IMG/VR virus record: IMGVR_UViG_3300048918_000073
Coordinates: 1 to 44,052 of that record
Source of the DNA: a virus
Direction: 5' to 3' (one strand)
Length of the DNA: 44,052 nucleotides
Under the pieces are notes generated by a model. It was not told the DNA's origin and ran no database searches. It worked only from the letters and a program-made list of their open reading frames with translations. Shown in pieces: positions 1-44,052 of the stretch. Made by a program: the position numbers and the translations under genes. Numbering within the stretch: position 1 is the first letter of the stretch; each line of letters starts with the position of its first letter.

Positions 1-135
1 AGCAGCCCTCGCAGCAGCCCTCGCAGCAGCCCACGCAGCATCCCACGCAGTAGCCCTCGCAGCAGCCCACGCAGCATCCCCCGCAGCATCCCACGCAGCA
101 GCCCTAAGCTCCTCATCTCCTGTCTTGAGGTACTG
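1..135. repeat. Terminal overlap with 43918-44052
   Basis: Bases 10-135 are identical to 43927-44052; bases 5 and 9 differ. The overlap lies within one open reading frame, which closes correctly only if the ends are joined. It is therefore best read as a circular-assembly overlap, not a physical terminal repeat. The implied circle is 43,917 bp. Confidence 0.85.
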
Positions 136-396
136 CCTGACAATTTCCGGGCAGTTCCAGAGAGGGACAACCTGTAGCGCACACCAGCAGGTAAACTCTC
201 TGATTTCCGCCTCGTGTCCTTCGACAGCCTGGAGACACCACAGAGCATCCTCCAGTCCATTAGACTCCAAGATTACCTTGAAGCTTACCTCCTCTGAGTC
301 TGCCTTGGTTTTCCCAAGGGTGCTTAGGAGCGTGGTCCAGCCGTCAGAGCAGGGGTGCTGCTTGCGGATGTCGTTAAGCGTGGTCGTAAGGTTCAC
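1..396 (-). CDS. Alanine-rich Imm5-like protein, N-terminal part (gene split by the window ends)
   Basis: Reading starts at GTG 396-394, 5 nt after GGAGAGA, with an in-frame stop directly upstream. It stays open to base 1 and continues from base 43917 to the stop at 43861, giving 150 aa in the closed circle. The first ~90 residues (including SNGLEDALWCLQAVEGHEAE and IREFTCWCA) form a compact helical domain. The rest is a 4-residue Ala/Trp/Asp/Arg repeat (AWDAARAA type). From memory this layout matches the helical family sometimes labelled Imm5-like or putative immunity protein, found in phages and bacteria. The function is not established. It is the first gene on the RNA-polymerase side of attP and has its own promoter-like motif at 426-443. 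Confidence 0.8.
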   Translation of the reverse strand, partial: MNLTTTLNDIRKQHPCSDGWTTLLSTLGKTKADSEEVSFKVILESNGLEDALWCLQAVEGHEAEIREFTCWCALQVVPLWNCPEIVRQYLKTGDEELRAAAWDAAGDAAWAAARATAWDAAWAAARAAARAA

Positions 397-425
397 TCAA
401 TCTCTCCATACGTCATTTGCTGATC

Positions 426-443
426 AATGTCTAATGGCTTACA
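426..443 (-). promoter_or_regulatory. Candidate phage RNA polymerase promoter P1
   Basis: The minus strand reads TGTAAGCCATTAGACATT, matching TGYAARCCANNWGRCATA except for the last base. It lies 30 bp upstream of the Imm5-like start and about 125 bp beyond attP on the side facing the RNA polymerase operon. Confidence 0.55.
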
Positions 444-567
444 TCTGTATTGTAAATAGGGAAATGAGGGTTTCTCCCTCCGCTTCGCCTCCATACTCCA
501 AACCATCTGTCATGTGCTTTTGGTGCCTCACTAGAGGCTCTAAGGACTGCGTGACCTACTAACCAGC

Positions 568-612
568 ACTGCAAATCCTTAAATCCCAGTTCGATTCTGG
601 GCGAGGCCTCCA
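568..612 (+). other. attP: attP core: 3' half of a tRNA-Cys(GCA) gene
   Basis: From 568 the sequence reads as a tRNA 3' half: anticodon loop CTGCAAA (GCA anticodon), 3' anticodon strand TCCTT, a perfect T-arm CCCAG-TTCGATT-CTGGG, the acceptor strand CGAGGCC, discriminator T and CCA at 610-612. The 5' half that should pair with it (acceptor GGCCTCG, D-arm) is missing upstream, so this is not a working tRNA. Tyrosine integrases commonly use such 3' tRNA segments, and an integrase gene lies about 0.8 kb away with one coding sequence between. Integration would restore an intact host tRNA. Confidence 0.82.
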
Positions 613-622
613 TCATTTCAAT

Positions 623-701
623 GGGTTAGCCTGTGGTTCATGTAGGTACTATGTGAAGATATGGAGGTGATTACCTCCTAGTTGCCTCCACAGGCTAACC
701 C
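623..701. promoter_or_regulatory. Nested inverted repeats beside attP
   Basis: GGGTTAGCCTGTGG (623-636) is perfectly inverted at 688-701. Inside it is a second hairpin, GGAGGT-gatt-ACCTCC (663-678). The heptamer GCCTCCA occurs three times, at 606-612, 684-690 and 705-711. No U-run follows on either strand, so a plain intrinsic terminator is unlikely. Integrase/excisionase arm binding or a structured transcript is more likely. Confidence 0.5.
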
Positions 702-720
702 TCTGCCTCCACTGGTCGCG

Positions 721-1377
721 TTATCGCGCGGCTCCTTCCTTGAGAGCGGCGAGGGCGGCTTGTTGCGCCGATACTATCGCTGTCACCGGGTTATCCGTGC
801 GCGTTCCGGTTGACGTAACGATTGGCTTGCGCCCTTCGTCATTCCAGAAGGCATCAATTGCTGAATTGAGGACGATTAGCGCCTCTCGCAGCTTCGCTTC
901 ACGCGCAATACCTTCGGCTACTCGCCGAGCCGTTGAGTCTTGTGCAAATTGAGCCTCTTTTAATTCCGCCTCGGCTTTCTCCGCCCGGGCAATGGCGGCG
1001 TCGCGCTCGGAAACCGTTTGACGGAACCAACGGCAGCTGACCGTCATCGACTTTTCTTTGCTGCGATGAGCTGGCCTGATACCCAAGCAAGCGCGCATTG
1101 CATCAAATTCTTCAAAGGTCATGTGAACAATGGCGCCGTCGCTTTCGTAATTCGTGGACGGGTTCAATTGGCCAGCCCAAGCGATTGACGCCCTCAGTTC
1201 CTCCAGTTCAGCGAGGAGGCGGGGAAGCGCGGTGGCCAATTGCTCGAACATGGCTTCCGCCTTCTCGTCATCAATAAGCGGGCCATAGCCATCTGAGCCG
1301 CTATATGGCAGGCCGTCTTTTGCCGCCTCGCACAGCCGCAGCAGTTCGGCCCTTTCATCGTCGGTGAGGTGGGTCAT
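721..1377 (-). CDS. Coiled-coil protein of unknown function between integrase and attP
   Basis: 218 aa. The ATG at 1377 follows the integrase TGA directly, with GGAG in the integrase tail acting as ribosome site, so the two are translationally linked. Residues 120-170 are a charged Ala/Glu/Lys/Arg heptad-like helix (SERDAAIARAEKAEAELKEA). The N-terminal 60 residues are also helical and acidic. No catalytic motif or membrane segment is visible. The position between int and attP is typical for accessory cargo. I do not recognise a family. Confidence 0.75.
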   Translation of the reverse strand: MTHLTDDERAELLRLCEAAKDGLPYSGSDGYGPLIDDEKAEAMFEQLATALPRLLAELEELRASIAWAGQLNPSTNYESDGAIVHMTFEEFDAMRACLGIRPAHRSKEKSMTVSCRWFRQTVSERDAAIARAEKAEAELKEAQFAQDSTARRVAEGIAREAKLREALIVLNSAIDAFWNDEGRKPIVTSTGTRTDNPVTAIVSAQQAALAALKEGAAR

Positions 1378-2391
1378 TCATTTATCTCCTCTAGTTAATG
1401 CCCCAGTGGCCTCTGCCAGGGTCTCCAGATCGGGATGTGTGTATCCCTTGGTCGTAGCCATTGATCGATGGCCTACCAAGTCCATAATGGTGGCTATGGG
1501 TACCTTCGCCTTGTTCAGCCTCGTGATTACCGTATGCCTCATGACGTGGGGAGTTACCCGGTGTGTGATCCCTAAGGCCTTCCTAGCCCTGTGGAGAGCC
1601 GAGTTGATTCTCCGGTAGGTAGGCCACCCAACGGTCGCCAAGGCCACTGCACGGGCCGCTAGGGATTCCTGGAGAGGCACCACTCGCTTGTCTCCGTTCT
1701 TGGTGCGTCCCTCCCAGTTGCCGATAGTCACAGAGCCTTCCTCCAGATTGAAGTCTGAAGGCTTCAGCTTGGTTAGCTCTCCGATACGCATGCCGGTAGT
1801 CAGTAGGAGGTCCATCACCACGGAGATGTCCGGGGAGCCTCTACCCGACAACCACTCCATGATGCGGGCGTCGTCCTCAGGGCTAATCGTGTCCTGCCTC
1901 GGCTCACCCTTCTTGAGGCTCTTCCAAGGGAACACAGGCTTACCCGCGATATGGTCCCGTTCGACTGCCCACTTGAGGGCCGCTGAGACGGTACATAAAT
2001 AACGATGGACTGTGGTGTCCCCCAGGCTCTTGGCCCTGAGGTCCTCGACCAGTTGGTCTAGCTGGGAGGTCCTGATAGACGCCACAGGCTTATCAAGGCC
2101 AAGGAGGTCCATACAGGCGTCGAAACGCTGTAGGCTCTGGGAGACGTCCTTGTGGTTCCTCCAGATGACCCTAGCGTCCTTCTTGAGGTCGCGCACTAGG
2201 TAGCCCCCTTGATGAGCCTGATGGGGCTGTACGAGGCCCTGTGGCGTTCCTAGAGCCAATGATAGCTCGATGGCTTTAGCTTCCTTGAAGTCGTGAGAGT
2301 ATTTCCTGTAGCGAGTTCCGTCGCGGACCACCTCAATCACCCACTGGCCAGTCGGCTCACCCTTGGCGTTCTTTTTGGCATATACGGACAT
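1378..2391 (-). CDS. int: Tyrosine site-specific recombinase (phage integrase)
   Basis: 337 aa from ATG 2391, chosen because GGAGAAAGG lies just upstream; a longer frame from TTG 2409 has no ribosome site. The N-terminal ~60 residues (VYAKKNAKGEPTGQWVIEVV) form an arm-binding type domain. A SAM-like core-binding domain follows. The catalytic domain has the first Arg in TTGMRIGELTKL, the HxxR box in PHVMRHTVITRL, LVGH followed by the Tyr nucleophile in KGYTH. It would join attP (568-612) to a tRNA-Cys gene of the host. Ends are complete and it looks functional. Confidence 0.95.
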   Translation of the reverse strand: MSVYAKKNAKGEPTGQWVIEVVRDGTRYRKYSHDFKEAKAIELSLALGTPQGLVQPHQAHQGGYLVRDLKKDARVIWRNHKDVSQSLQRFDACMDLLGLDKPVASIRTSQLDQLVEDLRAKSLGDTTVHRYLCTVSAALKWAVERDHIAGKPVFPWKSLKKGEPRQDTISPEDDARIMEWLSGRGSPDISVVMDLLLTTGMRIGELTKLKPSDFNLEEGSVTIGNWEGRTKNGDKRVVPLQESLAARAVALATVGWPTYRRINSALHRARKALGITHRVTPHVMRHTVITRLNKAKVPIATIMDLVGHRSMATTKGYTHPDLETLAEATGALTRGDK

Positions 2392-2416
2392 GACGGAACC
2401 TTTCTCCAATCGGTGA

Positions 2417-2434
2417 TTAACAACAGATGGTATT
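2417..2434 (-). promoter_or_regulatory. Degenerate promoter-like motif before integrase
   Basis: The minus strand reads AAATACCATCTGTTGTTA, sharing the ACCATCTG centre with the phage promoter motif but not the CATA end. It lies 26 bp from the integrase start. It could be a decayed site or coincidence. Confidence 0.2.
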
Positions 2435-2437
2435 TAT

Positions 2438-2572
2438 TCAGTGACCAAAAATAGTCAATGCCCAGATACCCCCAAACACCAGGACAAACGCCGCTGTCCA
2501 GATGTTTACCTCAAAGTACCCTAGTGTGTAGACCACAGTACAGACCGCAATGAATATCAGAAAACTAGACAT
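2438..2572 (-). CDS. Small two-helix membrane protein
   Basis: 44 aa, ATG 2572 to TGA 2438, with GGAGAA 8 nt upstream. It encodes MSSFLIFIAVCTVVYTLGYF followed by a second hydrophobic stretch, AAFVLVFGGIWALTIFG, separated by a short polar turn. It fits exactly between the MarR-like gene and integrase. Membrane location is predicted; the role (for example exclusion or a lysis modulator) cannot be told. Confidence 0.65.
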   Translation of the reverse strand: MSSFLIFIAVCTVVYTLGYFEVNIWTAAFVLVFGGIWALTIFGH

Positions 2573-2594
2573 AGAACTATTCTCCACGCAGAGG

Positions 2595-2975
2595 CTATGC
2601 CTCGCCACGCTCAATAATTTGAAGAACCTTATCGATCAACTTGCGACCCTTAGGCGTCAAGAAGTAACGCTGCTGGCGAAGGTCCACAGGGTCTTGCTGG
2701 CTATCTACCAGACCCAGGCCAGGGCCGCCTCCTCTGGTCTTCTTGCCGATCTCGAGGAGCGTCCTGGAAGCAACCGGCTGGATAACACCAATGTCCTTAG
2801 CGTAGGTCCCGGAACCATGGCCTGGCTTCATGGCGACTGCGAGGAGCGCCTGCGCGTAGGACGCCGGGAGCGTCGGTGAGACCTCACGGAGTACCTGGAG
2901 GACAGCAAAGAGACGGGAGAGTCTCCGCGAGCTGTCGTCATCAGGTGCGGCGAAGCGGTCTCGATGGTTGGACAT
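2595..2975 (-). CDS. MarR-like winged-helix protein, possible lysogeny regulator
   Basis: 126 aa from ATG 2975, the first ATG after the upstream stop that has a GGAAA site. The longer frame starting at 3038 overlaps the upstream gene. Residues 25-125 show helix-turn-helix spacing (TYAKDIGVIQPVASRTLLEI) followed by a wing and YFLTPKGRKLIDKVLQII, the usual end of a MarR-type wing and dimer helix. It is the only obvious DNA-binding regulator near the integrase, so it may act on the early or lysogeny promoters. A role as repressor is inference. Confidence 0.65.
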   Translation of the reverse strand: MSNHRDRFAAPDDDSSRRLSRLFAVLQVLREVSPTLPASYAQALLAVAMKPGHGSGTYAKDIGVIQPVASRTLLEIGKKTRGGGPGLGLVDSQQDPVDLRQQRYFLTPKGRKLIDKVLQIIERGEA

Positions 2976-3003
2976 GTGGGAATCATTTCCAGTGGCCCTG
3001 TGG

Positions 3004-3267
3004 TTAGATGGGTTTAACATAAAGGTCAGCCCCGTCAATTAGATCAAGGATGCGCCATGCGTCCTCTTCAGATACAAACATTACGCCTTTATCAGACAGT
3101 TGCCAAGTGTACTTCTCCGCCAAGTGGTATGCTTTCTTGGAAACTATTTGGAAAGCAGCTAGGCCTCCAGCGTCCCACAAGTACAAATCGGGAACAGACT
3201 CGCAGTGAAGCTGGGTACAGTCGGCGGTTTCCTGAGCGTCCTCAGGAGAGTTATGGTCCAATAGCAT
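3004..3267 (-). CDS. Conserved-looking small early protein
   Basis: 87 aa from ATG 3267, with AAGGAA 5 nt upstream. Mixed alpha/beta composition, acidic, two Cys near the N-terminus (DCTQLHC). No known motif. It lies in the minus-strand early cluster between a 57-aa gene and the MarR-like gene. The leader (3268-3411) folds into a long hairpin closed by CCTATGA/TCATAGG. Confidence 0.6.
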   Translation of the reverse strand: MLLDHNSPEDAQETADCTQLHCESVPDLYLWDAGGLAAFQIVSKKAYHLAEKYTWQLSDKGVMFVSEEDAWRILDLIDGADLYVKPI

Positions 3268-3411
3268 TGTATTTCCTTGAAGGCTTAGGGACGGTATCGG
3301 TCGGCCCGTGTCATGTTTGGTTAGGGAGGTTTCAGGCAGTTTCCCTATGAGCGCAAGGCGATATCTCGAAGGCTTCTCCTATTCATAGGTGCAGTGGTAA
3401 AAATACACCAA

Positions 3412-3585
3412 CTAAGCAAACAGAGCCTCAAAGCGTCGATACTTCGCGACAGCCGCGCGAGCGTCTCCCTGAGCAGCCGCAGCTGACACAAAGCCTCTAT
3501 CAGAGCCACACAAGGCGGTGCCACAATCAGTGAGCGACCAGTACCAAAGGCCGCGCGAGTTGGTGAGGTGAATGGAGATTTTCAT
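3412..3585 (-). CDS. Small early protein, DUF1508-like look
   Basis: 57 aa, ATG 3585 to TAG 3412. It starts 4 nt after the stop of the 102-aa gene upstream, with TAAGG as ribosome site, and fills an otherwise empty gap. The pattern MKISIHLTNSRGLWYWSLTD, then GFVSAAAAQGDARAAVAKYR, resembles the beta-strand plus helix unit of DUF1508/YegP proteins. That resemblance is by eye only. Confidence 0.55.
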   Translation of the reverse strand: MKISIHLTNSRGLWYWSLTDCGTALCGSDRGFVSAAAAQGDARAAVAKYRRFEALFA

Positions 3586-3589
3586 CGGG

Positions 3590-3898
3590 TTAGGCCTTAC
3601 GGTTCAAGAGGGTTTCGATGCGGTCCCACATCGCATCGGCCAGGGTGGAGGCGATGGCGATTTCGACGGTTACGTCCGAGGCGATGGCCGCATGATTATG
3701 GACGGGCGTCTCCTCCAGGTCGCTCACGAATTGCTTCGCTGCGGCAATGTCATCAAGCACGAAGTCCCAATAGATGCGGAACGACCTGATGTCGTCCAAA
3801 GCATCCCGATAGGTCACAAACCAGCGGAGGGCGGTTGCTGTGCGAGGCATCCATTGGAGAGCGTCAGCCTTGAAAGTTACGCTTTGCTTGTCAGTCAT
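3590..3898 (-). CDS. Small early protein of unknown function
   Basis: 102 aa from ATG 3898 with TAGGAG 6 nt upstream. Predicted mostly helical (DALDDIRSFRIYWDFVLDDI), no membrane segment or Cys. Its leader carries the third copy of the hairpin/TGTGG element at 3918-3961. Early promoter-proximal position suggests a host-interaction protein, but nothing in the sequence identifies the target. Confidence 0.6.
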   Translation of the reverse strand: MTDKQSVTFKADALQWMPRTATALRWFVTYRDALDDIRSFRIYWDFVLDDIAAAKQFVSDLEETPVHNHAAIASDVTVEIAIASTLADAMWDRIETLLNRKA

Positions 3899-3917
3899 GG
3901 TATGCTCCTAGTGTTAG

Positions 3918-3961
3918 GTAGACGTAATGATCCACAGCTAGGCGCTACTGAGAACGCCTAG
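3918..3961 (-). promoter_or_regulatory. Early leader element, copy 3 (hairpin plus TGTGG block)
   Basis: On the minus strand a CTAGGCG/CGCCTAG hairpin (3955-3961 with 3938-3944) is followed by TGTGGATCATTACGT, then the ribosome site of the 102-aa gene. Copies 1 and 2 have a different stem sequence but keep the pairing and the downstream block. Confidence 0.6.
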
Positions 3962-3971
3962 GGTTAGAGCA

Positions 3972-4199
3972 TCAGGCCTCAATATCCGAGATAGCCTCAC
4001 GCACGCACGTCAGGTTATACTTCGCACCATCGGGTGTCTTCTGGCCATCTAGGTCCCGCATCATGAGACGGGCGGCGGCTCCTACTGTCTTAGTCTTGCT
4101 GCGACACTCCAAGGCGAGGCGATAGAGACCTTCGTCGTTATTGATCCAGAGGGAGACGTTCCAAGCGTTCCAGCTTCTGTGGCCCTGATAGGTTGTCAT
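3972..4199 (-). CDS. Small conserved phage protein (WNAWNV motif)
   Basis: 75 aa from ATG 4199, preceded by GGAG 9 nt upstream; the same leader layout is seen before the 86-aa gene. It contains GHRSWNAWNVSLWINNDEG, and then a KTPDGAKYN segment, a combination I associate with a small phage protein family of unknown function. Soluble, mixed fold. Leader copy 2 of the hairpin element precedes it. Confidence 0.65.
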   Translation of the reverse strand: MTTYQGHRSWNAWNVSLWINNDEGLYRLALECRSKTKTVGAAARLMMRDLDGQKTPDGAKYNLTCVREAISDIEA

Positions 4200-4275
4200 A
4201 GTGTTTAACTCCATTGGGTATCTATCGGCACGTTATGAGCCACACATAGACCGCCTGTTGGAGGCCTATGGATAG
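4199..4275 (-). promoter_or_regulatory. Early leader element, copy 2
   Basis: Matches 4563-4639 over about 75 bp; bases 4227-4257 are identical to 4591-4621. On the minus strand it forms CATAGGCCTCC/GGCGGTCTATG (4245-4270), then TGTGGCTCATAACGTGCC, then GGAG and the start codon. The loop differs from copy 1 while the stem is kept. Confidence 0.7.
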
Positions 4276-4302
4276 ACCATCAGGCTATCGTAGTATGAAT
4301 CC

Positions 4303-4563
4303 TTACAGTTCGAGATGATCCACAGCTATTTGTGCGAGTTCATTAGGGTTGTCCCCAACAAGCAGGAATCCCTCATCGTCAGCGCATGGATCAAATAGAA
4401 CAAAGGCACCTGGGTACTTCTTGACACGACTACGCAGTCCAGCCAGCGCCTCTTCGCATATCTCTGGTATTCCATTATCCATCTTAATGGTCCCGTTTAG
4501 GAAATCATTCCGCGCCACTATCTGGTAAGCCAGGGCCTCAATTAGTGCTTTAGGGTCTGACAT
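4303..4563 (-). CDS. Small early protein of unknown function
   Basis: 86 aa from ATG 4563; GGAG sits 9 nt upstream in a leader nearly the same as that of the next gene. The ATG at 4578 lies before this ribosome site and is less likely. The sequence is helical at the N-terminus (ALIEALAYQIVARNDFLNG) and acidic at the C-terminus. No recognised domain. Confidence 0.6.
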   Translation of the reverse strand: MSDPKALIEALAYQIVARNDFLNGTIKMDNGIPEICEEALAGLRSRVKKYPGAFVLFDPCADDEGFLLVGDNPNELAQIAVDHLEL

Positions 4564-4639
4564 GGTATCTAACTCCATATGGTCTGCATTGGCACGTTAT
4601 GAGCCACACATAGACCGCCTGCGGAGGCCTATGGATTAG
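4563..4639 (-). promoter_or_regulatory. Early leader element, copy 1
   Basis: Same element as 4199-4275: stem 4609-4619 with 4623-4633 (3-nt loop), conserved TGTGG block, then the ribosome site of the 86-aa gene. It may be an RNase III site, a translational control element or a processed leader, as seen between T7 early genes. Confidence 0.7.
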
Positions 4640-4669
4640 ATCATGCATGCATCGGGCGAGAGGTTAGCC

Positions 4670-4894
4670 CTAGCAGGCTATTAGTTCGTACTCATCCCAT
4701 AGTACAGCCAGCAGTGTAGCGTAGTCATCGTACAGTTCCGCATTATCATCGAGTTCTTCCCGGAAGTCTGTCGCCGCGTCGCCCTGGAGAAATACCTCTT
4801 GGGCTGTCTTTATGTTACAGAATGAGTACGCAAGACCACCTCCAAACGACGTAACACGCCACGCTGGCAGGTCGTGAATGATAGCTGACTTCAT
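4670..4894 (-). CDS. First gene of the leftward early operon, unknown
   Basis: 74 aa from ATG 4894 with GATGGGG upstream. Acidic C-terminus (DFREELDDNAELYDDYATLL). It lies closest to the divergent promoter region, the position held in T7 by anti-host proteins such as gp0.3, which is also small and acidic. There is no sequence evidence that it shares that function. Confidence 0.6.
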   Translation of the reverse strand: MKSAIIHDLPAWRVTSFGGGLAYSFCNIKTAQEVFLQGDAATDFREELDDNAELYDDYATLLAVLWDEYELIAC

Positions 4895-4929
4895 TGTGTG
4901 GCCCCATCTCGTTCGCCTCTTGTGATTAC

Positions 4930-4958
4930 AATGTAAGCCCGATGCATTCCTTATGCAA
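4930..4958 (-). promoter_or_regulatory. Candidate host sigma70 promoter for the leftward early operon
   Basis: The minus strand has TTGCAT (4958-4953), a 17-nt spacer and TACATT (4935-4930). This is a weak match at -35 and moderate at -10, correctly placed 36 bp from the first early start codon. Confidence 0.35.
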
Positions 4959-4967
4959 GCGTTATTT

Positions 4968-4985
4968 TATGTCATTTGGGAAATA
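4968..4985 (-). promoter_or_regulatory. Candidate phage RNA polymerase promoter P-early
   Basis: The minus strand reads TATTTCCCAAATGACATA followed by AAATAAC. The 3' half (CCANNTGRCATA-ARATAAC) matches the replication-gene sites well, the 5' half poorly. It would let the phage polymerase re-transcribe early genes and integrase. Confidence 0.4.
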
Positions 4986-4992
4986 AATGTGA

Positions 4993-5021
4993 TTGACAAC
5001 CAAATGATGATGCATTAGGTT
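4993..5021 (+). promoter_or_regulatory. Candidate host sigma70 promoter for the rightward operon
   Basis: Consensus TTGACA at 4993-4998, a 17-nt spacer, and TAGGTT at 5016-5021, 32 bp upstream of the ATG at 5053. This is the best sigma70-type promoter seen in the control region. Confidence 0.55.
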
Positions 5022-5052
5022 AGCTGTAGGTTGAACAAAAGGACATGCCGCC

Positions 5053-5295
5053 ATGACAAGCCAGACCAGAGCCTCACTCAAAGACATCGGCAATCTGATT
5101 TTCGATGCGCTCGCCCTTATGCGCGACTGTCAGATAGGCGAGGAGAATGATAGCCTTGAGGTTATCGACGTGAGACGCCGCGCCCCTACGCGCCCTGACG
5201 ATTGCACTGTGGAAGTCATCCTGTCTAACGGGCAACGGTTTAGCATTGCGGTAGGTGATAGCCCTGACGTGGCCATTGACGTGACCCTGACGTGA
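5053..5295 (+). CDS. Small protein opening the rightward block, unknown
   Basis: 80 aa, ATG 5053 with AAAAGGA upstream. Helical N-terminus (LKDIGNLIFDALALMRD) and a C-terminal beta-rich half (CTVEVILSNGQRFSIAVGD). Transcribed away from all early genes from its own sigma70-type promoter. In a temperate phage this divergent position often holds a regulator, but there is no clear helix-turn-helix here. Confidence 0.6.
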   Translation: MTSQTRASLKDIGNLIFDALALMRDCQIGEENDSLEVIDVRRRAPTRPDDCTVEVILSNGQRFSIAVGDSPDVAIDVTLT

Positions 5296-5362
5296 GGCGA
5301 GGCGAGGGACTAGGGGGTTAGGCTTGTCGCCTTATATAAAAGGCATGCGCCCCCCCAAATGA

Positions 5363-5380
5363 TATAACCATCACGACATA
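5363..5380 (+). promoter_or_regulatory. Possible phage RNA polymerase promoter for late genes
   Basis: TATAACCATCACGACATA shares length, the T-T-AA start and the GACATA end with the minus-strand motif, and is followed by TAACC as at 42641. About 13 of 18 positions agree. It is the only plus-strand candidate found. Confidence 0.35.
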
Positions 5381-5992
5381 TAACCAAAGCTTTATATGTT
5401 GGATTACGAATATGTTATCGCCTCGGTCTGGACCATTAGCCTAACAGGCCCTGGCGTTTCTCAAGCGGCTTGTCGCCATGTCCTAGCATGTAACATGCTG
5501 TTACTCTTCATGTTCTTCTAGGCGTTGCGGCTGACGGGCTGACGTTATGGAGGTAACCTAGGGGGCAAGGGGGGTCCCTCTGGCCGCTACAAATCGGAAA
5601 ATCGTCCTGGAACCGACTTCAAAAAAGATGGTTAAACCCCGTCGTTGTTGTTCGGAAATCGCGGTCAGTGAAGGGACTCCGGGGGGGCGCGTCTCGGGCT
5701 CCTCCCGCCTCATTTTGAACACGTTTCGCCTACTCATGTGGGTATTTTTCCCACCTAGGGTCCCCTCCAGAGCGAGGAGAGGCTCCTCAGGAGCTAGTAG
5801 GTCCATTTGGGGACTATAGGGCACTATTTGTATTACACAACAATGACTTAGCCCATGGTGACTTCGGTGAGTGGTAACTTCCAAAGATAGGGCTCCCTCA
5901 TGCACCCTCGATGCGCCTCTGAGTCCCTATAGCCCCTACCTTCGGTACCCTTGATGGTCGAACAGCGTCGGAGGGGCGCTCCCCCGTTTAAG

Positions 5993-6006
5993 GAATCTAA
6001 CCCGAT
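5993..6006. repeat. 14-bp direct repeat, left copy (right copy 6763-6776)
   Basis: GAATCTAACCCGAT is exact at 5993-6006 and 6763-6776, bracketing the collar-fibre gene. Related G-rich tracts (GGGGGCAAGGGGGG at 5561 and GGGGGGTAAGGGGGG at 6788) lie outside it on both sides. Confidence 0.7.
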
Positions 6007-6738
6007 ATGGCACTCGAATCCGCCACCTACATCCAGTCCCTGGCGTCGAGCAATCCGCCTGCGGGTGACCCTGCTGGACAATCTGCTGATCACATCCGGC
6101 TCATTAAGTCAGTCCTCCTGGCCACCTTCCCGAATCTCAATGCTCCAGTCACCTCGACACCCCTCCAGTTAAACAGCCCGGTTCCTCTCGGGACTATCGT
6201 CATGTGGAACATCGCCTCATCGGGGGCGATTCCTACTGGATGGGCTCTGTGTAACGGTGGAGTGTATCCTAGGGCTGACGGCCTTGGAAACATTGGGACT
6301 CCGAACCTCGTGGATAGGTTCATTGTGGGTTCAGGGTACACCTACGGAAATGGAACTTCAGGGGGCTCAGCTACCCACAGTCATAACATCACGGTAGGCG
6401 GAACGAATCTCAATCAGGCGCATATTCCGAATCTGGCTATTGTTGTTTCTGACCCAGGACATAACCACGGTGTTAATGATCCCGGTCACTCCCACTCGAT
6501 CACCCCTGGAGGTACCTTCCTGACGGCTGGTGGCGGTCAGAGTACCTCGGCTAACATTGGGTCCTCCACGTCTGCTAACGTAACTGGTATTTACTTAAGT
6601 CCTGCAGCTACAGGCATCTCGGCGTACACATCAGCCACTGGTGGCGGTGTTGGACAGCCTCATACCCATGGTGCCTATGCTGACGTGCAGAGTAACCTCC
6701 CTCCGTATGTCGCCCTGGCATACATCATGAAACTCTGA
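6007..6738 (+). CDS. Tail fibre protein with tail-collar type C-terminus
   Basis: 243 aa from ATG 6007; AAGGA lies 12 nt upstream. Residues 60-105 hold the collar motif: PLGTIVMWN, then PTGWALCNGGVYPRADG and TPNLVDRFIVGSG. A Gly/Ser/Thr-rich, His-rich stretch follows (HSHNITVGG, DPGHNHGVNDPGHSHS), and the end is QSNLPPYVALAYIMKL, the usual end of short receptor-binding fibre tips. Probably the receptor-binding or fibre-tip protein at the distal tail. It stands alone between two non-coding stretches and direct repeats, suggesting an exchangeable cassette. Confidence 0.75.
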   Translation: MALESATYIQSLASSNPPAGDPAGQSADHIRLIKSVLLATFPNLNAPVTSTPLQLNSPVPLGTIVMWNIASSGAIPTGWALCNGGVYPRADGLGNIGTPNLVDRFIVGSGYTYGNGTSGGSATHSHNITVGGTNLNQAHIPNLAIVVSDPGHNHGVNDPGHSHSITPGGTFLTAGGGQSTSANIGSSTSANVTGIYLSPAATGISAYTSATGGGVGQPHTHGAYADVQSNLPPYVALAYIMKL

Positions 6739-6949
6739 TGGTTAGCCTTAGGTTTGACACTCGAATCTAACCCGATGAGTGGGTCTTGGGGGGTAAGGGG
6801 GGAACCTAAAGGTTCTCCTTAGGAATAACCTAATGACCTAGAGAGTACTTAGGGATATAATCATTATTGTTATAAATCTCTAAGTCCTTCTCTAAGGATA
6901 ACTCTAAGAGTATCCCTAAGATACCTAAAGTTATATCACGATAGATGTT
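6739..6949. promoter_or_regulatory. Hairpin-rich leader with a sigma70-like promoter
   Basis: ATGACC (6833-6838), 17 nt, and consensus TATAAT (6856-6861) make a fair promoter. Three hairpins overlap it: CCTAAaGG/CCTTAGG (6804-6823), an imperfect long stem at 6849-6887, and GGATAaCTCT/AGAGTATCC (6893-6912). CTAAG/CTTAG recurs about eight times. Little coding potential. Confidence 0.4.
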
Positions 6950-8668
6950 GTGGATAGCACGAAGTGCCTCTCCTCCATTTGTTACACCCACATCTCCATT
7001 GACACCCGAGGTCTTCCTTTGCCCCTCGCTCCTTTCCGTGACCTCGGCGCACTTGGGGTTGCCACTGACACCGACCCCTATAATAACAAATTCCAAGAGT
7101 TCACCTTCGCGTCTAACGTCCGCTTCGAGGATAAGCGCATCCAGCGTGGTCCTGTGTTCTCAACCTCAGGAACCTTGGTGGTAAACACCAGTCCTCGCTT
7201 CGTGGTTTCCTACAAGCAGCTGACAGGTAGCTCCCAGTTCCACATTGCTAACCGAGACGGCACCATCACCAATTGGGCCTCCACTGGGATTGGCGCAACC
7301 TCCATTGAGACGACCATCAGTCCTGTGGGCTGGACCCCCTCGAATTACGATCAGCCTTACACCGGCTGTATCATTAATGACGTTGTGTACCTGAACCGCC
7401 CTGACAGAGTCCCGTGGTACAAGACGAAAAACGGCTCAGCCTTCGCTCCGCTACCTAACTGGGACCCTACTTGGCGAGCAGGTGCCTTCCGAGAGGTCGC
7501 TGGCGTGCTCGTGGCTCTGAATATCACGAATGGTGGTGTAGCGTATCCTACGGCTGTGACAACGTCTGACTACATGACCTTCGGGACTGTCCCTGGGACG
7601 TGGGTTGCCGCGACGACCAACTCTGCGACCTTCCAGGTAATCTCCGATCTGTCTGAGCCTCTCATCGATGGGATCAACCTGAGAGACCGCCTGATTCTCT
7701 ACACTGAGAATGAGTGCTGGTCGATGGAGCCTCGCTACGACAACCTGATGTTCAACTACCGGCGTCTCTTCGACAACTCTGGGGTAATCAACCAGAACTG
7801 CGTAGGTGTCTACAATAATACACACTTTGTGTTTGGCACCCAAGACATCTGGGAGCATGACGGTTACCAGCGGAAGTCACTGGCGGCTGGCCGGGTGAGG
7901 GACTTCATCTTCCAGAACATGGATAAGACTCAGAGTCTCCAGTTCTTCACGATGCATAATCCTCGCCTGTCCGAGATGATGTTCTGCTACGTGTCGAGAG
8001 ACCAGTATTGCGCCTTCCCTGCCTCCTCTTCGATGCTTGGATGTAACAGGGCGGCTGTCTATAACTATCGGGCAGACACATGGTACTTCTATGACCTTCC
8101 TTACGTCACTGGGGCTGGCCTGGGTATTCCATTTACCGGAGCAACCTACACTGACCTGTTAGGCGTCTCCTATAGCTCTCTGGCTGGCTCCTACAGTTCA
8201 TTCGGTGATAACACCAAGCTGACTCCCCTGTTCGTCTCTCCGGGCTCCTCAGGCTCCTATGGGACGCTCCAGCCAGCTGTCCGCTCGTTTGACCGCTCTG
8301 GGGCCACCACCATCAACGGTGTGTTGGATACCGTGGCGACTGCTCCAGTAATCATTGAGAACTCGGGTCTCGATCTAGATGACCTCCACACGGAACTGCG
8401 GGGCTATAAGATCGTCAAGGCGATCTATCCTGAGGGACGCTTCGATCCAGGAGCAGGTCCCCTGACATTCACCTTTGCGTGCAGAGACTTCCCAAATTCC
8501 CCGTCTGTGGCCCTATCTCCCTCACAGACATTTGACGGTCTCCAGAATTACAAATTGGATTTTAGGTCGGCAGGCAGATACCTCGACATGACCATCACGT
8601 ATTCTGACACCAAGAACTTTAGTCTGACTGGGCTTGACTTTGATTACGCCCAGACAGGACATCGATAA
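6950..8668 (+). CDS. Tail tube/nozzle-type structural protein (gp12 position)
   Basis: 572 aa frame from GTG 6950. The start has no clear ribosome site, so the N-terminus is uncertain; the conserved-looking part begins near PFRDLGALGVATDTDP. It is a beta-rich protein with repeated aromatic sheets (NVRFEDKRIQRGPVF, IYTENECWSMEP-like segments, WEHDGYQRKSLAAGRVRDFI), as in large tail-nozzle or tail-stabilising proteins of podoviruses. The gene order (this, small gene, GNAT-like gene, then three ejection proteins) parallels T7 genes 12-13-14-15-16, which supports a distal-tail role. Confidence 0.65.
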   Translation: MDSTKCLSSICYTHISIDTRGLPLPLAPFRDLGALGVATDTDPYNNKFQEFTFASNVRFEDKRIQRGPVFSTSGTLVVNTSPRFVVSYKQLTGSSQFHIANRDGTITNWASTGIGATSIETTISPVGWTPSNYDQPYTGCIINDVVYLNRPDRVPWYKTKNGSAFAPLPNWDPTWRAGAFREVAGVLVALNITNGGVAYPTAVTTSDYMTFGTVPGTWVAATTNSATFQVISDLSEPLIDGINLRDRLILYTENECWSMEPRYDNLMFNYRRLFDNSGVINQNCVGVYNNTHFVFGTQDIWEHDGYQRKSLAAGRVRDFIFQNMDKTQSLQFFTMHNPRLSEMMFCYVSRDQYCAFPASSSMLGCNRAAVYNYRADTWYFYDLPYVTGAGLGIPFTGATYTDLLGVSYSSLAGSYSSFGDNTKLTPLFVSPGSSGSYGTLQPAVRSFDRSGATTINGVLDTVATAPVIIENSGLDLDDLHTELRGYKIVKAIYPEGRFDPGAGPLTFTFACRDFPNSPSVALSPSQTFDGLQNYKLDFRSAGRYLDMTITYSDTKNFSLTGLDFDYAQTGHR

Positions 8669-8676
8669 GGCATGCT

Positions 8677-8850
8677 GTGACCGTTCAAGCCGTCCAACCA
8701 TATGTCCGAGTTCCTCCCCCGCCTCCTACTAGGCCGGAATCGACTCGAGACTACATTGATCAGCAGCTGAGGAATATCGAGAAGACCCTGCGAGACCTCC
8801 AAGCAGCCGTCATCCAGATTCAAAAGGCTACTGCCCTCCCGATTACCTGA
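8677..8850 (+). CDS. Small proline-rich coiled-coil virion-cluster protein
   Basis: 57 aa, GTG 8677 to TGA 8850, with ATAAGG 6 nt upstream. Its stop overlaps the next ATG by one base (TGATG), a firm sign of a real gene. It encodes a Pro-rich N-terminus (VRVPPPPPTRPES) and one amphipathic helix (IDQQLRNIEKTLRDLQAAVI). Probably a small virion or assembly helper. No family recognised. Confidence 0.75.
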   Translation: MTVQAVQPYVRVPPPPPTRPESTRDYIDQQLRNIEKTLRDLQAAVIQIQKATALPIT

Positions 8851-9200
8851 TGAGCTACCTCCAGGTAATCAACTATCCCCCGGTACCGCTGACTGACGAC
8901 TTAGATTTCGACGTGAGTTGGAATTACATCCAGGCAAAACCGGGGGAACTCCTCCCGTTTGTCCATGTAGAGGTCTTCTACTGGCGAGCAAGTGTCTTGA
9001 GGAAACTCATGGCGCTTTGGCCTAGTGTACGCGCTGGGCTACCAAACATTATCTTCTGCTCAGGCACCGAGTCTGACGTCAAGTTTCAGAAATTCATCGC
9101 CCATTTCGGGTGGCAACCCTTACAATTAGCCCATTGTTCTGACGGTAAAGACCGAATGATCTATGTGCATTACGCACAGGCTGTGCCTGGCAACCTTTAG
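8850..9200 (+). CDS. gp13-position protein, GNAT-like
   Basis: 116 aa from ATG 8850. The C-terminal half (SVRAGLPNIIFCSG, then KFQKFIAHFGWQPL) resembles the end of GNAT acyltransferase-like folds, as found in internal virion protein gp13 of T7-like phages. Location between the nozzle protein and the first ejection protein agrees. Enzyme activity is doubtful: no clear acetyl-CoA loop is visible. Confidence 0.5.
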   Translation: MSYLQVINYPPVPLTDDLDFDVSWNYIQAKPGELLPFVHVEVFYWRASVLRKLMALWPSVRAGLPNIIFCSGTESDVKFQKFIAHFGWQPLQLAHCSDGKDRMIYVHYAQAVPGNL

Positions 9201-9211
9201 GATACATCGTA

Positions 9212-10150
9212 ATGGGCGGTAGCTCTACGACCACCAAGTCTGACAGCGGCCCCTGGGCTGCTCAACAGCCGTACCTGATGAACCTGTTCGGAAACGCACA
9301 GAGCAACTACAACCAGAACATGGCTACCGGCCCTTATCAGGGAAATTACTACGCGGCTCCCCAGCAGGCCCAATATGACGCCTATGGTAATGCTATCAGT
9401 CAGGCTGGTGTGGCCCAAGGCGTCAATAGCAATATGATGTCTACTGGTCAGAACATAGCTGCCGAGGGTGCTGGCGGCGCGACTAATGCCCTTGGAAACC
9501 TCCAGAACTTCGCTAACACCAATCAGACCCAAAACACGATCAACTCAGCCCAACAGTACGCTGCTGGTGAAGACATCCCTGGCATGGTTAAAGCGGGCAT
9601 GGCTGCAGCTAACCGCAACGCCGCCGAGAGTGACATTCCGAATATCTATCGGGCTGCTGCTGCCTCTGGTGGTCTCAACAGCGACCGCGCTGCTTTGGCT
9701 CAGGGTGTGGTCGAGCGCGGCCTCGGTGAACAGGCTCAGAACCTCACGGCTCAGTACCAGAATCAGGCTTATCAAAATGGTCTGTCGAATGCCCAGCAGA
9801 CGAACGCTCAGGGCCTCCAGGCTTACAGCCAGCTTGGCTCGCTAGGTTCCGAATTGAACAACCTCGGGACTAACCAGCAGACCACGGCGATCAACAACCA
9901 GGGTGCGATTAACAACCAGCAGCAGGGCGCGGCGAATGGTCTTCAGGGTCTCGACCAGAACACCATCAATAACCTCCTGGCGCAGTATCAGGGCCAGCTA
10001 GGCTTTGGCACCGACCAGCTTACCGCCCTGAAGAACATCCTCGGTGGTAATTATGGCTCCCAGGATAACAAGACCACTCAGAACAACCCGAGTGCTCTCT
10101 CGACAATTGGCTCTCTCATCGGGGGCATCACTTCGCTTATCCCCAAGTAA
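9212..10150 (+). CDS. Internal virion / ejection protein, gp14-like position
   Basis: 312 aa from ATG 9212. Very rich in Gln, Asn, Ala and Gly (NNQGAINNQQQGAANGLQGL), low in charge, with a hydrophobic Gly/Ile C-terminus (STIGSLIGGITSLIPK) that could insert in a membrane. Such composition is typical of podoviral ejection proteins that form the outer-membrane part of the DNA channel. It opens the set of three ejection genes and is 12 bp from the next. Confidence 0.65.
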   Translation: MGGSSTTTKSDSGPWAAQQPYLMNLFGNAQSNYNQNMATGPYQGNYYAAPQQAQYDAYGNAISQAGVAQGVNSNMMSTGQNIAAEGAGGATNALGNLQNFANTNQTQNTINSAQQYAAGEDIPGMVKAGMAAANRNAAESDIPNIYRAAAASGGLNSDRAALAQGVVERGLGEQAQNLTAQYQNQAYQNGLSNAQQTNAQGLQAYSQLGSLGSELNNLGTNQQTTAINNQGAINNQQQGAANGLQGLDQNTINNLLAQYQGQLGFGTDQLTALKNILGGNYGSQDNKTTQNNPSALSTIGSLIGGITSLIPK

Positions 10151-10162
10151 GGACCAGCCTAA

Positions 10163-11647
10163 ATGGCAATCAACATTAATACGCCGTTTGGGCAGGCTCT
10201 CCAGTCCGTGGGGCCTCAGTACGGGGCTAACCCCTTCGACATCGCGGCTGCTCTAGGCAACGGCAACGTCGAGAATGGCCTAATGACTTCAGGAAAGCCT
10301 GGAGACAACGGTACAGCCTTTGGTGGTATGCAGTGGCGTCTAGACAGGGCTGACAAACTTAAGGCCCTCGCGGCTTCCATGGGTAAGGACTGGACGGACC
10401 CAACTGTTCAGGCAACTCATTGGTGGCAGGAACACAAGAACCAAGGGCTCATGGGAGCCACCTCGGTCGGGGACGCGAATGACAACGCCATCGACTCTCT
10501 GCGTCCTGCCGGATGGTCTGCCAGGGCTGGCGACAACCTCCACGCCGCTGGCTATGAGAAGCGCCTTCTCGGCTCCGCTCAGGCCTACGCCGCGCTGACT
10601 GGTGGCGCTCCTGACGGCGTTGATACGAACACCAACGAGGCCTACGGCAACAACGGGGCCGATCCTCGTCAGTTCCAGGCGAATGCAGCCCCTGACGCCT
10701 CCTCGCAGGCTCAGCCTGTCGACCCGACCAGCGACGCCAACGGTTACAACTTCCGCACTCACGGCATGCAACTCGCCGCCGCTCTGATGTCGCGCGATGA
10801 TCCTACCGGTGCGGCTGTCTTCAACTCGATGCTTAGTGCTGACCGAGCAGCTGCCGTTGCGAAGAAGAAGGATGACACTTGGACCACAGCGAAAGAGCCT
10901 GTCCAGCTGGCTGACGGCTCCTATGTCTACCGCAAGACTAATGATCGCACTGGACAGGTTGTGGACACACCTGTTCCTCCGGGCCACGAACCCAAGAAGG
11001 AAGACCCTAGCGACGCTACGCCTACTCGCCAGGAAGTCCAGGCGGCTGACCTCCAGAGTAAGGCTGTCCAGAATCTCGGACAGCTGACCCCTGTTCGTGA
11101 TGCGGTGAACACTCTCCGTGACGCCCTTCAGAAAGGAACCTTCACGGTTGGTCCAGACAAGACAGGTAAGATGGTCATCGACAATATCACTGGTAATTCT
11201 GATGAGAATGATCGCTACCTGAAGTCGATGCAGTCTAACATTATTAATGCAGCCTCTGTTGTGGCTCAGTCCCAGAAGGGCTCCATGACGAACTTTAAGT
11301 TCGCCAAGGATATCGAACAGGTCATGCCCTCGTTCGCCAACATGGACCCTAAAGCGGCCTATGAGGCGCTTACTCGTGTCTCAGAGGGCATCACGGGCGC
11401 GTATAACGGCAACGCCAATACGGTTATTAAACACGCCAAACTCTTCCCGCGTCTCAATGAGGTCATGGACCCCGACACTGGGGAAATGGTTCCTATGACG
11501 GAATACTACCAGAACAAGGTGAAGGCTTACGGCGACCACGAGAAGGCCATGCGGGACGCTACTCCTGCGTTCATGGCGTCTCCAGGGCGTTCAGCCAAGC
11601 CTACGCCGAAACCAGGCGGTCTCTTCGATCACATCATGGGCAACTAA
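10163..11647 (+). CDS. Internal virion protein with N-terminal tail-lysozyme domain
   Basis: 494 aa from ATG 10163. Residues 1-140 look like the phage tail lysozyme fold: AAALGNGNVENGLMTSG, AFGGMQWRLDRADKLKALA, then QATHWWQEH and AAGYEKRL. This would cut peptidoglycan during DNA entry. The remaining ~350 residues are helical and charged, like the gp15 scaffold of the T7 core. In T7 the muramidase is on gp16, so the activity has moved to another ejection protein. The catalytic Glu is probably E37 in NVENG, by analogy only. Confidence 0.7.
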   Translation: MAININTPFGQALQSVGPQYGANPFDIAAALGNGNVENGLMTSGKPGDNGTAFGGMQWRLDRADKLKALAASMGKDWTDPTVQATHWWQEHKNQGLMGATSVGDANDNAIDSLRPAGWSARAGDNLHAAGYEKRLLGSAQAYAALTGGAPDGVDTNTNEAYGNNGADPRQFQANAAPDASSQAQPVDPTSDANGYNFRTHGMQLAAALMSRDDPTGAAVFNSMLSADRAAAVAKKKDDTWTTAKEPVQLADGSYVYRKTNDRTGQVVDTPVPPGHEPKKEDPSDATPTRQEVQAADLQSKAVQNLGQLTPVRDAVNTLRDALQKGTFTVGPDKTGKMVIDNITGNSDENDRYLKSMQSNIINAASVVAQSQKGSMTNFKFAKDIEQVMPSFANMDPKAAYEALTRVSEGITGAYNGNANTVIKHAKLFPRLNEVMDPDTGEMVPMTEYYQNKVKAYGDHEKAMRDATPAFMASPGRSAKPTPKPGGLFDHIMGN

Positions 11648-11658
11648 AGGATTGACAA

Positions 11659-14484
11659 ATGGGTAACATCGCGGATGACATCCCGCGCCTCCGCGATGCC
11701 GGAAAGTCTGACGAAGAAATCATCAGTGGCGTCAAGAGTTTCTCCCCGGAATACGCTGGGGATATTGATAAGGCCCTGAAGGCTGGCAAATCTGCGAAGG
11801 ATGTCGTGGATGGTCTACAGTCCTATGATGCCAAGCAGAATCCTCACGACACGAGCTACCTGTCCGCTCTCCAGAAGGGCGCTGCTGATCTAGCAGGCGG
11901 CGTAAGCAAGACGATGGACATGGAGGGCGTCAAGGGAGGCGTTTCTGGCTCCATCAAAGATGCTCTAGGCACTGCCGGAAACCTTGGACCTCAGGACTAT
12001 CAGCCCGCTGCTCCGAAGCTAATGCATCCGTCGACCTGGGGCCAGATTCCTCGGGCTCTCGTTGAGTCTGCTCCCTCTCTGGCGACCGATGTGGGCGCTG
12101 GCGGTATCGGTGCGGGTATCGGTGGGGCTATTGGTGGTGCTCTTGGCTCTGTGATCCCCGTTGCGGGAACTGCGGCTGGCGCTGCTGTCGGCTCGACCCT
12201 TGGTGGCGCTGGTGGTATGGCTCTGTCTCACTGGCTTCATAGCGGTGGCAATGATGCACAAGAACACGCAGATGCTCGCGCAGGAGCCCCCAACGCTGCC
12301 ATCACCGATGCGGACAAGAACGCGGCGTTGATCAATGCTGGCGTCCAGGGAACCCTTGGTCGAGTAGGTCTCAAGGGTCTCGGTGACGTCATCCCTGGCG
12401 CTGTCGGCTCGGCTATCAAGGCTGAGGGTGGCTCCTTCGCGGGACAACTCGCTACCCAGATGGTCAAGGGCTCCGCTACAGACGCCGCCACGGCTGCTGC
12501 GGGTGACGCGGCGAAACAGCTTATCGTCAATGACAGAAACCTCGCGAGCCTCAACCCCGAGTCTCTCGGCAACTCTGCCCTGATGGGTGCTGCCCAGGGC
12601 GCTGCTGTTCGTGGCGTCTCTGCCGGTTCCGACCTGTCGGCGGCTAGGAAGTACAAGAATCTCGACCCTGAAACCGTGAAGCCTGTCGCTGACATGCTGC
12701 TTCAGGCTGGAGGCGAAAAGGGTATCGGTAAGTCTGGCGCAGGGGACTTTGAGGCTATCTCCAAGGTAGATCGAGACCTAAACGCTAAGATTAACAACAA
12801 AGAAGCCACCGCGAACGTCAATGCCCACATCAAGGCTATGGACGATACTGACCCAGGCAACAATGTCCATGAGACACTCTTGCGGGTCAAGCAGGACATC
12901 AAGGCAGGCCAACAGGTAAATCCTGAGGACATGGCGCTCCTAAAGGATAAACTGGGTGGAAACACCGATGCGCCTCACTCTCAGGAGCTTGTAGACACCC
13001 TCGGTCACCAGAACACTCTCAACGCCATCAAGGCGGCGGGAAACTGGGATAAAGGCTCCGGTACCTTCATGGGGGGCCTGTCGGGCTCTCCGATTGCTCA
13101 GAAATACCTCCACCCGCTCTCTGTTGGGGGCATCAAGGCTGACGTCTATGCGAATATCGCTGGAACAGTAGCCCATTCGGCTCTTCCTGCTTCTCTGCAT
13201 GCCCTGTCGAACGCTACGGCGTCTCCGTGGTTGATGGCTGCTGAGCCTATCCTCAGGTCAAGCGTCTATGGGGCCATGAAGGGTGCCGACGCACTCACAG
13301 GCAATAGGAGTCCCCTGAGGCAGTTCACTGATAGATTCTCAAGCGACGGCGGCGGAGCGACATCCGCGCCTCCGACTGAGCCTCCGAGAGGTCTCAGCTT
13401 CCTCCAGAATCAGAGGATGCAGGACCTAGCAGCTAAGGCTGTTCAGAAGTCTGCGGGTCAGGCTGTAGGAGAAGCTAATTCTGAGCCGTCCGGAGTGGAC
13501 TCGTCTGGAATGACGAAGAGCCTGAAGGCTTCCTTAGCTCAGGCTAAGCGGACGCTGGAACTTATGCAGAACTCCGAGGCAGCTTCAAGCTCCCCTGTGG
13601 GCGATGCTCTCAGGGTTGCCAGGCTTAACAAGGGTCTTGAAGACGCTCATCTGTCTAACGCCAAGAAGACTCTTGGACTTATGCAGAACTCCGAGGCAGC
13701 TTCAAGCTCCCCTGTGGGCGATGCTCTCAGGGTTGCCAGGCTTAACAAGGGTCTTGAAGACGCTCATCTGTCTAACGCCAAGAAGACTCTTGGACTTATG
13801 CAGAACTCCGAGGCAGCTTCAAGCTCCGATGCGGCGATCCCCATCCGTGTGGCTAAACTGAAGGCCGACTTCGCGACGAAAGCCGAGAAGGACGCTGCGG
13901 CTGCTGATAGGTCTCAAGCGAAGGCGGATGCTGCCGCTGAGAGAGCCCAAAAGGCTGCTGATAAGGCCGCTGCTTCGAAGGCTAAGGAAGACGCCAAGGC
14001 GCTCGCTAAGGCTCAGAAAGCCATGCAGACCCCTAAGGTAACCAAGGCGGTCCCAGAGACTCCACAGAAGCCCGTCAACGGCAATGCAGCACCTCAGGCT
14101 ACCCCCGTAGCCAAGCAGGCTCCGAAGGCCTCCAAGGACTCTCCTGACGAGCCATATCCTGAAGACAAGTACCATAAGATCACTGTGGGCAGTCAGACGG
14201 TTTATCGCTCCAAGGAAGGCATCAAGGACCCCGAGAGGTACATCGCGGCTACCAAGACCAACATGCGGAACCGCGCAGACGCTGTAGCAGAGGCCAAGTC
14301 GAGTCTCCCGCCTAAGGAACTCCCCAAGCTTCACGGCATCCTAACGTGGCTAAACCAGCAGCCTACTTCGTGGTCCGAGGCGTATAGTCATATCGAGGAT
14401 GTAGTAAATCGTCTTCCAGAAGCTCATCAGGCTAAAGCTATGGACGCCCTATCGAAAGTCAAGGGCACCTTCAAAGAACAATAA
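11659..14484 (+). CDS. Large ejection protein, gp16-like position
   Basis: 941 aa from ATG 11659. Residues about 145-200 are a long Gly/Ala hydrophobic stretch (GAGGIGAGIGGAIGGALGSV) expected to span the inner membrane. Residues 635-725 contain a 39-residue tandem repeat. Residues 730-800 form a charged Ala/Lys coiled coil (RSQAKADAAAERAQKAADKA) followed by a Pro-rich linker and a C-terminal helical domain (PSWSEAY-like region to FKEQ). Probably the inner-membrane DNA translocation protein. No lytic domain is seen, in line with that domain being in the preceding protein. Confidence 0.65.
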   Translation: MGNIADDIPRLRDAGKSDEEIISGVKSFSPEYAGDIDKALKAGKSAKDVVDGLQSYDAKQNPHDTSYLSALQKGAADLAGGVSKTMDMEGVKGGVSGSIKDALGTAGNLGPQDYQPAAPKLMHPSTWGQIPRALVESAPSLATDVGAGGIGAGIGGAIGGALGSVIPVAGTAAGAAVGSTLGGAGGMALSHWLHSGGNDAQEHADARAGAPNAAITDADKNAALINAGVQGTLGRVGLKGLGDVIPGAVGSAIKAEGGSFAGQLATQMVKGSATDAATAAAGDAAKQLIVNDRNLASLNPESLGNSALMGAAQGAAVRGVSAGSDLSAARKYKNLDPETVKPVADMLLQAGGEKGIGKSGAGDFEAISKVDRDLNAKINNKEATANVNAHIKAMDDTDPGNNVHETLLRVKQDIKAGQQVNPEDMALLKDKLGGNTDAPHSQELVDTLGHQNTLNAIKAAGNWDKGSGTFMGGLSGSPIAQKYLHPLSVGGIKADVYANIAGTVAHSALPASLHALSNATASPWLMAAEPILRSSVYGAMKGADALTGNRSPLRQFTDRFSSDGGGATSAPPTEPPRGLSFLQNQRMQDLAAKAVQKSAGQAVGEANSEPSGVDSSGMTKSLKASLAQAKRTLELMQNSEAASSSPVGDALRVARLNKGLEDAHLSNAKKTLGLMQNSEAASSSPVGDALRVARLNKGLEDAHLSNAKKTLGLMQNSEAASSSDAAIPIRVAKLKADFATKAEKDAAAADRSQAKADAAAERAQKAADKAAASKAKEDAKALAKAQKAMQTPKVTKAVPETPQKPVNGNAAPQATPVAKQAPKASKDSPDEPYPEDKYHKITVGSQTVYRSKEGIKDPERYIAATKTNMRNRADAVAEAKSSLPPKELPKLHGILTWLNQQPTSWSEAYSHIEDVVNRLPEAHQAKAMDALSKVKGTFKEQ
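13561..13827 (+). repeat. 117-bp in-frame tandem repeat, 2.3 copies
   Basis: Copies start at 13561, 13678 and 13795 (third partial, 33 bp) and are identical base for base. Each unit encodes 39 residues beginning LMQNSEAASSSPVGDALRVA. A diverged unit lies just upstream (KRTLELMQ versus KKTLGLMQ). Identity at silent sites means the duplication is recent. Confidence 0.9.
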
Positions 14485-14494
14485 GGACTGACAC

Positions 14495-14965
14495 ATGGCT
14501 GTCATTAACGTAGGTGACGGCAGGCTCATCGAGCATCATGAGGGGGCGCTTAGGTTGCCCCCTCCGGTCGTGAAGAAATCCAGGGTAGCAAGAGGTAACA
14601 TTGTGGGTCTCGCAGCTTTGCAGGATAGCAGAGCCATCGAGGACGCCAAGATATACAGACATTCAAAACTTCCAGACCTCCCAGGAAGCCGTAAGTTAGG
14701 ACCAGCGGCGGCTAAAGTAGTCTGGGAAGAGGCCGAAAGGAGGGCCAAGCGAGACATGGAAAACATTTCCAAAGACGTTAACATTCATGAAGCTGCACAG
14801 GAGGCCCTCACGGCTGTCCTCGTGACGATGCGCGCCCCGATTAACCAACCGACCAAGCTGGCCGCCGCCAGGACTGTCCTCGAGTATACGATGGCGAAGC
14901 CCACGGCTAAGTCAGAAGTTACCGTGAATGCCGCCGAGAAGTGGTTGAGCGAGATCGCTGAATGA
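14495..14965 (+). CDS. terS: Terminase small subunit
   Basis: 156 aa from ATG 14495. The C-terminal part, KLAAARTVLEYTMAKPTAKS followed by NAAEKWLSEIAE, is typical of small terminase subunits of T7-like and related podoviruses. The N-terminal half is basic and may contact DNA. It recognises packaging DNA and activates the large subunit. It overlaps the following HNH gene by 4 nt (ATGA). Confidence 0.7.
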   Translation: MAVINVGDGRLIEHHEGALRLPPPVVKKSRVARGNIVGLAALQDSRAIEDAKIYRHSKLPDLPGSRKLGPAAAKVVWEEAERRAKRDMENISKDVNIHEAAQEALTAVLVTMRAPINQPTKLAAARTVLEYTMAKPTAKSEVTVNAAEKWLSEIAE

Positions 14966-15384
14966 AGCGATGTAGTAAGTGCGGCGAGGATAGACCAAAG
15001 TCAGAGTTCTTCAGGTGTGCCTCCCGCAAAGACGGGCTTCAGACAAGGTGTAAATCCTGCTCTAAAGAGATTGGACGTAAGCACTACGCGGCGAATAGGC
15101 CCCTCTACACCGCGTATCATCGCAAAGCGCGCCTGAAGCAGTATGGGACTAATCAAGAAACAGTGGACTCAATGCTAATACAGCAGGCTTCCCGCTGTGC
15201 TATCTGTTCCAAAGAGTTAGGAATCAGTTCCTCTACATTCGCAGTGGATCACAACCACACCACAGGAACAGTTCGTGGTATCCTATGTAGACCCTGTAAC
15301 ACTGGAATTGGCCTACTTGGGGATAATCCCGGTACGCTCATAGCTGCCTCTAAGTATTTAGTGGAAAGAGGTTACTATGGTTGA
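14962..15384 (+). CDS. Endonuclease VII-type HNH homing endonuclease, copy 1
   Basis: 140 aa from ATG 14962. Zinc pairs CSKCGE and CKSCSK near the N-terminus, then CAICSK, the active-site segment FAVDHNHTTGTVRG and a second CRPCNTG pair: the full recombination endonuclease VII fold (PF02945 type). It is inserted exactly between terS and terL, overlapping both (4 and 8 nt). AT content is higher than in its neighbours, suggesting separate origin. Likely a free-standing homing endonuclease; a role in branch resolution during packaging is possible. Confidence 0.85.
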   Translation: MKRCSKCGEDRPKSEFFRCASRKDGLQTRCKSCSKEIGRKHYAANRPLYTAYHRKARLKQYGTNQETVDSMLIQQASRCAICSKELGISSSTFAVDHNHTTGTVRGILCRPCNTGIGLLGDNPGTLIAASKYLVERGYYG

Positions 15385-16945
15385 CCTGAAAGCCGTAAGG
15401 CGTAGACTTTACGATGACTACGAATTTTATGCCAAGTCATGCATCCATATTAGAACGAAAGCAGGAGAGGTCAAGCCCCTCCTGTTTAACTCCGCGCAGA
15501 AGAAACTACACGCCGCTGTGGAGAATCAGTATCAAACCACAGGCAAGGTTCGAATCATTATCCTGAAGGCTCGCCAGCAAGGGTTCTCCACCTGGGTCCA
15601 CGGGCGAATGTATAGTCGCCTGAGCCAACGTAAAGCCAAGAAGGGTCTCGTAGTTGCACACGTTGCAGACTCCACGCGCGCGCTTTTCGACATGTATCGC
15701 CGATCTCACGAAATGTGTCCCGAAGCCGTCAAGCCTGCCACGAAGTATTCCTCCCGCCGCGAACTATCCTTTCCGAAACTCGACACGTTCCTCATCGTGG
15801 CGACCGCAGGCGGCGACGGTGTTGCCCGAGGCGAAACCCTCACGAATGTTCACCTATCAGAGGTGGCCTTTTGGCCCAAAGCGACTGCTGCTGACAACCT
15901 GAATGGTCTTCTCCAGTCAATCCCTGACCAGCCCGACACTGAAGTCTACATCGAGTCCACCGCCAATGGCATGTCTGGACCGTTCTATGACCTCTGGAAG
16001 GGTGCTGTGGAGGGGAAGAATGACTTCATCCCATTCTTCAGTCCCTGGTTTGACTCCGACGAATACCGGGTGAAAGCCCCTGAGCATTTCGAACCGACGC
16101 TCGATGAGCTAGACCAAGCTGCTCTCTATGGCTTGGACAACGACCAGCTAAACTTCCGGCGTATCCAGATTAGCAAGAGTGGTCTCGACAAGTTCAGGCA
16201 GGAATACCCTTCGAATGCCACTGAGGCGTTCATTGCGTCCGGTCGGCCTGTGTTTAACCCAGACCAGATTCACAAGATGCTTTCTAAGGCTAAGCCTCCT
16301 GAGTATCGGATGGAGGCTGTTGGTGAGACCATGGAGAAGCATCCTCGAGGCGAACTTTCTGTGTGGTATGATCTAGAACCAAACGAGAGGTACTGTATAG
16401 GTGCCGATGTGGCGATGGGCCTCAACAACGGCGACTACAGCGTTGCCCAGGTGTTAGACAGCCAGAAGCGATTGGTTGCGTCGTGGCGTGGACATATCCA
16501 CCCGGACTATTTTGCCACGGTGCTTTACGCTCTTGGGATGTACTACAACGAGGCTAGGGTAGCTGTTGAAAACAATGCCCACGGCCTCCTTACAGCAGTG
16601 AGGCTAGGGCGGGACCTAGCGTACCCTAATACCTACACCGAGATCGGAGAGGGGACCCTGAATGACAGGGATACCTTTACCATTGGATTCAGTACCAACT
16701 CAAAATCTAAGCCCATGGTAGTCGATAAGCTTCGCGCAGCTATGCGTGAGGAGGAGATAGACATTCTTGACGAGGTAACTCTTAAAGAGATGCTGGCGTT
16801 TGTTGTTACCGAAGGAGGCAGGATGACTGCTGAAGTAGGAAACCATGACGACACGATTATGTCCCTTGCTATCGCTAATCATGTGCATGATGGAAAGTTT
16901 ACTCCCATTCCCTTTGACGATGCGTATTACGTGGAAGCTATTTAA
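15377..16945 (+). CDS. terL: Terminase large subunit
   Basis: 522 aa from ATG 15377. ATPase domain: Walker A-like KARQQGFST (near residue 65), Walker B LTNVHLSEVAFW (near 160), and coupling motif ESTANG (near 195). Nuclease domain: CIGADVAMG, VAVENNAHG and NHDDTIMSLA give the acidic metal-binding residues. It cuts concatemers and pumps DNA through the portal. It overlaps the upstream HNH gene and is followed 2 bp later by another HNH gene. Confidence 0.93.
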   Translation: MVDLKAVRRRLYDDYEFYAKSCIHIRTKAGEVKPLLFNSAQKKLHAAVENQYQTTGKVRIIILKARQQGFSTWVHGRMYSRLSQRKAKKGLVVAHVADSTRALFDMYRRSHEMCPEAVKPATKYSSRRELSFPKLDTFLIVATAGGDGVARGETLTNVHLSEVAFWPKATAADNLNGLLQSIPDQPDTEVYIESTANGMSGPFYDLWKGAVEGKNDFIPFFSPWFDSDEYRVKAPEHFEPTLDELDQAALYGLDNDQLNFRRIQISKSGLDKFRQEYPSNATEAFIASGRPVFNPDQIHKMLSKAKPPEYRMEAVGETMEKHPRGELSVWYDLEPNERYCIGADVAMGLNNGDYSVAQVLDSQKRLVASWRGHIHPDYFATVLYALGMYYNEARVAVENNAHGLLTAVRLGRDLAYPNTYTEIGEGTLNDRDTFTIGFSTNSKSKPMVVDKLRAAMREEEIDILDEVTLKEMLAFVVTEGGRMTAEVGNHDDTIMSLAIANHVHDGKFTPIPFDDAYYVEAI

Positions 16946-16947
16946 CT

Positions 16948-17361
16948 GTGAAGACATGCACTAGATGCGGGGTAAGTAAGCCTCTTAAAGATTACGCAAA
17001 GAATGGTTCCAACCTTCGTACCTACTGCAAGCCATGTCACAAAGACTATGCTCTCAATCACTACCAAGAAAATAAAGAGATGTATCGTGCTGGCGGCAAG
17101 AGGTACAAGCTAAAGAAATATGGTCTGACTTCAGAGTCACACCTAGAACTTCTAACATCTCAGAAATTCAAGTGCCCTATCTGTAGTGCGCCATTAAGCA
17201 TTGAAGGGAAGGGTACTCATATTGACCATAACCACATCACAGGGGAGGTACGTGGTGTCCTCTGCCAGAAGTGCAATCAAGGTATCGGACTATTGATGGA
17301 TAACCCGGCCATACTCCGAACAGCCGCTGACTATCTGGAACAACGAGGATACTACGGATGA
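16948..17361 (+). CDS. Endonuclease VII-type HNH homing endonuclease, copy 2
   Basis: 137 aa from GTG 16948, two bases after the terL stop. Same architecture as copy 1: CTRCGV and CKPCHK, then CPICSA, HIDHNHITGEVRGVLCQKCN and a C-terminal LEQRGYYG. Ends with 4-nt overlap with the portal gene. Copies 1 and 2 share a closely similar C-terminus (YLVERGYYG/YLEQRGYYG) and flank terL on both sides. Confidence 0.85.
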   Translation: MKTCTRCGVSKPLKDYAKNGSNLRTYCKPCHKDYALNHYQENKEMYRAGGKRYKLKKYGLTSESHLELLTSQKFKCPICSAPLSIEGKGTHIDHNHITGEVRGVLCQKCNQGIGLLMDNPAILRTAADYLEQRGYYG

Positions 17362-19394
17362 TCGAAAAGAAAACACTAGACGACGAAGAGATTGGGACTC
17401 TTGTAGACCAGAAGGTGCAAGAGGCGGTCGGATGGTTCAATAGTCGCCTAAGTCTGGAGCGGGAGTCTGTAACTAGATACTTCAACGGCGAATTACCAAA
17501 AAGGCAGTCTCCCGGCTCCTCATCGTTTATCAGCAATGAAGTCTACGACAGCGTCGAGTCCATGAAGGCCCAGCTTCTCGAGACCTTCGCTGCGGGACAA
17601 CGCATCGTCCGCTTCGACCCTCAAACAGCCTCTGACGTCCTCGACGCAGCCAACGCGACCACCTACACGGACTACGTGGTTTACCGTCAGAACGACGGAT
17701 TCCGCATGTTCAATGACGTCATCCATGATGGCCTCACGGCTCGAGTAGGTATCGCGAAGGTCTATTGGGACAAATGCGAAGAATACGAAGAGCATGAGTT
17801 CGAGGGTCTTGACGAAGAGACTGTGCATGCCCTGGCCGATCACCCTGACGTCCACGCGCTAGACGCCGAGGAGCAGGGCGAACCCGGCTCGGGTAACTTC
17901 AAGGGCAAGGCCACTAAGAAGATCGACAAGTCTCAGGTCCGCTTTGAGGTCATCAACCCGGAAGAGTTCTCCGTCGAGCCCCAGGCCAAGGCCCTCAACG
18001 ACAAATACTTCTGTGTCCAGCGGTCGATCAAGACGGTCGATGAGTTGGTGCGACAGGGATACTCCCGCAAGAAGCTCCTGGAGTGGAACGCGGAAGACGA
18101 CAACACCCTCAATTCGAACCCCGAGGTTCTCGCCCGCTTCCAGGCGATTGACTCCGGTGTTGCCCAGCGCGCCACGGACTCTCAGGACGATCTGCGCCAC
18201 GTGCTGGTCAATGAGTCCTACATCAAGGTTCTGCGTGACGGAGATGAGCATGCGAAGCTCTACAAGGTTGTTCGCGTTGGCTCGGTGACACTGGAAATCG
18301 AAGAGGTTGATGACCTCCCGTTTGTGGTCTTCGTTCCTCTGCCGATTCCTCACAGTTTCTACGGCAACAACTTCGCTCAGCGCGTCATCCCGGTGCAGAA
18401 CATTCGGACTGTCCTGACGCGAGCCATCGTGGACCACGCCTCGATCACGTCCAACCCGAGGCTTCAAGTCCTCAAGGGCGGCGTGACTAACCCGAAGGAA
18501 CTGCTCGATAACCGCCTCGGTGGTGTCATCAACGTGACCCGCCCTGACGCCATTCAGCCCCTGCAGCAGGCGAACCTTAATCCGTTCGTCTTCCAGACGC
18601 TTGAACTCCTCAAGTCACAGAACGAAGAGACCACGGGTATCTCCAGCCTGTCTCAGGGCCTGAACAAGGATGCGATCTCGAAGCAGAACTCTGGAGCTAT
18701 GGTCGAGAGCCTCGTGTCGCTCAGCCAGACCCGCCAGAAGATCATTGCGCGTAACTTCGCTCAGGGTTTCCTCATTCCGCTTTACATCAAGGTCTACAAC
18801 TTGGTGCTGGCAAATGAGAAGCGCGAGAAGATCATCGAGGTTGCCGGTCAGTGGCAGGAAGTGGATGTCACCCGCTGGACGGAGCGCCGCTCTGCCTCAG
18901 TGAGCCTCCATCTTGGCTACGGTGAGTTTGACCGCGAGGCAGAGGCTTTGGCCCAGCTGGGAACCCAGATTGCTCAGGACCCTCAGCTTAACTCGTGCTT
19001 CCAGCTTCCGGGTCGCTTCAAGTTGGCGAAGGACGTCTTCGAACTGAAGGGCCATCTGAACTTCCTCGACTACATGACTCCTCCTGACAAGGTCAAGCCT
19101 CCGCAGCCCGACCCGATGCAGATGAAGAAGGTCGAACTTGAGGAGCGCAAGGTTGCTGCCCTTGAGATGCAGGCTAAGGCCGCTCAACACAAGATCGACA
19201 TGCACGGGACGATTGAGTCGATGCGAGAGCATATGGCCCAACTCCAGCGTGACTTCGACAACCAAATGAGACAGCGCGAAGAAGATCGCAAGGAATCTGA
19301 GACCGCCAGCAAGATTGATGTCGCCCAGCGCGAGATGTCTCTGGTGGAGAAGACGCCTATCGACAAGGAATCCGCTATCGTGAATCCGAGGTAA
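17358..19394 (+). CDS. Portal protein
   Basis: 678 aa from ATG 17358. Length and features (GQRIVRFDP near 75, acidic inserts, IPHSFYGNNFAQRVIPVQNI near 330, GISSLSQGLNKDAISKQNSG near 430, long C-terminal coiled coil with MQMKKVELEERKVAALEMQA) fit large podoviral portal proteins of the P22/SU10 type. The shorter T7 gp8 connector fits less well. It forms the dodecameric vertex for packaging and ejection. Location next to terL and scaffold supports the call. Confidence 0.82.
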   Translation: MIEKKTLDDEEIGTLVDQKVQEAVGWFNSRLSLERESVTRYFNGELPKRQSPGSSSFISNEVYDSVESMKAQLLETFAAGQRIVRFDPQTASDVLDAANATTYTDYVVYRQNDGFRMFNDVIHDGLTARVGIAKVYWDKCEEYEEHEFEGLDEETVHALADHPDVHALDAEEQGEPGSGNFKGKATKKIDKSQVRFEVINPEEFSVEPQAKALNDKYFCVQRSIKTVDELVRQGYSRKKLLEWNAEDDNTLNSNPEVLARFQAIDSGVAQRATDSQDDLRHVLVNESYIKVLRDGDEHAKLYKVVRVGSVTLEIEEVDDLPFVVFVPLPIPHSFYGNNFAQRVIPVQNIRTVLTRAIVDHASITSNPRLQVLKGGVTNPKELLDNRLGGVINVTRPDAIQPLQQANLNPFVFQTLELLKSQNEETTGISSLSQGLNKDAISKQNSGAMVESLVSLSQTRQKIIARNFAQGFLIPLYIKVYNLVLANEKREKIIEVAGQWQEVDVTRWTERRSASVSLHLGYGEFDREAEALAQLGTQIAQDPQLNSCFQLPGRFKLAKDVFELKGHLNFLDYMTPPDKVKPPQPDPMQMKKVELEERKVAALEMQAKAAQHKIDMHGTIESMREHMAQLQRDFDNQMRQREEDRKESETASKIDVAQREMSLVEKTPIDKESAIVNPR

Positions 19395-19399
19395 TTACA

Positions 19400-19954
19400 G
19401 TGACCGACAATATCCCTTACCTCATCAGGCACCTCGCGGACATTCCTAAGCGTTACGGCGTGAGTCCTTACGGCGTCCTGGACACCAACCAACAGTTCAA
19501 GCCGGGGGTGCAGGCCCCTGGTGGACTGGGTGATCTGTCCCAGAACCTGTCGCTGCCTCACGACTACATGCGGCTCAGTCAGGCGAATGGGAACGGCTTT
19601 GGAGCTATCCCTCAGCCTCCTCAGCGTCCTGCTAACCTACAGGCCCTCCAGGACGCACAGATGACCACTGGCTCGATAGGCGGCCCGTCTAGCCCTCCTA
19701 TGCCACCTCCTCGTCCTACCGATCTGGGAGTCCCTCAGAGTAACATGCAGGCCAATGCGGGTCTCAACGGGCAGGGGAACGGCTTCCAGAACTTCTTCGA
19801 TAGGCTGACCAGCAAGGACGCTCCCATCGGGAAGCTCCGTGACCTCGGCATTGGTGTGACCCAGGGCATCGCCCCGGCGATCACCCAGGCCGGTAGCGGT
19901 CTCGCTGGCATCCTCGATCACCTGTTTGGAAACACCTGGAACACCAGCCATTGA
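19400..19954 (+). CDS. Proline/glycine-rich protein after portal, unknown
   Basis: 184 aa from GTG 19400 with GAGG 8 nt upstream at the portal end. The middle is Pro/Gly/Gln-rich and probably disordered (PSSPPMPPPRPTDLGVPQ). The C-terminus is hydrophobic-amphipathic (GIGVTQGIAPAITQAGSGLA). Might be a virion accessory or pilot-type protein. No family recognised. Confidence 0.6.
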   Translation: MTDNIPYLIRHLADIPKRYGVSPYGVLDTNQQFKPGVQAPGGLGDLSQNLSLPHDYMRLSQANGNGFGAIPQPPQRPANLQALQDAQMTTGSIGGPSSPPMPPPRPTDLGVPQSNMQANAGLNGQGNGFQNFFDRLTSKDAPIGKLRDLGIGVTQGIAPAITQAGSGLAGILDHLFGNTWNTSH

Positions 19955-20211
19955 TAACCCAAGAAGAACTTGTGGTTCGTGGTGAGAAGGCTTCGGCTAT
20001 TCTCAATAATGAAGACCTGATGTCATTCGTGGAGGAGCTTAAGGGCTTCTTCCTCGAATGCATTGGGAACACCGAACCAGACGACCATAAGCAGCGAACC
20101 GCACTCTACTACGAGCATCGCGCGCTTAACTCCATTATTGCCCATCTTGTGACTTACCGCGAGACGGCAGACCGAATCAAAACCACAGACTCAGAAAGTG
20201 ATGCCGACTAA
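19951..20211 (+). CDS. Small head-cluster protein
   Basis: 86 aa from TTG 19951, which overlaps the previous stop (TTGA). All-helical: VVRGEKASAILNNEDLMSF, an EELKGFFLECIGNTEPDDH segment, then YYEHRALNSIIAHLVTYRET. Short proteins with this pattern (RGE..A..LL, an acidic turn with D/R, then a long helix) lie just before the scaffold gene in many podo- and siphoviruses. Function unknown. Confidence 0.65.
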   Translation: MITQEELVVRGEKASAILNNEDLMSFVEELKGFFLECIGNTEPDDHKQRTALYYEHRALNSIIAHLVTYRETADRIKTTDSESDAD

Positions 20212-21269
20212 TGGCTAATGCAGCTATCCAACAGGACGCCGCTCAGATCGATACTATTACTGCGGAACCCGGTGAAGACGCCGAGGCCGCATTTCTGCGT
20301 CACTACGCGGGCGATGAAAATCTACCCGAAGGCGACGAGGAACCCAAAAAGAAGACCCCTAAAGCACCCAAAGCTGAAGAAGAAACTGAAGAGACCTCCG
20401 AGGAAACTCCAGAGGAAAATGAGGACGATTCCGAAGGCGAACCGAGTGAAGATGACGAGCAGGACGCTGAAGAGACCGAGGAAGAGCCCGCTGGCAAGCG
20501 TGTTGTTATCGAGCCGGATGCCGACGCGGTCATCAAACACAAGGTCGACGGTAAAGAGATTGAGATTCCTGTAAAGGACCTCACTCGTCTTTATGGTCAA
20601 GAGGCCGCTTTAACCCGCAAGAGCCAGGAGACTGCGGAACTCAGGAAGACTGTCGAGGCAGACAGCCAGCGTTACACTGCCGGGTTGGACACCATGCTCC
20701 AGCGCGCGGTCGAGCGTTTCAAGCCCTACGCCAACATCGACTTCCTTGTGCTTTCCAAAGACCCGGATATCTCCGCGCAAGACCTCCAGTCCCTCAGGAC
20801 GCAAGCCCAGGCGGCTTATGAGGATGTCAACTTTCTCCAGAGTCAGCTGAATGATGTCGTTCAGAAGCAGCAGCACGCTCGCCACAACACGCTCGTCCAG
20901 CAGGCCCAAGAGTCCTGGAAGGTTCTCAGCAATGAGGACACCGGCATCAAGGGTTGGAACGAAGAGAAATACAACGACATCCGCCAGTATGCCCTCAAGG
21001 CTGGCCTCGATAAATCCGTGGTGAATGAACTCGTAGACCCTCATGCGATCAAGCTGCTGCACAAGGCAATGCTGTTCGACAAGGGCGAGAAGGCGTTGGT
21101 GACCACCAAGAAGGTCGCACATACGCCGAGCAAGATCATCAAGAGTACCCCGGATAACGTCCTGAACAAGACTAAAGGTAAGCCTGTAGATTCTGCTCTG
21201 GCTAAACTTAAGCGCACCGGCTCGCAAGACGACGCCGCTGATGCCTTTCTGGCGATGATGCAGGCCTAA
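20211..21269 (+). CDS. Capsid scaffolding protein
   Basis: 352 aa from ATG 20211 (overlaps upstream TAA). Residues 35-95 are extremely acidic (EEETEETSEETPEENEDDSE). The region 100-125 (HKVDGKEIEIPVKDLTRLYG) and the long central helices are typical of podoviral scaffolds. A basic C-terminal region (KKVAHTPSKIIKS; KLKRTGSQDD) would bind the capsid shell. It precedes the capsid gene as expected. Confidence 0.8.
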   Translation: MANAAIQQDAAQIDTITAEPGEDAEAAFLRHYAGDENLPEGDEEPKKKTPKAPKAEEETEETSEETPEENEDDSEGEPSEDDEQDAEETEEEPAGKRVVIEPDADAVIKHKVDGKEIEIPVKDLTRLYGQEAALTRKSQETAELRKTVEADSQRYTAGLDTMLQRAVERFKPYANIDFLVLSKDPDISAQDLQSLRTQAQAAYEDVNFLQSQLNDVVQKQQHARHNTLVQQAQESWKVLSNEDTGIKGWNEEKYNDIRQYALKAGLDKSVVNELVDPHAIKLLHKAMLFDKGEKALVTTKKVAHTPSKIIKSTPDNVLNKTKGKPVDSALAKLKRTGSQDDAADAFLAMMQA

Positions 21270-21761
21270 ATGCTGTCTCCTGAAGAGAAACGGGAACGAG
21301 CAAACGCCGCCAGCCGAAAGTGGAAGCTAAATAATCCTGAGAGATTTAAGGCGTCCACTAAGGCTTGGCGAGAGGCAAACTCAGATAAGGTAAAGGCAGC
21401 TAACAAAGCGTGGCGTGAAGAAAATCCCAACGCTACTGCTGAATGGCGCGCCCATAATCCAGAACGAAACACTGAGAACAACACTAAATGGAAACGTGAT
21501 AATCCAGATAAGGTCCGAGGCTACCACCTCAAGGCTAAGTTTGGAATGACTCACGAAGACTATGACAGAATGTTAGAATCTCAGGGGTTTGTCTGCGCTA
21601 TCTGTAAAGAGCCATACGAAAAGAAATACCACATAGATCATGACCATGAAACCGGAATAGTCCGAGGTCTTCTGTGTGACATCTGCAATAGAGGGCTTGG
21701 ATATTTCAAGGACTCCTCGCTGCGCCTTTCTAGCGCAATCACCTACCTTTCAATGAATTAA
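21270..21761 (+). CDS. Endonuclease VII-type HNH homing endonuclease, copy 3
   Basis: 163 aa, with ATG 21270 abutting the scaffold stop. The first 80 residues are tandem DNA-binding-like units (NPERFKASTKAWREANSDKV, KAWREENPNATAEW). The C-terminal half has CAICKE, HIDHDHETGIVRGLLCDICN. Sits between scaffold and capsid. The basic repeat part differs from copies 1, 2 and 4, which start with zinc ribbons. Confidence 0.85.
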   Translation: MLSPEEKRERANAASRKWKLNNPERFKASTKAWREANSDKVKAANKAWREENPNATAEWRAHNPERNTENNTKWKRDNPDKVRGYHLKAKFGMTHEDYDRMLESQGFVCAICKEPYEKKYHIDHDHETGIVRGLLCDICNRGLGYFKDSSLRLSSAITYLSMN

Positions 21762-21779
21762 TCCAAGGAAATCAGTATC

Positions 21780-22679
21780 ATGGCGGCATACACGGCGTAT
21801 GATGTAGTCGGTAAAAAAGAAGATATTAGTAATGTGATCTCCAATATCTCCCCGACGCAGACCCCCTTCACCTCCGCGATTGGCGAAGAGAAGATCACGA
21901 ATACCCTCTACCAGTGGCAAGAAGACGCTCTCGCTGCTGTCAACCTCTCGAACGCTGCCATCCAGGGTGCCGACGCGACGGAAACCGCTCCGGTCCCGAC
22001 TGTCATGCGCCAGAACTACACCCAGATTCTCACGAAGACCCTCAAGGTCGCTGAGACCACTGATGCGGTCAATCGCTACGGTCGCGCGAAGGAAACCGCC
22101 TACCAGCTGGGCAAGTACTCGGCTGAACTGAAGCGTGACCTCGAGGCTATCTCGACGTCTGCTCAGGCTGCTGTGGTTGGCAACAACTCGTCCGTCGCTT
22201 CGAAGTTCGCCGCGTTTGGCGCGCAGATCGATGCGTCTGGTCTGTTCGTGACTGGTGGCGCGGGTACCGCCATGACCGAAGCGAAGTTCCTGACGGCTCT
22301 CCAGCAGCTGTACACGAACGGCGCGTCCCCGACCATCGCCTCGATTCCTCCGGGTGAGTCGATCAACGTCGCGGGCTATGCCTCGGCTGCTGGTCGTTAC
22401 CGCACCATCGAGGACGGCACGGGCTCCACGAAGCTTATCAACGTCGTGAACCTCTATGTCTCGCCCTTCGGTGAGGTGAAGATCGTTCTGAATCGCTTCC
22501 AGCCCTCCACGGACCATCTGATCTTCGATCCGTCGATGTGGAAGCGCCAGGTCCTCCGTGCGTGGACCCGCGAGACCCTCGCGAAGACTGGTGATGCCCA
22601 CAAGATGCTCATCGTTGGTGAGTTCTCGCTGAAGCATAAGAACCAGTTCGCTTCGGCCATCGTCCGCAAGTCTGCGTAA
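21780..22679 (+). CDS. Major capsid protein, DUF5309/SU10 type
   Basis: 299 aa from ATG 21780 with AAGGAA upstream. The N-terminal signature (AYDVVGKKEDISNVISNISP, TQTPFTSAIG, YQWQEDALAA) and TAPVPTVMRQNYTQILTKT belong to the DUF5309 (SU10) HK97-fold capsid family, not to T7 gp10. Strong codon bias towards C/G-ending codons fits a highly expressed gene. It is followed by a terminator, also expected for the capsid gene. Confidence 0.9.
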   Translation: MAAYTAYDVVGKKEDISNVISNISPTQTPFTSAIGEEKITNTLYQWQEDALAAVNLSNAAIQGADATETAPVPTVMRQNYTQILTKTLKVAETTDAVNRYGRAKETAYQLGKYSAELKRDLEAISTSAQAAVVGNNSSVASKFAAFGAQIDASGLFVTGGAGTAMTEAKFLTALQQLYTNGASPTIASIPPGESINVAGYASAAGRYRTIEDGTGSTKLINVVNLYVSPFGEVKIVLNRFQPSTDHLIFDPSMWKRQVLRAWTRETLAKTGDAHKMLIVGEFSLKHKNQFASAIVRKSA

Positions 22680-22687
22680 TCCACTCT

Positions 22688-22742
22688 AGGCCCTCAGGAT
22701 TAACCTTCTGGGGGCCTCCTCTCTATACCGCAGCCCTGCGGT
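22688..22742 (+). terminator. Twin-hairpin terminator after the capsid gene
   Basis: Hairpin 1: AGGCCCTCAG (22688-22697) with CTGGGGGCCT (22708-22717), followed by CCTCTCT. Hairpin 2: ACCGCA-gccc-TGCGGT (22727-22742), followed by CTCCTTTT. The same pair of hairpins recurs at 24874-24924. Likely a partial terminator that limits downstream expression. Confidence 0.7.
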
Positions 22743-22758
22743 CTCCTTTTGGAACCCC

Positions 22759-23055
22759 ATGTCTTACCAGCTAATCAATCCGAAATATAACATTCTTGAT
22801 GTTGACGGCGGCCCTGTCATCAAGCGCACCCAGGAAATCACCGCTGAGTTCCTCGATGAATGCGCTGAGAACCGCCTCGCGTCTGTTGGACGTCCGATGG
22901 GAGAGTTCCACCAGTTTGCCAGCATTCCGACCGCTGTTGTTGAGAAGTGGCTCCGCGAAGGATTCGATATCTACAACGAGCCTGCCAAAGCGATTGTCGC
23001 TCGACTGAGGAAAGAAGACCTCGGCGCTTTCATTACAACCCAGAGGTCCCTCTAA
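22759..23055 (+). CDS. Small head/neck protein following capsid
   Basis: 98 aa from ATG 22759. Contains EFHQFASIPTAVVEKWLREG, followed by FDIYNEPAKAIVARLRKEDL, a pattern I associate with short proteins next to DUF5309-type capsid genes. Soluble. Probably a head or neck accessory; function not known. Overlaps the next ATG by one base. Confidence 0.65.
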   Translation: MSYQLINPKYNILDVDGGPVIKRTQEITAEFLDECAENRLASVGRPMGEFHQFASIPTAVVEKWLREGFDIYNEPAKAIVARLRKEDLGAFITTQRSL

Positions 23056-23312
23056 TGGGCATTCTTGCCAATCGACAGAACACCACAGCCAGTGCTGTAC
23101 AGCTTCCGTCTAGAAAACTCTTTCCAGGCATCACTATTACGGCGCTCAGCACCAATACTGCGAATGTCTGTGTAGGTGATTTCGACGTCACGACTGCCAC
23201 TGGATACCCTCTAGAGCCTGGCCAGTCTATTTCATATACCACGCAGGACCTGTCAGACATTTGGATCATAGGAACCAACACGACTGACTCCGTGGCTTTC
23301 ACGGGGAACTGA
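23055..23312 (+). CDS. Small beta-rich virion-cluster protein
   Basis: 85 aa from ATG 23055 (TAATG overlap with the upstream stop). An in-frame start further upstream would overlap the previous gene by over 100 bp and is rejected. Thr/Ser-rich and beta-like (TITALSTNTANVCVGDFDVT, EPGQSISYTTQDLSDIWIIG). Resembles small virion decoration or head-surface proteins. No firm family. Confidence 0.6.
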   Translation: MGILANRQNTTASAVQLPSRKLFPGITITALSTNTANVCVGDFDVTTATGYPLEPGQSISYTTQDLSDIWIIGTNTTDSVAFTGN

Positions 23313-23314
23313 GC

Positions 23315-24865
23315 ATGAAGAAGATTCTTTCAGTATTTCTTGCTGCGCTATTCATTACGTCGCAGGCTTTCGCCGCCGCGCCTGCCATTCCTCCCCACGC
23401 TCCCGTTAAACTCTACCAGCCTAACATTGTGGGTCCTGCCACAGTACGTCAGGTCACGAACCGCACCGGCATTCCTAACCAAATTTCCGGCACGAACACC
23501 AAGATGAGTGGCCGCTCGTGGCAGATGGCCTATGTGCCGGTTTCTGCGCTCAAGGTGTGTATCCCGAATTATTATGTCTCCTCGGCCACCTCTGGCGTCG
23601 AAACCACACCTGGAGGCTCAGTCTCAGCGCATATCGTGGTGGAATACCCGCACGGTACGTTCAAGGACCTGACGTGGGGTGGCACCACTCCCGGCACCGT
23701 GACGGCGCTCTCCAACGGCTGCACCGATCTGACGGACCTCGGGTTCACCATCCCGGCCTACGCTAAGTTCCGCATCAACTACTTCCTCGATTGGAGTGGC
23801 GGCGCGGGCAAGGCGGTTTACTCGTCGTGGTCGAACGCCTGCGACAAGGGACCTAACGGCGACGAGTTCACTCTCAACACGGTTCTGACGGACCATAGCT
23901 CTGACGACACCATTATCGGCGTCAACACCCCGGCGAACTGCTGGTTTCCCGGCGCTGTCATGGCGCGGTCAGACCGCGCTGTCTGGTGGCTAATTGGGGA
24001 CAGTCTCGTCGCTGGTGTCAACGACCTCATGGCCGACCCGTCTGGGGGCAGGGGCCTCTTAGGGCGCGCCGCTGCGTCTCTGGGTCCTCAGCTGAACCTG
24101 GGCGTCCCCGGCGACCGAGCCAACTGGTACGCGACTGGCTCAAACGCCTCGCTCCGCACGGCTCTCGCAGCTACGGCGGGTGCTACCTCGGCTCTCCTCG
24201 AGCTAGGCGTGAATGACTTCTTTGCGGGAACTCGTACAGCAGACAACGTGCTGACTGACCGAGCCTCAGTGAGGACCAAGGCTACTACGGCTATCCCAGG
24301 TATCCGAGTCTATGACACCACGGTAACTCCTGAGACCACCTCTACGGACGGATGGAACACTACAGTCAACCAGACCACGGTAGGTGTTGGAGCTAACAAT
24401 AGCCGAATGGCTTTCAACGACTTCCTCAGGGGGGTCACGAGCTACACGGCGACCTGTACGCTCGCTGGAACCACGGCTGTCACTGGATGTACTGGACTGA
24501 CGGTCACAACAGCTGCGACTGGTATGTACGCCAGTGGTACCAACCTCCCGGCCTCTGACGTCATTACGGCGATCAATCAGTACGCTGGGACGTTCACCCT
24601 GACGACCACGGCGAGCGGCTCCGGCGCAACCACCGTGACGTTCTCATGGCCGACCTTCTCGACCTCGTGGCCAACCTCGAGTGCGGGTTTGATTGACATC
24701 GCGAGACTCGTTGAGTGCGCGCCTAATCAGGCGGGCGTCTTGGTGGCAAACGGCGGCGTGTGGTGCGTCGGATATGTGGGTCAGACCGATGGCATCCATA
24801 CCACCAGCTTTGGTCTGATGCAGGTCCAGCAGCTGCTGACCAACCAGCTGGCTGTTCTAAGGTAA
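23315..24865 (+). CDS. SGNH/GDSL hydrolase with signal peptide, tail-associated esterase candidate
   Basis: 516 aa from ATG 23315. Residues 1-22 (MKKILSVFLAALFITSQAFA) are a clear Sec signal. A beta domain follows to about 220. The SGNH core has block I IGDSLVAG, block III GVNDFF and block V DGIHTTS, giving Ser, Asn, and Asp/His. A Thr-rich insertion of about 65 residues (TATCTLAGTTAVTG) sits between blocks III and V. Likely deacetylates or de-esterifies a surface glycan. Lies inside the tail/head gene set between two identical-type twin terminators. Whether it is in the virion or secreted by the host is unclear. Confidence 0.75.
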   Translation: MKKILSVFLAALFITSQAFAAAPAIPPHAPVKLYQPNIVGPATVRQVTNRTGIPNQISGTNTKMSGRSWQMAYVPVSALKVCIPNYYVSSATSGVETTPGGSVSAHIVVEYPHGTFKDLTWGGTTPGTVTALSNGCTDLTDLGFTIPAYAKFRINYFLDWSGGAGKAVYSSWSNACDKGPNGDEFTLNTVLTDHSSDDTIIGVNTPANCWFPGAVMARSDRAVWWLIGDSLVAGVNDLMADPSGGRGLLGRAAASLGPQLNLGVPGDRANWYATGSNASLRTALAATAGATSALLELGVNDFFAGTRTADNVLTDRASVRTKATTAIPGIRVYDTTVTPETTSTDGWNTTVNQTTVGVGANNSRMAFNDFLRGVTSYTATCTLAGTTAVTGCTGLTVTTAATGMYASGTNLPASDVITAINQYAGTFTLTTTASGSGATTVTFSWPTFSTSWPTSSAGLIDIARLVECAPNQAGVLVANGGVWCVGYVGQTDGIHTTSFGLMQVQQLLTNQLAVLR

Positions 24866-24873
24866 CTACAACA

Positions 24874-24924
24874 AGGCCCTCGGGGTAATCCCTCGGGGGT
24901 CTCCTCCCTGCCGCACCCTGCGGC
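24874..24924 (+). terminator. Twin-hairpin terminator after the SGNH gene
   Basis: Hairpin 1: AGGCCCTCGGGG (24874-24885) with CCTCGGGGGTCT (24891-24902), followed by CCTCCCT. Hairpin 2: GCCGCA-ccc-TGCGGC (24910-24924). Order, spacing and stem sequences match 22688-22742. Confidence 0.65.
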
Positions 24925-24945
24925 TGCTCTGCTTCTAGGATCGAC

Positions 24946-25575
24946 ATGAACTATTCCGAAATTCAATCCAATATCACGTCGATTCTGAACCGAAGAGACG
25001 TCACGTTTTCTCAGCTTACTCTCTTCATCCAGATGGCCATTCAGCGCATCCAGCGGAACCTCCGCGTTCCTGCGATGGAGAAGACTATTGCTATCACGAT
25101 GGATGGTACAGCTAGCGTCCCGGTTCCTGGTGATATGCTGGAGGTCATTTCGATCTTCACGGATGACGCGGTGAACCAAGACAAGCTCGTCAAGGTCGAT
25201 CTCCAGTCGGCTATCCTCGCGTCCCACAAGACGGGTATCGCGAAGGTTTATTACCGTACTGGAGGTAATTTCGTTGTGGGACCTGTGCCTAATGGAGGCA
25301 CCACGCTTTACATCAACTACTATGCGGACGCCGGAGCCCTCTCAGGGGACACTGATCACAATTGGATCACTGACGCTTCCCCCGATTTGCTTCTCTATGG
25401 CGCTCTGACTCGGGCCGCCGACTACTTCATGGACGACCGCAAACAGCTGTTCGAGCAGACATACCTTCAGATTGAGGATGATCTCCAACAGATGGCTCTC
25501 CAAGATGAACTGGTCAACGCATCTATTATGCCCGCATACGATACGAACACGCAGTATTACACATCAGGATGGTAA
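24946..25575 (+). CDS. Tail adaptor / tail tube A-like protein
   Basis: 209 aa from ATG 24946. Helical N-terminus (IQSNITSILNRRDVTFSQLT, FIQMAIQRIQRNLRVPAMEK), a central beta part (IAITMDGTASVPVPGDMLEV; VYYRTGGNFVVGPVP) and a C-terminal helix with ADYFMDDRKQLFEQTY: the layout of head-tail adaptor proteins such as T7 gp11 and gp6-type connectors. Would form the dodecameric ring below the portal. Confidence 0.7.
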   Translation: MNYSEIQSNITSILNRRDVTFSQLTLFIQMAIQRIQRNLRVPAMEKTIAITMDGTASVPVPGDMLEVISIFTDDAVNQDKLVKVDLQSAILASHKTGIAKVYYRTGGNFVVGPVPNGGTTLYINYYADAGALSGDTDHNWITDASPDLLLYGALTRAADYFMDDRKQLFEQTYLQIEDDLQQMALQDELVNASIMPAYDTNTQYYTSGW

Positions 25576-25581
25576 TTAATC

Positions 25582-25845
25582 ATGGGCTCTAGCTCCTCGT
25601 TCTACCAAGAGACCAATCCCACACCTTCGGCCCTACTGACAGCCAACGCTATCCTGGCTCAAGGTCTGGCAGACGCCTCCACAGCCGCTGCGGGTGCTGC
25701 GACAGTTACCTCCCTTTTGTCGACCATCAGTACTACTTTCAGTGGTGCGATGTTAGCATTCATCGCGACTCTCCCCACGACTGATCCTCACGCTTCCGGT
25801 CAACCATGGTGGAACGGAGAGTCTTTCTCGATTTCGCAAGGATAA
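25582..25845 (+). CDS. Small virion-cluster protein
   Basis: 87 aa from ATG 25582. Low complexity Ser/Thr/Ala N-terminal and central part (ADASTAAAGAATVTSLLSTI) and a short C-terminal sequence QPWWNGESFSISQG, which looks like the end of small phage tail-fibre attachment proteins. Located between adaptor and fibre genes. Function uncertain. Confidence 0.6.
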   Translation: MGSSSSFYQETNPTPSALLTANAILAQGLADASTAAAGAATVTSLLSTISTTFSGAMLAFIATLPTTDPHASGQPWWNGESFSISQG

Positions 25846-25848
25846 CCC

Positions 25849-27525
25849 GTGCGTATTAATTTAGCGATTGCCACGCTGTTGTCCAGCGTGCTACTTAGTG
25901 CTGCCCAGACGCCTACCGTGTTCAAGAACCTTTCTGTCACTGGCACCCTAGCTCTCCCGAGTGCATCGGTCACGGCCTCGATGCTGGCGAGCGGCGCGGC
26001 GAAGGCCAATCTCTCGACCATGCTGCCGGGGCTATCAGCCTCTGTTGAGGGCACCGGAACCGCCGGACTCGATGGTGGTCGCTGGTTCATCTATGACAAT
26101 AGCTTCCTGAACAATGGCCAGCCCTCCCTGCGAGTTGACAGGAGGGACACTAGCGGCACTGGCGGCACGCATAGGGTTAATAACTCTCTATGGGCCACCA
26201 GCTTCACGAATCCCATCAACGCCAGTTCACAGTGGACCCTTCTAGGTGAGGCGTTCAACACGTCCAACACCAGCGGTACAACCTACGTGGCGTCAAATGG
26301 GACCGTGCATAGAAATATTCCCACGCAGACATCAGCGACTGCTTCCGCCAGCGGCAACGGGACGACGGCTACCGTAACTTTCACCCCTGGGGCAAACACT
26401 CTCGCCACTATCCCTGTTGGACATACCGTCCTGATCGAAGGCATGGCTCCAAGCGGCTACAATGGCCGGTTCAAAGTTACGGCGTCGTCGTCCGGTTCTG
26501 TCTCCTTCGCCAGTTCCACGACTGGGGCGCAGACTGTCGCTGGGACGATCACGGACATTACGACAGTGGCGTCGTGGGGCATGAACGGAAACTGCATAGA
26601 GTCAACCGGCGAGACAGACCCTGCGTGGGGATGTCTTGGCGCGGAGTTTGATGTCACCCTTGAGGGCAGCATTCCGACGACAGACGCCTATAAAAATCGC
26701 GTAGGCGTGCAAATCCAATTCAACGGACCAGCTAGCACTAGTGGATCGCACGCCGGTCGCGCCCTCTTGCTCGGCACCATGCCAGGCCTTACGTGGGACA
26801 CTGGCATGGAGTTTTCCGGCAGTTATGGCACGGGCATAGACTTCACGCCTGGTACATTCACAGGTAACGCCATCACGCTACCCGCGAGCGGAGTCATTGG
26901 TGCGGTGGATGATATTACGCTGGCGGTAGCTTCCGGTGGTGTTCAACACTTCAAGAACGGAACTGTTGATATATGGCAGATCAACGGTAATTCGTTGAGC
27001 GGAGACTTTGTACCTGTCGCGGATATTGCACGCAACATAGGCGAGCCTACGCAGCGTGTGAAAAGCTTATGGGCGCAGAGCCTTGGATCATCCGCTGTTC
27101 CAGTTACAAACGCTTATATGTCCAGCGTGACAACCGGCTCGATTGGCCCAACGTCTGGAAGCTTAACGGTTGCGGCGGGCAGCGCGGGAAATCTCAATCT
27201 TAGTGGCGGGTCTTCTGGCATTTCTCTCCAGGTTAACGGAACGTCTTATTGGAAGGTGGACGGGTCCACATTCGCCCTTCGCCCGCTTGGGGATGGCTCG
27301 GCCAATATCGGTGCTGCTGCTACAGAGGTTGGCACGATTTTTACGCAAAACATGCAGTTGAAAGCATATACCGTGGCGACGCTCCCGTCTTGCGCCTCCG
27401 TTTCCGCTGGAATGATCGCCTATGTCACGGACGCATCCAGCCCCACCTACAACGCCACTTTGACTGGCGGGTCATCCACCAAGACGCTCGCCATGTGCAA
27501 CGGGACCAACTGGACCGCGCACTAA
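25849..27525 (+). CDS. Tail fibre protein with signal-like N-terminus
   Basis: 558 aa from GTG 25849. Residues 1-19 (MRINLAIATLLSSVLLSAA) look like a Sec signal. Then TVFKNLSVTGTLALPSASV, typical of fibre shaft starts, and long Ser/Thr/Gly beta repeats. Three similar units with GSxNIGxxxxxV (VADIARNIGEPTQRVKSLWA; LGDGSANIGAAATEVGTI) near the end are usual in fibre C-termini, as is the cysteine-bearing tip (LPSCASVSAGMIAYVTDASS). Likely trimeric host-recognition fibre. Confidence 0.75.
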   Translation: MRINLAIATLLSSVLLSAAQTPTVFKNLSVTGTLALPSASVTASMLASGAAKANLSTMLPGLSASVEGTGTAGLDGGRWFIYDNSFLNNGQPSLRVDRRDTSGTGGTHRVNNSLWATSFTNPINASSQWTLLGEAFNTSNTSGTTYVASNGTVHRNIPTQTSATASASGNGTTATVTFTPGANTLATIPVGHTVLIEGMAPSGYNGRFKVTASSSGSVSFASSTTGAQTVAGTITDITTVASWGMNGNCIESTGETDPAWGCLGAEFDVTLEGSIPTTDAYKNRVGVQIQFNGPASTSGSHAGRALLLGTMPGLTWDTGMEFSGSYGTGIDFTPGTFTGNAITLPASGVIGAVDDITLAVASGGVQHFKNGTVDIWQINGNSLSGDFVPVADIARNIGEPTQRVKSLWAQSLGSSAVPVTNAYMSSVTTGSIGPTSGSLTVAAGSAGNLNLSGGSSGISLQVNGTSYWKVDGSTFALRPLGDGSANIGAAATEVGTIFTQNMQLKAYTVATLPSCASVSAGMIAYVTDASSPTYNATLTGGSSTKTLAMCNGTNWTAH

Positions 27526-27544
27526 CCCCGCAACGGAACCCGCC

Positions 27545-27643
27545 ATGCCCATCGCCCCGGCCAGCGGCGCGCTCGCGCTCGCCTGCGTCTTCGCGGCGTG
27601 GTCCGTCTGGGCCGTGTTCAACTATTCCTGCAACGGCAACTAA
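27545..27643 (+). CDS. 32-aa membrane peptide at the head of the lysis genes
   Basis: ATG 27545 to TAA 27643, with AACGGAA upstream. Encodes one hydrophobic helix (SGALALACVFAAWSVWAVFN) with a short polar tail. Codons are strongly G/C at position 3 compared with the next gene. Might be a small holin-type or regulatory peptide. Too short for homology by eye. Confidence 0.5.
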   Translation: MPIAPASGALALACVFAAWSVWAVFNYSCNGN

Positions 27644-27664
27644 TGCTAATCAGGAGTTTCCGTC

Positions 27665-28147
27665 ATTCCTAATTATTTTCTATCTGCACTCAAAAAGACC
27701 CTCACCTACGAGGGTGGCTGGTCGGACAATCCAAAAGACCCAGGTGGTGCTACGATGCACGGCATCACCTTGGCCACCTACCGGCTCTTCAAGAAGAACG
27801 CCACGAAGCATGACCTCCTGATCATCCCCCCGGCCATGGTGGAGCATATCTACCGGACGAACTACTGGGATAACATCGTGGGCGATAAACTTTCCCTCGG
27901 TGTGGGGGCCGTCACGTTCGACTACGCCGTCAACTCCGGTCTCGGTAGGGCTCTCAGGGCTCTCAAGGAGGCACAGGAGGCGTTTCCTAAGGACCCTGCG
28001 GCCCAGGCAGCTTACATCTGTGATAGCCGCCTAGCCTTCCTGAAATCCCTCAAGACATTCCCTGTGTTTGGCAAGGGCTGGACCCGCCGCGTCGTCGACG
28101 TGAAGGCCTTCGGCTTGTCTCAAATTCATTCAACTGTAAAGGCATAA
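27665..28147 (+). CDS. GH108-family endolysin (lysozyme), ATT start or frameshift
   Basis: 160 aa if initiated at ATT 27665, which lies 8 nt after AGGAG (27652-27656). The sequence begins MPNYFLSALKKTLTYEGGWS and includes the GH108 active-site block EGGWSDNPKDPGGATMHGIT with the catalytic Glu at residue 16. The first in-frame ATG (27755) would remove that Glu and the conserved block, and there is no ATG, GTG or TTG before it after the in-frame stop at 27647-27649. It would degrade peptidoglycan at lysis. C-terminal part with NYWDNIVGDKLSLGVGAVTF is intact. Confidence 0.8.
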   Translation: MPNYFLSALKKTLTYEGGWSDNPKDPGGATMHGITLATYRLFKKNATKHDLLIIPPAMVEHIYRTNYWDNIVGDKLSLGVGAVTFDYAVNSGLGRALRALKEAQEAFPKDPAAQAAYICDSRLAFLKSLKTFPVFGKGWTRRVVDVKAFGLSQIHSTVKA

Positions 28148-28151
28148 TTCC

Positions 28152-28364
28152 ATGAACGACTTCATCTCCAAGTACGTCACCAAGGGTACCGTCACGGCGG
28201 TTCTCTCTGTTGCGGCCATCGCGGCTGGCGCTTTCGGCAAGGCTGGTCTCGCTGCGTTCTTCTCTGACCCTGGCACGGCTGGTGGCATCCTGACGGTTGT
28301 CGGTGGTATTGGCGCTCTCGTCGCTGGCGCTCTGTCGGGCGTCGCTGCGCCGAAGGCTGCGTAA
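28152..28364 (+). CDS. Putative holin
   Basis: 70 aa from ATG 28152 with AAAGG upstream. Two hydrophobic helices (TVTAVLSVAAIAAGAFG and GGILTVVGGIGALVAGALSG) joined by a short loop, and basic or polar ends. Adjacent to endolysin and spanins, as for holins that form the lysis pore in the inner membrane. Assignment from position and topology only. Confidence 0.65.
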   Translation: MNDFISKYVTKGTVTAVLSVAAIAAGAFGKAGLAAFFSDPGTAGGILTVVGGIGALVAGALSGVAAPKAA

Positions 28365-28369
28365 TCTCC

Positions 28370-28606
28370 ATGGCTGTCTGGCTAGGTATCGTCCTGGCCG
28401 CGCTGAAGTCTCTCGCTGCTCTTATTGGGTGGCGGGAGAACTCCCAGCTTATCGACGCTGGCGTGGCTGAAGAACAAAACGCTCAACTCAAGAAAGACGC
28501 CGATGAAATTGCTCGAGCTACGAAGGTTCGGGACAAGGCTCGCACTGATTCCGCTGCTGCTGCTCCCTCTGTCAGCCTGCCAGACGATGGGTTCCGCAGG
28601 GACTGA
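28370..28606 (+). CDS. Inner-membrane spanin (Rz-like)
   Basis: 78 aa from ATG 28370. One N-terminal membrane helix (AVWLGIVLAALKSLAALIGW), then a charged helical periplasmic part (EEQNAQLKKDADEIARATKV). Shorter than lambda Rz. The outer-membrane spanin gene starts inside it in another frame (28503), the classic nested Rz/Rz1 layout. Confidence 0.65.
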   Translation: MAVWLGIVLAALKSLAALIGWRENSQLIDAGVAEEQNAQLKKDADEIARATKVRDKARTDSAAAAPSVSLPDDGFRRD

Positions 28607-28766
28607 CTCCTTAGCCGCGCCTAGCGGCGCTTCGGTAGCCTGTCAGGCCTTCAAGCCTATCTCCTGGTCCAAGAGCGACACCCACCAGACCCAGGAGGAG
28701 ATCGTCCAGAATAACGCAGTCGGTAAAGAACTCTGCGGCTCCACTGGCGTCTGGAAGGGACGCTAA
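28503..28766 (+). CDS. Outer-membrane spanin lipoprotein (Rz1-like), nested start
   Basis: 87 aa from ATG 28503. Lipoprotein signal MKLLELRRFGTRLALIPLLL followed by the lipobox LSAC. The mature part (about 62 residues) is longer than lambda Rz1 and includes PISWSKSDTHQTQEEIVQNN, a helix found in many fused Rz1-type proteins. Overlaps Rz-like gene by 104 bp. Start chosen to give a lipoprotein signal; the longer frame has none. Confidence 0.7.
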   Translation: MKLLELRRFGTRLALIPLLLLPLSACQTMGSAGTDSLAAPSGASVACQAFKPISWSKSDTHQTQEEIVQNNAVGKELCGSTGVWKGR

Positions 28767-29020
28767 TGGCGAACCTTATTTCCCCCTTGGATATTCAGCA
28801 GGAAGGCCGCATCTCGACTCTGGAGGTCAAGGTGGACCGTATGGTCTCCCTGACAGAAGACCTCCATGCCGATATGACAGCCCGCAAGGCTCGATGGCAT
28901 TTGATCACGTCGACCAGCAAGTATTTCTCCTGGTTAATCGCGGGAGTTGTCACCTGGATGGGCTTCTCCAAGTCCGAATCTGTCGCTGGCTGGTTGAATA
29001 ACTTCCCGGCGCATCATTAA
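28766..29020 (+). CDS. Coiled-coil membrane protein closing the lysis cassette
   Basis: 84 aa from ATG 28766 (one base overlap with TAA). Soluble coiled-coil N-terminus (GRISTLEVKVDRMVSLTEDL) and a C-terminal membrane helix (YFSWLIAGVVTWMGF). Might be a second holin, anti-holin or pinholin-type regulator. The last gene before the terminator. Confidence 0.55.
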   Translation: MANLISPLDIQQEGRISTLEVKVDRMVSLTEDLHADMTARKARWHLITSTSKYFSWLIAGVVTWMGFSKSESVAGWLNNFPAHH

Positions 29021-29023
29021 AAA

Positions 29024-29069
29024 AAAAATCCCGAAGATAAACCCATTAGGGTCCGTCTTCGGGATTTTT
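29024..29069. terminator. Strong bidirectional intrinsic terminator
   Basis: Perfect 14-bp inverted repeat AAAAATCCCGAAGA (29024-29037) and TCTTCGGGATTTTT (29056-29069). Flanking A-run and T-run serve both strands. It separates the converging plus and minus blocks. Confidence 0.93.
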
Positions 29070-29084
29070 GCTACGTGCTATCTG

Positions 29085-29312
29085 TCAGTCGCAGTCAGTA
29101 GTCGTCCTGTTTCCAAACCGATGACTGGTACATGTCCGACCGTCACTGTCGTTAGTGATCGTCAGGTTCCCTCGAGTGTGGGAACTTGCAGAGTATCCAT
29201 CGTCACCGTCGACTACCGTGCGGTTGCCATAGGTGTGCGTGGTGTAGCTCTGGGCGAAGGCTGGAGGGCATAGAGCGAGGAGGACTGTCGTGGTAATTAT
29301 TGCCAATTTCAT
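29085..29312 (-). CDS. Small secreted repeat protein
   Basis: 75 aa from ATG 29312 with CAGGAGA upstream. Signal peptide MKLAIITTTVLLALCPPAFA, then three units of SxHxxGNxTxxxxDxDG type (HTYGNRTVVDGDDG, HTRGNLTITNDSDG, HRFGNRTTTDCD), with Cys pair. Similar small periplasmic proteins occur in alphaproteobacterial genomes and prophages. Last gene of the minus block, after the reductase; could be cargo expressed from its own promoter. Confidence 0.65.
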   Translation of the reverse strand: MKLAIITTTVLLALCPPAFAQSYTTHTYGNRTVVDGDDGYSASSHTRGNLTITNDSDGRTCTSHRFGNRTTTDCD

Positions 29313-29352
29313 CTCTATGTCTCCTGTTGTTATATCACCACGCTATCAGCTG

Positions 29353-31362
29353 TCAGCGAATCGGGCAAGCGCCTGTCGAACAGGTTTCCCCAATAAGTTC
29401 CTCAGAGCTACTGACGAGCTCCAAAGGCATCAGCCGAGCGACATAGGCGTCATGCACTGCCTTGGTGACGACCTCCTGAGGCAAATAGGGATACCCCAGA
29501 TCAGCTGCCGTCTTCGTCGGGTCCGCTCGGAACAGGAAGCTGACGCCCACATAGCTATCCCAGTGGTCATAAATCCAATCGACAATCGACGGGACCTCGC
29601 TAGGATCATAGCTGACGGTGATCGACGCATTGTGGTCAACATAGTGTTCCATCAGGAAACGATAACGCTCCAGCTGCTCGACTGCGGTCTCCAGATTGAC
29701 GTGGAGAACCTCTCCGCTGGCTGTAGTGACCTCCGAGAACTCGACGTCCTCCCAGGCCACAGGGAACGCAATAATGACAGCAGAGGCGTCCGTGGGAGCC
29801 GGAAATACCGTGTAGCCAGCCTCTCGGCACTTCTCGACAATCGGGTCATGGACGGAGAACTTCACATTGTTGATGATGTAGCGGCCCAGCGGCTTGTGAA
29901 GGCCCTCGGTGGTGTCCATGATCTTCGACAAGGTACCACTTGGCTTGACCGTGGTGACAGCCTTGGACCTCGGGAGACCCAACTCGTCGGCCATGTCATT
30001 GACGGCCTTCTTGGCGATGTTCTTGATTACCCGTAGACGCGTCCCGACATCCTGATATTCCCAGCGGACGATGCCCGTGAGACCGACGCCCGTGAGACGA
30101 AGGAACTCGTTGAGTTCATGCCAAGTGTCCTGAAGAACTCCGTCATGTAGATCGACACAGGTCTGCCGATAATTTGCTCGTGCAATGATGCGTATAGCTT
30201 CACATAAGCCGTCCCAATCGCCATTAAATTTTCCAACGTCAGTCTCCACCAAATTACAGAATGAGGAATCGCCCAGCAAGATTTCAGCGCAGGGATTCAC
30301 GCCACGGAACCAGGGAGCGCGCTTGAGAGCAGCTTGGCCGTTAATGAACCCCGGCTCGGACCCTCCTGCATCCACCATGGCCTGGAAGATGTCGGTGAGT
30401 TCGTCCTTGGACGGCTTGTGGTAGAAAATCAGCGAGTTGTTCGACTGCTCTCGCTGTGGATTGAGGAGCCAGTATTCCTTCTTGGCCCTCGCAAACTCAA
30501 CCCACTCAGGGTCGCCGTATGGAACCACAATGATCTCAGCGGAGCGGCGGCTTGAGAGCGTGGTGCCGAGCCAGTTGAGAACATCCAGGATGTCCATTCG
30601 AGTGAGCAGTTTACATGCCTTTTGGTTTAGGATCAAGGCAATCTTCTCCATCGCCTCTGCGATCAGAGCGTCTCCTGAGGAAATCCAGCCGTAACTCTTG
30701 AGGCGAGCGCCCGCAGGACGAATCTCAGAGAAGTCCAGGACGAGGAGGTCACAGGGCTTCTTGTTCGCCAGCAGCTTGCCGGGGACCTTCGCCCAGGCTT
30801 CAGCCGAGTCACCAACCCGGATAGTCCAGCGGACCTTCCGATTGCGGGTCTCGTCAAAGAAGTGATCGAAGGTCTCGACGTTGCCCTCAACGCCCTTCTC
30901 TTCCGGGTCAGTCTTGGGGCTCCTGATGATCTGAATCTTCAGGGGCTTCGTGAAGCCATTTAGAATCCCAACGACAGGCTCAGCGCCCACGCCGCAGCCC
31001 TGGAGGAGCAGCCAGAAGCAATCCACGACGTCGCGGATCGTTGACACGCGGGTGAACGAGCAGTTGAACTGAGAGGCCTCGCGGACCTTGGCGACGTCCG
31101 TCCCGCCCAACCAAAGGGTGCGACCGGAGGGGAGAGCCTTTCGGCGCAGCATCAGGAGCCGCAGCTGCTCCAGTTCGTATTCCTGGGTGATGTTCAGGGG
31201 CTTGCTCTGAGCGCGTTCCCAGAGCCATTTCTGATGGCCGATGACGCGGTCTGTGGTCTGCTCCCATGTTTCGAACTCCGTGGAGGAGCCATCGATTGGT
31301 CGGTTATATGTTCTCCGAACGATCACCTCTGCTCGCGTACTAAACGGGTTTTCTTTAGGCAT
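29353..31362 (-). CDS. nrdJ: Adenosylcobalamin-dependent (class II, monomeric) ribonucleotide reductase
   Basis: 669 aa from ATG 31362. Spacing matches the Lactobacillus leichmannii-type enzyme: redox pair C101 and C369, radical Cys C358 in NPCAEILL with E360 two residues on, PSGT motif, and C-terminal shuttle CSTGAC near the end. Reduces ribonucleoside triphosphates to deoxy forms with coenzyme B12. Supplies DNA precursors with the neighbouring MazG-like and DUF3310 genes and with ThyX. B12 need implies a host that makes or imports it. Marine podoviruses also carry this enzyme. Confidence 0.95.
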   Translation of the reverse strand: MPKENPFSTRAEVIVRRTYNRPIDGSSTEFETWEQTTDRVIGHQKWLWERAQSKPLNITQEYELEQLRLLMLRRKALPSGRTLWLGGTDVAKVREASQFNCSFTRVSTIRDVVDCFWLLLQGCGVGAEPVVGILNGFTKPLKIQIIRSPKTDPEEKGVEGNVETFDHFFDETRNRKVRWTIRVGDSAEAWAKVPGKLLANKKPCDLLVLDFSEIRPAGARLKSYGWISSGDALIAEAMEKIALILNQKACKLLTRMDILDVLNWLGTTLSSRRSAEIIVVPYGDPEWVEFARAKKEYWLLNPQREQSNNSLIFYHKPSKDELTDIFQAMVDAGGSEPGFINGQAALKRAPWFRGVNPCAEILLGDSSFCNLVETDVGKFNGDWDGLCEAIRIIARANYRQTCVDLHDGVLQDTWHELNEFLRLTGVGLTGIVRWEYQDVGTRLRVIKNIAKKAVNDMADELGLPRSKAVTTVKPSGTLSKIMDTTEGLHKPLGRYIINNVKFSVHDPIVEKCREAGYTVFPAPTDASAVIIAFPVAWEDVEFSEVTTASGEVLHVNLETAVEQLERYRFLMEHYVDHNASITVSYDPSEVPSIVDWIYDHWDSYVGVSFLFRADPTKTAADLGYPYLPQEVVTKAVHDAYVARLMPLELVSSSEELIGETCSTGACPIR

Positions 31363-31364
31363 TA

Positions 31365-31382
31365 TATTCCTTATGGCTTACA
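31365..31382 (-). promoter_or_regulatory. Candidate phage RNA polymerase promoter before nrdJ
   Basis: The minus strand reads TGTAAGCCATAAGGAATA directly before the nrdJ start; the TGTAAGCCAT half is exact, the CATA end is not. It overlaps the AAGGA ribosome site. Confidence 0.4.
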
Positions 31383-31393
31383 ATTGGACGTGA

Positions 31394-31810
31394 TTACGCG
31401 ATGAGGTCGAGCAGATACGGCGGCTTGTAGTTCTTCCCCTTCAATATTTTTCCGTCTTCACGCAGCAGCGGCTTGCCGTCTACCAGCTTGCTCATGTTGG
31501 ACTCGTGGACCCGCTTGAAGGCTTCCCCACAGACATCATTAGGGAACCAACCCATCGCCTGGAGAGCCAGCCCGTACTTCCCTGGCTCATCCATGAAGCC
31601 CATATCGACGCCGCTCAGGTTCGCACAGGTGGACACATAGATCAGGTCGCAGATTTCCTTGAGTAATGCTACAGCGGCTTCCTTTACCTCGGCGTTCTCC
31701 TCTTCGCAGAGATTGATGCGCGTCTCGGCGGTCTTGGTGTCCTTGAAGGTCTCCATGAACTCAAGGCACATGGTCTCGACCGGCGACAGAATCGTGGGGA
31801 TATTGGTCAT
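31394..31810 (-). CDS. MazG-like nucleotide pyrophosphohydrolase
   Basis: 138 aa from ATG 31810 (overlaps upstream TAA). All-helical NTP pyrophosphatase pattern: EEENAEVKEAAVALLKEICD with metal-binding acids, then DLIYVSTCAN. The C-terminal VHESNMSKLVDGKPLLREDG and GKNYKPPYLLDL is typical of phage MazG-like enzymes. May cleave dUTP or other NTPs, or alter the ppGpp response. Confidence 0.75.
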   Translation of the reverse strand: MTNIPTILSPVETMCLEFMETFKDTKTAETRINLCEEENAEVKEAAVALLKEICDLIYVSTCANLSGVDMGFMDEPGKYGLALQAMGWFPNDVCGEAFKRVHESNMSKLVDGKPLLREDGKILKGKNYKPPYLLDLIA

Positions 31811-32358
31811 TACTGGTTAGCCTTCCTGATAGCTTTACGGTCTTCCATGGCGATAAGCTGGAGGCAAATCTGGATGGCCTTCTGGAGGTCCTGCTTGCCG
31901 CCCTTCGACTTCCACCGATAGATGTACTTCATGGCCGACGCCTCAGCGAAGGGGATGTCGTTGTCGTGGAAGAACTCTATGGGCTGGATGGTGCCTCGCT
32001 GGTAGTGGGAGCCACCCGTTTGGAACTCTAGCGCGCGATGCGCTTTGGCGATCAGGTCATCGAGGAAGTTGCTGGCGATGGGAGTAGCCTCGGGAGCAAC
32101 CTCTGGAATATGGCTTACAGGAGCCTCCTCCATAGCCACCTGTGCAGCCTCAGAGAAAGTCCAGGGGTTAGGCCACTTCACGAAGTCCAAATGGTCATGC
32201 AGCGTCTCGGTGGAACACATCGAGCTAAACACGCTGATACGGCCATCAGAGGTTATGCCATGAACCGTCATGACTTCCCCCTGAGCCCCTGCGGCAATCA
32301 GCTGAACCTTGTCACCAACCTTGAATGCGTTGGTCAGCGCAGCTGTACTGCTTGTCAC
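31810..32358 (-). CDS. DUF3310-domain protein
   Basis: 182 aa from GTG 32358, which overlaps the exonuclease stop (GTGA) with GGGAG 5 nt upstream; GTG 32370 is less well placed. N-terminal KOW/SH3-like part (FKVGDKVQLIAAGAQGEVMT). C-terminal DUF3310: GGSHYQRGTIQPIEFFHDND, then KYIYRWKSKGGKQDLQKAIQ. Family function is uncertain (sometimes called nucleotide kinase). Probably linked to nucleotide metabolism. Confidence 0.8.
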   Translation of the reverse strand: MTSSTAALTNAFKVGDKVQLIAAGAQGEVMTVHGITSDGRISVFSSMCSTETLHDHLDFVKWPNPWTFSEAAQVAMEEAPVSHIPEVAPEATPIASNFLDDLIAKAHRALEFQTGGSHYQRGTIQPIEFFHDNDIPFAEASAMKYIYRWKSKGGKQDLQKAIQICLQLIAMEDRKAIRKANQ

Positions 32359-33104
32359 TTCGGCTCCCACAGGATTACCTCTTTCTTTTTGGTGTCCCAG
32401 TCGTCAGACCGGAGGATTCGCGCCAAGCGGGCTTGCAGGAGCGCGTCGTCATAAGTGAGGCCCTTGGCCGTGTAGGCTTGCAGGACGGCCTGCCACATAT
32501 CCTCGAGAGTCTCTTTACCCTCGAGGACCTTCTCAGCGCCCTTAGCGCCGCATCCTGGCAGACCTTTGTAGCCGTCCGTGACGTCGCCCATGAGGGTCTG
32601 CGTCATCCAGAATTTATCAGCGTTAAACTCAGAGACCTTTAGGATTTCCTCATCTCGATACACCCGACCAGGAATAGTCTTCAGGTCCTTGTCGGCACTG
32701 ATGATGATCGAGCCGGGAAGATTCCCTCCGGTCGCCCAGATACCGAGCAGATCATCCGCCTCGATAGTCTCCACGCGCTTGCAGGGATACTCGTCCTCGA
32801 GTTTCTCCATGATGTAGCCGTAGCAGAGCGGCTTGCGGCTTCGTCCCGCCTTGTACTCAGGGAAGATGGCTCGCCTGAAGTTTGAATCTCCAGGACCACT
32901 CAGAGCGAAATACATCTGGCCCTGGCCGCAGGCGTTCCGATAGGTCGCTAGCTGGCGCTCTACGGCGTCCCAGGCCTCATTCCTGTTAGAACTAAGGACG
33001 TGGTTCACGTCATCCCAAAGGACTTCCCGCTCACACGCCGCAGCTGCCTTGTAGAGAAGCATGTCGGCGTCTATGAGAAGCGGGGGGCCGAAGCCCCCAC
33101 TCAC
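32355..33104 (-). CDS. 5'-3' exonuclease, T7 gp6-like
   Basis: 249 aa from GTG 33104, overlapping the upstream stop by GTGA and preceded by GAAGG. Flap-nuclease residues: LLIDADMLLYKAA, EYKAGRSRKP, VETIEADDLLGIWA, ISADKDLKTIPG, and the helix-hairpin motif DVTDGYKGLPGCGAKGAEKV. Removes RNA primers and degrades host DNA for nucleotide reuse in T7. Adjacent to nucleotide genes. Confidence 0.9.
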   Translation of the reverse strand: MSGGFGPPLLIDADMLLYKAAAACEREVLWDDVNHVLSSNRNEAWDAVERQLATYRNACGQGQMYFALSGPGDSNFRRAIFPEYKAGRSRKPLCYGYIMEKLEDEYPCKRVETIEADDLLGIWATGGNLPGSIIISADKDLKTIPGRVYRDEEILKVSEFNADKFWMTQTLMGDVTDGYKGLPGCGAKGAEKVLEGKETLEDMWQAVLQAYTAKGLTYDDALLQARLARILRSDDWDTKKKEVILWEPK

Positions 33105-33349
33105 TTGGCCACCTTCTTTGCGGTAACCGTCGTGGCCTTCTCCTGAGCGTCCTTCACGACGCCGTCCCAATGGGTGTCCTCGGAGACCAGTTCGACCTCG
33201 GGACCAACATCAGGCTCGATCACCGCAACCCTTGGATGCTTGTCGCCACAGGTGTCCGGGAGAGACCGTCCGCATTTCTTGCAGACCACGTCAGCACCCT
33301 TGATGGAGCAGTTAGCTGCGAGGGCCATGCCTTCGATGTACTGACTCAC
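33101..33349 (-). CDS. Small zinc-ribbon-like protein
   Basis: 82 aa from GTG 33349 (GTGA overlap with upstream gene). Contains CKKCGRSLPDTCGDKH, a possible four-ligand zinc site, followed by an acidic tail. Ends in KKVAK. Function unknown; cotranslated with exonuclease. Confidence 0.6.
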   Translation of the reverse strand: MSQYIEGMALAANCSIKGADVVCKKCGRSLPDTCGDKHPRVAVIEPDVGPEVELVSEDTHWDGVVKDAQEKATTVTAKKVAK

Positions 33350-33567
33350 TGGGTCACCTCAGAGTCCAGGATGACGTCAGGCGAGACTACAGGAACCTCA
33401 GGGACGGCTGGGAGGACTGGGGGAGCTACAGGGGTAGCTGCGGTCGTCAGGCCGTCCTCGTAGGCCTCCAGGAGAGCCAGCTTGATAGCATTGACGGAGT
33501 ACGTGGTGTCGCCATAAGCAAGCACGAAGGCGTTCAGCTTTTCGGCTTTTTCAGTGTAGTCAGGCAT
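33346..33567 (-). CDS. Small proline-rich protein
   Basis: 73 aa from ATG 33567, 6 nt after AAAGGA; adjacent ATG 33570 is equally in frame. Helical N-terminus (EKAEKLNAFVLAYGDTTYSV), then a Pro/Val linker (PVAPPVLPAVPEVPVVSPDV). The promoter-like motif lies 12 bp upstream. Function unknown. Confidence 0.6.
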   Translation of the reverse strand: MPDYTEKAEKLNAFVLAYGDTTYSVNAIKLALLEAYEDGLTTAATPVAPPVLPAVPEVPVVSPDVILDSEVTQ

Positions 33568-33578
33568 CATATGTCCTT

Positions 33579-33596
33579 TATGTCGATTGGTTTGCA
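33579..33596 (-). promoter_or_regulatory. Candidate phage RNA polymerase promoter
   Basis: Minus strand TGCAAACCAATCGACATA, followed by AAGGA and the start codon of the 73-aa gene. Close match to TGYAARCCANNWGRCATA. Confidence 0.6.
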
Positions 33597-33604
33597 TTTA
33601 GTGA

Positions 33605-33832
33605 TTAGTCTTGGAAGTCATCTTCCAGTTCAGCCTGATTCAGCAGGCTAAGTCCCTTCACCGATGGCCTCCATTCGCGCCCATAGACGTCGAGGTGGAT
33701 GCGCGTTGAGATGAAACCCATGGATGCAGCCATTGCGACAGCCGCTGAGTTCTGACGGGCGTAGTCGCAGGAGACCGAGAAGCCTCCGCGTTTATGAGCC
33801 TCTAGAACCACCTCCGTAATTGTCTTGTCCAT
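33605..33832 (-). CDS. Small protein of unknown function
   Basis: 75 aa from ATG 33832 with CAGGAG 6 nt upstream. Pattern MDKTITEVVLEAHKRGGFSV, then AAVAMAASMGFISTRIHLDV, ends acidic. Might be a small alpha/beta DNA-binding or helper protein. Located between DNA polymerase and the nucleotide genes. Confidence 0.6.
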   Translation of the reverse strand: MDKTITEVVLEAHKRGGFSVSCDYARQNSAAVAMAASMGFISTRIHLDVYGREWRPSVKGLSLLNQAELEDDFQD

Positions 33833-33852
33833 GTCCGCTCCTGTTGGTGATC

Positions 33853-33870
33853 TATGCCAGATGGCTTACA
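33853..33870 (-). promoter_or_regulatory. Candidate phage RNA polymerase promoter
   Basis: Minus strand TGTAAGCCATCTGGCATA, a full match to the consensus, 20 bp before the 75-aa gene. Lies at the extreme 3' end of the DNA polymerase frame. Confidence 0.65.
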
Positions 33871-33875
33871 TCACG

Positions 33876-35669
33876 TCAATGGGTTTCTGCCCAATTATTT
33901 CCGATTTTGTAGTCGCTATCGAGACGCACCTTGAAGGCGTAGGGTTCACCTGCCGCCCTCGCGTGTCTGACGAGAATTTCGCCGACAGCTTCCGCGATAT
34001 CTGCTCGGCATGCGACCTGGAGTTCGTCGTGACACCAGCAGACCAGAACGTAATCCTTCCCGTACCCCCATTCGTACTTCGTATCCAACTCATCAACCGC
34101 GTTACACATCCAAGTTTTACACAGGATGGCCTCGCTGCTCTGAATCAGGAAGTTCAGCGCCGAGTGGTCAGACCGAATAGGAACGCGGCGACCGTCGAGA
34201 GACTTCAGGAACCCCTTCTTACAGGCTTCCTTGACGGCCTTGGTGATCTTTCCTAGGGCCGGAATTTTCGACATGAGGTTATTCAGAATGCGCTTTCCTC
34301 CAGCGGCTCCGAGACCGTTTATCTTTCCGATCTTAGGAGCGAACGCTCCGAATATTAGAGCGTAGATCGTCGTCTTGGAGTCGTCCCTGGTCTTGATGTC
34401 AGGCGCTGCGGCGTCCTTGTGGAACGTGTGAACGTCACCGTCGACTACGATCTTTCCGTAGGCTCCTCCGTCGATGTAGGACATCCAGTGGCCGAGGATG
34501 CGAAGCTGCGCCCCCGCCATATCGGCACCCACGAGTTTCCATCCCAATGGAACACCGAATAGAGCCCTACATTCAGGACCGTACAGAGCCGAGGAGTTAG
34601 GTACCTGACCAATGTTGGGCTTAGAGTGCGCCGCACGGGATGTGACGGTTCCCATCGGGTTATATCGCGAGTGCAAGAGTCCATTTTCGTCCACCAGTCG
34701 GAGCCAGCCGTTGTCGCCGTCAGACAGCTGTCCGAGACGCTTTTGGATGAGCAAATAATCGATCAGGTCCTGAGCCTCAGGCAGCTTGATGGTTTCCATG
34801 ACGTCACCGTCGAGCTTCGCACGGCCCTTGTCGGTAAACTCCTCAGGTTCCCATCCGGCCTCCCTCAGCTTCTTCTCGATATGGACTCGAGACCCAGGGT
34901 TGAACACCACAGTTTTCCAGTTGGTTACCGTGTCACCCTTCTTGAACCCACGGACCTTGTTGTCGCGTTTCGCCACGAACTGCTTATCGATCTCCTGCCA
35001 GGAGCCGAACTTGTCGACCAGGGAGGACTCGAGGACGTCTCTCTTCTCAACGAGCATCGTATATAGCGCCTGAGCAGCCTTTGAATCGAAGAACCAACCG
35101 GCCTCCGTCATGCGCCCAACGATTTCCTCGACACGATGCTCTAACTCAAGAGGGGCTTGGGGATAGTCCATCGGCTTGAGGTGACGCAGGAGGCGCAGAT
35201 TGGTCCGAAGGTCGCCTTCACAGTAGGACAGCATTTCGGGAGTGAAGACTTCCCAACCACCATCATACTCAATCTTGTGGACACCCAGCCGAATGCCCCA
35301 AGCCTTTAGCGAGTGAGAGCCATACAGCTTCCCCGGAAGTTTGGACGCAATGGGAGCGTCCTGCTTCTTCAAGTCAGGATGAATGAGCCTGGAAGCCACC
35401 AGCGTGTCTAAAACACGAGTTCCGGGGCGAGTATGCCAGTTCTTCAACTTCGCGAGGACCTTGAGGTCATAGGATAGTACGTTGTGGCCTAGCAAAGTCT
35501 CGGCTTCATACAGCATATCCAGTGCCGCATCAATATTATCCGGCCCGAAGCTAAAGACCTCCTCGGTGGTCGTATCTATGATACACACGCAGTGAATCTG
35601 TGAGACCGTCGGCAGCAGTCCATTAGTTTCAATGTCGAAGAGTAGGTCGCGGCGTTTCTCATGTTCCAA
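33876..35669 (-). CDS. Family A DNA polymerase, T7 gp5-like
   Basis: 597 aa from TTG 35669, the only start in frame near the N-terminus; GGAG lies 10 nt upstream. Exonuclease domain: FDIETNGLLP, HNVLSYDLKVLAKL, YCEGDLRTNLRLL. Polymerase: motif A GADMAGAQLRILGHWM, O-helix RDDSKTTIYALIFGA (Lys and Tyr kept), motif C CWCHDELQ. Shorter than T7 gp5 (704 aa). It replicates the phage genome with the gp4-like helicase. An HNH gene overlaps its start by 11 nt. Confidence 0.95.
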   Translation of the reverse strand: MEHEKRRDLLFDIETNGLLPTVSQIHCVCIIDTTTEEVFSFGPDNIDAALDMLYEAETLLGHNVLSYDLKVLAKLKNWHTRPGTRVLDTLVASRLIHPDLKKQDAPIASKLPGKLYGSHSLKAWGIRLGVHKIEYDGGWEVFTPEMLSYCEGDLRTNLRLLRHLKPMDYPQAPLELEHRVEEIVGRMTEAGWFFDSKAAQALYTMLVEKRDVLESSLVDKFGSWQEIDKQFVAKRDNKVRGFKKGDTVTNWKTVVFNPGSRVHIEKKLREAGWEPEEFTDKGRAKLDGDVMETIKLPEAQDLIDYLLIQKRLGQLSDGDNGWLRLVDENGLLHSRYNPMGTVTSRAAHSKPNIGQVPNSSALYGPECRALFGVPLGWKLVGADMAGAQLRILGHWMSYIDGGAYGKIVVDGDVHTFHKDAAAPDIKTRDDSKTTIYALIFGAFAPKIGKINGLGAAGGKRILNNLMSKIPALGKITKAVKEACKKGFLKSLDGRRVPIRSDHSALNFLIQSSEAILCKTWMCNAVDELDTKYEWGYGKDYVLVCWCHDELQVACRADIAEAVGEILVRHARAAGEPYAFKVRLDSDYKIGNNWAETH

Positions 35670-36093
35670 TGGGTGTGTACTCCTTTATGTATGCAGACAG
35701 GCGTGAAAGTATATTAGGGTTTTCCCTAGCGAGACCTAACGCTGTATTGCAGCTATTACATAACAATCTCCGTACCATTCCCGTGATGTGGTCGTGGTCT
35801 ACCACCAGTTTACCGAATGTTGCTGTATCTTCATGTTCGTCGCATATGTAGCATCGGTATGCTTGATCGTCGCGCATCTCGTTGTATTGGCTATCAGAGA
35901 TTCCGTACGTGTTTCGTAGATGAGATGTCCTACTAGACGCGGATTTCTTCGTCTTGTCTCTATTCTTACCATTTATCTTGTTGACTGAAGACGCACAAGA
36001 CTTGCAGTAGCACCACAGTCCTCCTCTATAGCGAGAATCTTTATAGAAATGATCAGTCGACTTCTCCTCACCACACTTCGTACACTTCTTCAC
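35659..36093 (-). CDS. Endonuclease VII-type HNH homing endonuclease, copy 4
   Basis: 144 aa from GTG 36093. CTKCGE and CKSCAS zinc pair, CYICDE, then VVDHDHITGMVRRLLCNSCN. AT-richer than the genes around it. Inserted between primase-helicase and DNA polymerase; its stop lies inside the polymerase start region. Same family as the three copies in the structural block. Confidence 0.85.
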   Translation of the reverse strand: MKKCTKCGEEKSTDHFYKDSRYRGGLWCYCKSCASSVNKINGKNRDKTKKSASSRTSHLRNTYGISDSQYNEMRDDQAYRCYICDEHEDTATFGKLVVDHDHITGMVRRLLCNSCNTALGLARENPNILSRLSAYIKEYTPIGT

Positions 36094-36106
36094 ACGTTAG
36101 GTATCC

Positions 36107-36124
36107 TATGTCAAATGGTTTGTA
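36107..36124 (-). promoter_or_regulatory. Candidate phage RNA polymerase promoter
   Basis: Minus strand TACAAACCATTTGACATA then GGATACC; one mismatch to the consensus. Lies between the primase-helicase stop and the HNH gene, and so upstream of DNA polymerase. Confidence 0.6.
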
Positions 36125-37738
36125 TCAGAACGCGGATTCACCCTTTGTGTCTTTCGGGATAATCTCCGCGTACTTCAACCTGCCCGTGACCTTGACGTAA
36201 ACCATCAGGTCAGCCTCTCCGACCTCGCCGCCTTCACGGTCCTTGAGAACCCGGATGCGAGACTCGTTAGGATTCTCACCCTGCTGGTCACGCTCCAGAG
36301 CCCACACAGAGTCGCTCAGCTGCTTCAGCGCACCGGAGCCCCTGAGTTGGCTTAGGGTCACCCTGCCGCCTTCCTCGTGGCTTGTGCCGTCGGGCTTGGA
36401 CAGGTGGACAATCGCGATGACGCCGACGCCTGTCTCTTCAACCAGGGACCGCAGATTGGTCATGAGGATATCGATGTCCTTGCGTTCGCCGCCAGAGGAA
36501 CTCTCCTGGCCGGAAGTCACGATGGAGATATGGTCGAGGATGATGAAGTTACAGCCGAGGACCTTCCTCATGTAACGCATCTTGGAGAGCAGACGCTCGG
36601 AGTCTAGGCTTCCGAAGTGGTCGTAGAAATACATTCGAGTGGCCACAACTCGAGCGTAAGAGTCTTCCCATTGTTCCCTGGTGAGAATATTCGAGTCACG
36701 GCGCAGTTTCCCCAAGGGGACATTCTGATCGATTGCAATATACCCTTTTGCAGTTTTGCTGACATTCTCCTCGAGGTAGATGGAGCCAATGGTAAGGCCG
36801 TGAGCCTGATGCAAGTGATAGGCAATCTCTCGAGCCCAGGTGGACTTACCAATCCCAGAACCAGCGGTGAGCATTGTGATGCCACCTTCGAATATTCCAC
36901 CAGACTTCTCCTCCAAGTTAGGATATGGTAGGGAATACCCCGAGACCGTCTCATTGATCAGATCGTCAACCGACAGGTCACAGCCCGAGACAATCCCATC
37001 TGGTCTCCACGGGACAGCGTCCCAATAGGCCTTCACGATAGGCGCGGTTCCCGCCTTCAAGAGCGTCTCATTAGCGTCCTTCAAGGGAAGCTTCATGAGG
37101 AACACCTTGCCCGGAGGCAGTATCTCGGCGCATTCCTGCTGGGCCTTCAGCCCCGGCTCGTCCTGGTCGAAACACAGAATGATCTTCTCGAATTGATCCA
37201 ACCACTCGTAAGCCCTCTTGACAGACTTGGTGGCAGACGGTGCGCCGTTCTCAAGACTAACCACAGGATACTTGTTGTTGAACGCCTGGCTGACCGACAG
37301 GCAGTCGATTTCGCCTTCAGTGACTACTACAGATTTTCCTGTGGTGAATAGGTGTTGTCCAAATAATCCAGCAGACTTAGCTGCACCCACCCATCCGAAC
37401 TCTTTGTTTGCTCGGCGTACTTTCTGGGCAACGGTTCCTCCGGTCCCATCACGGTAGTTAGCGATGTGACATTTCTCTCCGACTTGGTAGCCATAACGTC
37501 TGCAAGTTTCCTCGCGAAGACCTCTCGCTGGTATGTCCGAGTAGCGCCCATCTAGTAACTCCTTGTTTCTCTCCACGCGAGGTCCTTTTGTTTGGGAACC
37601 TCCAGCCGCGCCAGCGGCGCTTTCGGGATGCCCATACTTGTTACACGATTGACAGTAGGTCGAGCCGTCATCATAAAGACAGTTGGCGTCACTCGACCCA
37701 CAGGCGTCACAGGGCAGATGCCTGATGAAGGTTCCCAA
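36125..37738 (-). CDS. Primase-helicase, T7 gp4-like
   Basis: 537 aa from TTG 37738; the N-terminus lines up with gp4. Zinc-binding primase domain CDACGSSDANCL and YCQSCNKYG (residues 10-35), Toprim VVVTEGEIDCLSVSQAF and ILCFDQDEPG, then the DnaB-type helicase with Walker A TAGSGIGKSTWA, Walker B NFIILDHISI, and QLRGSGALKQLSDSVWALER with the arginine-finger region. Unwinds DNA 5'-3' and makes primers for the gp5-like polymerase. Confidence 0.95.
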   Translation of the reverse strand: MGTFIRHLPCDACGSSDANCLYDDGSTYCQSCNKYGHPESAAGAAGGSQTKGPRVERNKELLDGRYSDIPARGLREETCRRYGYQVGEKCHIANYRDGTGGTVAQKVRRANKEFGWVGAAKSAGLFGQHLFTTGKSVVVTEGEIDCLSVSQAFNNKYPVVSLENGAPSATKSVKRAYEWLDQFEKIILCFDQDEPGLKAQQECAEILPPGKVFLMKLPLKDANETLLKAGTAPIVKAYWDAVPWRPDGIVSGCDLSVDDLINETVSGYSLPYPNLEEKSGGIFEGGITMLTAGSGIGKSTWAREIAYHLHQAHGLTIGSIYLEENVSKTAKGYIAIDQNVPLGKLRRDSNILTREQWEDSYARVVATRMYFYDHFGSLDSERLLSKMRYMRKVLGCNFIILDHISIVTSGQESSSGGERKDIDILMTNLRSLVEETGVGVIAIVHLSKPDGTSHEEGGRVTLSQLRGSGALKQLSDSVWALERDQQGENPNESRIRVLKDREGGEVGEADLMVYVKVTGRLKYAEIIPKDTKGESAF

Positions 37739-37742
37739 GATA

Positions 37743-38273
37743 TCAGTTGGTCTTGGAGGGGACGTGAAGGAGAACTGTAGGAGAGAGCCACCAAGCCACC
37801 TCTGGACATTCCTTCCCGAACTTGACGAGGACCCCTTGGCCGTGAGGGCATCCAGGATTCAGGTTATGGACTTCCCCTGTGAAACCAAGGACCCGACCAG
37901 AGTCAGTGTGCTTACCGCTCACAACCTCCACGGTATCTCCTACGCGGAACGGATAGGTATTCTCCGTGAGGCCTGCCTGGATATCTTCTGGCTTCTCATC
38001 AGAGACGTAGGTGTCCTCGAAGGTGGGCTCATCGTCAGACGTGCTGGTACCCTCGATTTCCTCAGAATAGTCATCCAGGAACACCCCGGTATCTCCATCA
38101 GGCTGCACGTCAAATACACCATAGCCAGTAGCCGTCAGGAACTCCCCAAAGGCTGCCGCCACGTCAATCGTCTCGACGCACTCCTCGTCCGCGATAGTCT
38201 TGGTGAACGTGAACTCGCCTACAGCCGTGACGTTCTTGTAGATGAACGTAATGCTTTCGCTATTGTGTGCCAT
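37743..38273 (-). CDS. Unknown protein with a KOW/SH3-like C-terminal part
   Basis: 176 aa from ATG 38273 with AAAGGAA upstream. N-terminal beta-rich domain (SITFIYKNVTAVGEFTFTKT), an acidic linker (DDYSEEIEGTSTSDDEPTFE), and a C-terminal PFRVGDTVEVVSGKHTDSGR segment like a small beta-barrel. Might bind RNA, DNA or a polymerase. Sits between endonuclease and primase-helicase genes; no family recognised. Confidence 0.6.
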   Translation of the reverse strand: MAHNSESITFIYKNVTAVGEFTFTKTIADEECVETIDVAAAFGEFLTATGYGVFDVQPDGDTGVFLDDYSEEIEGTSTSDDEPTFEDTYVSDEKPEDIQAGLTENTYPFRVGDTVEVVSGKHTDSGRVLGFTGEVHNLNPGCPHGQGVLVKFGKECPEVAWWLSPTVLLHVPSKTN

Positions 38274-38288
38274 ATGGGTTCCTTTGAA

Positions 38289-38510
38289 TCAAGCAGCGAT
38301 CAGGCTGTAGCGAGCGTAGGGATGACCCGCGTGGTCCTTATGCATTTCCGTCGAGATACGACATCCTGCTTCCCGGAGGTCGTGGATTCGAGCAGCGAGC
38401 CTCATACAGCCATAGGACGCCAGGGCTTCCATCGGGCTGATCGTCTGGCGAGCTTTGAGGTGCTTCAGGATACGTCGAGATGACGGATATAACTTGGAGG
38501 TATCAACCAT
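38289..38510 (-). CDS. Small winged-helix protein (HTH_39 type)
   Basis: 73 aa from ATG 38510, overlapping the endonuclease stop by 8 nt. SSRRILKHLKARQTISPMEA followed by SYGCMRLAARIHDLREAGCR is the usual pattern of short phage helix-turn-helix proteins that stand next to replication genes. Probably a DNA-binding regulator or replication factor. Confidence 0.75.
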   Translation of the reverse strand: MVDTSKLYPSSRRILKHLKARQTISPMEALASYGCMRLAARIHDLREAGCRISTEMHKDHAGHPYARYSLIAA

Positions 38511-38949
38511 GTGCTTTTGCCTCTTCTAGCCAATCTGGGGGAATAATCCCTTTGTCTGACCACATGAATCCGTGAGATGACGCCCAATCGCCATGTGACG
38601 TAGGGCTTCCGGTGTAGATCGGTGTGCTTGCCTTCTGGAAAACAAACCGAATATCGACGTCAGGGTTTTGCTCACGCACGAGAAGCATCTTCTTGCGCTC
38701 ATCTGCCGACCTGAAGCGTCCTTTAGCCTCGATGTAGATCGGCTTGGAGCCCAGCGGAAAGTCCGGTGTGTACTTGGCCTTGCGGGCCGGTATCACGTAA
38801 TGAAGCTTCAGCGTCTCGTACTTGTCTTCAATCCCTGCATCAGATACCTGTGCGCCAATCCTTTCCTCTAACTTGGAGCGATACTTGGAGGTTAGGACCG
38901 GGGAGGAGCGTCCTGCTCTCCCCCCATTTCCCTTATGCTTAGATGTCAA
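38503..38949 (-). CDS. Endonuclease I (Holliday junction resolvase), T7 gp3-like
   Basis: 148 aa from TTG 38949, giving nearly the same length as T7 gp3 (149 aa). A longer frame to 39075 overlaps the SSB gene by over 130 bp and is rejected. Motif SKLEERIGAQVSDAGI with catalytic Glu, YTPDFPLGSKPIYIEAKGRF (PDF and ExK nuclease core), RFVFQKASTPIY. Resolves branched DNA and breaks host DNA. Confidence 0.9.
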   Translation of the reverse strand: MTSKHKGNGGRAGRSSPVLTSKYRSKLEERIGAQVSDAGIEDKYETLKLHYVIPARKAKYTPDFPLGSKPIYIEAKGRFRSADERKKMLLVREQNPDVDIRFVFQKASTPIYTGSPTSHGDWASSHGFMWSDKGIIPPDWLEEAKAHG

Positions 38950-39520
38950 GCGCGGAATCACCAGTAGACTCCTCGCTGGTATCCTCAGTCTGATCACCAC
39001 CAAAGCTACTTCCAGCGTCCGCAACATAGCCTTCCTCTTCCGTACCAAAGCCCGAACTCTCGTTGCCTCCACCATACGGCACCAGCTTCTTCACCTGGAC
39101 CTGAAGCAGTCGCAGGGAGATACCCTTGTCATAAGCAGAGACCTCACAGCGGGTCCGAACAATAGAACCCGCACCGAGCTTCGCATCGTCGCCAATCGGA
39201 TTGTTCTTAGTGTCAAACACCAGTGGCTTGAACTGGCTGGACGGGCAGAGGGATTCAATCTCCTCTTCCTCAGTCTTCTTGATACCGAGATGAATCTTCT
39301 TCTTGCCCTCGAATCCCAACACGTCAGCATGCTTCCGCATCTCGGCACGGAAGGTCTCAAGGTCCTCATCAGAGGGCTTGTAGTCGATCTTGTATTTAGG
39401 CGTGGGAGGCTTATCACCAGGACGGAGCGTGCCTTGATAGACATCAGGTTTGGCGGTGTGGACATGTGAGGCGATGCCCCACGGGGTCGTCACATAGATT
39501 TTCTTAGGTTTGGTAGCCAC
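38939..39520 (-). CDS. Single-stranded DNA-binding protein, gp2.5-like
   Basis: 193 aa from GTG 39520 with GGAGAA upstream. Residues 1-130 form an OB-type body (IYVTTPWGIASHVHTAKPDV; HADVLGFEGKKKIHLGIKK; GAGSIVRTRCEVSAYDKGIS). C-terminal acidic Ser/Glu tail (DQTEDTSEESTGDSALDI) is the partner-binding tail of gp2.5-type proteins. Position before endonuclease I matches T7 order. Confidence 0.8.
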   Translation of the reverse strand: MATKPKKIYVTTPWGIASHVHTAKPDVYQGTLRPGDKPPTPKYKIDYKPSDEDLETFRAEMRKHADVLGFEGKKKIHLGIKKTEEEEIESLCPSSQFKPLVFDTKNNPIGDDAKLGAGSIVRTRCEVSAYDKGISLRLLQVQVKKLVPYGGGNESSGFGTEEEGYVADAGSSFGGDQTEDTSEESTGDSALDI

Positions 39521-39545
39521 TAGGTATGTTCTCCGGTTGTTATCT

Positions 39546-39563
39546 TATGCCAGATGGTTTGCT
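39546..39563 (-). promoter_or_regulatory. Candidate phage RNA polymerase promoter
   Basis: Minus strand AGCAAACCATCTGGCATA, followed by AGATAAC, 25 bp before the SSB start. Differs from the consensus only at the first base. Confidence 0.65.
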
Positions 39564-39568
39564 TATAG

Positions 39569-39757
39569 TCAATGCCTAAATTGGTGCTTCTCGTGATATT
39601 CCTTCACGATATCCTCGCGGAATGTATCAACGTCGAGACCATGCGCCATGATGGCGACCTCGGCGTCCATCGGGAACGGATTGCCCTTGAGGGCCTCGGG
39701 GAGGAGGGTCACCTTCAGCCGGTATAGGCCCATTCCAGTGTAGTTAAGCGAACGCAT
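39569..39757 (-). CDS. Small protein after RNA polymerase
   Basis: 62 aa from ATG 39757, overlapping the end of the RNA polymerase frame by 14 nt. GLYRLKVTLLPEALKGNPFP followed by DAEVAIMAHGLDVDTFREDI. Soluble; not recognised. Lies between polymerase and SSB, where T7 has small genes 1.1-2. Confidence 0.6.
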   Translation of the reverse strand: MRSLNYTGMGLYRLKVTLLPEALKGNPFPMDAEVAIMAHGLDVDTFREDIVKEYHEKHQFRH

Positions 39758-42149
39758 ATTCAGCCTCTAGGATGTCGTTAATGTTGTAATCGCCCTTGTG
39801 AGGCAGCGGAGGCATCTTATGCCAATTGGTTTGCAGTTGTCCATGACTTTCTCGCCAAATGTCAAACAAGACGTCATTGTCGCGGTAGAGGGACCAGAAG
39901 GTCTCCCTAATAATCTCCCTGAATCTCCCCGCCTTGTTTGGATGGCACCCGAAGGAGTCATGAACCAGCGCGACGTCACGGATTCCTTCGTCCTTAGCCG
40001 CCAGGACCACCATCATCAGATGACAGGCGTCATAAGCGTGAACGAAACACGGGGCGATGCTGGAAGCCGCCTTCCGCTTGTTAATCCCTGGTAGTTCCCG
40101 CCACATGGACGGGGTGACTGTCTTCTTGACCCCCTTGTCGTGGAGCGTCAGGGATACCCGCACCGTGGTGTGGTTCGTGTAGTTGAGGACCACTGGGAAC
40201 CCTAAGGGCGTGTGCCAGACAACCGGCTTTCCTTCATGCGCCATGGTCCTTGCGATGTCCTGTAGGAACCCCATGGCCTCTGCTGGCTTATACACTGTCT
40301 GCTCGATGGCCCCATAGATGGTCTTGGCGAGGTACCGGGCAGCGAAGTATCCATTGTCAGGGCCGAAGGGATGCTCGTCGTACTTCCCCCGAAGCACCTG
40401 ATATTCGAGGGGCTTCATGGTGTCCTCAAGGTGCTGCTCCGACATGCCGTAAACCTTGGAGGAGTACGAGAAGGTCATGACGTTCCTCTTCACGAGGCTT
40501 CGGTTCACGCCGTAAGCAAGCGACCTCTGTGCAACATCGCGCGTTCGGCCTGCTGCCTCATTGTCCACTCCGGGGTCTCGAATATCTCTTTGAATAACTT
40601 CTTTAGCCAGATCGGCCACCACTTGGTAGACATCTTGCGGTTCTCCTAAGTTCGTGAGGTTGACAAGTTTCGCTGTATTCTCGTCTCGAGTCATCGCGCC
40701 AAGATGCTGTAGGCCACTACAAGAGCCATCAAAAGAAACAGGTAGTCGACAAGCATCGCTCGGATTGATGTGGTGGTCCACGAGAGCCATACACGCTGCA
40801 AGAAACATGAAGGGGCTGTCGGCTTCGGTCCACCAAATGTCGTCCTTGGGGCTGGTGGCGACACTGATGATCCGCTCCCAGTTTTCTTCAACCCACTTGA
40901 CGCGGTCATCGAAGGGCTTCTTTGAAACCTTCCCGAAGTCTCCACAGTTAGCGAGGTGGACCTGGAGCCAATACAGGCCGGACTCATCGAGAGGCTCTCC
41001 ATTGGAAAATTCGAATAATGACCTGACATAATCCTGCCTCTGGAAGTTGAAGAACGGTAGACCATACACTCGACCGCGATAGTCGAGGTTCATCGACGTG
41101 TAGAACGTGTCGTTACCTATCCACTCAACTGTCGACATGTCCTGAGCAAACACGAGGCGCTCCCCTAGGTAGCTCCGATTGAGTTCCTTGGTGGTGTTCA
41201 CATCCTTCATACGGACAATCTGTTCAGCCTTTGTCATGTTCTCCCATGGCTTCTCCATAGCAGGCATGGGGATATTGTCTCTAGGAGGCATACCGGGAAC
41301 GTCCAGACCTGTCTGGTAGGCCCACCGCACCACGTCCAGGATAGACGTATTGATGCGGTATGGAACGCTCTGGGCGGCATTAACGGCTTCAAGCACCTGA
41401 GCCATGCGGCCAGTCCTGATAGCCTCCTTGATGGTCCTCTGTGTCGTCTTGTCGTAGCTCCTAACAAGCTGCGACCAAAAGCCGTGGACCTGTATGCTGG
41501 AGGAGTCCCACTCAGCGGGGACCTCTTTGTGCGGGAGGTACACTGGATGCCTATTAATGAGTTGCTCCACAATAGCGTTGGAGACCTCCAGGGCCTCTTC
41601 AGTGATCGCCAGGTTGTGGTGGTCATCAATAGTGAACACATCACAGCTAAGCATGGCTTCCATTAGCCACCTGCCAGCCCTAGCCGACTCCTTGGAGGAC
41701 CAGGCCTTCCACGGAAATTTAGCCTTCTGAGCTAAGGACCTCAGGGCCTTCCGTCTGAAACCAATCTGCTTCCAGTTACGCTTGATGTCCTCCATGATCT
41801 TCTTGGTACGCTTGGCGTCCCACTGCTCCATCCCATGATTGAAGCACTCGAGCTCCAGCGTAAGGCCCATGTTGTGGACTGCCCGAGCAAATGTGAGCCC
41901 CTGCGCGACCGCAGAGATACCCACAGAGAGGCCCACCACGGCTATCAATTCATCTGATAGCTCCGAGACCTCAGAGCGATGCTCACGGGGCTTCAGGCTG
42001 GCTCGGTGGGTCCTCACGGCCTCTGCGGTGGCTGTCAGGTACGTCTCAGCAATCGCCAAGGCACCCGGCGTATCTCCCCAACCCATCGAGTCCGCTGTGC
42101 GCTTGGTGGTCTTGGCGAACCTATCTACAGTTAGCTGGGCGCTGTTCAT
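39744..42149 (-). CDS. Single-subunit T7-type RNA polymerase
   Basis: 801 aa from ATG 42149 with GGGAGA upstream. Catalytic residues line up with T7: D474 in SFDGSCSGLQH (T7 D537), R550/K554/Y562 in RSLVKRNVMTFSYSS (R627, K631, Y639), H704 in FVHAYDACHLM (H784), D731 in VHDSFG (D812). The C-terminus YAFA retains the FA foot. Transcribes phage genes from its own short promoters. About 80 residues shorter than T7, mainly at the N-terminus, so promoter recognition may differ. Confidence 0.97.
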   Translation of the reverse strand: MNSAQLTVDRFAKTTKRTADSMGWGDTPGALAIAETYLTATAEAVRTHRASLKPREHRSEVSELSDELIAVVGLSVGISAVAQGLTFARAVHNMGLTLELECFNHGMEQWDAKRTKKIMEDIKRNWKQIGFRRKALRSLAQKAKFPWKAWSSKESARAGRWLMEAMLSCDVFTIDDHHNLAITEEALEVSNAIVEQLINRHPVYLPHKEVPAEWDSSSIQVHGFWSQLVRSYDKTTQRTIKEAIRTGRMAQVLEAVNAAQSVPYRINTSILDVVRWAYQTGLDVPGMPPRDNIPMPAMEKPWENMTKAEQIVRMKDVNTTKELNRSYLGERLVFAQDMSTVEWIGNDTFYTSMNLDYRGRVYGLPFFNFQRQDYVRSLFEFSNGEPLDESGLYWLQVHLANCGDFGKVSKKPFDDRVKWVEENWERIISVATSPKDDIWWTEADSPFMFLAACMALVDHHINPSDACRLPVSFDGSCSGLQHLGAMTRDENTAKLVNLTNLGEPQDVYQVVADLAKEVIQRDIRDPGVDNEAAGRTRDVAQRSLAYGVNRSLVKRNVMTFSYSSKVYGMSEQHLEDTMKPLEYQVLRGKYDEHPFGPDNGYFAARYLAKTIYGAIEQTVYKPAEAMGFLQDIARTMAHEGKPVVWHTPLGFPVVLNYTNHTTVRVSLTLHDKGVKKTVTPSMWRELPGINKRKAASSIAPCFVHAYDACHLMMVVLAAKDEGIRDVALVHDSFGCHPNKAGRFREIIRETFWSLYRDNDVLFDIWRESHGQLQTNWHKMPPLPHKGDYNINDILEAEYAFA
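39818..39835 (-). promoter_or_regulatory. Candidate phage promoter inside the RNA polymerase gene
   Basis: Minus strand TGCAAACCAATTGGCATA, then AGATG. Fits the consensus though it also encodes polymerase residues LQTNWHK. It would drive the 62-aa, SSB and endonuclease genes. Confidence 0.5.
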
Positions 42150-42208
42150 CAGGTCTCCCTTGGGATGGCACGAAGCCCTAGAGTGGAAATTACCAGTGAC
42201 CGGGGGGA

Positions 42209-42247
42209 GGCTGGAGCTAACCTATTGTTATCAGTTAGTTTCCAGCC
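42209..42247 (-). promoter_or_regulatory. Hairpin in the RNA polymerase leader
   Basis: Stem GGCTGG/CCAGCC (42209-42214 with 42242-42247) continued by CTAAC/GTTAG (42217-42221 with 42234-42238). No U-run, so an RNase III processing or leader structure is more likely than a terminator. Confidence 0.55.
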
Positions 42248-42260
42248 TGTCAGGTCATGC

Positions 42261-42599
42261 TTAGGCAACGAGGCGTACGATGTCCTTGTCGGTATACGTG
42301 CAGGGGTTGCCCGCGCTGTCCTGGAGCCAGTAGTAGAGGACCCCCTTGTTTTTCACGATGCTCGTGATCGTATGGACCTCTTCGCCTGTACGCCGAGTGG
42401 TCACGCGGTCCCCCAACCCGTACTCGTCGTACATGCCGCTCTCGACGTAATCCTTCGACTCCTTCAGGCCCCAGCCGGTGACAGCCCTCACCAGCTTGAT
42501 CGCCTCGATCATCCGACCGTCGTTAGCCATTCGTCGCAGGACGTTCTTCAGTTCCTCGCGAGAGAGGGTGTACTTGTCCTGGTCCAGCTTGTTCGCCAT
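42261..42599 (-). CDS. Phage protein with ribosomal L7/L12 C-terminal-like domain
   Basis: 112 aa from ATG 42599 with AAAGGA upstream. Residues 28-53 (MIEAIKLVRAVTGWGLKESK, then DYVE) match the L7/L12 C-terminal helix-loop-helix pattern (IKxVRxxTGxGLKEAKxxVE), the surface that binds translation factors in the ribosome. The second half (YGLGDRVTTRRTGEEVHTIT; YYWLQDSAG) is an added beta domain. Viral L7/L12-like proteins are known. Its job here (translation or RNA polymerase partner) is inference. Confidence 0.7.
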   Translation of the reverse strand: MANKLDQDKYTLSREELKNVLRRMANDGRMIEAIKLVRAVTGWGLKESKDYVESGMYDEYGLGDRVTTRRTGEEVHTITSIVKNKGVLYYWLQDSAGNPCTYTDKDIVRLVA

Positions 42600-42640
42600 G
42601 TCGTGTTCCTTTGTGCTTGTCTGTGTTCCGATTGGTTATA

Positions 42641-42658
42641 TATGCCAGATGGTTTTCA
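42641..42658 (-). promoter_or_regulatory. Candidate phage RNA polymerase promoter
   Basis: Minus strand TGAAAACCATCTGGCATA followed by TATAACC, 42 bp before the L7/L12-like gene. Upstream of RNA polymerase, so it could give positive feedback. Confidence 0.65.
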
Positions 42659-42671
42659 CTGAGTCAATAGG

Positions 42672-43424
42672 TTATTTCGTCAGTTCCTTCCAGCTTACCG
42701 GATAGAGTGGCCCGATGATCCCACCGATGACCTTTGCGAGGTCTTGTATTTCCTTTTGTGCATGTGAATCAGTACGTTGCTTGTAGAACCTCGCGTAGGC
42801 TGCAAGAGAACCCGTCCAGTACCAGTTGACGAGGCAGCCCTGGGGAAGGACGAAGCGGGCCTGCTCGGGGCAGACACCATCCTCGATCATACGTTCGAAG
42901 AGCGCGATGGAGTCCAAACAGAACTCTTCGTACTGCGTCCGATAGTAGTTCGACTTGATGTGCTGACCACCTGACCCCTGCTTAGCGCCACCCTCAGGAG
43001 GGGCCTCGCGAAAATACTCAGGGATGAATAGCTTTGGCGTGGACTTGATATACCTACGGCTCTCCTCGTTCTCCACGAAGCCCTGCTTGTGCTTGAAGCA
43101 TTGGGTGCGGATAGGGACCGGAGCGGAGACACGCAGGGTGATCGAGGTGTGGGCGAAGGGCGTCCAGTGATTGTGCTTGGCGAGGTACGCTATGAGCTTC
43201 TGGTCGCGGGCGGACAAGCTGTAGGACATATGCTCACCAGACTGGCAGACATCATCATAAAGCCAGCATGAGGGGTTTCCGTCCTCGTCCTCTCCGGTTC
43301 CACAGTGAGGACAATGCTTCTCCAGGACGACCTCAGGGTCATTCGCAAAGCTAACCCTCGCGGCTCTCACCACGGACAGGTCGTTGCCCATGTGATCAAT
43401 CAGTTCAGCAGTGATCTGTGTCAA
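42672..43424 (-). CDS. thyX: Flavin-dependent thymidylate synthase ThyX
   Basis: 250 aa from TTG 43424, which overlaps the upstream stop (TTGA) and follows AAGGAG. FAD/dUMP region HNHWTPFAHTSITLRVSAPV, then the signature FKHKQGFVENEESRRY, where the usual RHR reads KHK and one residue is added before NE-S. SLAAYARFYKQR near the end is also typical. Makes dTMP with methylene-tetrahydrofolate and FAD. Works with NrdJ in precursor supply. Confidence 0.93.
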   Translation of the reverse strand: MTQITAELIDHMGNDLSVVRAARVSFANDPEVVLEKHCPHCGTGEDEDGNPSCWLYDDVCQSGEHMSYSLSARDQKLIAYLAKHNHWTPFAHTSITLRVSAPVPIRTQCFKHKQGFVENEESRRYIKSTPKLFIPEYFREAPPEGGAKQGSGGQHIKSNYYRTQYEEFCLDSIALFERMIEDGVCPEQARFVLPQGCLVNWYWTGSLAAYARFYKQRTDSHAQKEIQDLAKVIGGIIGPLYPVSWKELTK

Positions 43425-43434
43425 TTGGTTTGCT
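43417..43434 (-). promoter_or_regulatory. Candidate phage promoter overlapping the thyX start
   Basis: Minus strand AGCAAACCAATTGACACA; two changes from the consensus. The motif contains the TTG start codon, so transcripts beginning at its end would lack the thyX start and serve downstream genes. Confidence 0.4.
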
Positions 43435-43654
43435 CCTTGACACGGTTAGAGAACTTCACACGCTCACAGGTCACCTTGGAGTAGACCCGCTCGTCTGACA
43501 GCGCGATGGCCGCAGAGACCGTTTGGCCCGTCGACAAGCAGGCGTAGGGAGTCGAGGCGTAGCCCGCCTGGGTCACGCTGTAGGCGGTCTGCTGGGTGCA
43601 GTCCTGAGGGGTCGTGGAGACCCCACATATCAGTAGGACGATACGGAGCATCAC
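43421..43654 (-). CDS. Small exported protein
   Basis: 77 aa from GTG 43654, overlapping the upstream stop (GTGA). N-terminal hydrophobic MMLRIVLLICGVSTTPQDC could be a short signal or lipoprotein-like segment. Four Cys (CTQQ, CLST, CERV). Stops in the TTGA overlap with thyX. Function unknown. Confidence 0.5.
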   Translation of the reverse strand: MMLRIVLLICGVSTTPQDCTQQTAYSVTQAGYASTPYACLSTGQTVSAAIALSDERVYSKVTCERVKFSNRVKEQTN

Positions 43655-43854
43655 TTATTAATCCCCAGCATGGCAGGACGGGTCCCTTGAAAGAGACCAT
43701 CCACAGCCTCTCTCTGTTTCTTCTCAGTGGCGATCTGCGCCTGGAGGGTCTCGAAGGCCTTACGGCTCTCCTCGGGGGTCACATAGAACCAGCCCTTGTC
43801 GCAGTGGAACTCCGCTAGCTCCTCAGTATACCGTTTTTCCTTATCGCTTCTCAT
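43651..43854 (-). CDS. Small coiled-coil protein
   Basis: 67 aa from ATG 43854, 6 nt after the Imm5-like stop. Charged, helical (EESRKAFETLQAQIATEKKQ) with an N-terminal KEKRYTEELAEFHCDKGWFY. No family recognised. Cotranscribed with the small exported protein and thyX. Confidence 0.6.
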   Translation of the reverse strand: MRSDKEKRYTEELAEFHCDKGWFYVTPEESRKAFETLQAQIATEKKQREAVDGLFQGTRPAMLGINK

Positions 43855-43860
43855 TTGGTC

Positions 43861-44052
43861 TTAGGCCTTATGTGTGCAGAACATCTGAATGAATTTTACC
43901 TCCTGAGCAGCCCTCGCAGCATCCCCCGCAGCAGCCCTCGCAGCAGCCCACGCAGCATCCCACGCAGTAGCCCTCGCAGCAGCCCACGCAGCATCCCCCG
44001 CAGCATCCCACGCAGCAGCCCTAAGCTCCTCATCTCCTGTCTTGAGGTACTG
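43861..44052 (-). CDS. C-terminal part of the Imm5-like protein that starts at 396
   Basis: The minus-strand frame encodes QYLKTGDEEL, then Ala-rich repeats, then EVKFIQMFCTHKA and stop TAA at 43863-43861. The 5' side runs off the window and is completed by bases 1-396 once the terminal overlap is collapsed. The stop lies 6 nt before the ATG of the next gene (43854), so it is cotranscribed with the ThyX/RNA-polymerase cluster. At bases 43922 and 43926 this copy reads Gly-Asp where the window start reads Arg-Ala. Confidence 0.8.
   Translation of the reverse strand, partial: QYLKTGDEELRAAAWDAAGDAAWAAARATAWDAAWAAARAAAGDAARAAQEVKFIQMFCTHKA
43916..44023. repeat. 12-bp coding tandem repeat, about 9 units (also at 1-106)
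   Basis: Units follow CNCGCAGCAKCC with substitutions mostly at the second base and at the K position. On the minus strand each unit encodes four residues of the A-[AT]-[AW]-[WRGD] type, so the array is the Ala-rich helical tail of the Imm5-like protein. Units differ from each other, which argues against a recent slippage burst. The window start shows a slightly different unit order at its first 9 bases. Confidence 0.85.

What the first reader, a model, noticed from the sequence alone, without database searches (positions are those of the whole stretch)
568..612. attP carries the 3' half of tRNA-Cys(GCA)
A GCA anticodon loop, a perfect T-arm, an acceptor strand and CCA are present without a 5' half. 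Together with an integrase 0.8 kb away this predicts integration at the host tRNA-Cys gene and gives a handle on the host: its tRNA-Cys should end with this exact 45-base sequence.
Basis: partly seen in the sequence, partly recalled or inferred. Interest (0 to 1): 0.7.

Follow-up and report, generated by a model that had tools for sequence, protein, structure and literature searches.

The report
Phage integration site copying tRNA-Cys half
This T7-like virus of an unidentified alphaproteobacterium carries the last 45 bases of a cysteine tRNA gene next to its integrase gene, a classic docking site that would let it insert into the host's tRNA gene and rebuild the tRNA at the same time; related viruses use the same tRNA, two of them carrying the front half instead.

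Summary
Bases 568-612 are the 3' part of a tRNA-Cys(GCA) gene: nucleotide 31, anticodon loop CTGCAAA, variable loop, perfect T-arm, acceptor strand, CCA. There is no 5' half. Phage DNA lies on both sides, and an intact tyrosine integrase stops 766 bp away. It is best read as attP, with the crossover in the anticodon loop. In silico, joining the segment to an alphaproteobacterial tRNA-Cys 5' half gives a perfect tRNA-Cys.

An integrase-first search supports the reading. The nearest integrases (32-98% identity), from T7-like phages, sit beside a tRNA-Cys fragment, and the T-stem alleles differ by paired changes. One allele is identical to the tRNA-Cys of 18 of 199 sampled alphaproteobacterial genomes. 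Two relatives carry the 5' half instead, on the same crossover.

The host prediction is unproven. No held genome has the exact 45-mer; the closest is an SAR11 MAG (43/45), then Shinella (40/45). No integrated copy was found: no integrase match in 397 genomes of one order. In related T7-like cyanophages such sites mediate integration without stable lysogeny, so lifestyle stays open. This is a new member of a known kind; the 3'-to-5'-half switch within one integrase clade is the least ordinary part.

The parts
568..612 (+). attP identity block: tRNA-Cys(GCA) 3' part, nucleotide 31 to CCA
569..575 (+). Anticodon loop CTGCAAA; predicted 7-bp overlap where strand exchange occurs (inferred)
   Evidence: Left limit of tRNA identity in the window and sister phages falls at the 5' edge of this loop; anticodon-centred class of sites described in PMC4383910
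585..601 (+). T-arm, 5 perfect pairs CCCAG/CTGGG around TTCGATT
602..612 (+). Acceptor 3' strand CGAGGCC, discriminator T, CCA
531..547 (+). CTAGAGnnTCTAAGGAC, conserved left of the core in the window, L002 and L006; candidate integrase arm site or regulator site (inferred)
   Evidence: alignment
613..720 (.). Right attP arm on the integrase side; 96% identical to L002 over its first 100 bases; contains inverted repeat 623-636/688-701 and a 12-bp direct repeat 683-694/704-715 (arm sites inferred)
721..1377 (-). 218-aa hypothetical ORF between integrase and attP; ends shared with L002 but mosaic inside; absent in L006, where the stop-to-attP distance is about 0.1 kb
1378..2409 (-). Tyrosine integrase (ORF from TTG 2409; likely start ATG 2391); R202, K231, H282, R285, H308, Y317 (numbered from ATG) conserved in the family
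2595..3038 (-). Transcriptional regulator next to the integrase (PHROG 9665); similar ORFs precede the integrase in L002 and L028 (by inspection)
39744..42149 (-). T7-type single-subunit RNA polymerase, downstream of attP in the order regulator-int-attP-RNAP on the circular map

Best explanation
568-612 is the phage attachment site (attP) core of a T7-like alphaproteobacterial phage. Its tyrosine integrase recombines the site with the anticodon loop of the host tRNA-Cys(GCA) gene. The host 5' half is joined to the phage-borne 3' half, so a complete tRNA-Cys is regenerated at the junction next to the integrase gene; the displaced host 3' half marks the other end. Shown: the segment, its location between phage genes, the intact integrase, the regenerated tRNA in silico, and the association of this integrase clade with tRNA-Cys. 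Inferred: that integration occurs, the exact cut positions, the arm sites, the host, and whether stable lysogeny follows.
For: Perfect 3' tRNA half without a 5' half. Phage genes on both sides, and a near-exact 135-nt terminal overlap (2 mismatches) indicating a circular genome map, so this is attP and not a host junction. Tyrosine integrase with conserved catalytic residues. Rhizobiales-type 5' half plus 568-612 gives a fully paired tRNA-Cys by ARAGORN, while attP itself gives none. Sister phage L002 has the identical 45-mer with a 98%-identical integrase; L006 (51-53% integrase) has a different tRNA-Cys allele at the same place with paired T-stem changes. Integrase-first scan: L068, L069, L071, L072-L074 and L075 carry tRNA-Cys 3' halves 97-1351 bp past the integrase, antisense to it; L070 carries the 5' half; more distant integrases sit at other tRNAs or none was found. 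The clade holding all these integrases has support 96/95. The L072/L075 allele, from CTGCAAA to CCA, is exact in 18 of 199 sampled genomes of one alphaproteobacterial order. T7-like cyanophages with the same arrangement at tRNA-Leu integrate, and need both int and attP (PMC8776855).
Against: No genome holds the exact 45-mer attB, and no integrated copy or attL/attR was found. The one genome with the exact 32-nt core is low-GC SAR11, an unlikely host for a 55% GC phage. The clade also contains L079 and L080, where no tRNA-Cys fragment was found. The 4-sequence alignment behind the integrase scan included two members first found through their tRNA-Cys fragment, so the scan is not fully independent.
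Confidence: 0.93

Rival explanations
1. It is a functional attP, but the phage is essentially lytic: integration is rare and transient, as shown for T7-like cyanophages, so it marks no true lysogeny. (This is a rival about lifestyle and can hold together with the best explanation.)
For: PMC8776855: S-TIP37 and P-SSP7 integrate at tRNA-Leu with int and attP, but no stable lysogens were obtained. No prophage of this type in 397 sampled genomes. Full T7-like replication set.
Against: A transcriptional regulator next to int could serve lysogeny control; its function is untested. The true host genome is not in the held sets, so absence of prophages says little.
Confidence: 0.5
2. It is a relic: a tRNA piece acquired in an earlier integration and no longer used.
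For: No exact attB found in held genomes.
Against: Every pair of the T-stem and every acceptor position is intact; the 45-mer is identical in L002 while the DNA to its left has drifted to 58% identity; the integrase is intact and conserved.
Confidence: 0.04
3. It is a chance tRNA-like stretch or part of a broken phage tRNA gene once used for translation.
For: Phages do carry tRNA-Cys genes for translation, e.g. mycobacteriophages.
Against: 0 of 300 shuffles give the pattern; identical or allelic 3' halves recur at the same place in related phages, without a 5' half in the 3'-half carriers.
Confidence: 0.02

Closest known systems
tRNA-gene attachment sites of tyrosine-integrase phages and islands, anticodon-centred class with 3' fragment (Islander; PMC4383910)
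   Same: 3' tDNA fragment in attP, identity beginning at the anticodon loop, adjacent tyrosine integrase, regenerated tRNA on integration
   Different: Nothing in kind; the target is tRNA-Cys and the carrier is T7-like
T7-like cyanophages P-SSP7 and S-TIP37 with int and attP at tRNA-Leu (PMC8776855)
   Same: T7-like phage, attP downstream of the integrase gene, match to a host tRNA gene
   Different: tRNA-Cys instead of tRNA-Leu; other host phylum; exact host match not found here
Marine Autographiviridae of SAR11 and Roseobacter with integrase (e.g. HTVC119P; roseophages of PMC11092137)
   Same: T7-type RNAP plus tyrosine integrase; HTVC119P also has tRNA sequence beside int
   Different: HTVC119P's tRNA-like sequence is a tRNA-Leu(TAA) by inspection; its integrase is 25% identical to this one; the window's GC is 55%

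Membership tests
tRNA-targeted tyrosine-integrase attP (3' tDNA fragment, anticodon-loop class) | Phage DNA contains a terminal fragment of a tRNA gene, not a whole gene | tested here: met
tRNA-targeted tyrosine-integrase attP (3' tDNA fragment, anticodon-loop class) | Adjacent tyrosine recombinase with catalytic R-K-H-R-H-Y | tested here: met
tRNA-targeted tyrosine-integrase attP (3' tDNA fragment, anticodon-loop class) | Hybrid attL is a full tRNA of the same isoacceptor | tested here: met
   using a Rhizobiales-type 5' half; the SAR11 5' half leaves one acceptor mismatch
tRNA-targeted tyrosine-integrase attP (3' tDNA fragment, anticodon-loop class) | Identical attB in a host genome | tested here: inconclusive
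   Not found: best match 43/45 (L003), but the host may be absent from the sets searched. For the sister allele of L072/L075 it is met (18 of 199 genomes)
tRNA-targeted tyrosine-integrase attP (3' tDNA fragment, anticodon-loop class) | Integrated copy bounded by tRNA-Cys and its 3' fragment | tested here: inconclusive
   no integrase hit at E<=1e-30 in 397 genomes; no positive control in that search
T7-like phages (Autographiviridae in the broad sense) | T7-type single-subunit RNA polymerase | tested here: met
   PF00940, 4.5e-90; about 32% identity to T7-like phage RNAPs
T7-like phages (Autographiviridae in the broad sense) | T7-type primase-helicase, family A DNA polymerase, exonuclease, endonuclease | tested here: met

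The most novel reading that the evidence does not exclude
One clade of integrases from T7-like alphaproteobacterial phages is fixed on the anticodon arm of tRNA-Cys but has switched, at least once or twice, which half of the tRNA the phage carries and in which direction: the 3' half antisense to int (window, L002, L006, L071, L017 group, L028), the 5' half antisense to int (L070, closed genome), the 5' half sense to int (L078). That would make the symmetric anticodon stem-loop the constant and the carried half a free variable.
Probability: 0.6. Interest if true: 0.5.

Novelty: new member of a known kind. Interest (0 to 1): 0.36.

Why it matters
The site gives a testable integration locus and a 45-base host fingerprint for a virus known only as a sequence record. 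The family around it is consistent with integrase and tRNA target evolving together: T-stem alleles differ from phage to phage by paired changes, as expected if each phage tracks its own host's tRNA-Cys. The two 5'-half carriers offer a natural comparison for how phages change which half of a tRNA they must supply.

Tried and rejected
Exact 32-mer in viral and genome collections: one phage and one SAR11 MAG. First degenerate tRNA-Cys pattern had one base too many and found nothing; corrected. 45-mer with up to 3 mismatches in 385 Alphaproteobacteria: only the SAR11 MAG. Relaxed patterns found nothing closer. 16S searches of G285 to name its order failed; the order is inferred to be Rhizobiales/Hyphomicrobiales because Shinella and Sinorhizobium share the tRNA type. 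RNAP scan of IMG/VR by exact peptides gave nothing. HTVC119P looked like a tRNA-Cys match but its sequence is a tRNA-Leu by inspection. Rfam on the att region with a permissive threshold: nothing, so half a tRNA is not recognised by that model. Promoter scan upstream of the L070 5' half: no tRNA-strand site at threshold.

Full report
1. Observation. Bases 568-612 read ACTGCAAATCCTTAAATCCCAGTTCGATTCTGGGCGAGGCCTCCA. This is nucleotide 31 to CCA of a tRNA-Cys: loop CTGCAAA with anticodon GCA, stem strand TCCTT, four-base variable loop AAAT, perfect T-arm, acceptor strand CGAGGCC, T, CCA. No tool sees a complete tRNA. A loose pattern of anticodon loop, T-loop and CCA at tRNA spacing occurs once in the window and in none of 300 mononucleotide shuffles. 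Across 84,980 species-level genomes the 32-nt core occurs once, inside a full tRNA-Cys.

2. Setting. The window is a virus record. Its ends overlap by 135 nt with 2 mismatches inside an Ala-rich repeat gene, so the map is probably circular, about 43.9 kb. It encodes a T7-type RNA polymerase, T7-like primase-helicase, family A DNA polymerase, exonuclease, endonucleases, a thymidylate synthase and a B12-type ribonucleotide reductase. On the minus strand the order is regulator (2595-3038), integrase (1378-2409), 218-aa ORF (721-1377), attP, then across the record ends the Ala-rich gene, thymidylate synthase and RNA polymerase. Phage genes lie on both sides of the tRNA piece, so it is attP and not a host junction.

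3. Integrase. It belongs to Pfam Phage_integrase (4e-25) and PHROG 1. R202, K231, H282, R285, H308 and Y317 (numbered from ATG 2391) are invariant across four family members; assigning them to the catalytic set rests on general knowledge of tyrosine recombinases. In 50,697 named phage records the best-covering relatives are only about 25% identical.

4. Sister phages. L002 has a 98% identical integrase and the identical 45-mer. Identity to the window is 58% over 170 bases left of the core, 100% in the core and 96% over 100 bases to its right, so core, right arm and integrase appear to travel together. L006 (integrase 51-53%) has ACTGCAAATCTTCAAACCCGAGTTCGATTCTCGGCGAGGCCTCCA in the same place: another tRNA-Cys allele with paired T-stem changes. 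The three share CTAGAGnnTCTAAGGAC about 20 bases left of the core, a candidate arm site (inferred).

5. Integrase-first test. A scan with an alignment of four integrases tests the tRNA link from the protein side; two of the four had been found through their tRNA fragment, so the test is not fully independent. The best hits (32-99% identity) were inspected. L068, L069, L071, L072-L074 and L075 carry a tRNA-Cys 3' half 97-1351 bp past the integrase, antisense to it, with T-stems CCCAG/CTGGG, CCGAG/CTCGG, GGGGG/CCCTC and CCCGG/CCGGG. The CCCGG allele from CTGCAAA to CCA is exact in 18 of 199 sampled genomes of one alphaproteobacterial order, probably Rhizobiales because Shinella and Sinorhizobium have the same type. 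More distant integrases lie at other tRNAs, e.g. one with anticodon loop CTACGAA. All tRNA-Cys integrases above 30% identity fall in a clade with support 96/95, which also holds L078, L079 and L080. L010, a tRNA-Cys fragment carrier with a distant integrase, falls outside it, so tRNA-Cys has been targeted by more than one integrase lineage.

6. Half switching. L070 is a closed 44.5-kb genome (127-nt exact terminal overlap) with integrase 41% identical. Between integrase and RNA polymerase it carries the 5' half, GGCCTCGTGGCGGAATGGTTACGCAGAGGACTGCAAATC, exactly, and no 3' half was found in the record. L078 carries another 5' half, GGCCACGTGGCGGAGTGGTTACGCAACGGTCTGCAAAACCG, sense to the integrase, again between integrase and RNA polymerase; its polymerase gene reads on across the record ends by inspection. 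Both stop just past the anticodon loop, so the crossover point appears shared while the carried half differs. 5'-fragment islands are known but rare (159 of 3919 in Islander, PMC4383910).

7. Mechanism. Joining a Rhizobiales-type 5' half to 568-612 gives a 74-nt tRNA-Cys with every stem paired; attP itself gives nothing; the SAR11 5' half leaves one acceptor mismatch. Integration at the anticodon loop would therefore regenerate tRNA-Cys at the integrase-side end and leave the host's own 3' half at the far end. The 7-bp loop as overlap is inferred from where identity begins and from the anticodon-centred class of sites (PMC4383910).

8. Host and lifestyle. No held genome has the exact 45-mer. 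The nearest is a Pelagibacteraceae MAG, 43/45, GC 30% against 55% for the phage; Shinella has 40/45. The acceptor strand CGAGGCC and the family's other alleles point to an undersampled alphaproteobacterium, perhaps near Rhizobiales (inference). No integrated copy was found in 397 genomes of that order. T7-like cyanophages with int and attP at tRNA-Leu integrate yet make no stable lysogens (PMC8776855), so attP plus integrase does not by itself show a temperate life.

9. Verdict. The exact-host statement is unverified. In kind this is known; the family-level pattern, one integrase clade on one tRNA with the carried half switching, is the part worth keeping.

Noticed in passing
L070 (IMGVR_UViG_3300031251_000043) 3647-3685 minus: A related closed phage genome carries the exact 5' half of tRNA-Cys, not the 3' half, between integrase and RNA polymerase; the integrase ORF's last codons run into it.
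   Followed up: yes
L078 (IMGVR_UViG_3300031251_000041) about 4868-4908 plus: Another related T7-like phage carries a tRNA-Cys 5' half in sense orientation, about 20 bases after the integrase stop.
   Followed up: partly
L017 9699-10940 minus, attP 9806-9848: The integrase reading frame runs through the tRNA-Cys 3' half on the opposite strand, so integration would change the protein's C-terminus.
   Followed up: no
window 1-120 and 43906-44052: The record ends overlap by 135 nt (2 mismatches) inside an Ala-rich repeat gene whose repeat number differs from L002; probably a circular genome cut in the repeat.
   Followed up: partly
window 721-1377 minus: An accessory ORF sits between integrase and attP in the window; L002 has a mosaic version with two ORFs, and L006 has none, so this gap looks like a cargo slot.
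   Followed up: partly
window 542-550: AAGGACTGC resembles the host-type 5' anticodon strand and loop start, 26 bases left of the real core; in L002 and L006 the match ends at AAGGAC, so it may be chance within a conserved arm element.
   Followed up: no
window 29353-31362 minus: B12-dependent (class II) type ribonucleotide reductase in a T7-like phage with integrase; Pfam matches are weak.
   Followed up: no

Follow-up and report, generated by a model that had tools for sequence, protein, structure and literature searches.

A tRNA-Cys-derived attachment site between the integrase and the T7-type RNA polymerase operon of a virus contig, and its possible part in polymerase silencing

T7-like phages were long held to be strictly lytic, and it is still asked how, in the prophage state, they silence their RNA polymerase. 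The window analyzed here, the whole of a 44,052-base virus contig, encodes a T7-type polymerase, and the position of its attP, between the integrase gene and the polymerase operon, offers a simple hypothesis: integration may part the polymerase from the early genes whose transcription could otherwise run into it.

Layout of the genome

The two ends of the record have 123 exact bases in common (13-135 and 43930-44052), which fall inside a 12-bp tandem repeat; mismatches follow beyond these bases, so that there is no perfect terminal repeat. The genome is nevertheless near-certainly circular, and the minus-strand path is continuous, because a separate related contig (L002; 72-97% identical over the main matching blocks) crosses the corresponding record junction unbroken. 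The tandem repeat (43877-44052 and 1-394) encodes an Ala/Trp/Asp/Arg-rich repeat protein across the junction, and its repeat number is different in L002.

Along the minus strand, the early genes (4894 down to 2595) are followed by the integrase, an ORF at 721-1377, attP, the repeat-protein ORF over the junction, small ORFs, the thymidylate synthase ThyX (42672-43424; PF02511, 1e-37), an ORF resembling ribosomal protein L7/L12, the RNA polymerase, an endonuclease, a primase/helicase, polymerase A, an exonuclease, and ribonucleotide reductase. This gene order, together with the junction in L002, bears out the order proposed for the circle in the preliminary description (early genes, integrase, attP, polymerase operon). 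The gap from attP to the polymerase is ∼2.4 kb and holds several genes, namely the repeat protein, the small ORFs, ThyX, and the L7/L12-like ORF.

The polymerase itself (39744-42149, minus strand; PF00940, 4.5e-90; phrog_414, 7e-190) is of the T7-type, single-subunit kind, and is only ∼32% identical to the best polymerases of the phage collection. When it was used alone as a query against viral contigs there was no match, and a polymerase alignment recovered only the two known relatives, L002 and L003. A hairpin in the polymerase leader (42190-42260, minus strand; dG -25, z -3.4) is present in L002 as well. Directly upstream, the small ORF at 42261-42599 is weakly similar to the L7/L12 C-terminal domain; a different ORF replaces it in L002.

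The structural genes (6007-29020) occupy the plus strand, giving a hybrid genome plan in which T7-type polymerase and replication genes (29353-43854) are joined with a structural module of the opposite orientation. The portal protein belongs to phrog_1216, with best matches to Aeromonas BUCT695, Vibrio Vp_R1, and Pelagibacter HTVC106P (26-29% identity), and the structural operon also includes a lysophospholipase/esterase-like protein (23315-24865; phrog_8480).

The attachment site and its surroundings

The attP core (approximately 569-612, plus strand) derives from a tRNA-Cys(GCA), of which it retains the 3' half, starting at the anticodon loop and ending with CCA. It is identical to a real Shinella tRNA-Cys at 39 of 44 nt, where shuffled windows reach at most 25-26/44, while the 5' half upstream of it is unrelated (7/30). 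The same half-tRNA separates integrase from polymerase in both L002 and L003, which keep the integrase-attP-polymerase order (one of them across the record junction), and its position is kept in L003 even though the integrase there is 51% identical to that of this phage; a short flank, TCTAAGGAC, is common to all three. Integrase sites that lie in tRNA genes are usually marked by just such a partial tRNA. A standard crossover would rebuild the full tRNA at the integrase end, pointing toward the integrase, and the polymerase operon would then face host DNA at the other prophage end. Because attP lies between integrase and polymerase on a co-oriented path, integration must separate the two, so the earlier claim that early genes and integrase part from the polymerase follows from the position of attP. 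Overlapping the tRNA part of attP on the minus strand is a promoter-like match (594-621, TTGAAA-16-CAGAAT), among the best of that strand, which would stay on the integrase side after integration; it may be due to chance, as its -10 is fixed by the tRNA sequence.

Between integrase and attP lies an ORF of unknown function (721-1377, minus strand), which is rearranged in L002 and for which PHROG, Pfam, and NCBIfam gave no match. The space between this ORF and attP is filled by a strong hairpin (613-715; -41/-43 kcal/mol, z -4.8 on both strands) that has no U-tract and is almost unchanged in L002. It may serve as an att arm, as an insulator, or as an end signal for the rebuilt tRNA. An Rfam search gave no match.

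The predicted permutation agrees with a T7-like remnant in Shinella sp. PSBB067, in which polymerase, zinc peptidase, HTH regulator, integrase, SPFH protein, and tRNA-Leu follow one another in one direction, with the polymerase against host genes and the integrase beside the tRNA. There (L012:43377-46247 with L012:37784-37866), an open polymerase frame lies between the host gene PHO4 and phage early genes; it starts <350 bp from this phosphate transporter gene and the DUF47 partner gene, and is co-directional with them. An integrated polymerase can therefore sit downstream of a co-directional host operon, although the remnant, without most phage genes and with no clear second att site, is one imperfect case. 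In another record (G022), polymerase and integrase stand at opposite ends; this record was rejected as proof of integration, since it lacks end repeats and may represent a circular contig opened at an intergenic position. Genome contigs scanned for the polymerase and the tRNA-Cys half yielded no prophage, lysogen, integrated copy, or host.

Early control and the path to the polymerase

The tyrosine integrase (1378-2409, minus strand; PF00589, 4e-25; phrog_1, 2e-50) has a candidate promoter, TTGACT-16-TAAATA with a ACCATCTG element (2405-2460, minus strand). Directly upstream is a MarR-like transcriptional regulator (2595-3038, minus strand; phrog_9665, 2e-20), which has no Pfam match of its own, but is 43% identical to an ORF of L003 and 25% identical to the regulator (gp10) of HTVC019P (E 3e-11). 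Four small ORFs on the same strand (3590-3898, 3972-4214, 4303-4578, and 4670-4894), with matches to phrog_871 and phrog_17546 of unknown function, are presumed early genes from their position and from homology to HTVC019P-type phages. Two of them are preceded by copies of a 64-nt repeat (4194-4257 and 4558-4621, 84% identical), adjoined by a hairpin, CCATAGGCCTCC..GGCGGTCTATG, also present in L002; together these are possibly an RNA processing or stabilizing signal.

Upstream of the early genes is a divergent control region (4912-5022) with promoter-like sites on both strands: TTGCAT-17-TACATT at 4958 on the minus strand, toward the early genes, and TTGACA-17-TAGGTT at 4993 on the plus strand. 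A dyad, TGCAT-N5-ATGCA, covers the -35 of the former. These ∼110 bp are nearly identical in L002 while the flanks on both sides diverge, and the regulator, with this conserved region and its operator-like dyads, points to ordinary repression.

Terminators were sought by combining folding energy with U-tracts. The only strong one found is bidirectional (29025-29069; dG -23 to -28, U-tracts on both strands), between the converging structural and replication operons, and thus beyond the early, integrase, and polymerase genes. From the early promoter to the polymerase, the same scan found no comparable U-tract terminator; Rho-dependent ends on this path are possible.

Promoter-like elements are also present between attP and the polymerase. 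One of these (42628-42667, minus strand), TTGACT-N17-CATATA with spacer AAACCATCTGG, is repeated in the form TTGAC-N17-CATA at 42667, 39572, and 33879, and these three copies reach 33-34 bits where the null maximum is 18, with the caveat that the same three built the matrix. Further copies score ∼13-22 bits, of which only that at 36121 (21.7) exceeds the null maximum, and partial copies precede the integrase and follow attP. In L002, elements of this type follow attP and also stand 134 bp upstream of the polymerase gene. A second promoter-like element (394-456, minus strand), located between attP and the first gene of the polymerase operon, is weak in the window (6.9 bits) and has a better match in L002. 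A repeat search in L003 gave no repeated promoter motif. The repeated element was rejected as a clean sigma-70 promoter, as its -35 distance varies (17 in three copies, 21 in L002), and it may be a host promoter, a phage promoter, or an operator. Given these elements, the polymerase may not depend on read-through alone.

Consequences of integration for polymerase expression

The layout described here is already known, and is general to integrase-carrying T7-like phages (HTVC019P, P-SSP7, CRP-171, Pasto). Regulator, integrase, and polymerase follow in order on one strand in HTVC019P, HTVC119P, CRP-171, and P-SSP7. The HTVC019P-type pelagiphages (HTVC019P, HTVC022P) and HTVC119P also have the small early genes in the same one-strand order, but in the window the structural genes are on the opposite strand and the portal and head proteins belong to other families. 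HTVC022P integrates at tRNA-Cys, as proposed here, and expresses RNA polymerase, MarR-like regulator, and integrase highly and early (PMC12753301). In Desulfovibrio phage ProddE the integrase is likewise upstream of the polymerase, although with a CI-type repressor between them, and gene numbering in its record begins with repressor and polymerase and ends with integrase, consistent with a prophage order. The window has the single-subunit polymerase, the MarR-like regulator upstream of the integrase, and the tRNA-derived attP among co-oriented genes that mark a temperate T7-like control module. It also has the T7-like polymerase and replication genes of the Autographiviridae, but not their one-strand arrangement with a T7-like structural module, since structural genes are on the plus strand and early and replication genes on the minus strand. 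What the window fits is the control module rather than the entire family Autographiviridae, given that its structural genes run on the opposite strand and have their relatives among other phages.

The explanation that we favor, with a probability of roughly 0.55, combines early read-through across attP, uncoupled on integration, with repression of early and local promoters as the primary control. The segment would then be the lysogeny and early control module of a temperate phage that encodes a T7-type RNA polymerase. We infer that, in the free genome, host RNA polymerase would start near 4958 and transcribe the small early genes, the MarR-like regulator, and the integrase, and that part of this early transcription would cross attP and reach the polymerase and replication operon. 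Once the phage had integrated at a host tRNA-Cys, that operon would lie at the other prophage end, beyond the reach of early read-through. Should stable lysogens form, silencing would most likely come from repression that acts both on the early promoter and on the local promoters following attP, and physical uncoupling, a plausible candidate mechanism, would add a second layer. This combined reading is supported by the gene order and attP, both kept in L002 and L003, by the one strong terminator at 29025-29069, by the homologous regulator in the same place in HTVC019P, by the conserved control region and the promoter-like elements beyond attP, by the early expression in HTVC022P and the proposals made for LUZ100, and by the Shinella remnant; against it, the hairpin at 613-715 could stop read-through, and the promoter-like elements might belong to the phage polymerase and would then be unable to initiate polymerase expression by themselves.

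Linkage between integrase and attP is general, and the pair may simply travel together and sit upstream of the polymerase by chance, with no regulatory role and with integration perhaps rare or transient. T7-like cyanophages of the same layout, with attP downstream of the integrase, lend weight to this possibility, as S-TIP37 integrates without forming stable lysogens (PMC8776855), although P-SSP7 and S-TIP37 use a tRNA-Leu site, unlike the tRNA-Cys here. A related T7-type record (G009), with the integrase far from the polymerase, is also a counterexample to the generality of the arrangement. The layout is, however, kept across distant phages, and T7-like prophages are reported to be widespread (PMC10134795), which leaves the absence of any regulatory role somewhat unlikely.

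We consider it unlikely, too, that the 613-715 hairpin acts as a terminator or insulator and already keeps the early and polymerase operons apart in the free genome, so that integration would change little; this possibility overlaps with the others, and their likelihoods are not exclusive. Its folding energy, its z-score on both strands, and its retention in L002 would suit such a function, and there are parallels: Rhizobium phage Pasto, with the same layout of HTH/MarR-like regulator, integrase, tRNA, and polymerase, has tRNA-Leu rather than tRNA-Cys and annotated terminators on both sides of it, and Pseudomonas phage LUZ100 has a strong terminator after the integrase, where not all transcripts end (PMC10134795). 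A tRNA-Leu gene also lies between integrase and polymerase in Limnohabitans phage YIMV22061. The long, branched stem of the hairpin lacks a U-tract, however, and its position and dyads are compatible with an att arm as well. LUZ100 further differs in its tRNA-Leu and in the mapped terminator near its integrase, for which the window has no U-tract counterpart, and it is for LUZ100 that both read-through into the polymerase and MarR repression of the polymerase were already proposed (PMC10134795).

The strict form of the topological switch put forward in the preliminary description, in which the polymerase is expressed only by read-through from the early promoter, with integration alone turning the lytic program off and excision turning it on, is favored by the co-oriented path without U-tract terminators, by the place of attP in 3/3 related contigs, and by the same gene order in several known phages, but is quite improbable because of the local promoter-like elements and the regulator with its operator-like dyads, and an integrated polymerase can follow a co-directional host operon (PHO4/DUF47 in Shinella) and is not necessarily cut off from transcription. 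That description also named what would speak against the switch. As to a host promoter active in lysogens between attP and polymerase, promoter-like elements there supply half of the case; as to a terminator in the circle, there is no U-tract terminator, but the -41 kcal/mol hairpin does lie on the path.

In lambda sib retroregulation, too, a cis element that lies downstream of the integrase, across attP, is separated from it on integration; lambda sib acts on integrase mRNA stability, whereas polymerase supply is at issue here. The suggested likeness to integration-dependent immunity holds for mycobacteriophage BPs only in that integration itself alters expression: in BPs, attP lies within the repressor gene, whose product is altered by integration (PMC4557955), while here it is intergenic, between ORF 721-1377 and the next operon. 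In the literature covered, which lacked one key paper on temperate T7-like phages, no statement was found that integration breaks the path from integrase to polymerase. That selection has made such uncoupling a general means of lysogeny in temperate T7-like phages, and that this accounts for the attP position in distant lineages, seems doubtful. If uncoupling does occur, the integration event would itself switch transcription; if it does not, repression by the MarR-like protein would be the likely answer to how these phages silence their polymerase as prophages.

What the first reader, a model, noticed from the sequence alone, without database searches (positions are those of the whole stretch)
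3918..4639. Three early genes share a covarying hairpin plus conserved block in their leaders
Copies at 4563-4639 and 4199-4275 share 31 identical bases. The third (3918-3961) has a different stem sequence that still pairs, then TGTGGATCATTACGT versus TGTGGCTCATAACGT. Conserved pairing with changed bases indicates an RNA element: an RNase III site, a translational switch or a protein-binding site shared by early genes.
Basis: seen in the sequence. Interest (0 to 1): 0.7.

Follow-up and report, generated by a model that had tools for sequence, protein, structure and literature searches.

The report
Repeated hairpin before three phage genes
A temperate T7-like virus of bacteria carries the same roughly 50-letter RNA hairpin in front of three neighbouring small genes, and it most likely marks places where the long early message is cut or handled gene by gene, much as in phage T7.

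Summary
Three leaders on the minus strand (A 4594-4644, B 4230-4280, C 3922-3972) carry one ~51-nt element: ATGNTCTA, an inner hairpin (P2), then TGTGGMTCATWACGT, 23-30 nt before the start codon. A and B share 31 identical bases. C has another stem sequence that still pairs, with two double changes in the structural alignment. Folded alone, all five known copies give one shape: outer stem, internal loop, inner stem. The sense strand folds better than the antisense in 5 of 5. One relative in IMG/VR has two more copies. I found none in the other sequences I searched. Homology between the two phages resumes and stops at element edges, and the relative lacks the gene between A and B, with A's left flank and B's right flank. 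The element is probably an RNA processing hairpin that works like T7's early RNase III sites. Shape, size and distance to the start codon match T7 sites, whose cut positions I recalled. Cleavage is untested. Against: the covariation rests on one divergence, and in longer transcripts the outer stem is predicted in only 2 of 5. Shine-Dalgarno masking is not conserved. The element is moderately interesting, as a sequence-unrelated member of a known kind.

The parts
4594..4644 (-). Element A: outer stem P1 4637-4644 with 4599-4606, inner stem P2 4626-4633 with 4609-4616, conserved block 4594-4608; leader of gene 4303-4563
   Evidence: 68.4 bits
4230..4280 (-). Element B, leader of gene 3972-4199
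   Evidence: 75.4 bits
3922..3972 (-). Element C, with another P2 sequence that still pairs; its first base overlaps the stop codon of gene 3972-4199; leader of gene 3590-3898
   Evidence: 71.6 bits
4303..4563 (-). Gene behind element A (ORF listed from 4578, likely start ATG at 4563 behind GGAG); no PHROG or Pfam match, no relative in viral contigs, absent from the related contig between the corresponding flanks
3972..4199 (-). Gene behind element B, phrog_871 / DUF7249, function unknown
3590..3898 (-). Gene behind element C; 51% identical homolog in the related contig only
4670..4894 (-). First gene of the run (phrog_17546), without an element in its leader

Best explanation
A repeated sense-strand RNA hairpin lies in the leaders of the second, third and fourth genes of the leftward early run of a temperate Autographiviridae-type phage. 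It has an outer stem of 7-8 pairs, a small internal loop and an inner stem of 7-9 pairs. It most likely works like T7's early RNase III sites: the host RNase III would cut the polycistronic early message at or near the internal loop, so that each gene gets its own mRNA with a short, defined 5' leader and the upstream message a protective 3' hairpin. Shown here: the repeat, its shape by folding, its strand, its place, its conservation in one relative, and its coincidence with mosaic joints. Inferred: transcription as one message, early timing, and cleavage. A by-product, also inferred: because each gene carries the same leader, the copies offer homology through which early genes can be gained, lost or exchanged.
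For: All five copies fold alone into the same outer stem, internal loop, inner stem at -16.2 to -20.5 kcal/mol, and the unconstrained consensus fold agrees on the short and the long alignment. Two P2 pairs are changed on both sides and kept. Sense folds better than antisense in 5 of 5. C and R2 differ only in the apical loop, B and R1 at 2 of 52 positions, while the phrog_871 coding sequence matches at 181 of 228. T7's five sites, folded at recalled cut positions, give hairpins of like size (-18.0 to -23.0 kcal/mol over 50-62 nt), four with an outer stem, an asymmetric loop and an inner stem, R1.3 with a single mismatch in place of the loop; the cut lies 26-34 nt before the ATG in four of five. 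Here the element ends 23-30 nt before the ATG. PMC6121014 (passages) describes T7 R1.1 as a 60-nt RNA with an asymmetric internal loop from the early region. No promoter or terminator match at the elements.
Against: No cleavage data. In ~150-nt transcripts P1 is predicted in C (~0.8) and R1 (~0.75) but at ~0 in A, B and R2, where other long-range pairs win. Stability alone is not special: other leaders of this phage reach z -3.2 to -3.8. P1 is nearly invariant, so it has no covariation of its own; the count of pairs changed on both sides is no higher than in shuffles (240 of 500). The same paper says the Sinorhizobium enzyme wants longer duplexes than the E. coli one. No sequence likeness to T7 sites was seen by eye.
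Confidence: 0.45

Rival explanations
1. A protein-binding control element: a host or phage protein recognises the hairpin with its internal loop and the TGTGGMTCATWACGT block and sets the translation or stability of the three genes together.
For: The single-stranded ACGT end of the block and the linker are conserved beyond what pairing asks; three genes of unlike families share it.
Against: No binding partner is known or was sought; RNase III sites can also carry conserved sequence.
Confidence: 0.2
2. A recombination joint: the repeats are kept mainly as homology at gene boundaries, like the mobile stem-loop cassettes recalled for T4-type phages, with little role in RNA.
For: The homology block 3921-4280 between the two phages ends at the edges of elements C and B; R1 has A's left flank and B's right flank; the gene between A and B is missing in the relative.
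Against: A joint needs like sequence, not a kept fold: C pairs through other bases, and the sense strand folds better than the antisense in 5 of 5. One phage pair only.
Confidence: 0.15
3. A passive stabiliser: the hairpin protects the 3' end of the upstream message from exonucleases, or the 5' end of the downstream one, without being cut.
For: Hairpins sit just behind stop codons and before leaders.
Against: Does not explain the conserved block and linker.
Confidence: 0.1
4. A Shine-Dalgarno-masking switch: the conserved 5' block pairs with the ribosome-binding site.
For: Single-sequence folds of A and C pair the 5' block with the GGAG region and R2 closes a three-way junction; GGAG is only 0.17-0.35 unpaired in the four copies that have it.
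Against: Partners and register differ, R1 does not form it, R2 has no GGAG, and the consensus fold of the full leaders leaves the Shine-Dalgarno unpaired.
Confidence: 0.07

Closest known systems
T7 early-region RNase III sites (R0.3, R0.5, R1, R1.1, R1.3)
   Same: Repeated hairpins in leaders of early genes of an Autographiviridae phage, two stems with an interruption between, like size and energy, about 25-35 nt before the start codon in four of five (cut positions recalled).
   Different: Unrelated sequence by eye; slightly weaker; cutting unknown here; found only before genes 2-4 of the run.
Extended start-associated sequences (ESAS/SAS) of Cluster K mycobacteriophages (PMC3203893, passages read)
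   Same: An imperfect inverted repeat with variable spacer followed by a conserved short block in the leaders of several non-structural genes; function unknown; consensus differs between subclusters.
   Different: SAS is a 13-bp motif at the translation start; it has no match within 2 mismatches in the window. Here the block is 23-30 nt from the start codon.
PeSL mobile regulatory cassettes of T4-type phages (recalled; paper not held)
   Same: Stem-loop in intergenic regions where gene content changes between relatives.
   Different: As recalled, PeSL pairs an early promoter with the stem-loop; no promoter match is seen at the elements here (host unknown).

Membership tests
T7-type early RNase III sites | Intergenic leader of early genes in a T7-like phage, a few tens of nt before the start codon | tested here: met
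   Element ends 23-30 nt before the ATG; T7 26-34 nt from recalled cut to ATG in four of five. Early timing is inferred from gene order.
T7-type early RNase III sites | Irregular two-stem hairpin with internal loop | tested here: inconclusive
   Met in 5 of 5 when folded alone and in the consensus; in ~150-nt transcripts P1 is predicted in 2 of 5.
T7-type early RNase III sites | Cut by RNase III | not testable with these tools
   Needs RNA and enzyme, or transcript ends.
SAS/ESAS of Cluster K mycobacteriophages | 13-bp GGGATAGGAGCCC at translation starts | tested here: not met
   0 matches with up to 2 mismatches in the window.
SAS/ESAS of Cluster K mycobacteriophages | Imperfect inverted repeat just upstream of the block | tested here: met
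   P2 directly before TGTGGMTCATWACGT in all five copies, though with 7-9 paired bases rather than 17.
PeSL cassettes of T4-type phages | Early promoter together with the stem-loop (recalled) | tested here: inconclusive
   No sigma-70 match at the elements, but the host and its promoters are unknown.
PeSL cassettes of T4-type phages | Flanks genes that are exchanged between relatives (recalled) | tested here: met
   Homology ends at element edges and a gene is absent between A-like and B-like flanks; one pair of phages.
Any Rfam family | Score at or above the gathering cut-off | tested here: not met
   0 matches in the window; at E up to 5 on 3560-5060 only one sR3 hit at 5000-5035, outside the elements and far below its cut-off.

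The most novel reading that the evidence does not exclude
The element is a plug-in leader: one RNA module, recognised through its internal loop and 3' block by a specific partner, that gives every early gene its own processed and similarly translated message. Its repetition also lets foreign host-takeover genes enter the early operon by recombination inside the module without loss of control.
Probability: 0.18. Interest if true: 0.6.

Novelty: new member of a known kind. Interest (0 to 1): 0.36.

Why it matters
Early genes of T7-like phages are the fast-changing host-takeover genes. A shared RNA leader that both shapes their messages and marks the joints at which they are exchanged would link gene expression with gene turnover. 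It would also give a handle for finding host-takeover genes in temperate Autographiviridae phages.

Tried and rejected
More copies: the 16-base pattern in viral contigs gave the relative (2 copies) and L008, which lies in a coding frame (HNH-like by recall) without a hairpin. In genome contigs 13 stretches were found; none has the hairpin. I read them as chance.

My last viral scan was mis-specified: the 3' stem was written GNCNTA instead of GNCTA, so it could not match the window itself. Its 77 stretches (with L184 added, 78 sources) hold no credible model match (best E 3). That scan is wasted, and viral relatives with a changed 3' block were therefore not sought.

The covariance model on 80 loci (79 phrog_871 relatives from elsewhere and L009, which is the related contig) found the element only in L009; these 80 are the best of 206. 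On 385 genomes of the class of G009 the model gave two hits (28.5 and 25.8 bits, per-genome E 0.001 and 0.006) inside long coding frames; by recall these look like topoisomerase I. I count them as chance. The 385 genomes are a sample, scored with stricter filters, and G009 was chosen only because it is an alphaproteobacterial MAG; the host is unknown.

Host by tRNA: the tRNA-Cys-like 3' half at about 565-615 (read by eye; ARAGORN finds no gene) has no match in those 385 genomes with up to 3 mismatches.

Relatives by protein: RNA polymerase, gene 4303-4578 and the gene 25849-27525 found none in viral contigs. Promoter, terminator and presumed phage-promoter readings of the element: no support. 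The partial copy of the block at 4310-4324 inside a gene end is within chance (2.3 matches with up to 3 mismatches expected).

Papers: RNase III/T7 searches gave little on early sites; a search for conserved stem-loops in early phage genes gave 0 papers. LUZ100 (PMC10134795) has no mention of RNase III, hairpin or stem-loop (term search of the main text).

Full report
What is there. The window is an IMG/VR virus record of 44,052 bases. It has a T7-type RNA polymerase (about 32% identity to many phages), DNA polymerase, primase/helicase, ribonucleotide reductase, thymidylate synthase and an integrase. Bases 1-135 and 43918-44052 are 99% identical, so the record may be circular, although this stretch is a 12-base tandem repeat. 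The DNA polymerase is closest to Roseobacter phages such as CRP-113 (42.7%). There the order is small genes, MarR-type regulator, integrase, RNA polymerase. On the minus strand here it is small genes from 4894 down, a regulator (2595-3038) and an integrase (1378-2409), with the RNA polymerase at 42149 beyond the ends if they join. The three genes of the finding are thus early by position, not by measurement.

The element. On the minus strand, A (4594-4644), B (4230-4280) and C (3922-3972) read ATGNTCTA, a linker, an inner stem-loop, then TGTGGMTCATWACGT. The ATG follows after 30, 30 and 23 nt. A and B share 31 identical bases. C scores 55 and 51 against A and B in local alignment, where none of 4965 random pairs of window segments passed 44. 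The block is perfect three times in the window and nowhere else in it.

The relative. A pattern scan of viral contigs found one related contig, IMGVR_UViG_3300048907_000084 (loci L004, L007, L009, L106; G001), with two copies: R1 before its phrog_871 gene and R2 upstream of the homolog of gene 3590-3898. Large blocks of the two genomes around the early genes are 96-97% identical (1317-3585 and 5980-9000), but between them the early region is a mosaic. Elements B and R1 match at 50 of 52 positions, C and R2 at 47 of 51 with all differences in the apical loop. The phrog_871 coding sequence matches at 181 of 228, and the leader stretch between element C/R2 and the start codon at 16 of 28 gapped positions.

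Structure. Folded alone, all five copies give outer stem, internal loop, inner stem at -16.2 to -20.5 kcal/mol, and the consensus fold agrees. Over 80 cells 91.3% pair; slid versions reach at most 40.0%. Two pairs change on both sides, one by G-U/G-C and one is lost. By the count of such pairs the result is not above shuffles (240 of 500); by cells and covariation score it is (4 of 500 reach it). The five sequences hold only two stem types, so this is one event, inherited. The antisense strand folds less well in 5 of 5. Results against: in transcripts of about 150 nt P1 is predicted in C (about 0.8) and R1 (about 0.75) but near 0 in A, B and R2. Other leaders of this phage are as stable. P1 has no covariation of its own.

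Search with the model. Model R1 finds 3 copies in the window (68.4-75.4 bits; next best 11.1) and 2 in the relative (74.8 and 69.2; next best 12.7). Among the 80 loci brought by the phrog_871 search it finds only the relative's copies. In the eight other records, searched whole, the best match has E 0.255. In 385 genomes it finds two hits inside coding frames, taken as chance. Elements B and C give only short chance-level pieces in 50,697 phage records. Rfam has no match.

How it may work. T7 has repeated hairpins in its early leaders, cut by RNase III (recalled; R1.1 is described in PMC6121014, passages). I folded the five T7 sites at cut positions recalled from memory. Four form an outer stem, an asymmetric loop and an inner stem, and R1.3 has a single mismatch in place of the loop; the cut lies 26-34 nt before the ATG in four of five, 119 nt for R1.1. 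The element here has that shape, size and place. [quoted passage not shown] The same paper says that an alphaproteobacterial RNase III wants longer duplexes than the E. coli enzyme. I commit to RNase III-type processing at 0.45. A protein-binding control element is the main rival at 0.2. Shine-Dalgarno masking is seen in single folds but is not conserved.

Cassette joints. The homology block 3921-4280 between the two phages starts and ends at the edges of C and B. R1 has A's left flank and B's right flank (A/R1 40 of 67 and B/R1 34 of 67 gapped positions upstream, with the near 25 bases clearly A-like; B/R1 27 of 30 and A/R1 21 of 30 downstream), and gene 4303-4563 lies between A and B only in the window phage. 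The simplest reading is recombination inside the element that removed or brought in a gene. This is one phage pair.

Known kinds. T7 early RNase III sites are the nearest in form and place. SAS/ESAS of Cluster K mycobacteriophages (PMC3203893, passages) are a similar unexplained pairing of inverted repeat and conserved block, but their 13-bp motif is absent here. PeSL cassettes of T4-type phages are recalled only; the DOI I tried is not held. In what it works like I file the element as a new member of a known kind; membership among RNase III sites is untested at the deciding feature, cleavage.

Noticed in passing
33579-33592, 33853-33866, 36107-36120, 39546-39559, 39818-39831, 42641-42654 (minus strand): Repeated motif AACCANNTGGCATA, 11 matches with up to 2 mismatches against 2.1 expected, mostly in or near gaps before middle genes on the minus strand; likely the promoters of the phage's own RNA polymerase. 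None lies at the three elements.
   Followed up: partly
42210-42260 (minus strand): A hairpin of about 14 pairs (AGGCTGGA...TCCAGCCT with CTAAC...GTTAG inside) in the leader of the RNA polymerase gene (z -3.3).
   Followed up: no
624-702: Inverted repeat GGGTTAGCCTGTGG / CCACAGGCTAACCC with GGAGGTGATTACCTCC between the arms, next to a tRNA-Cys-like 3' half at about 565-615 (read by eye): probably part of the attachment site used by the integrase.
   Followed up: partly
1-135 and 43918-44052: Ends of the record are 99% identical over 135 bases, within a coding 12-base tandem repeat rich in GCTGCG.
   Followed up: no
L007:5552-5614 (minus strand): In the relative a 20-codon ORF follows element R2, and the homolog of gene 3590-3898 starts further down.
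   Followed up: no
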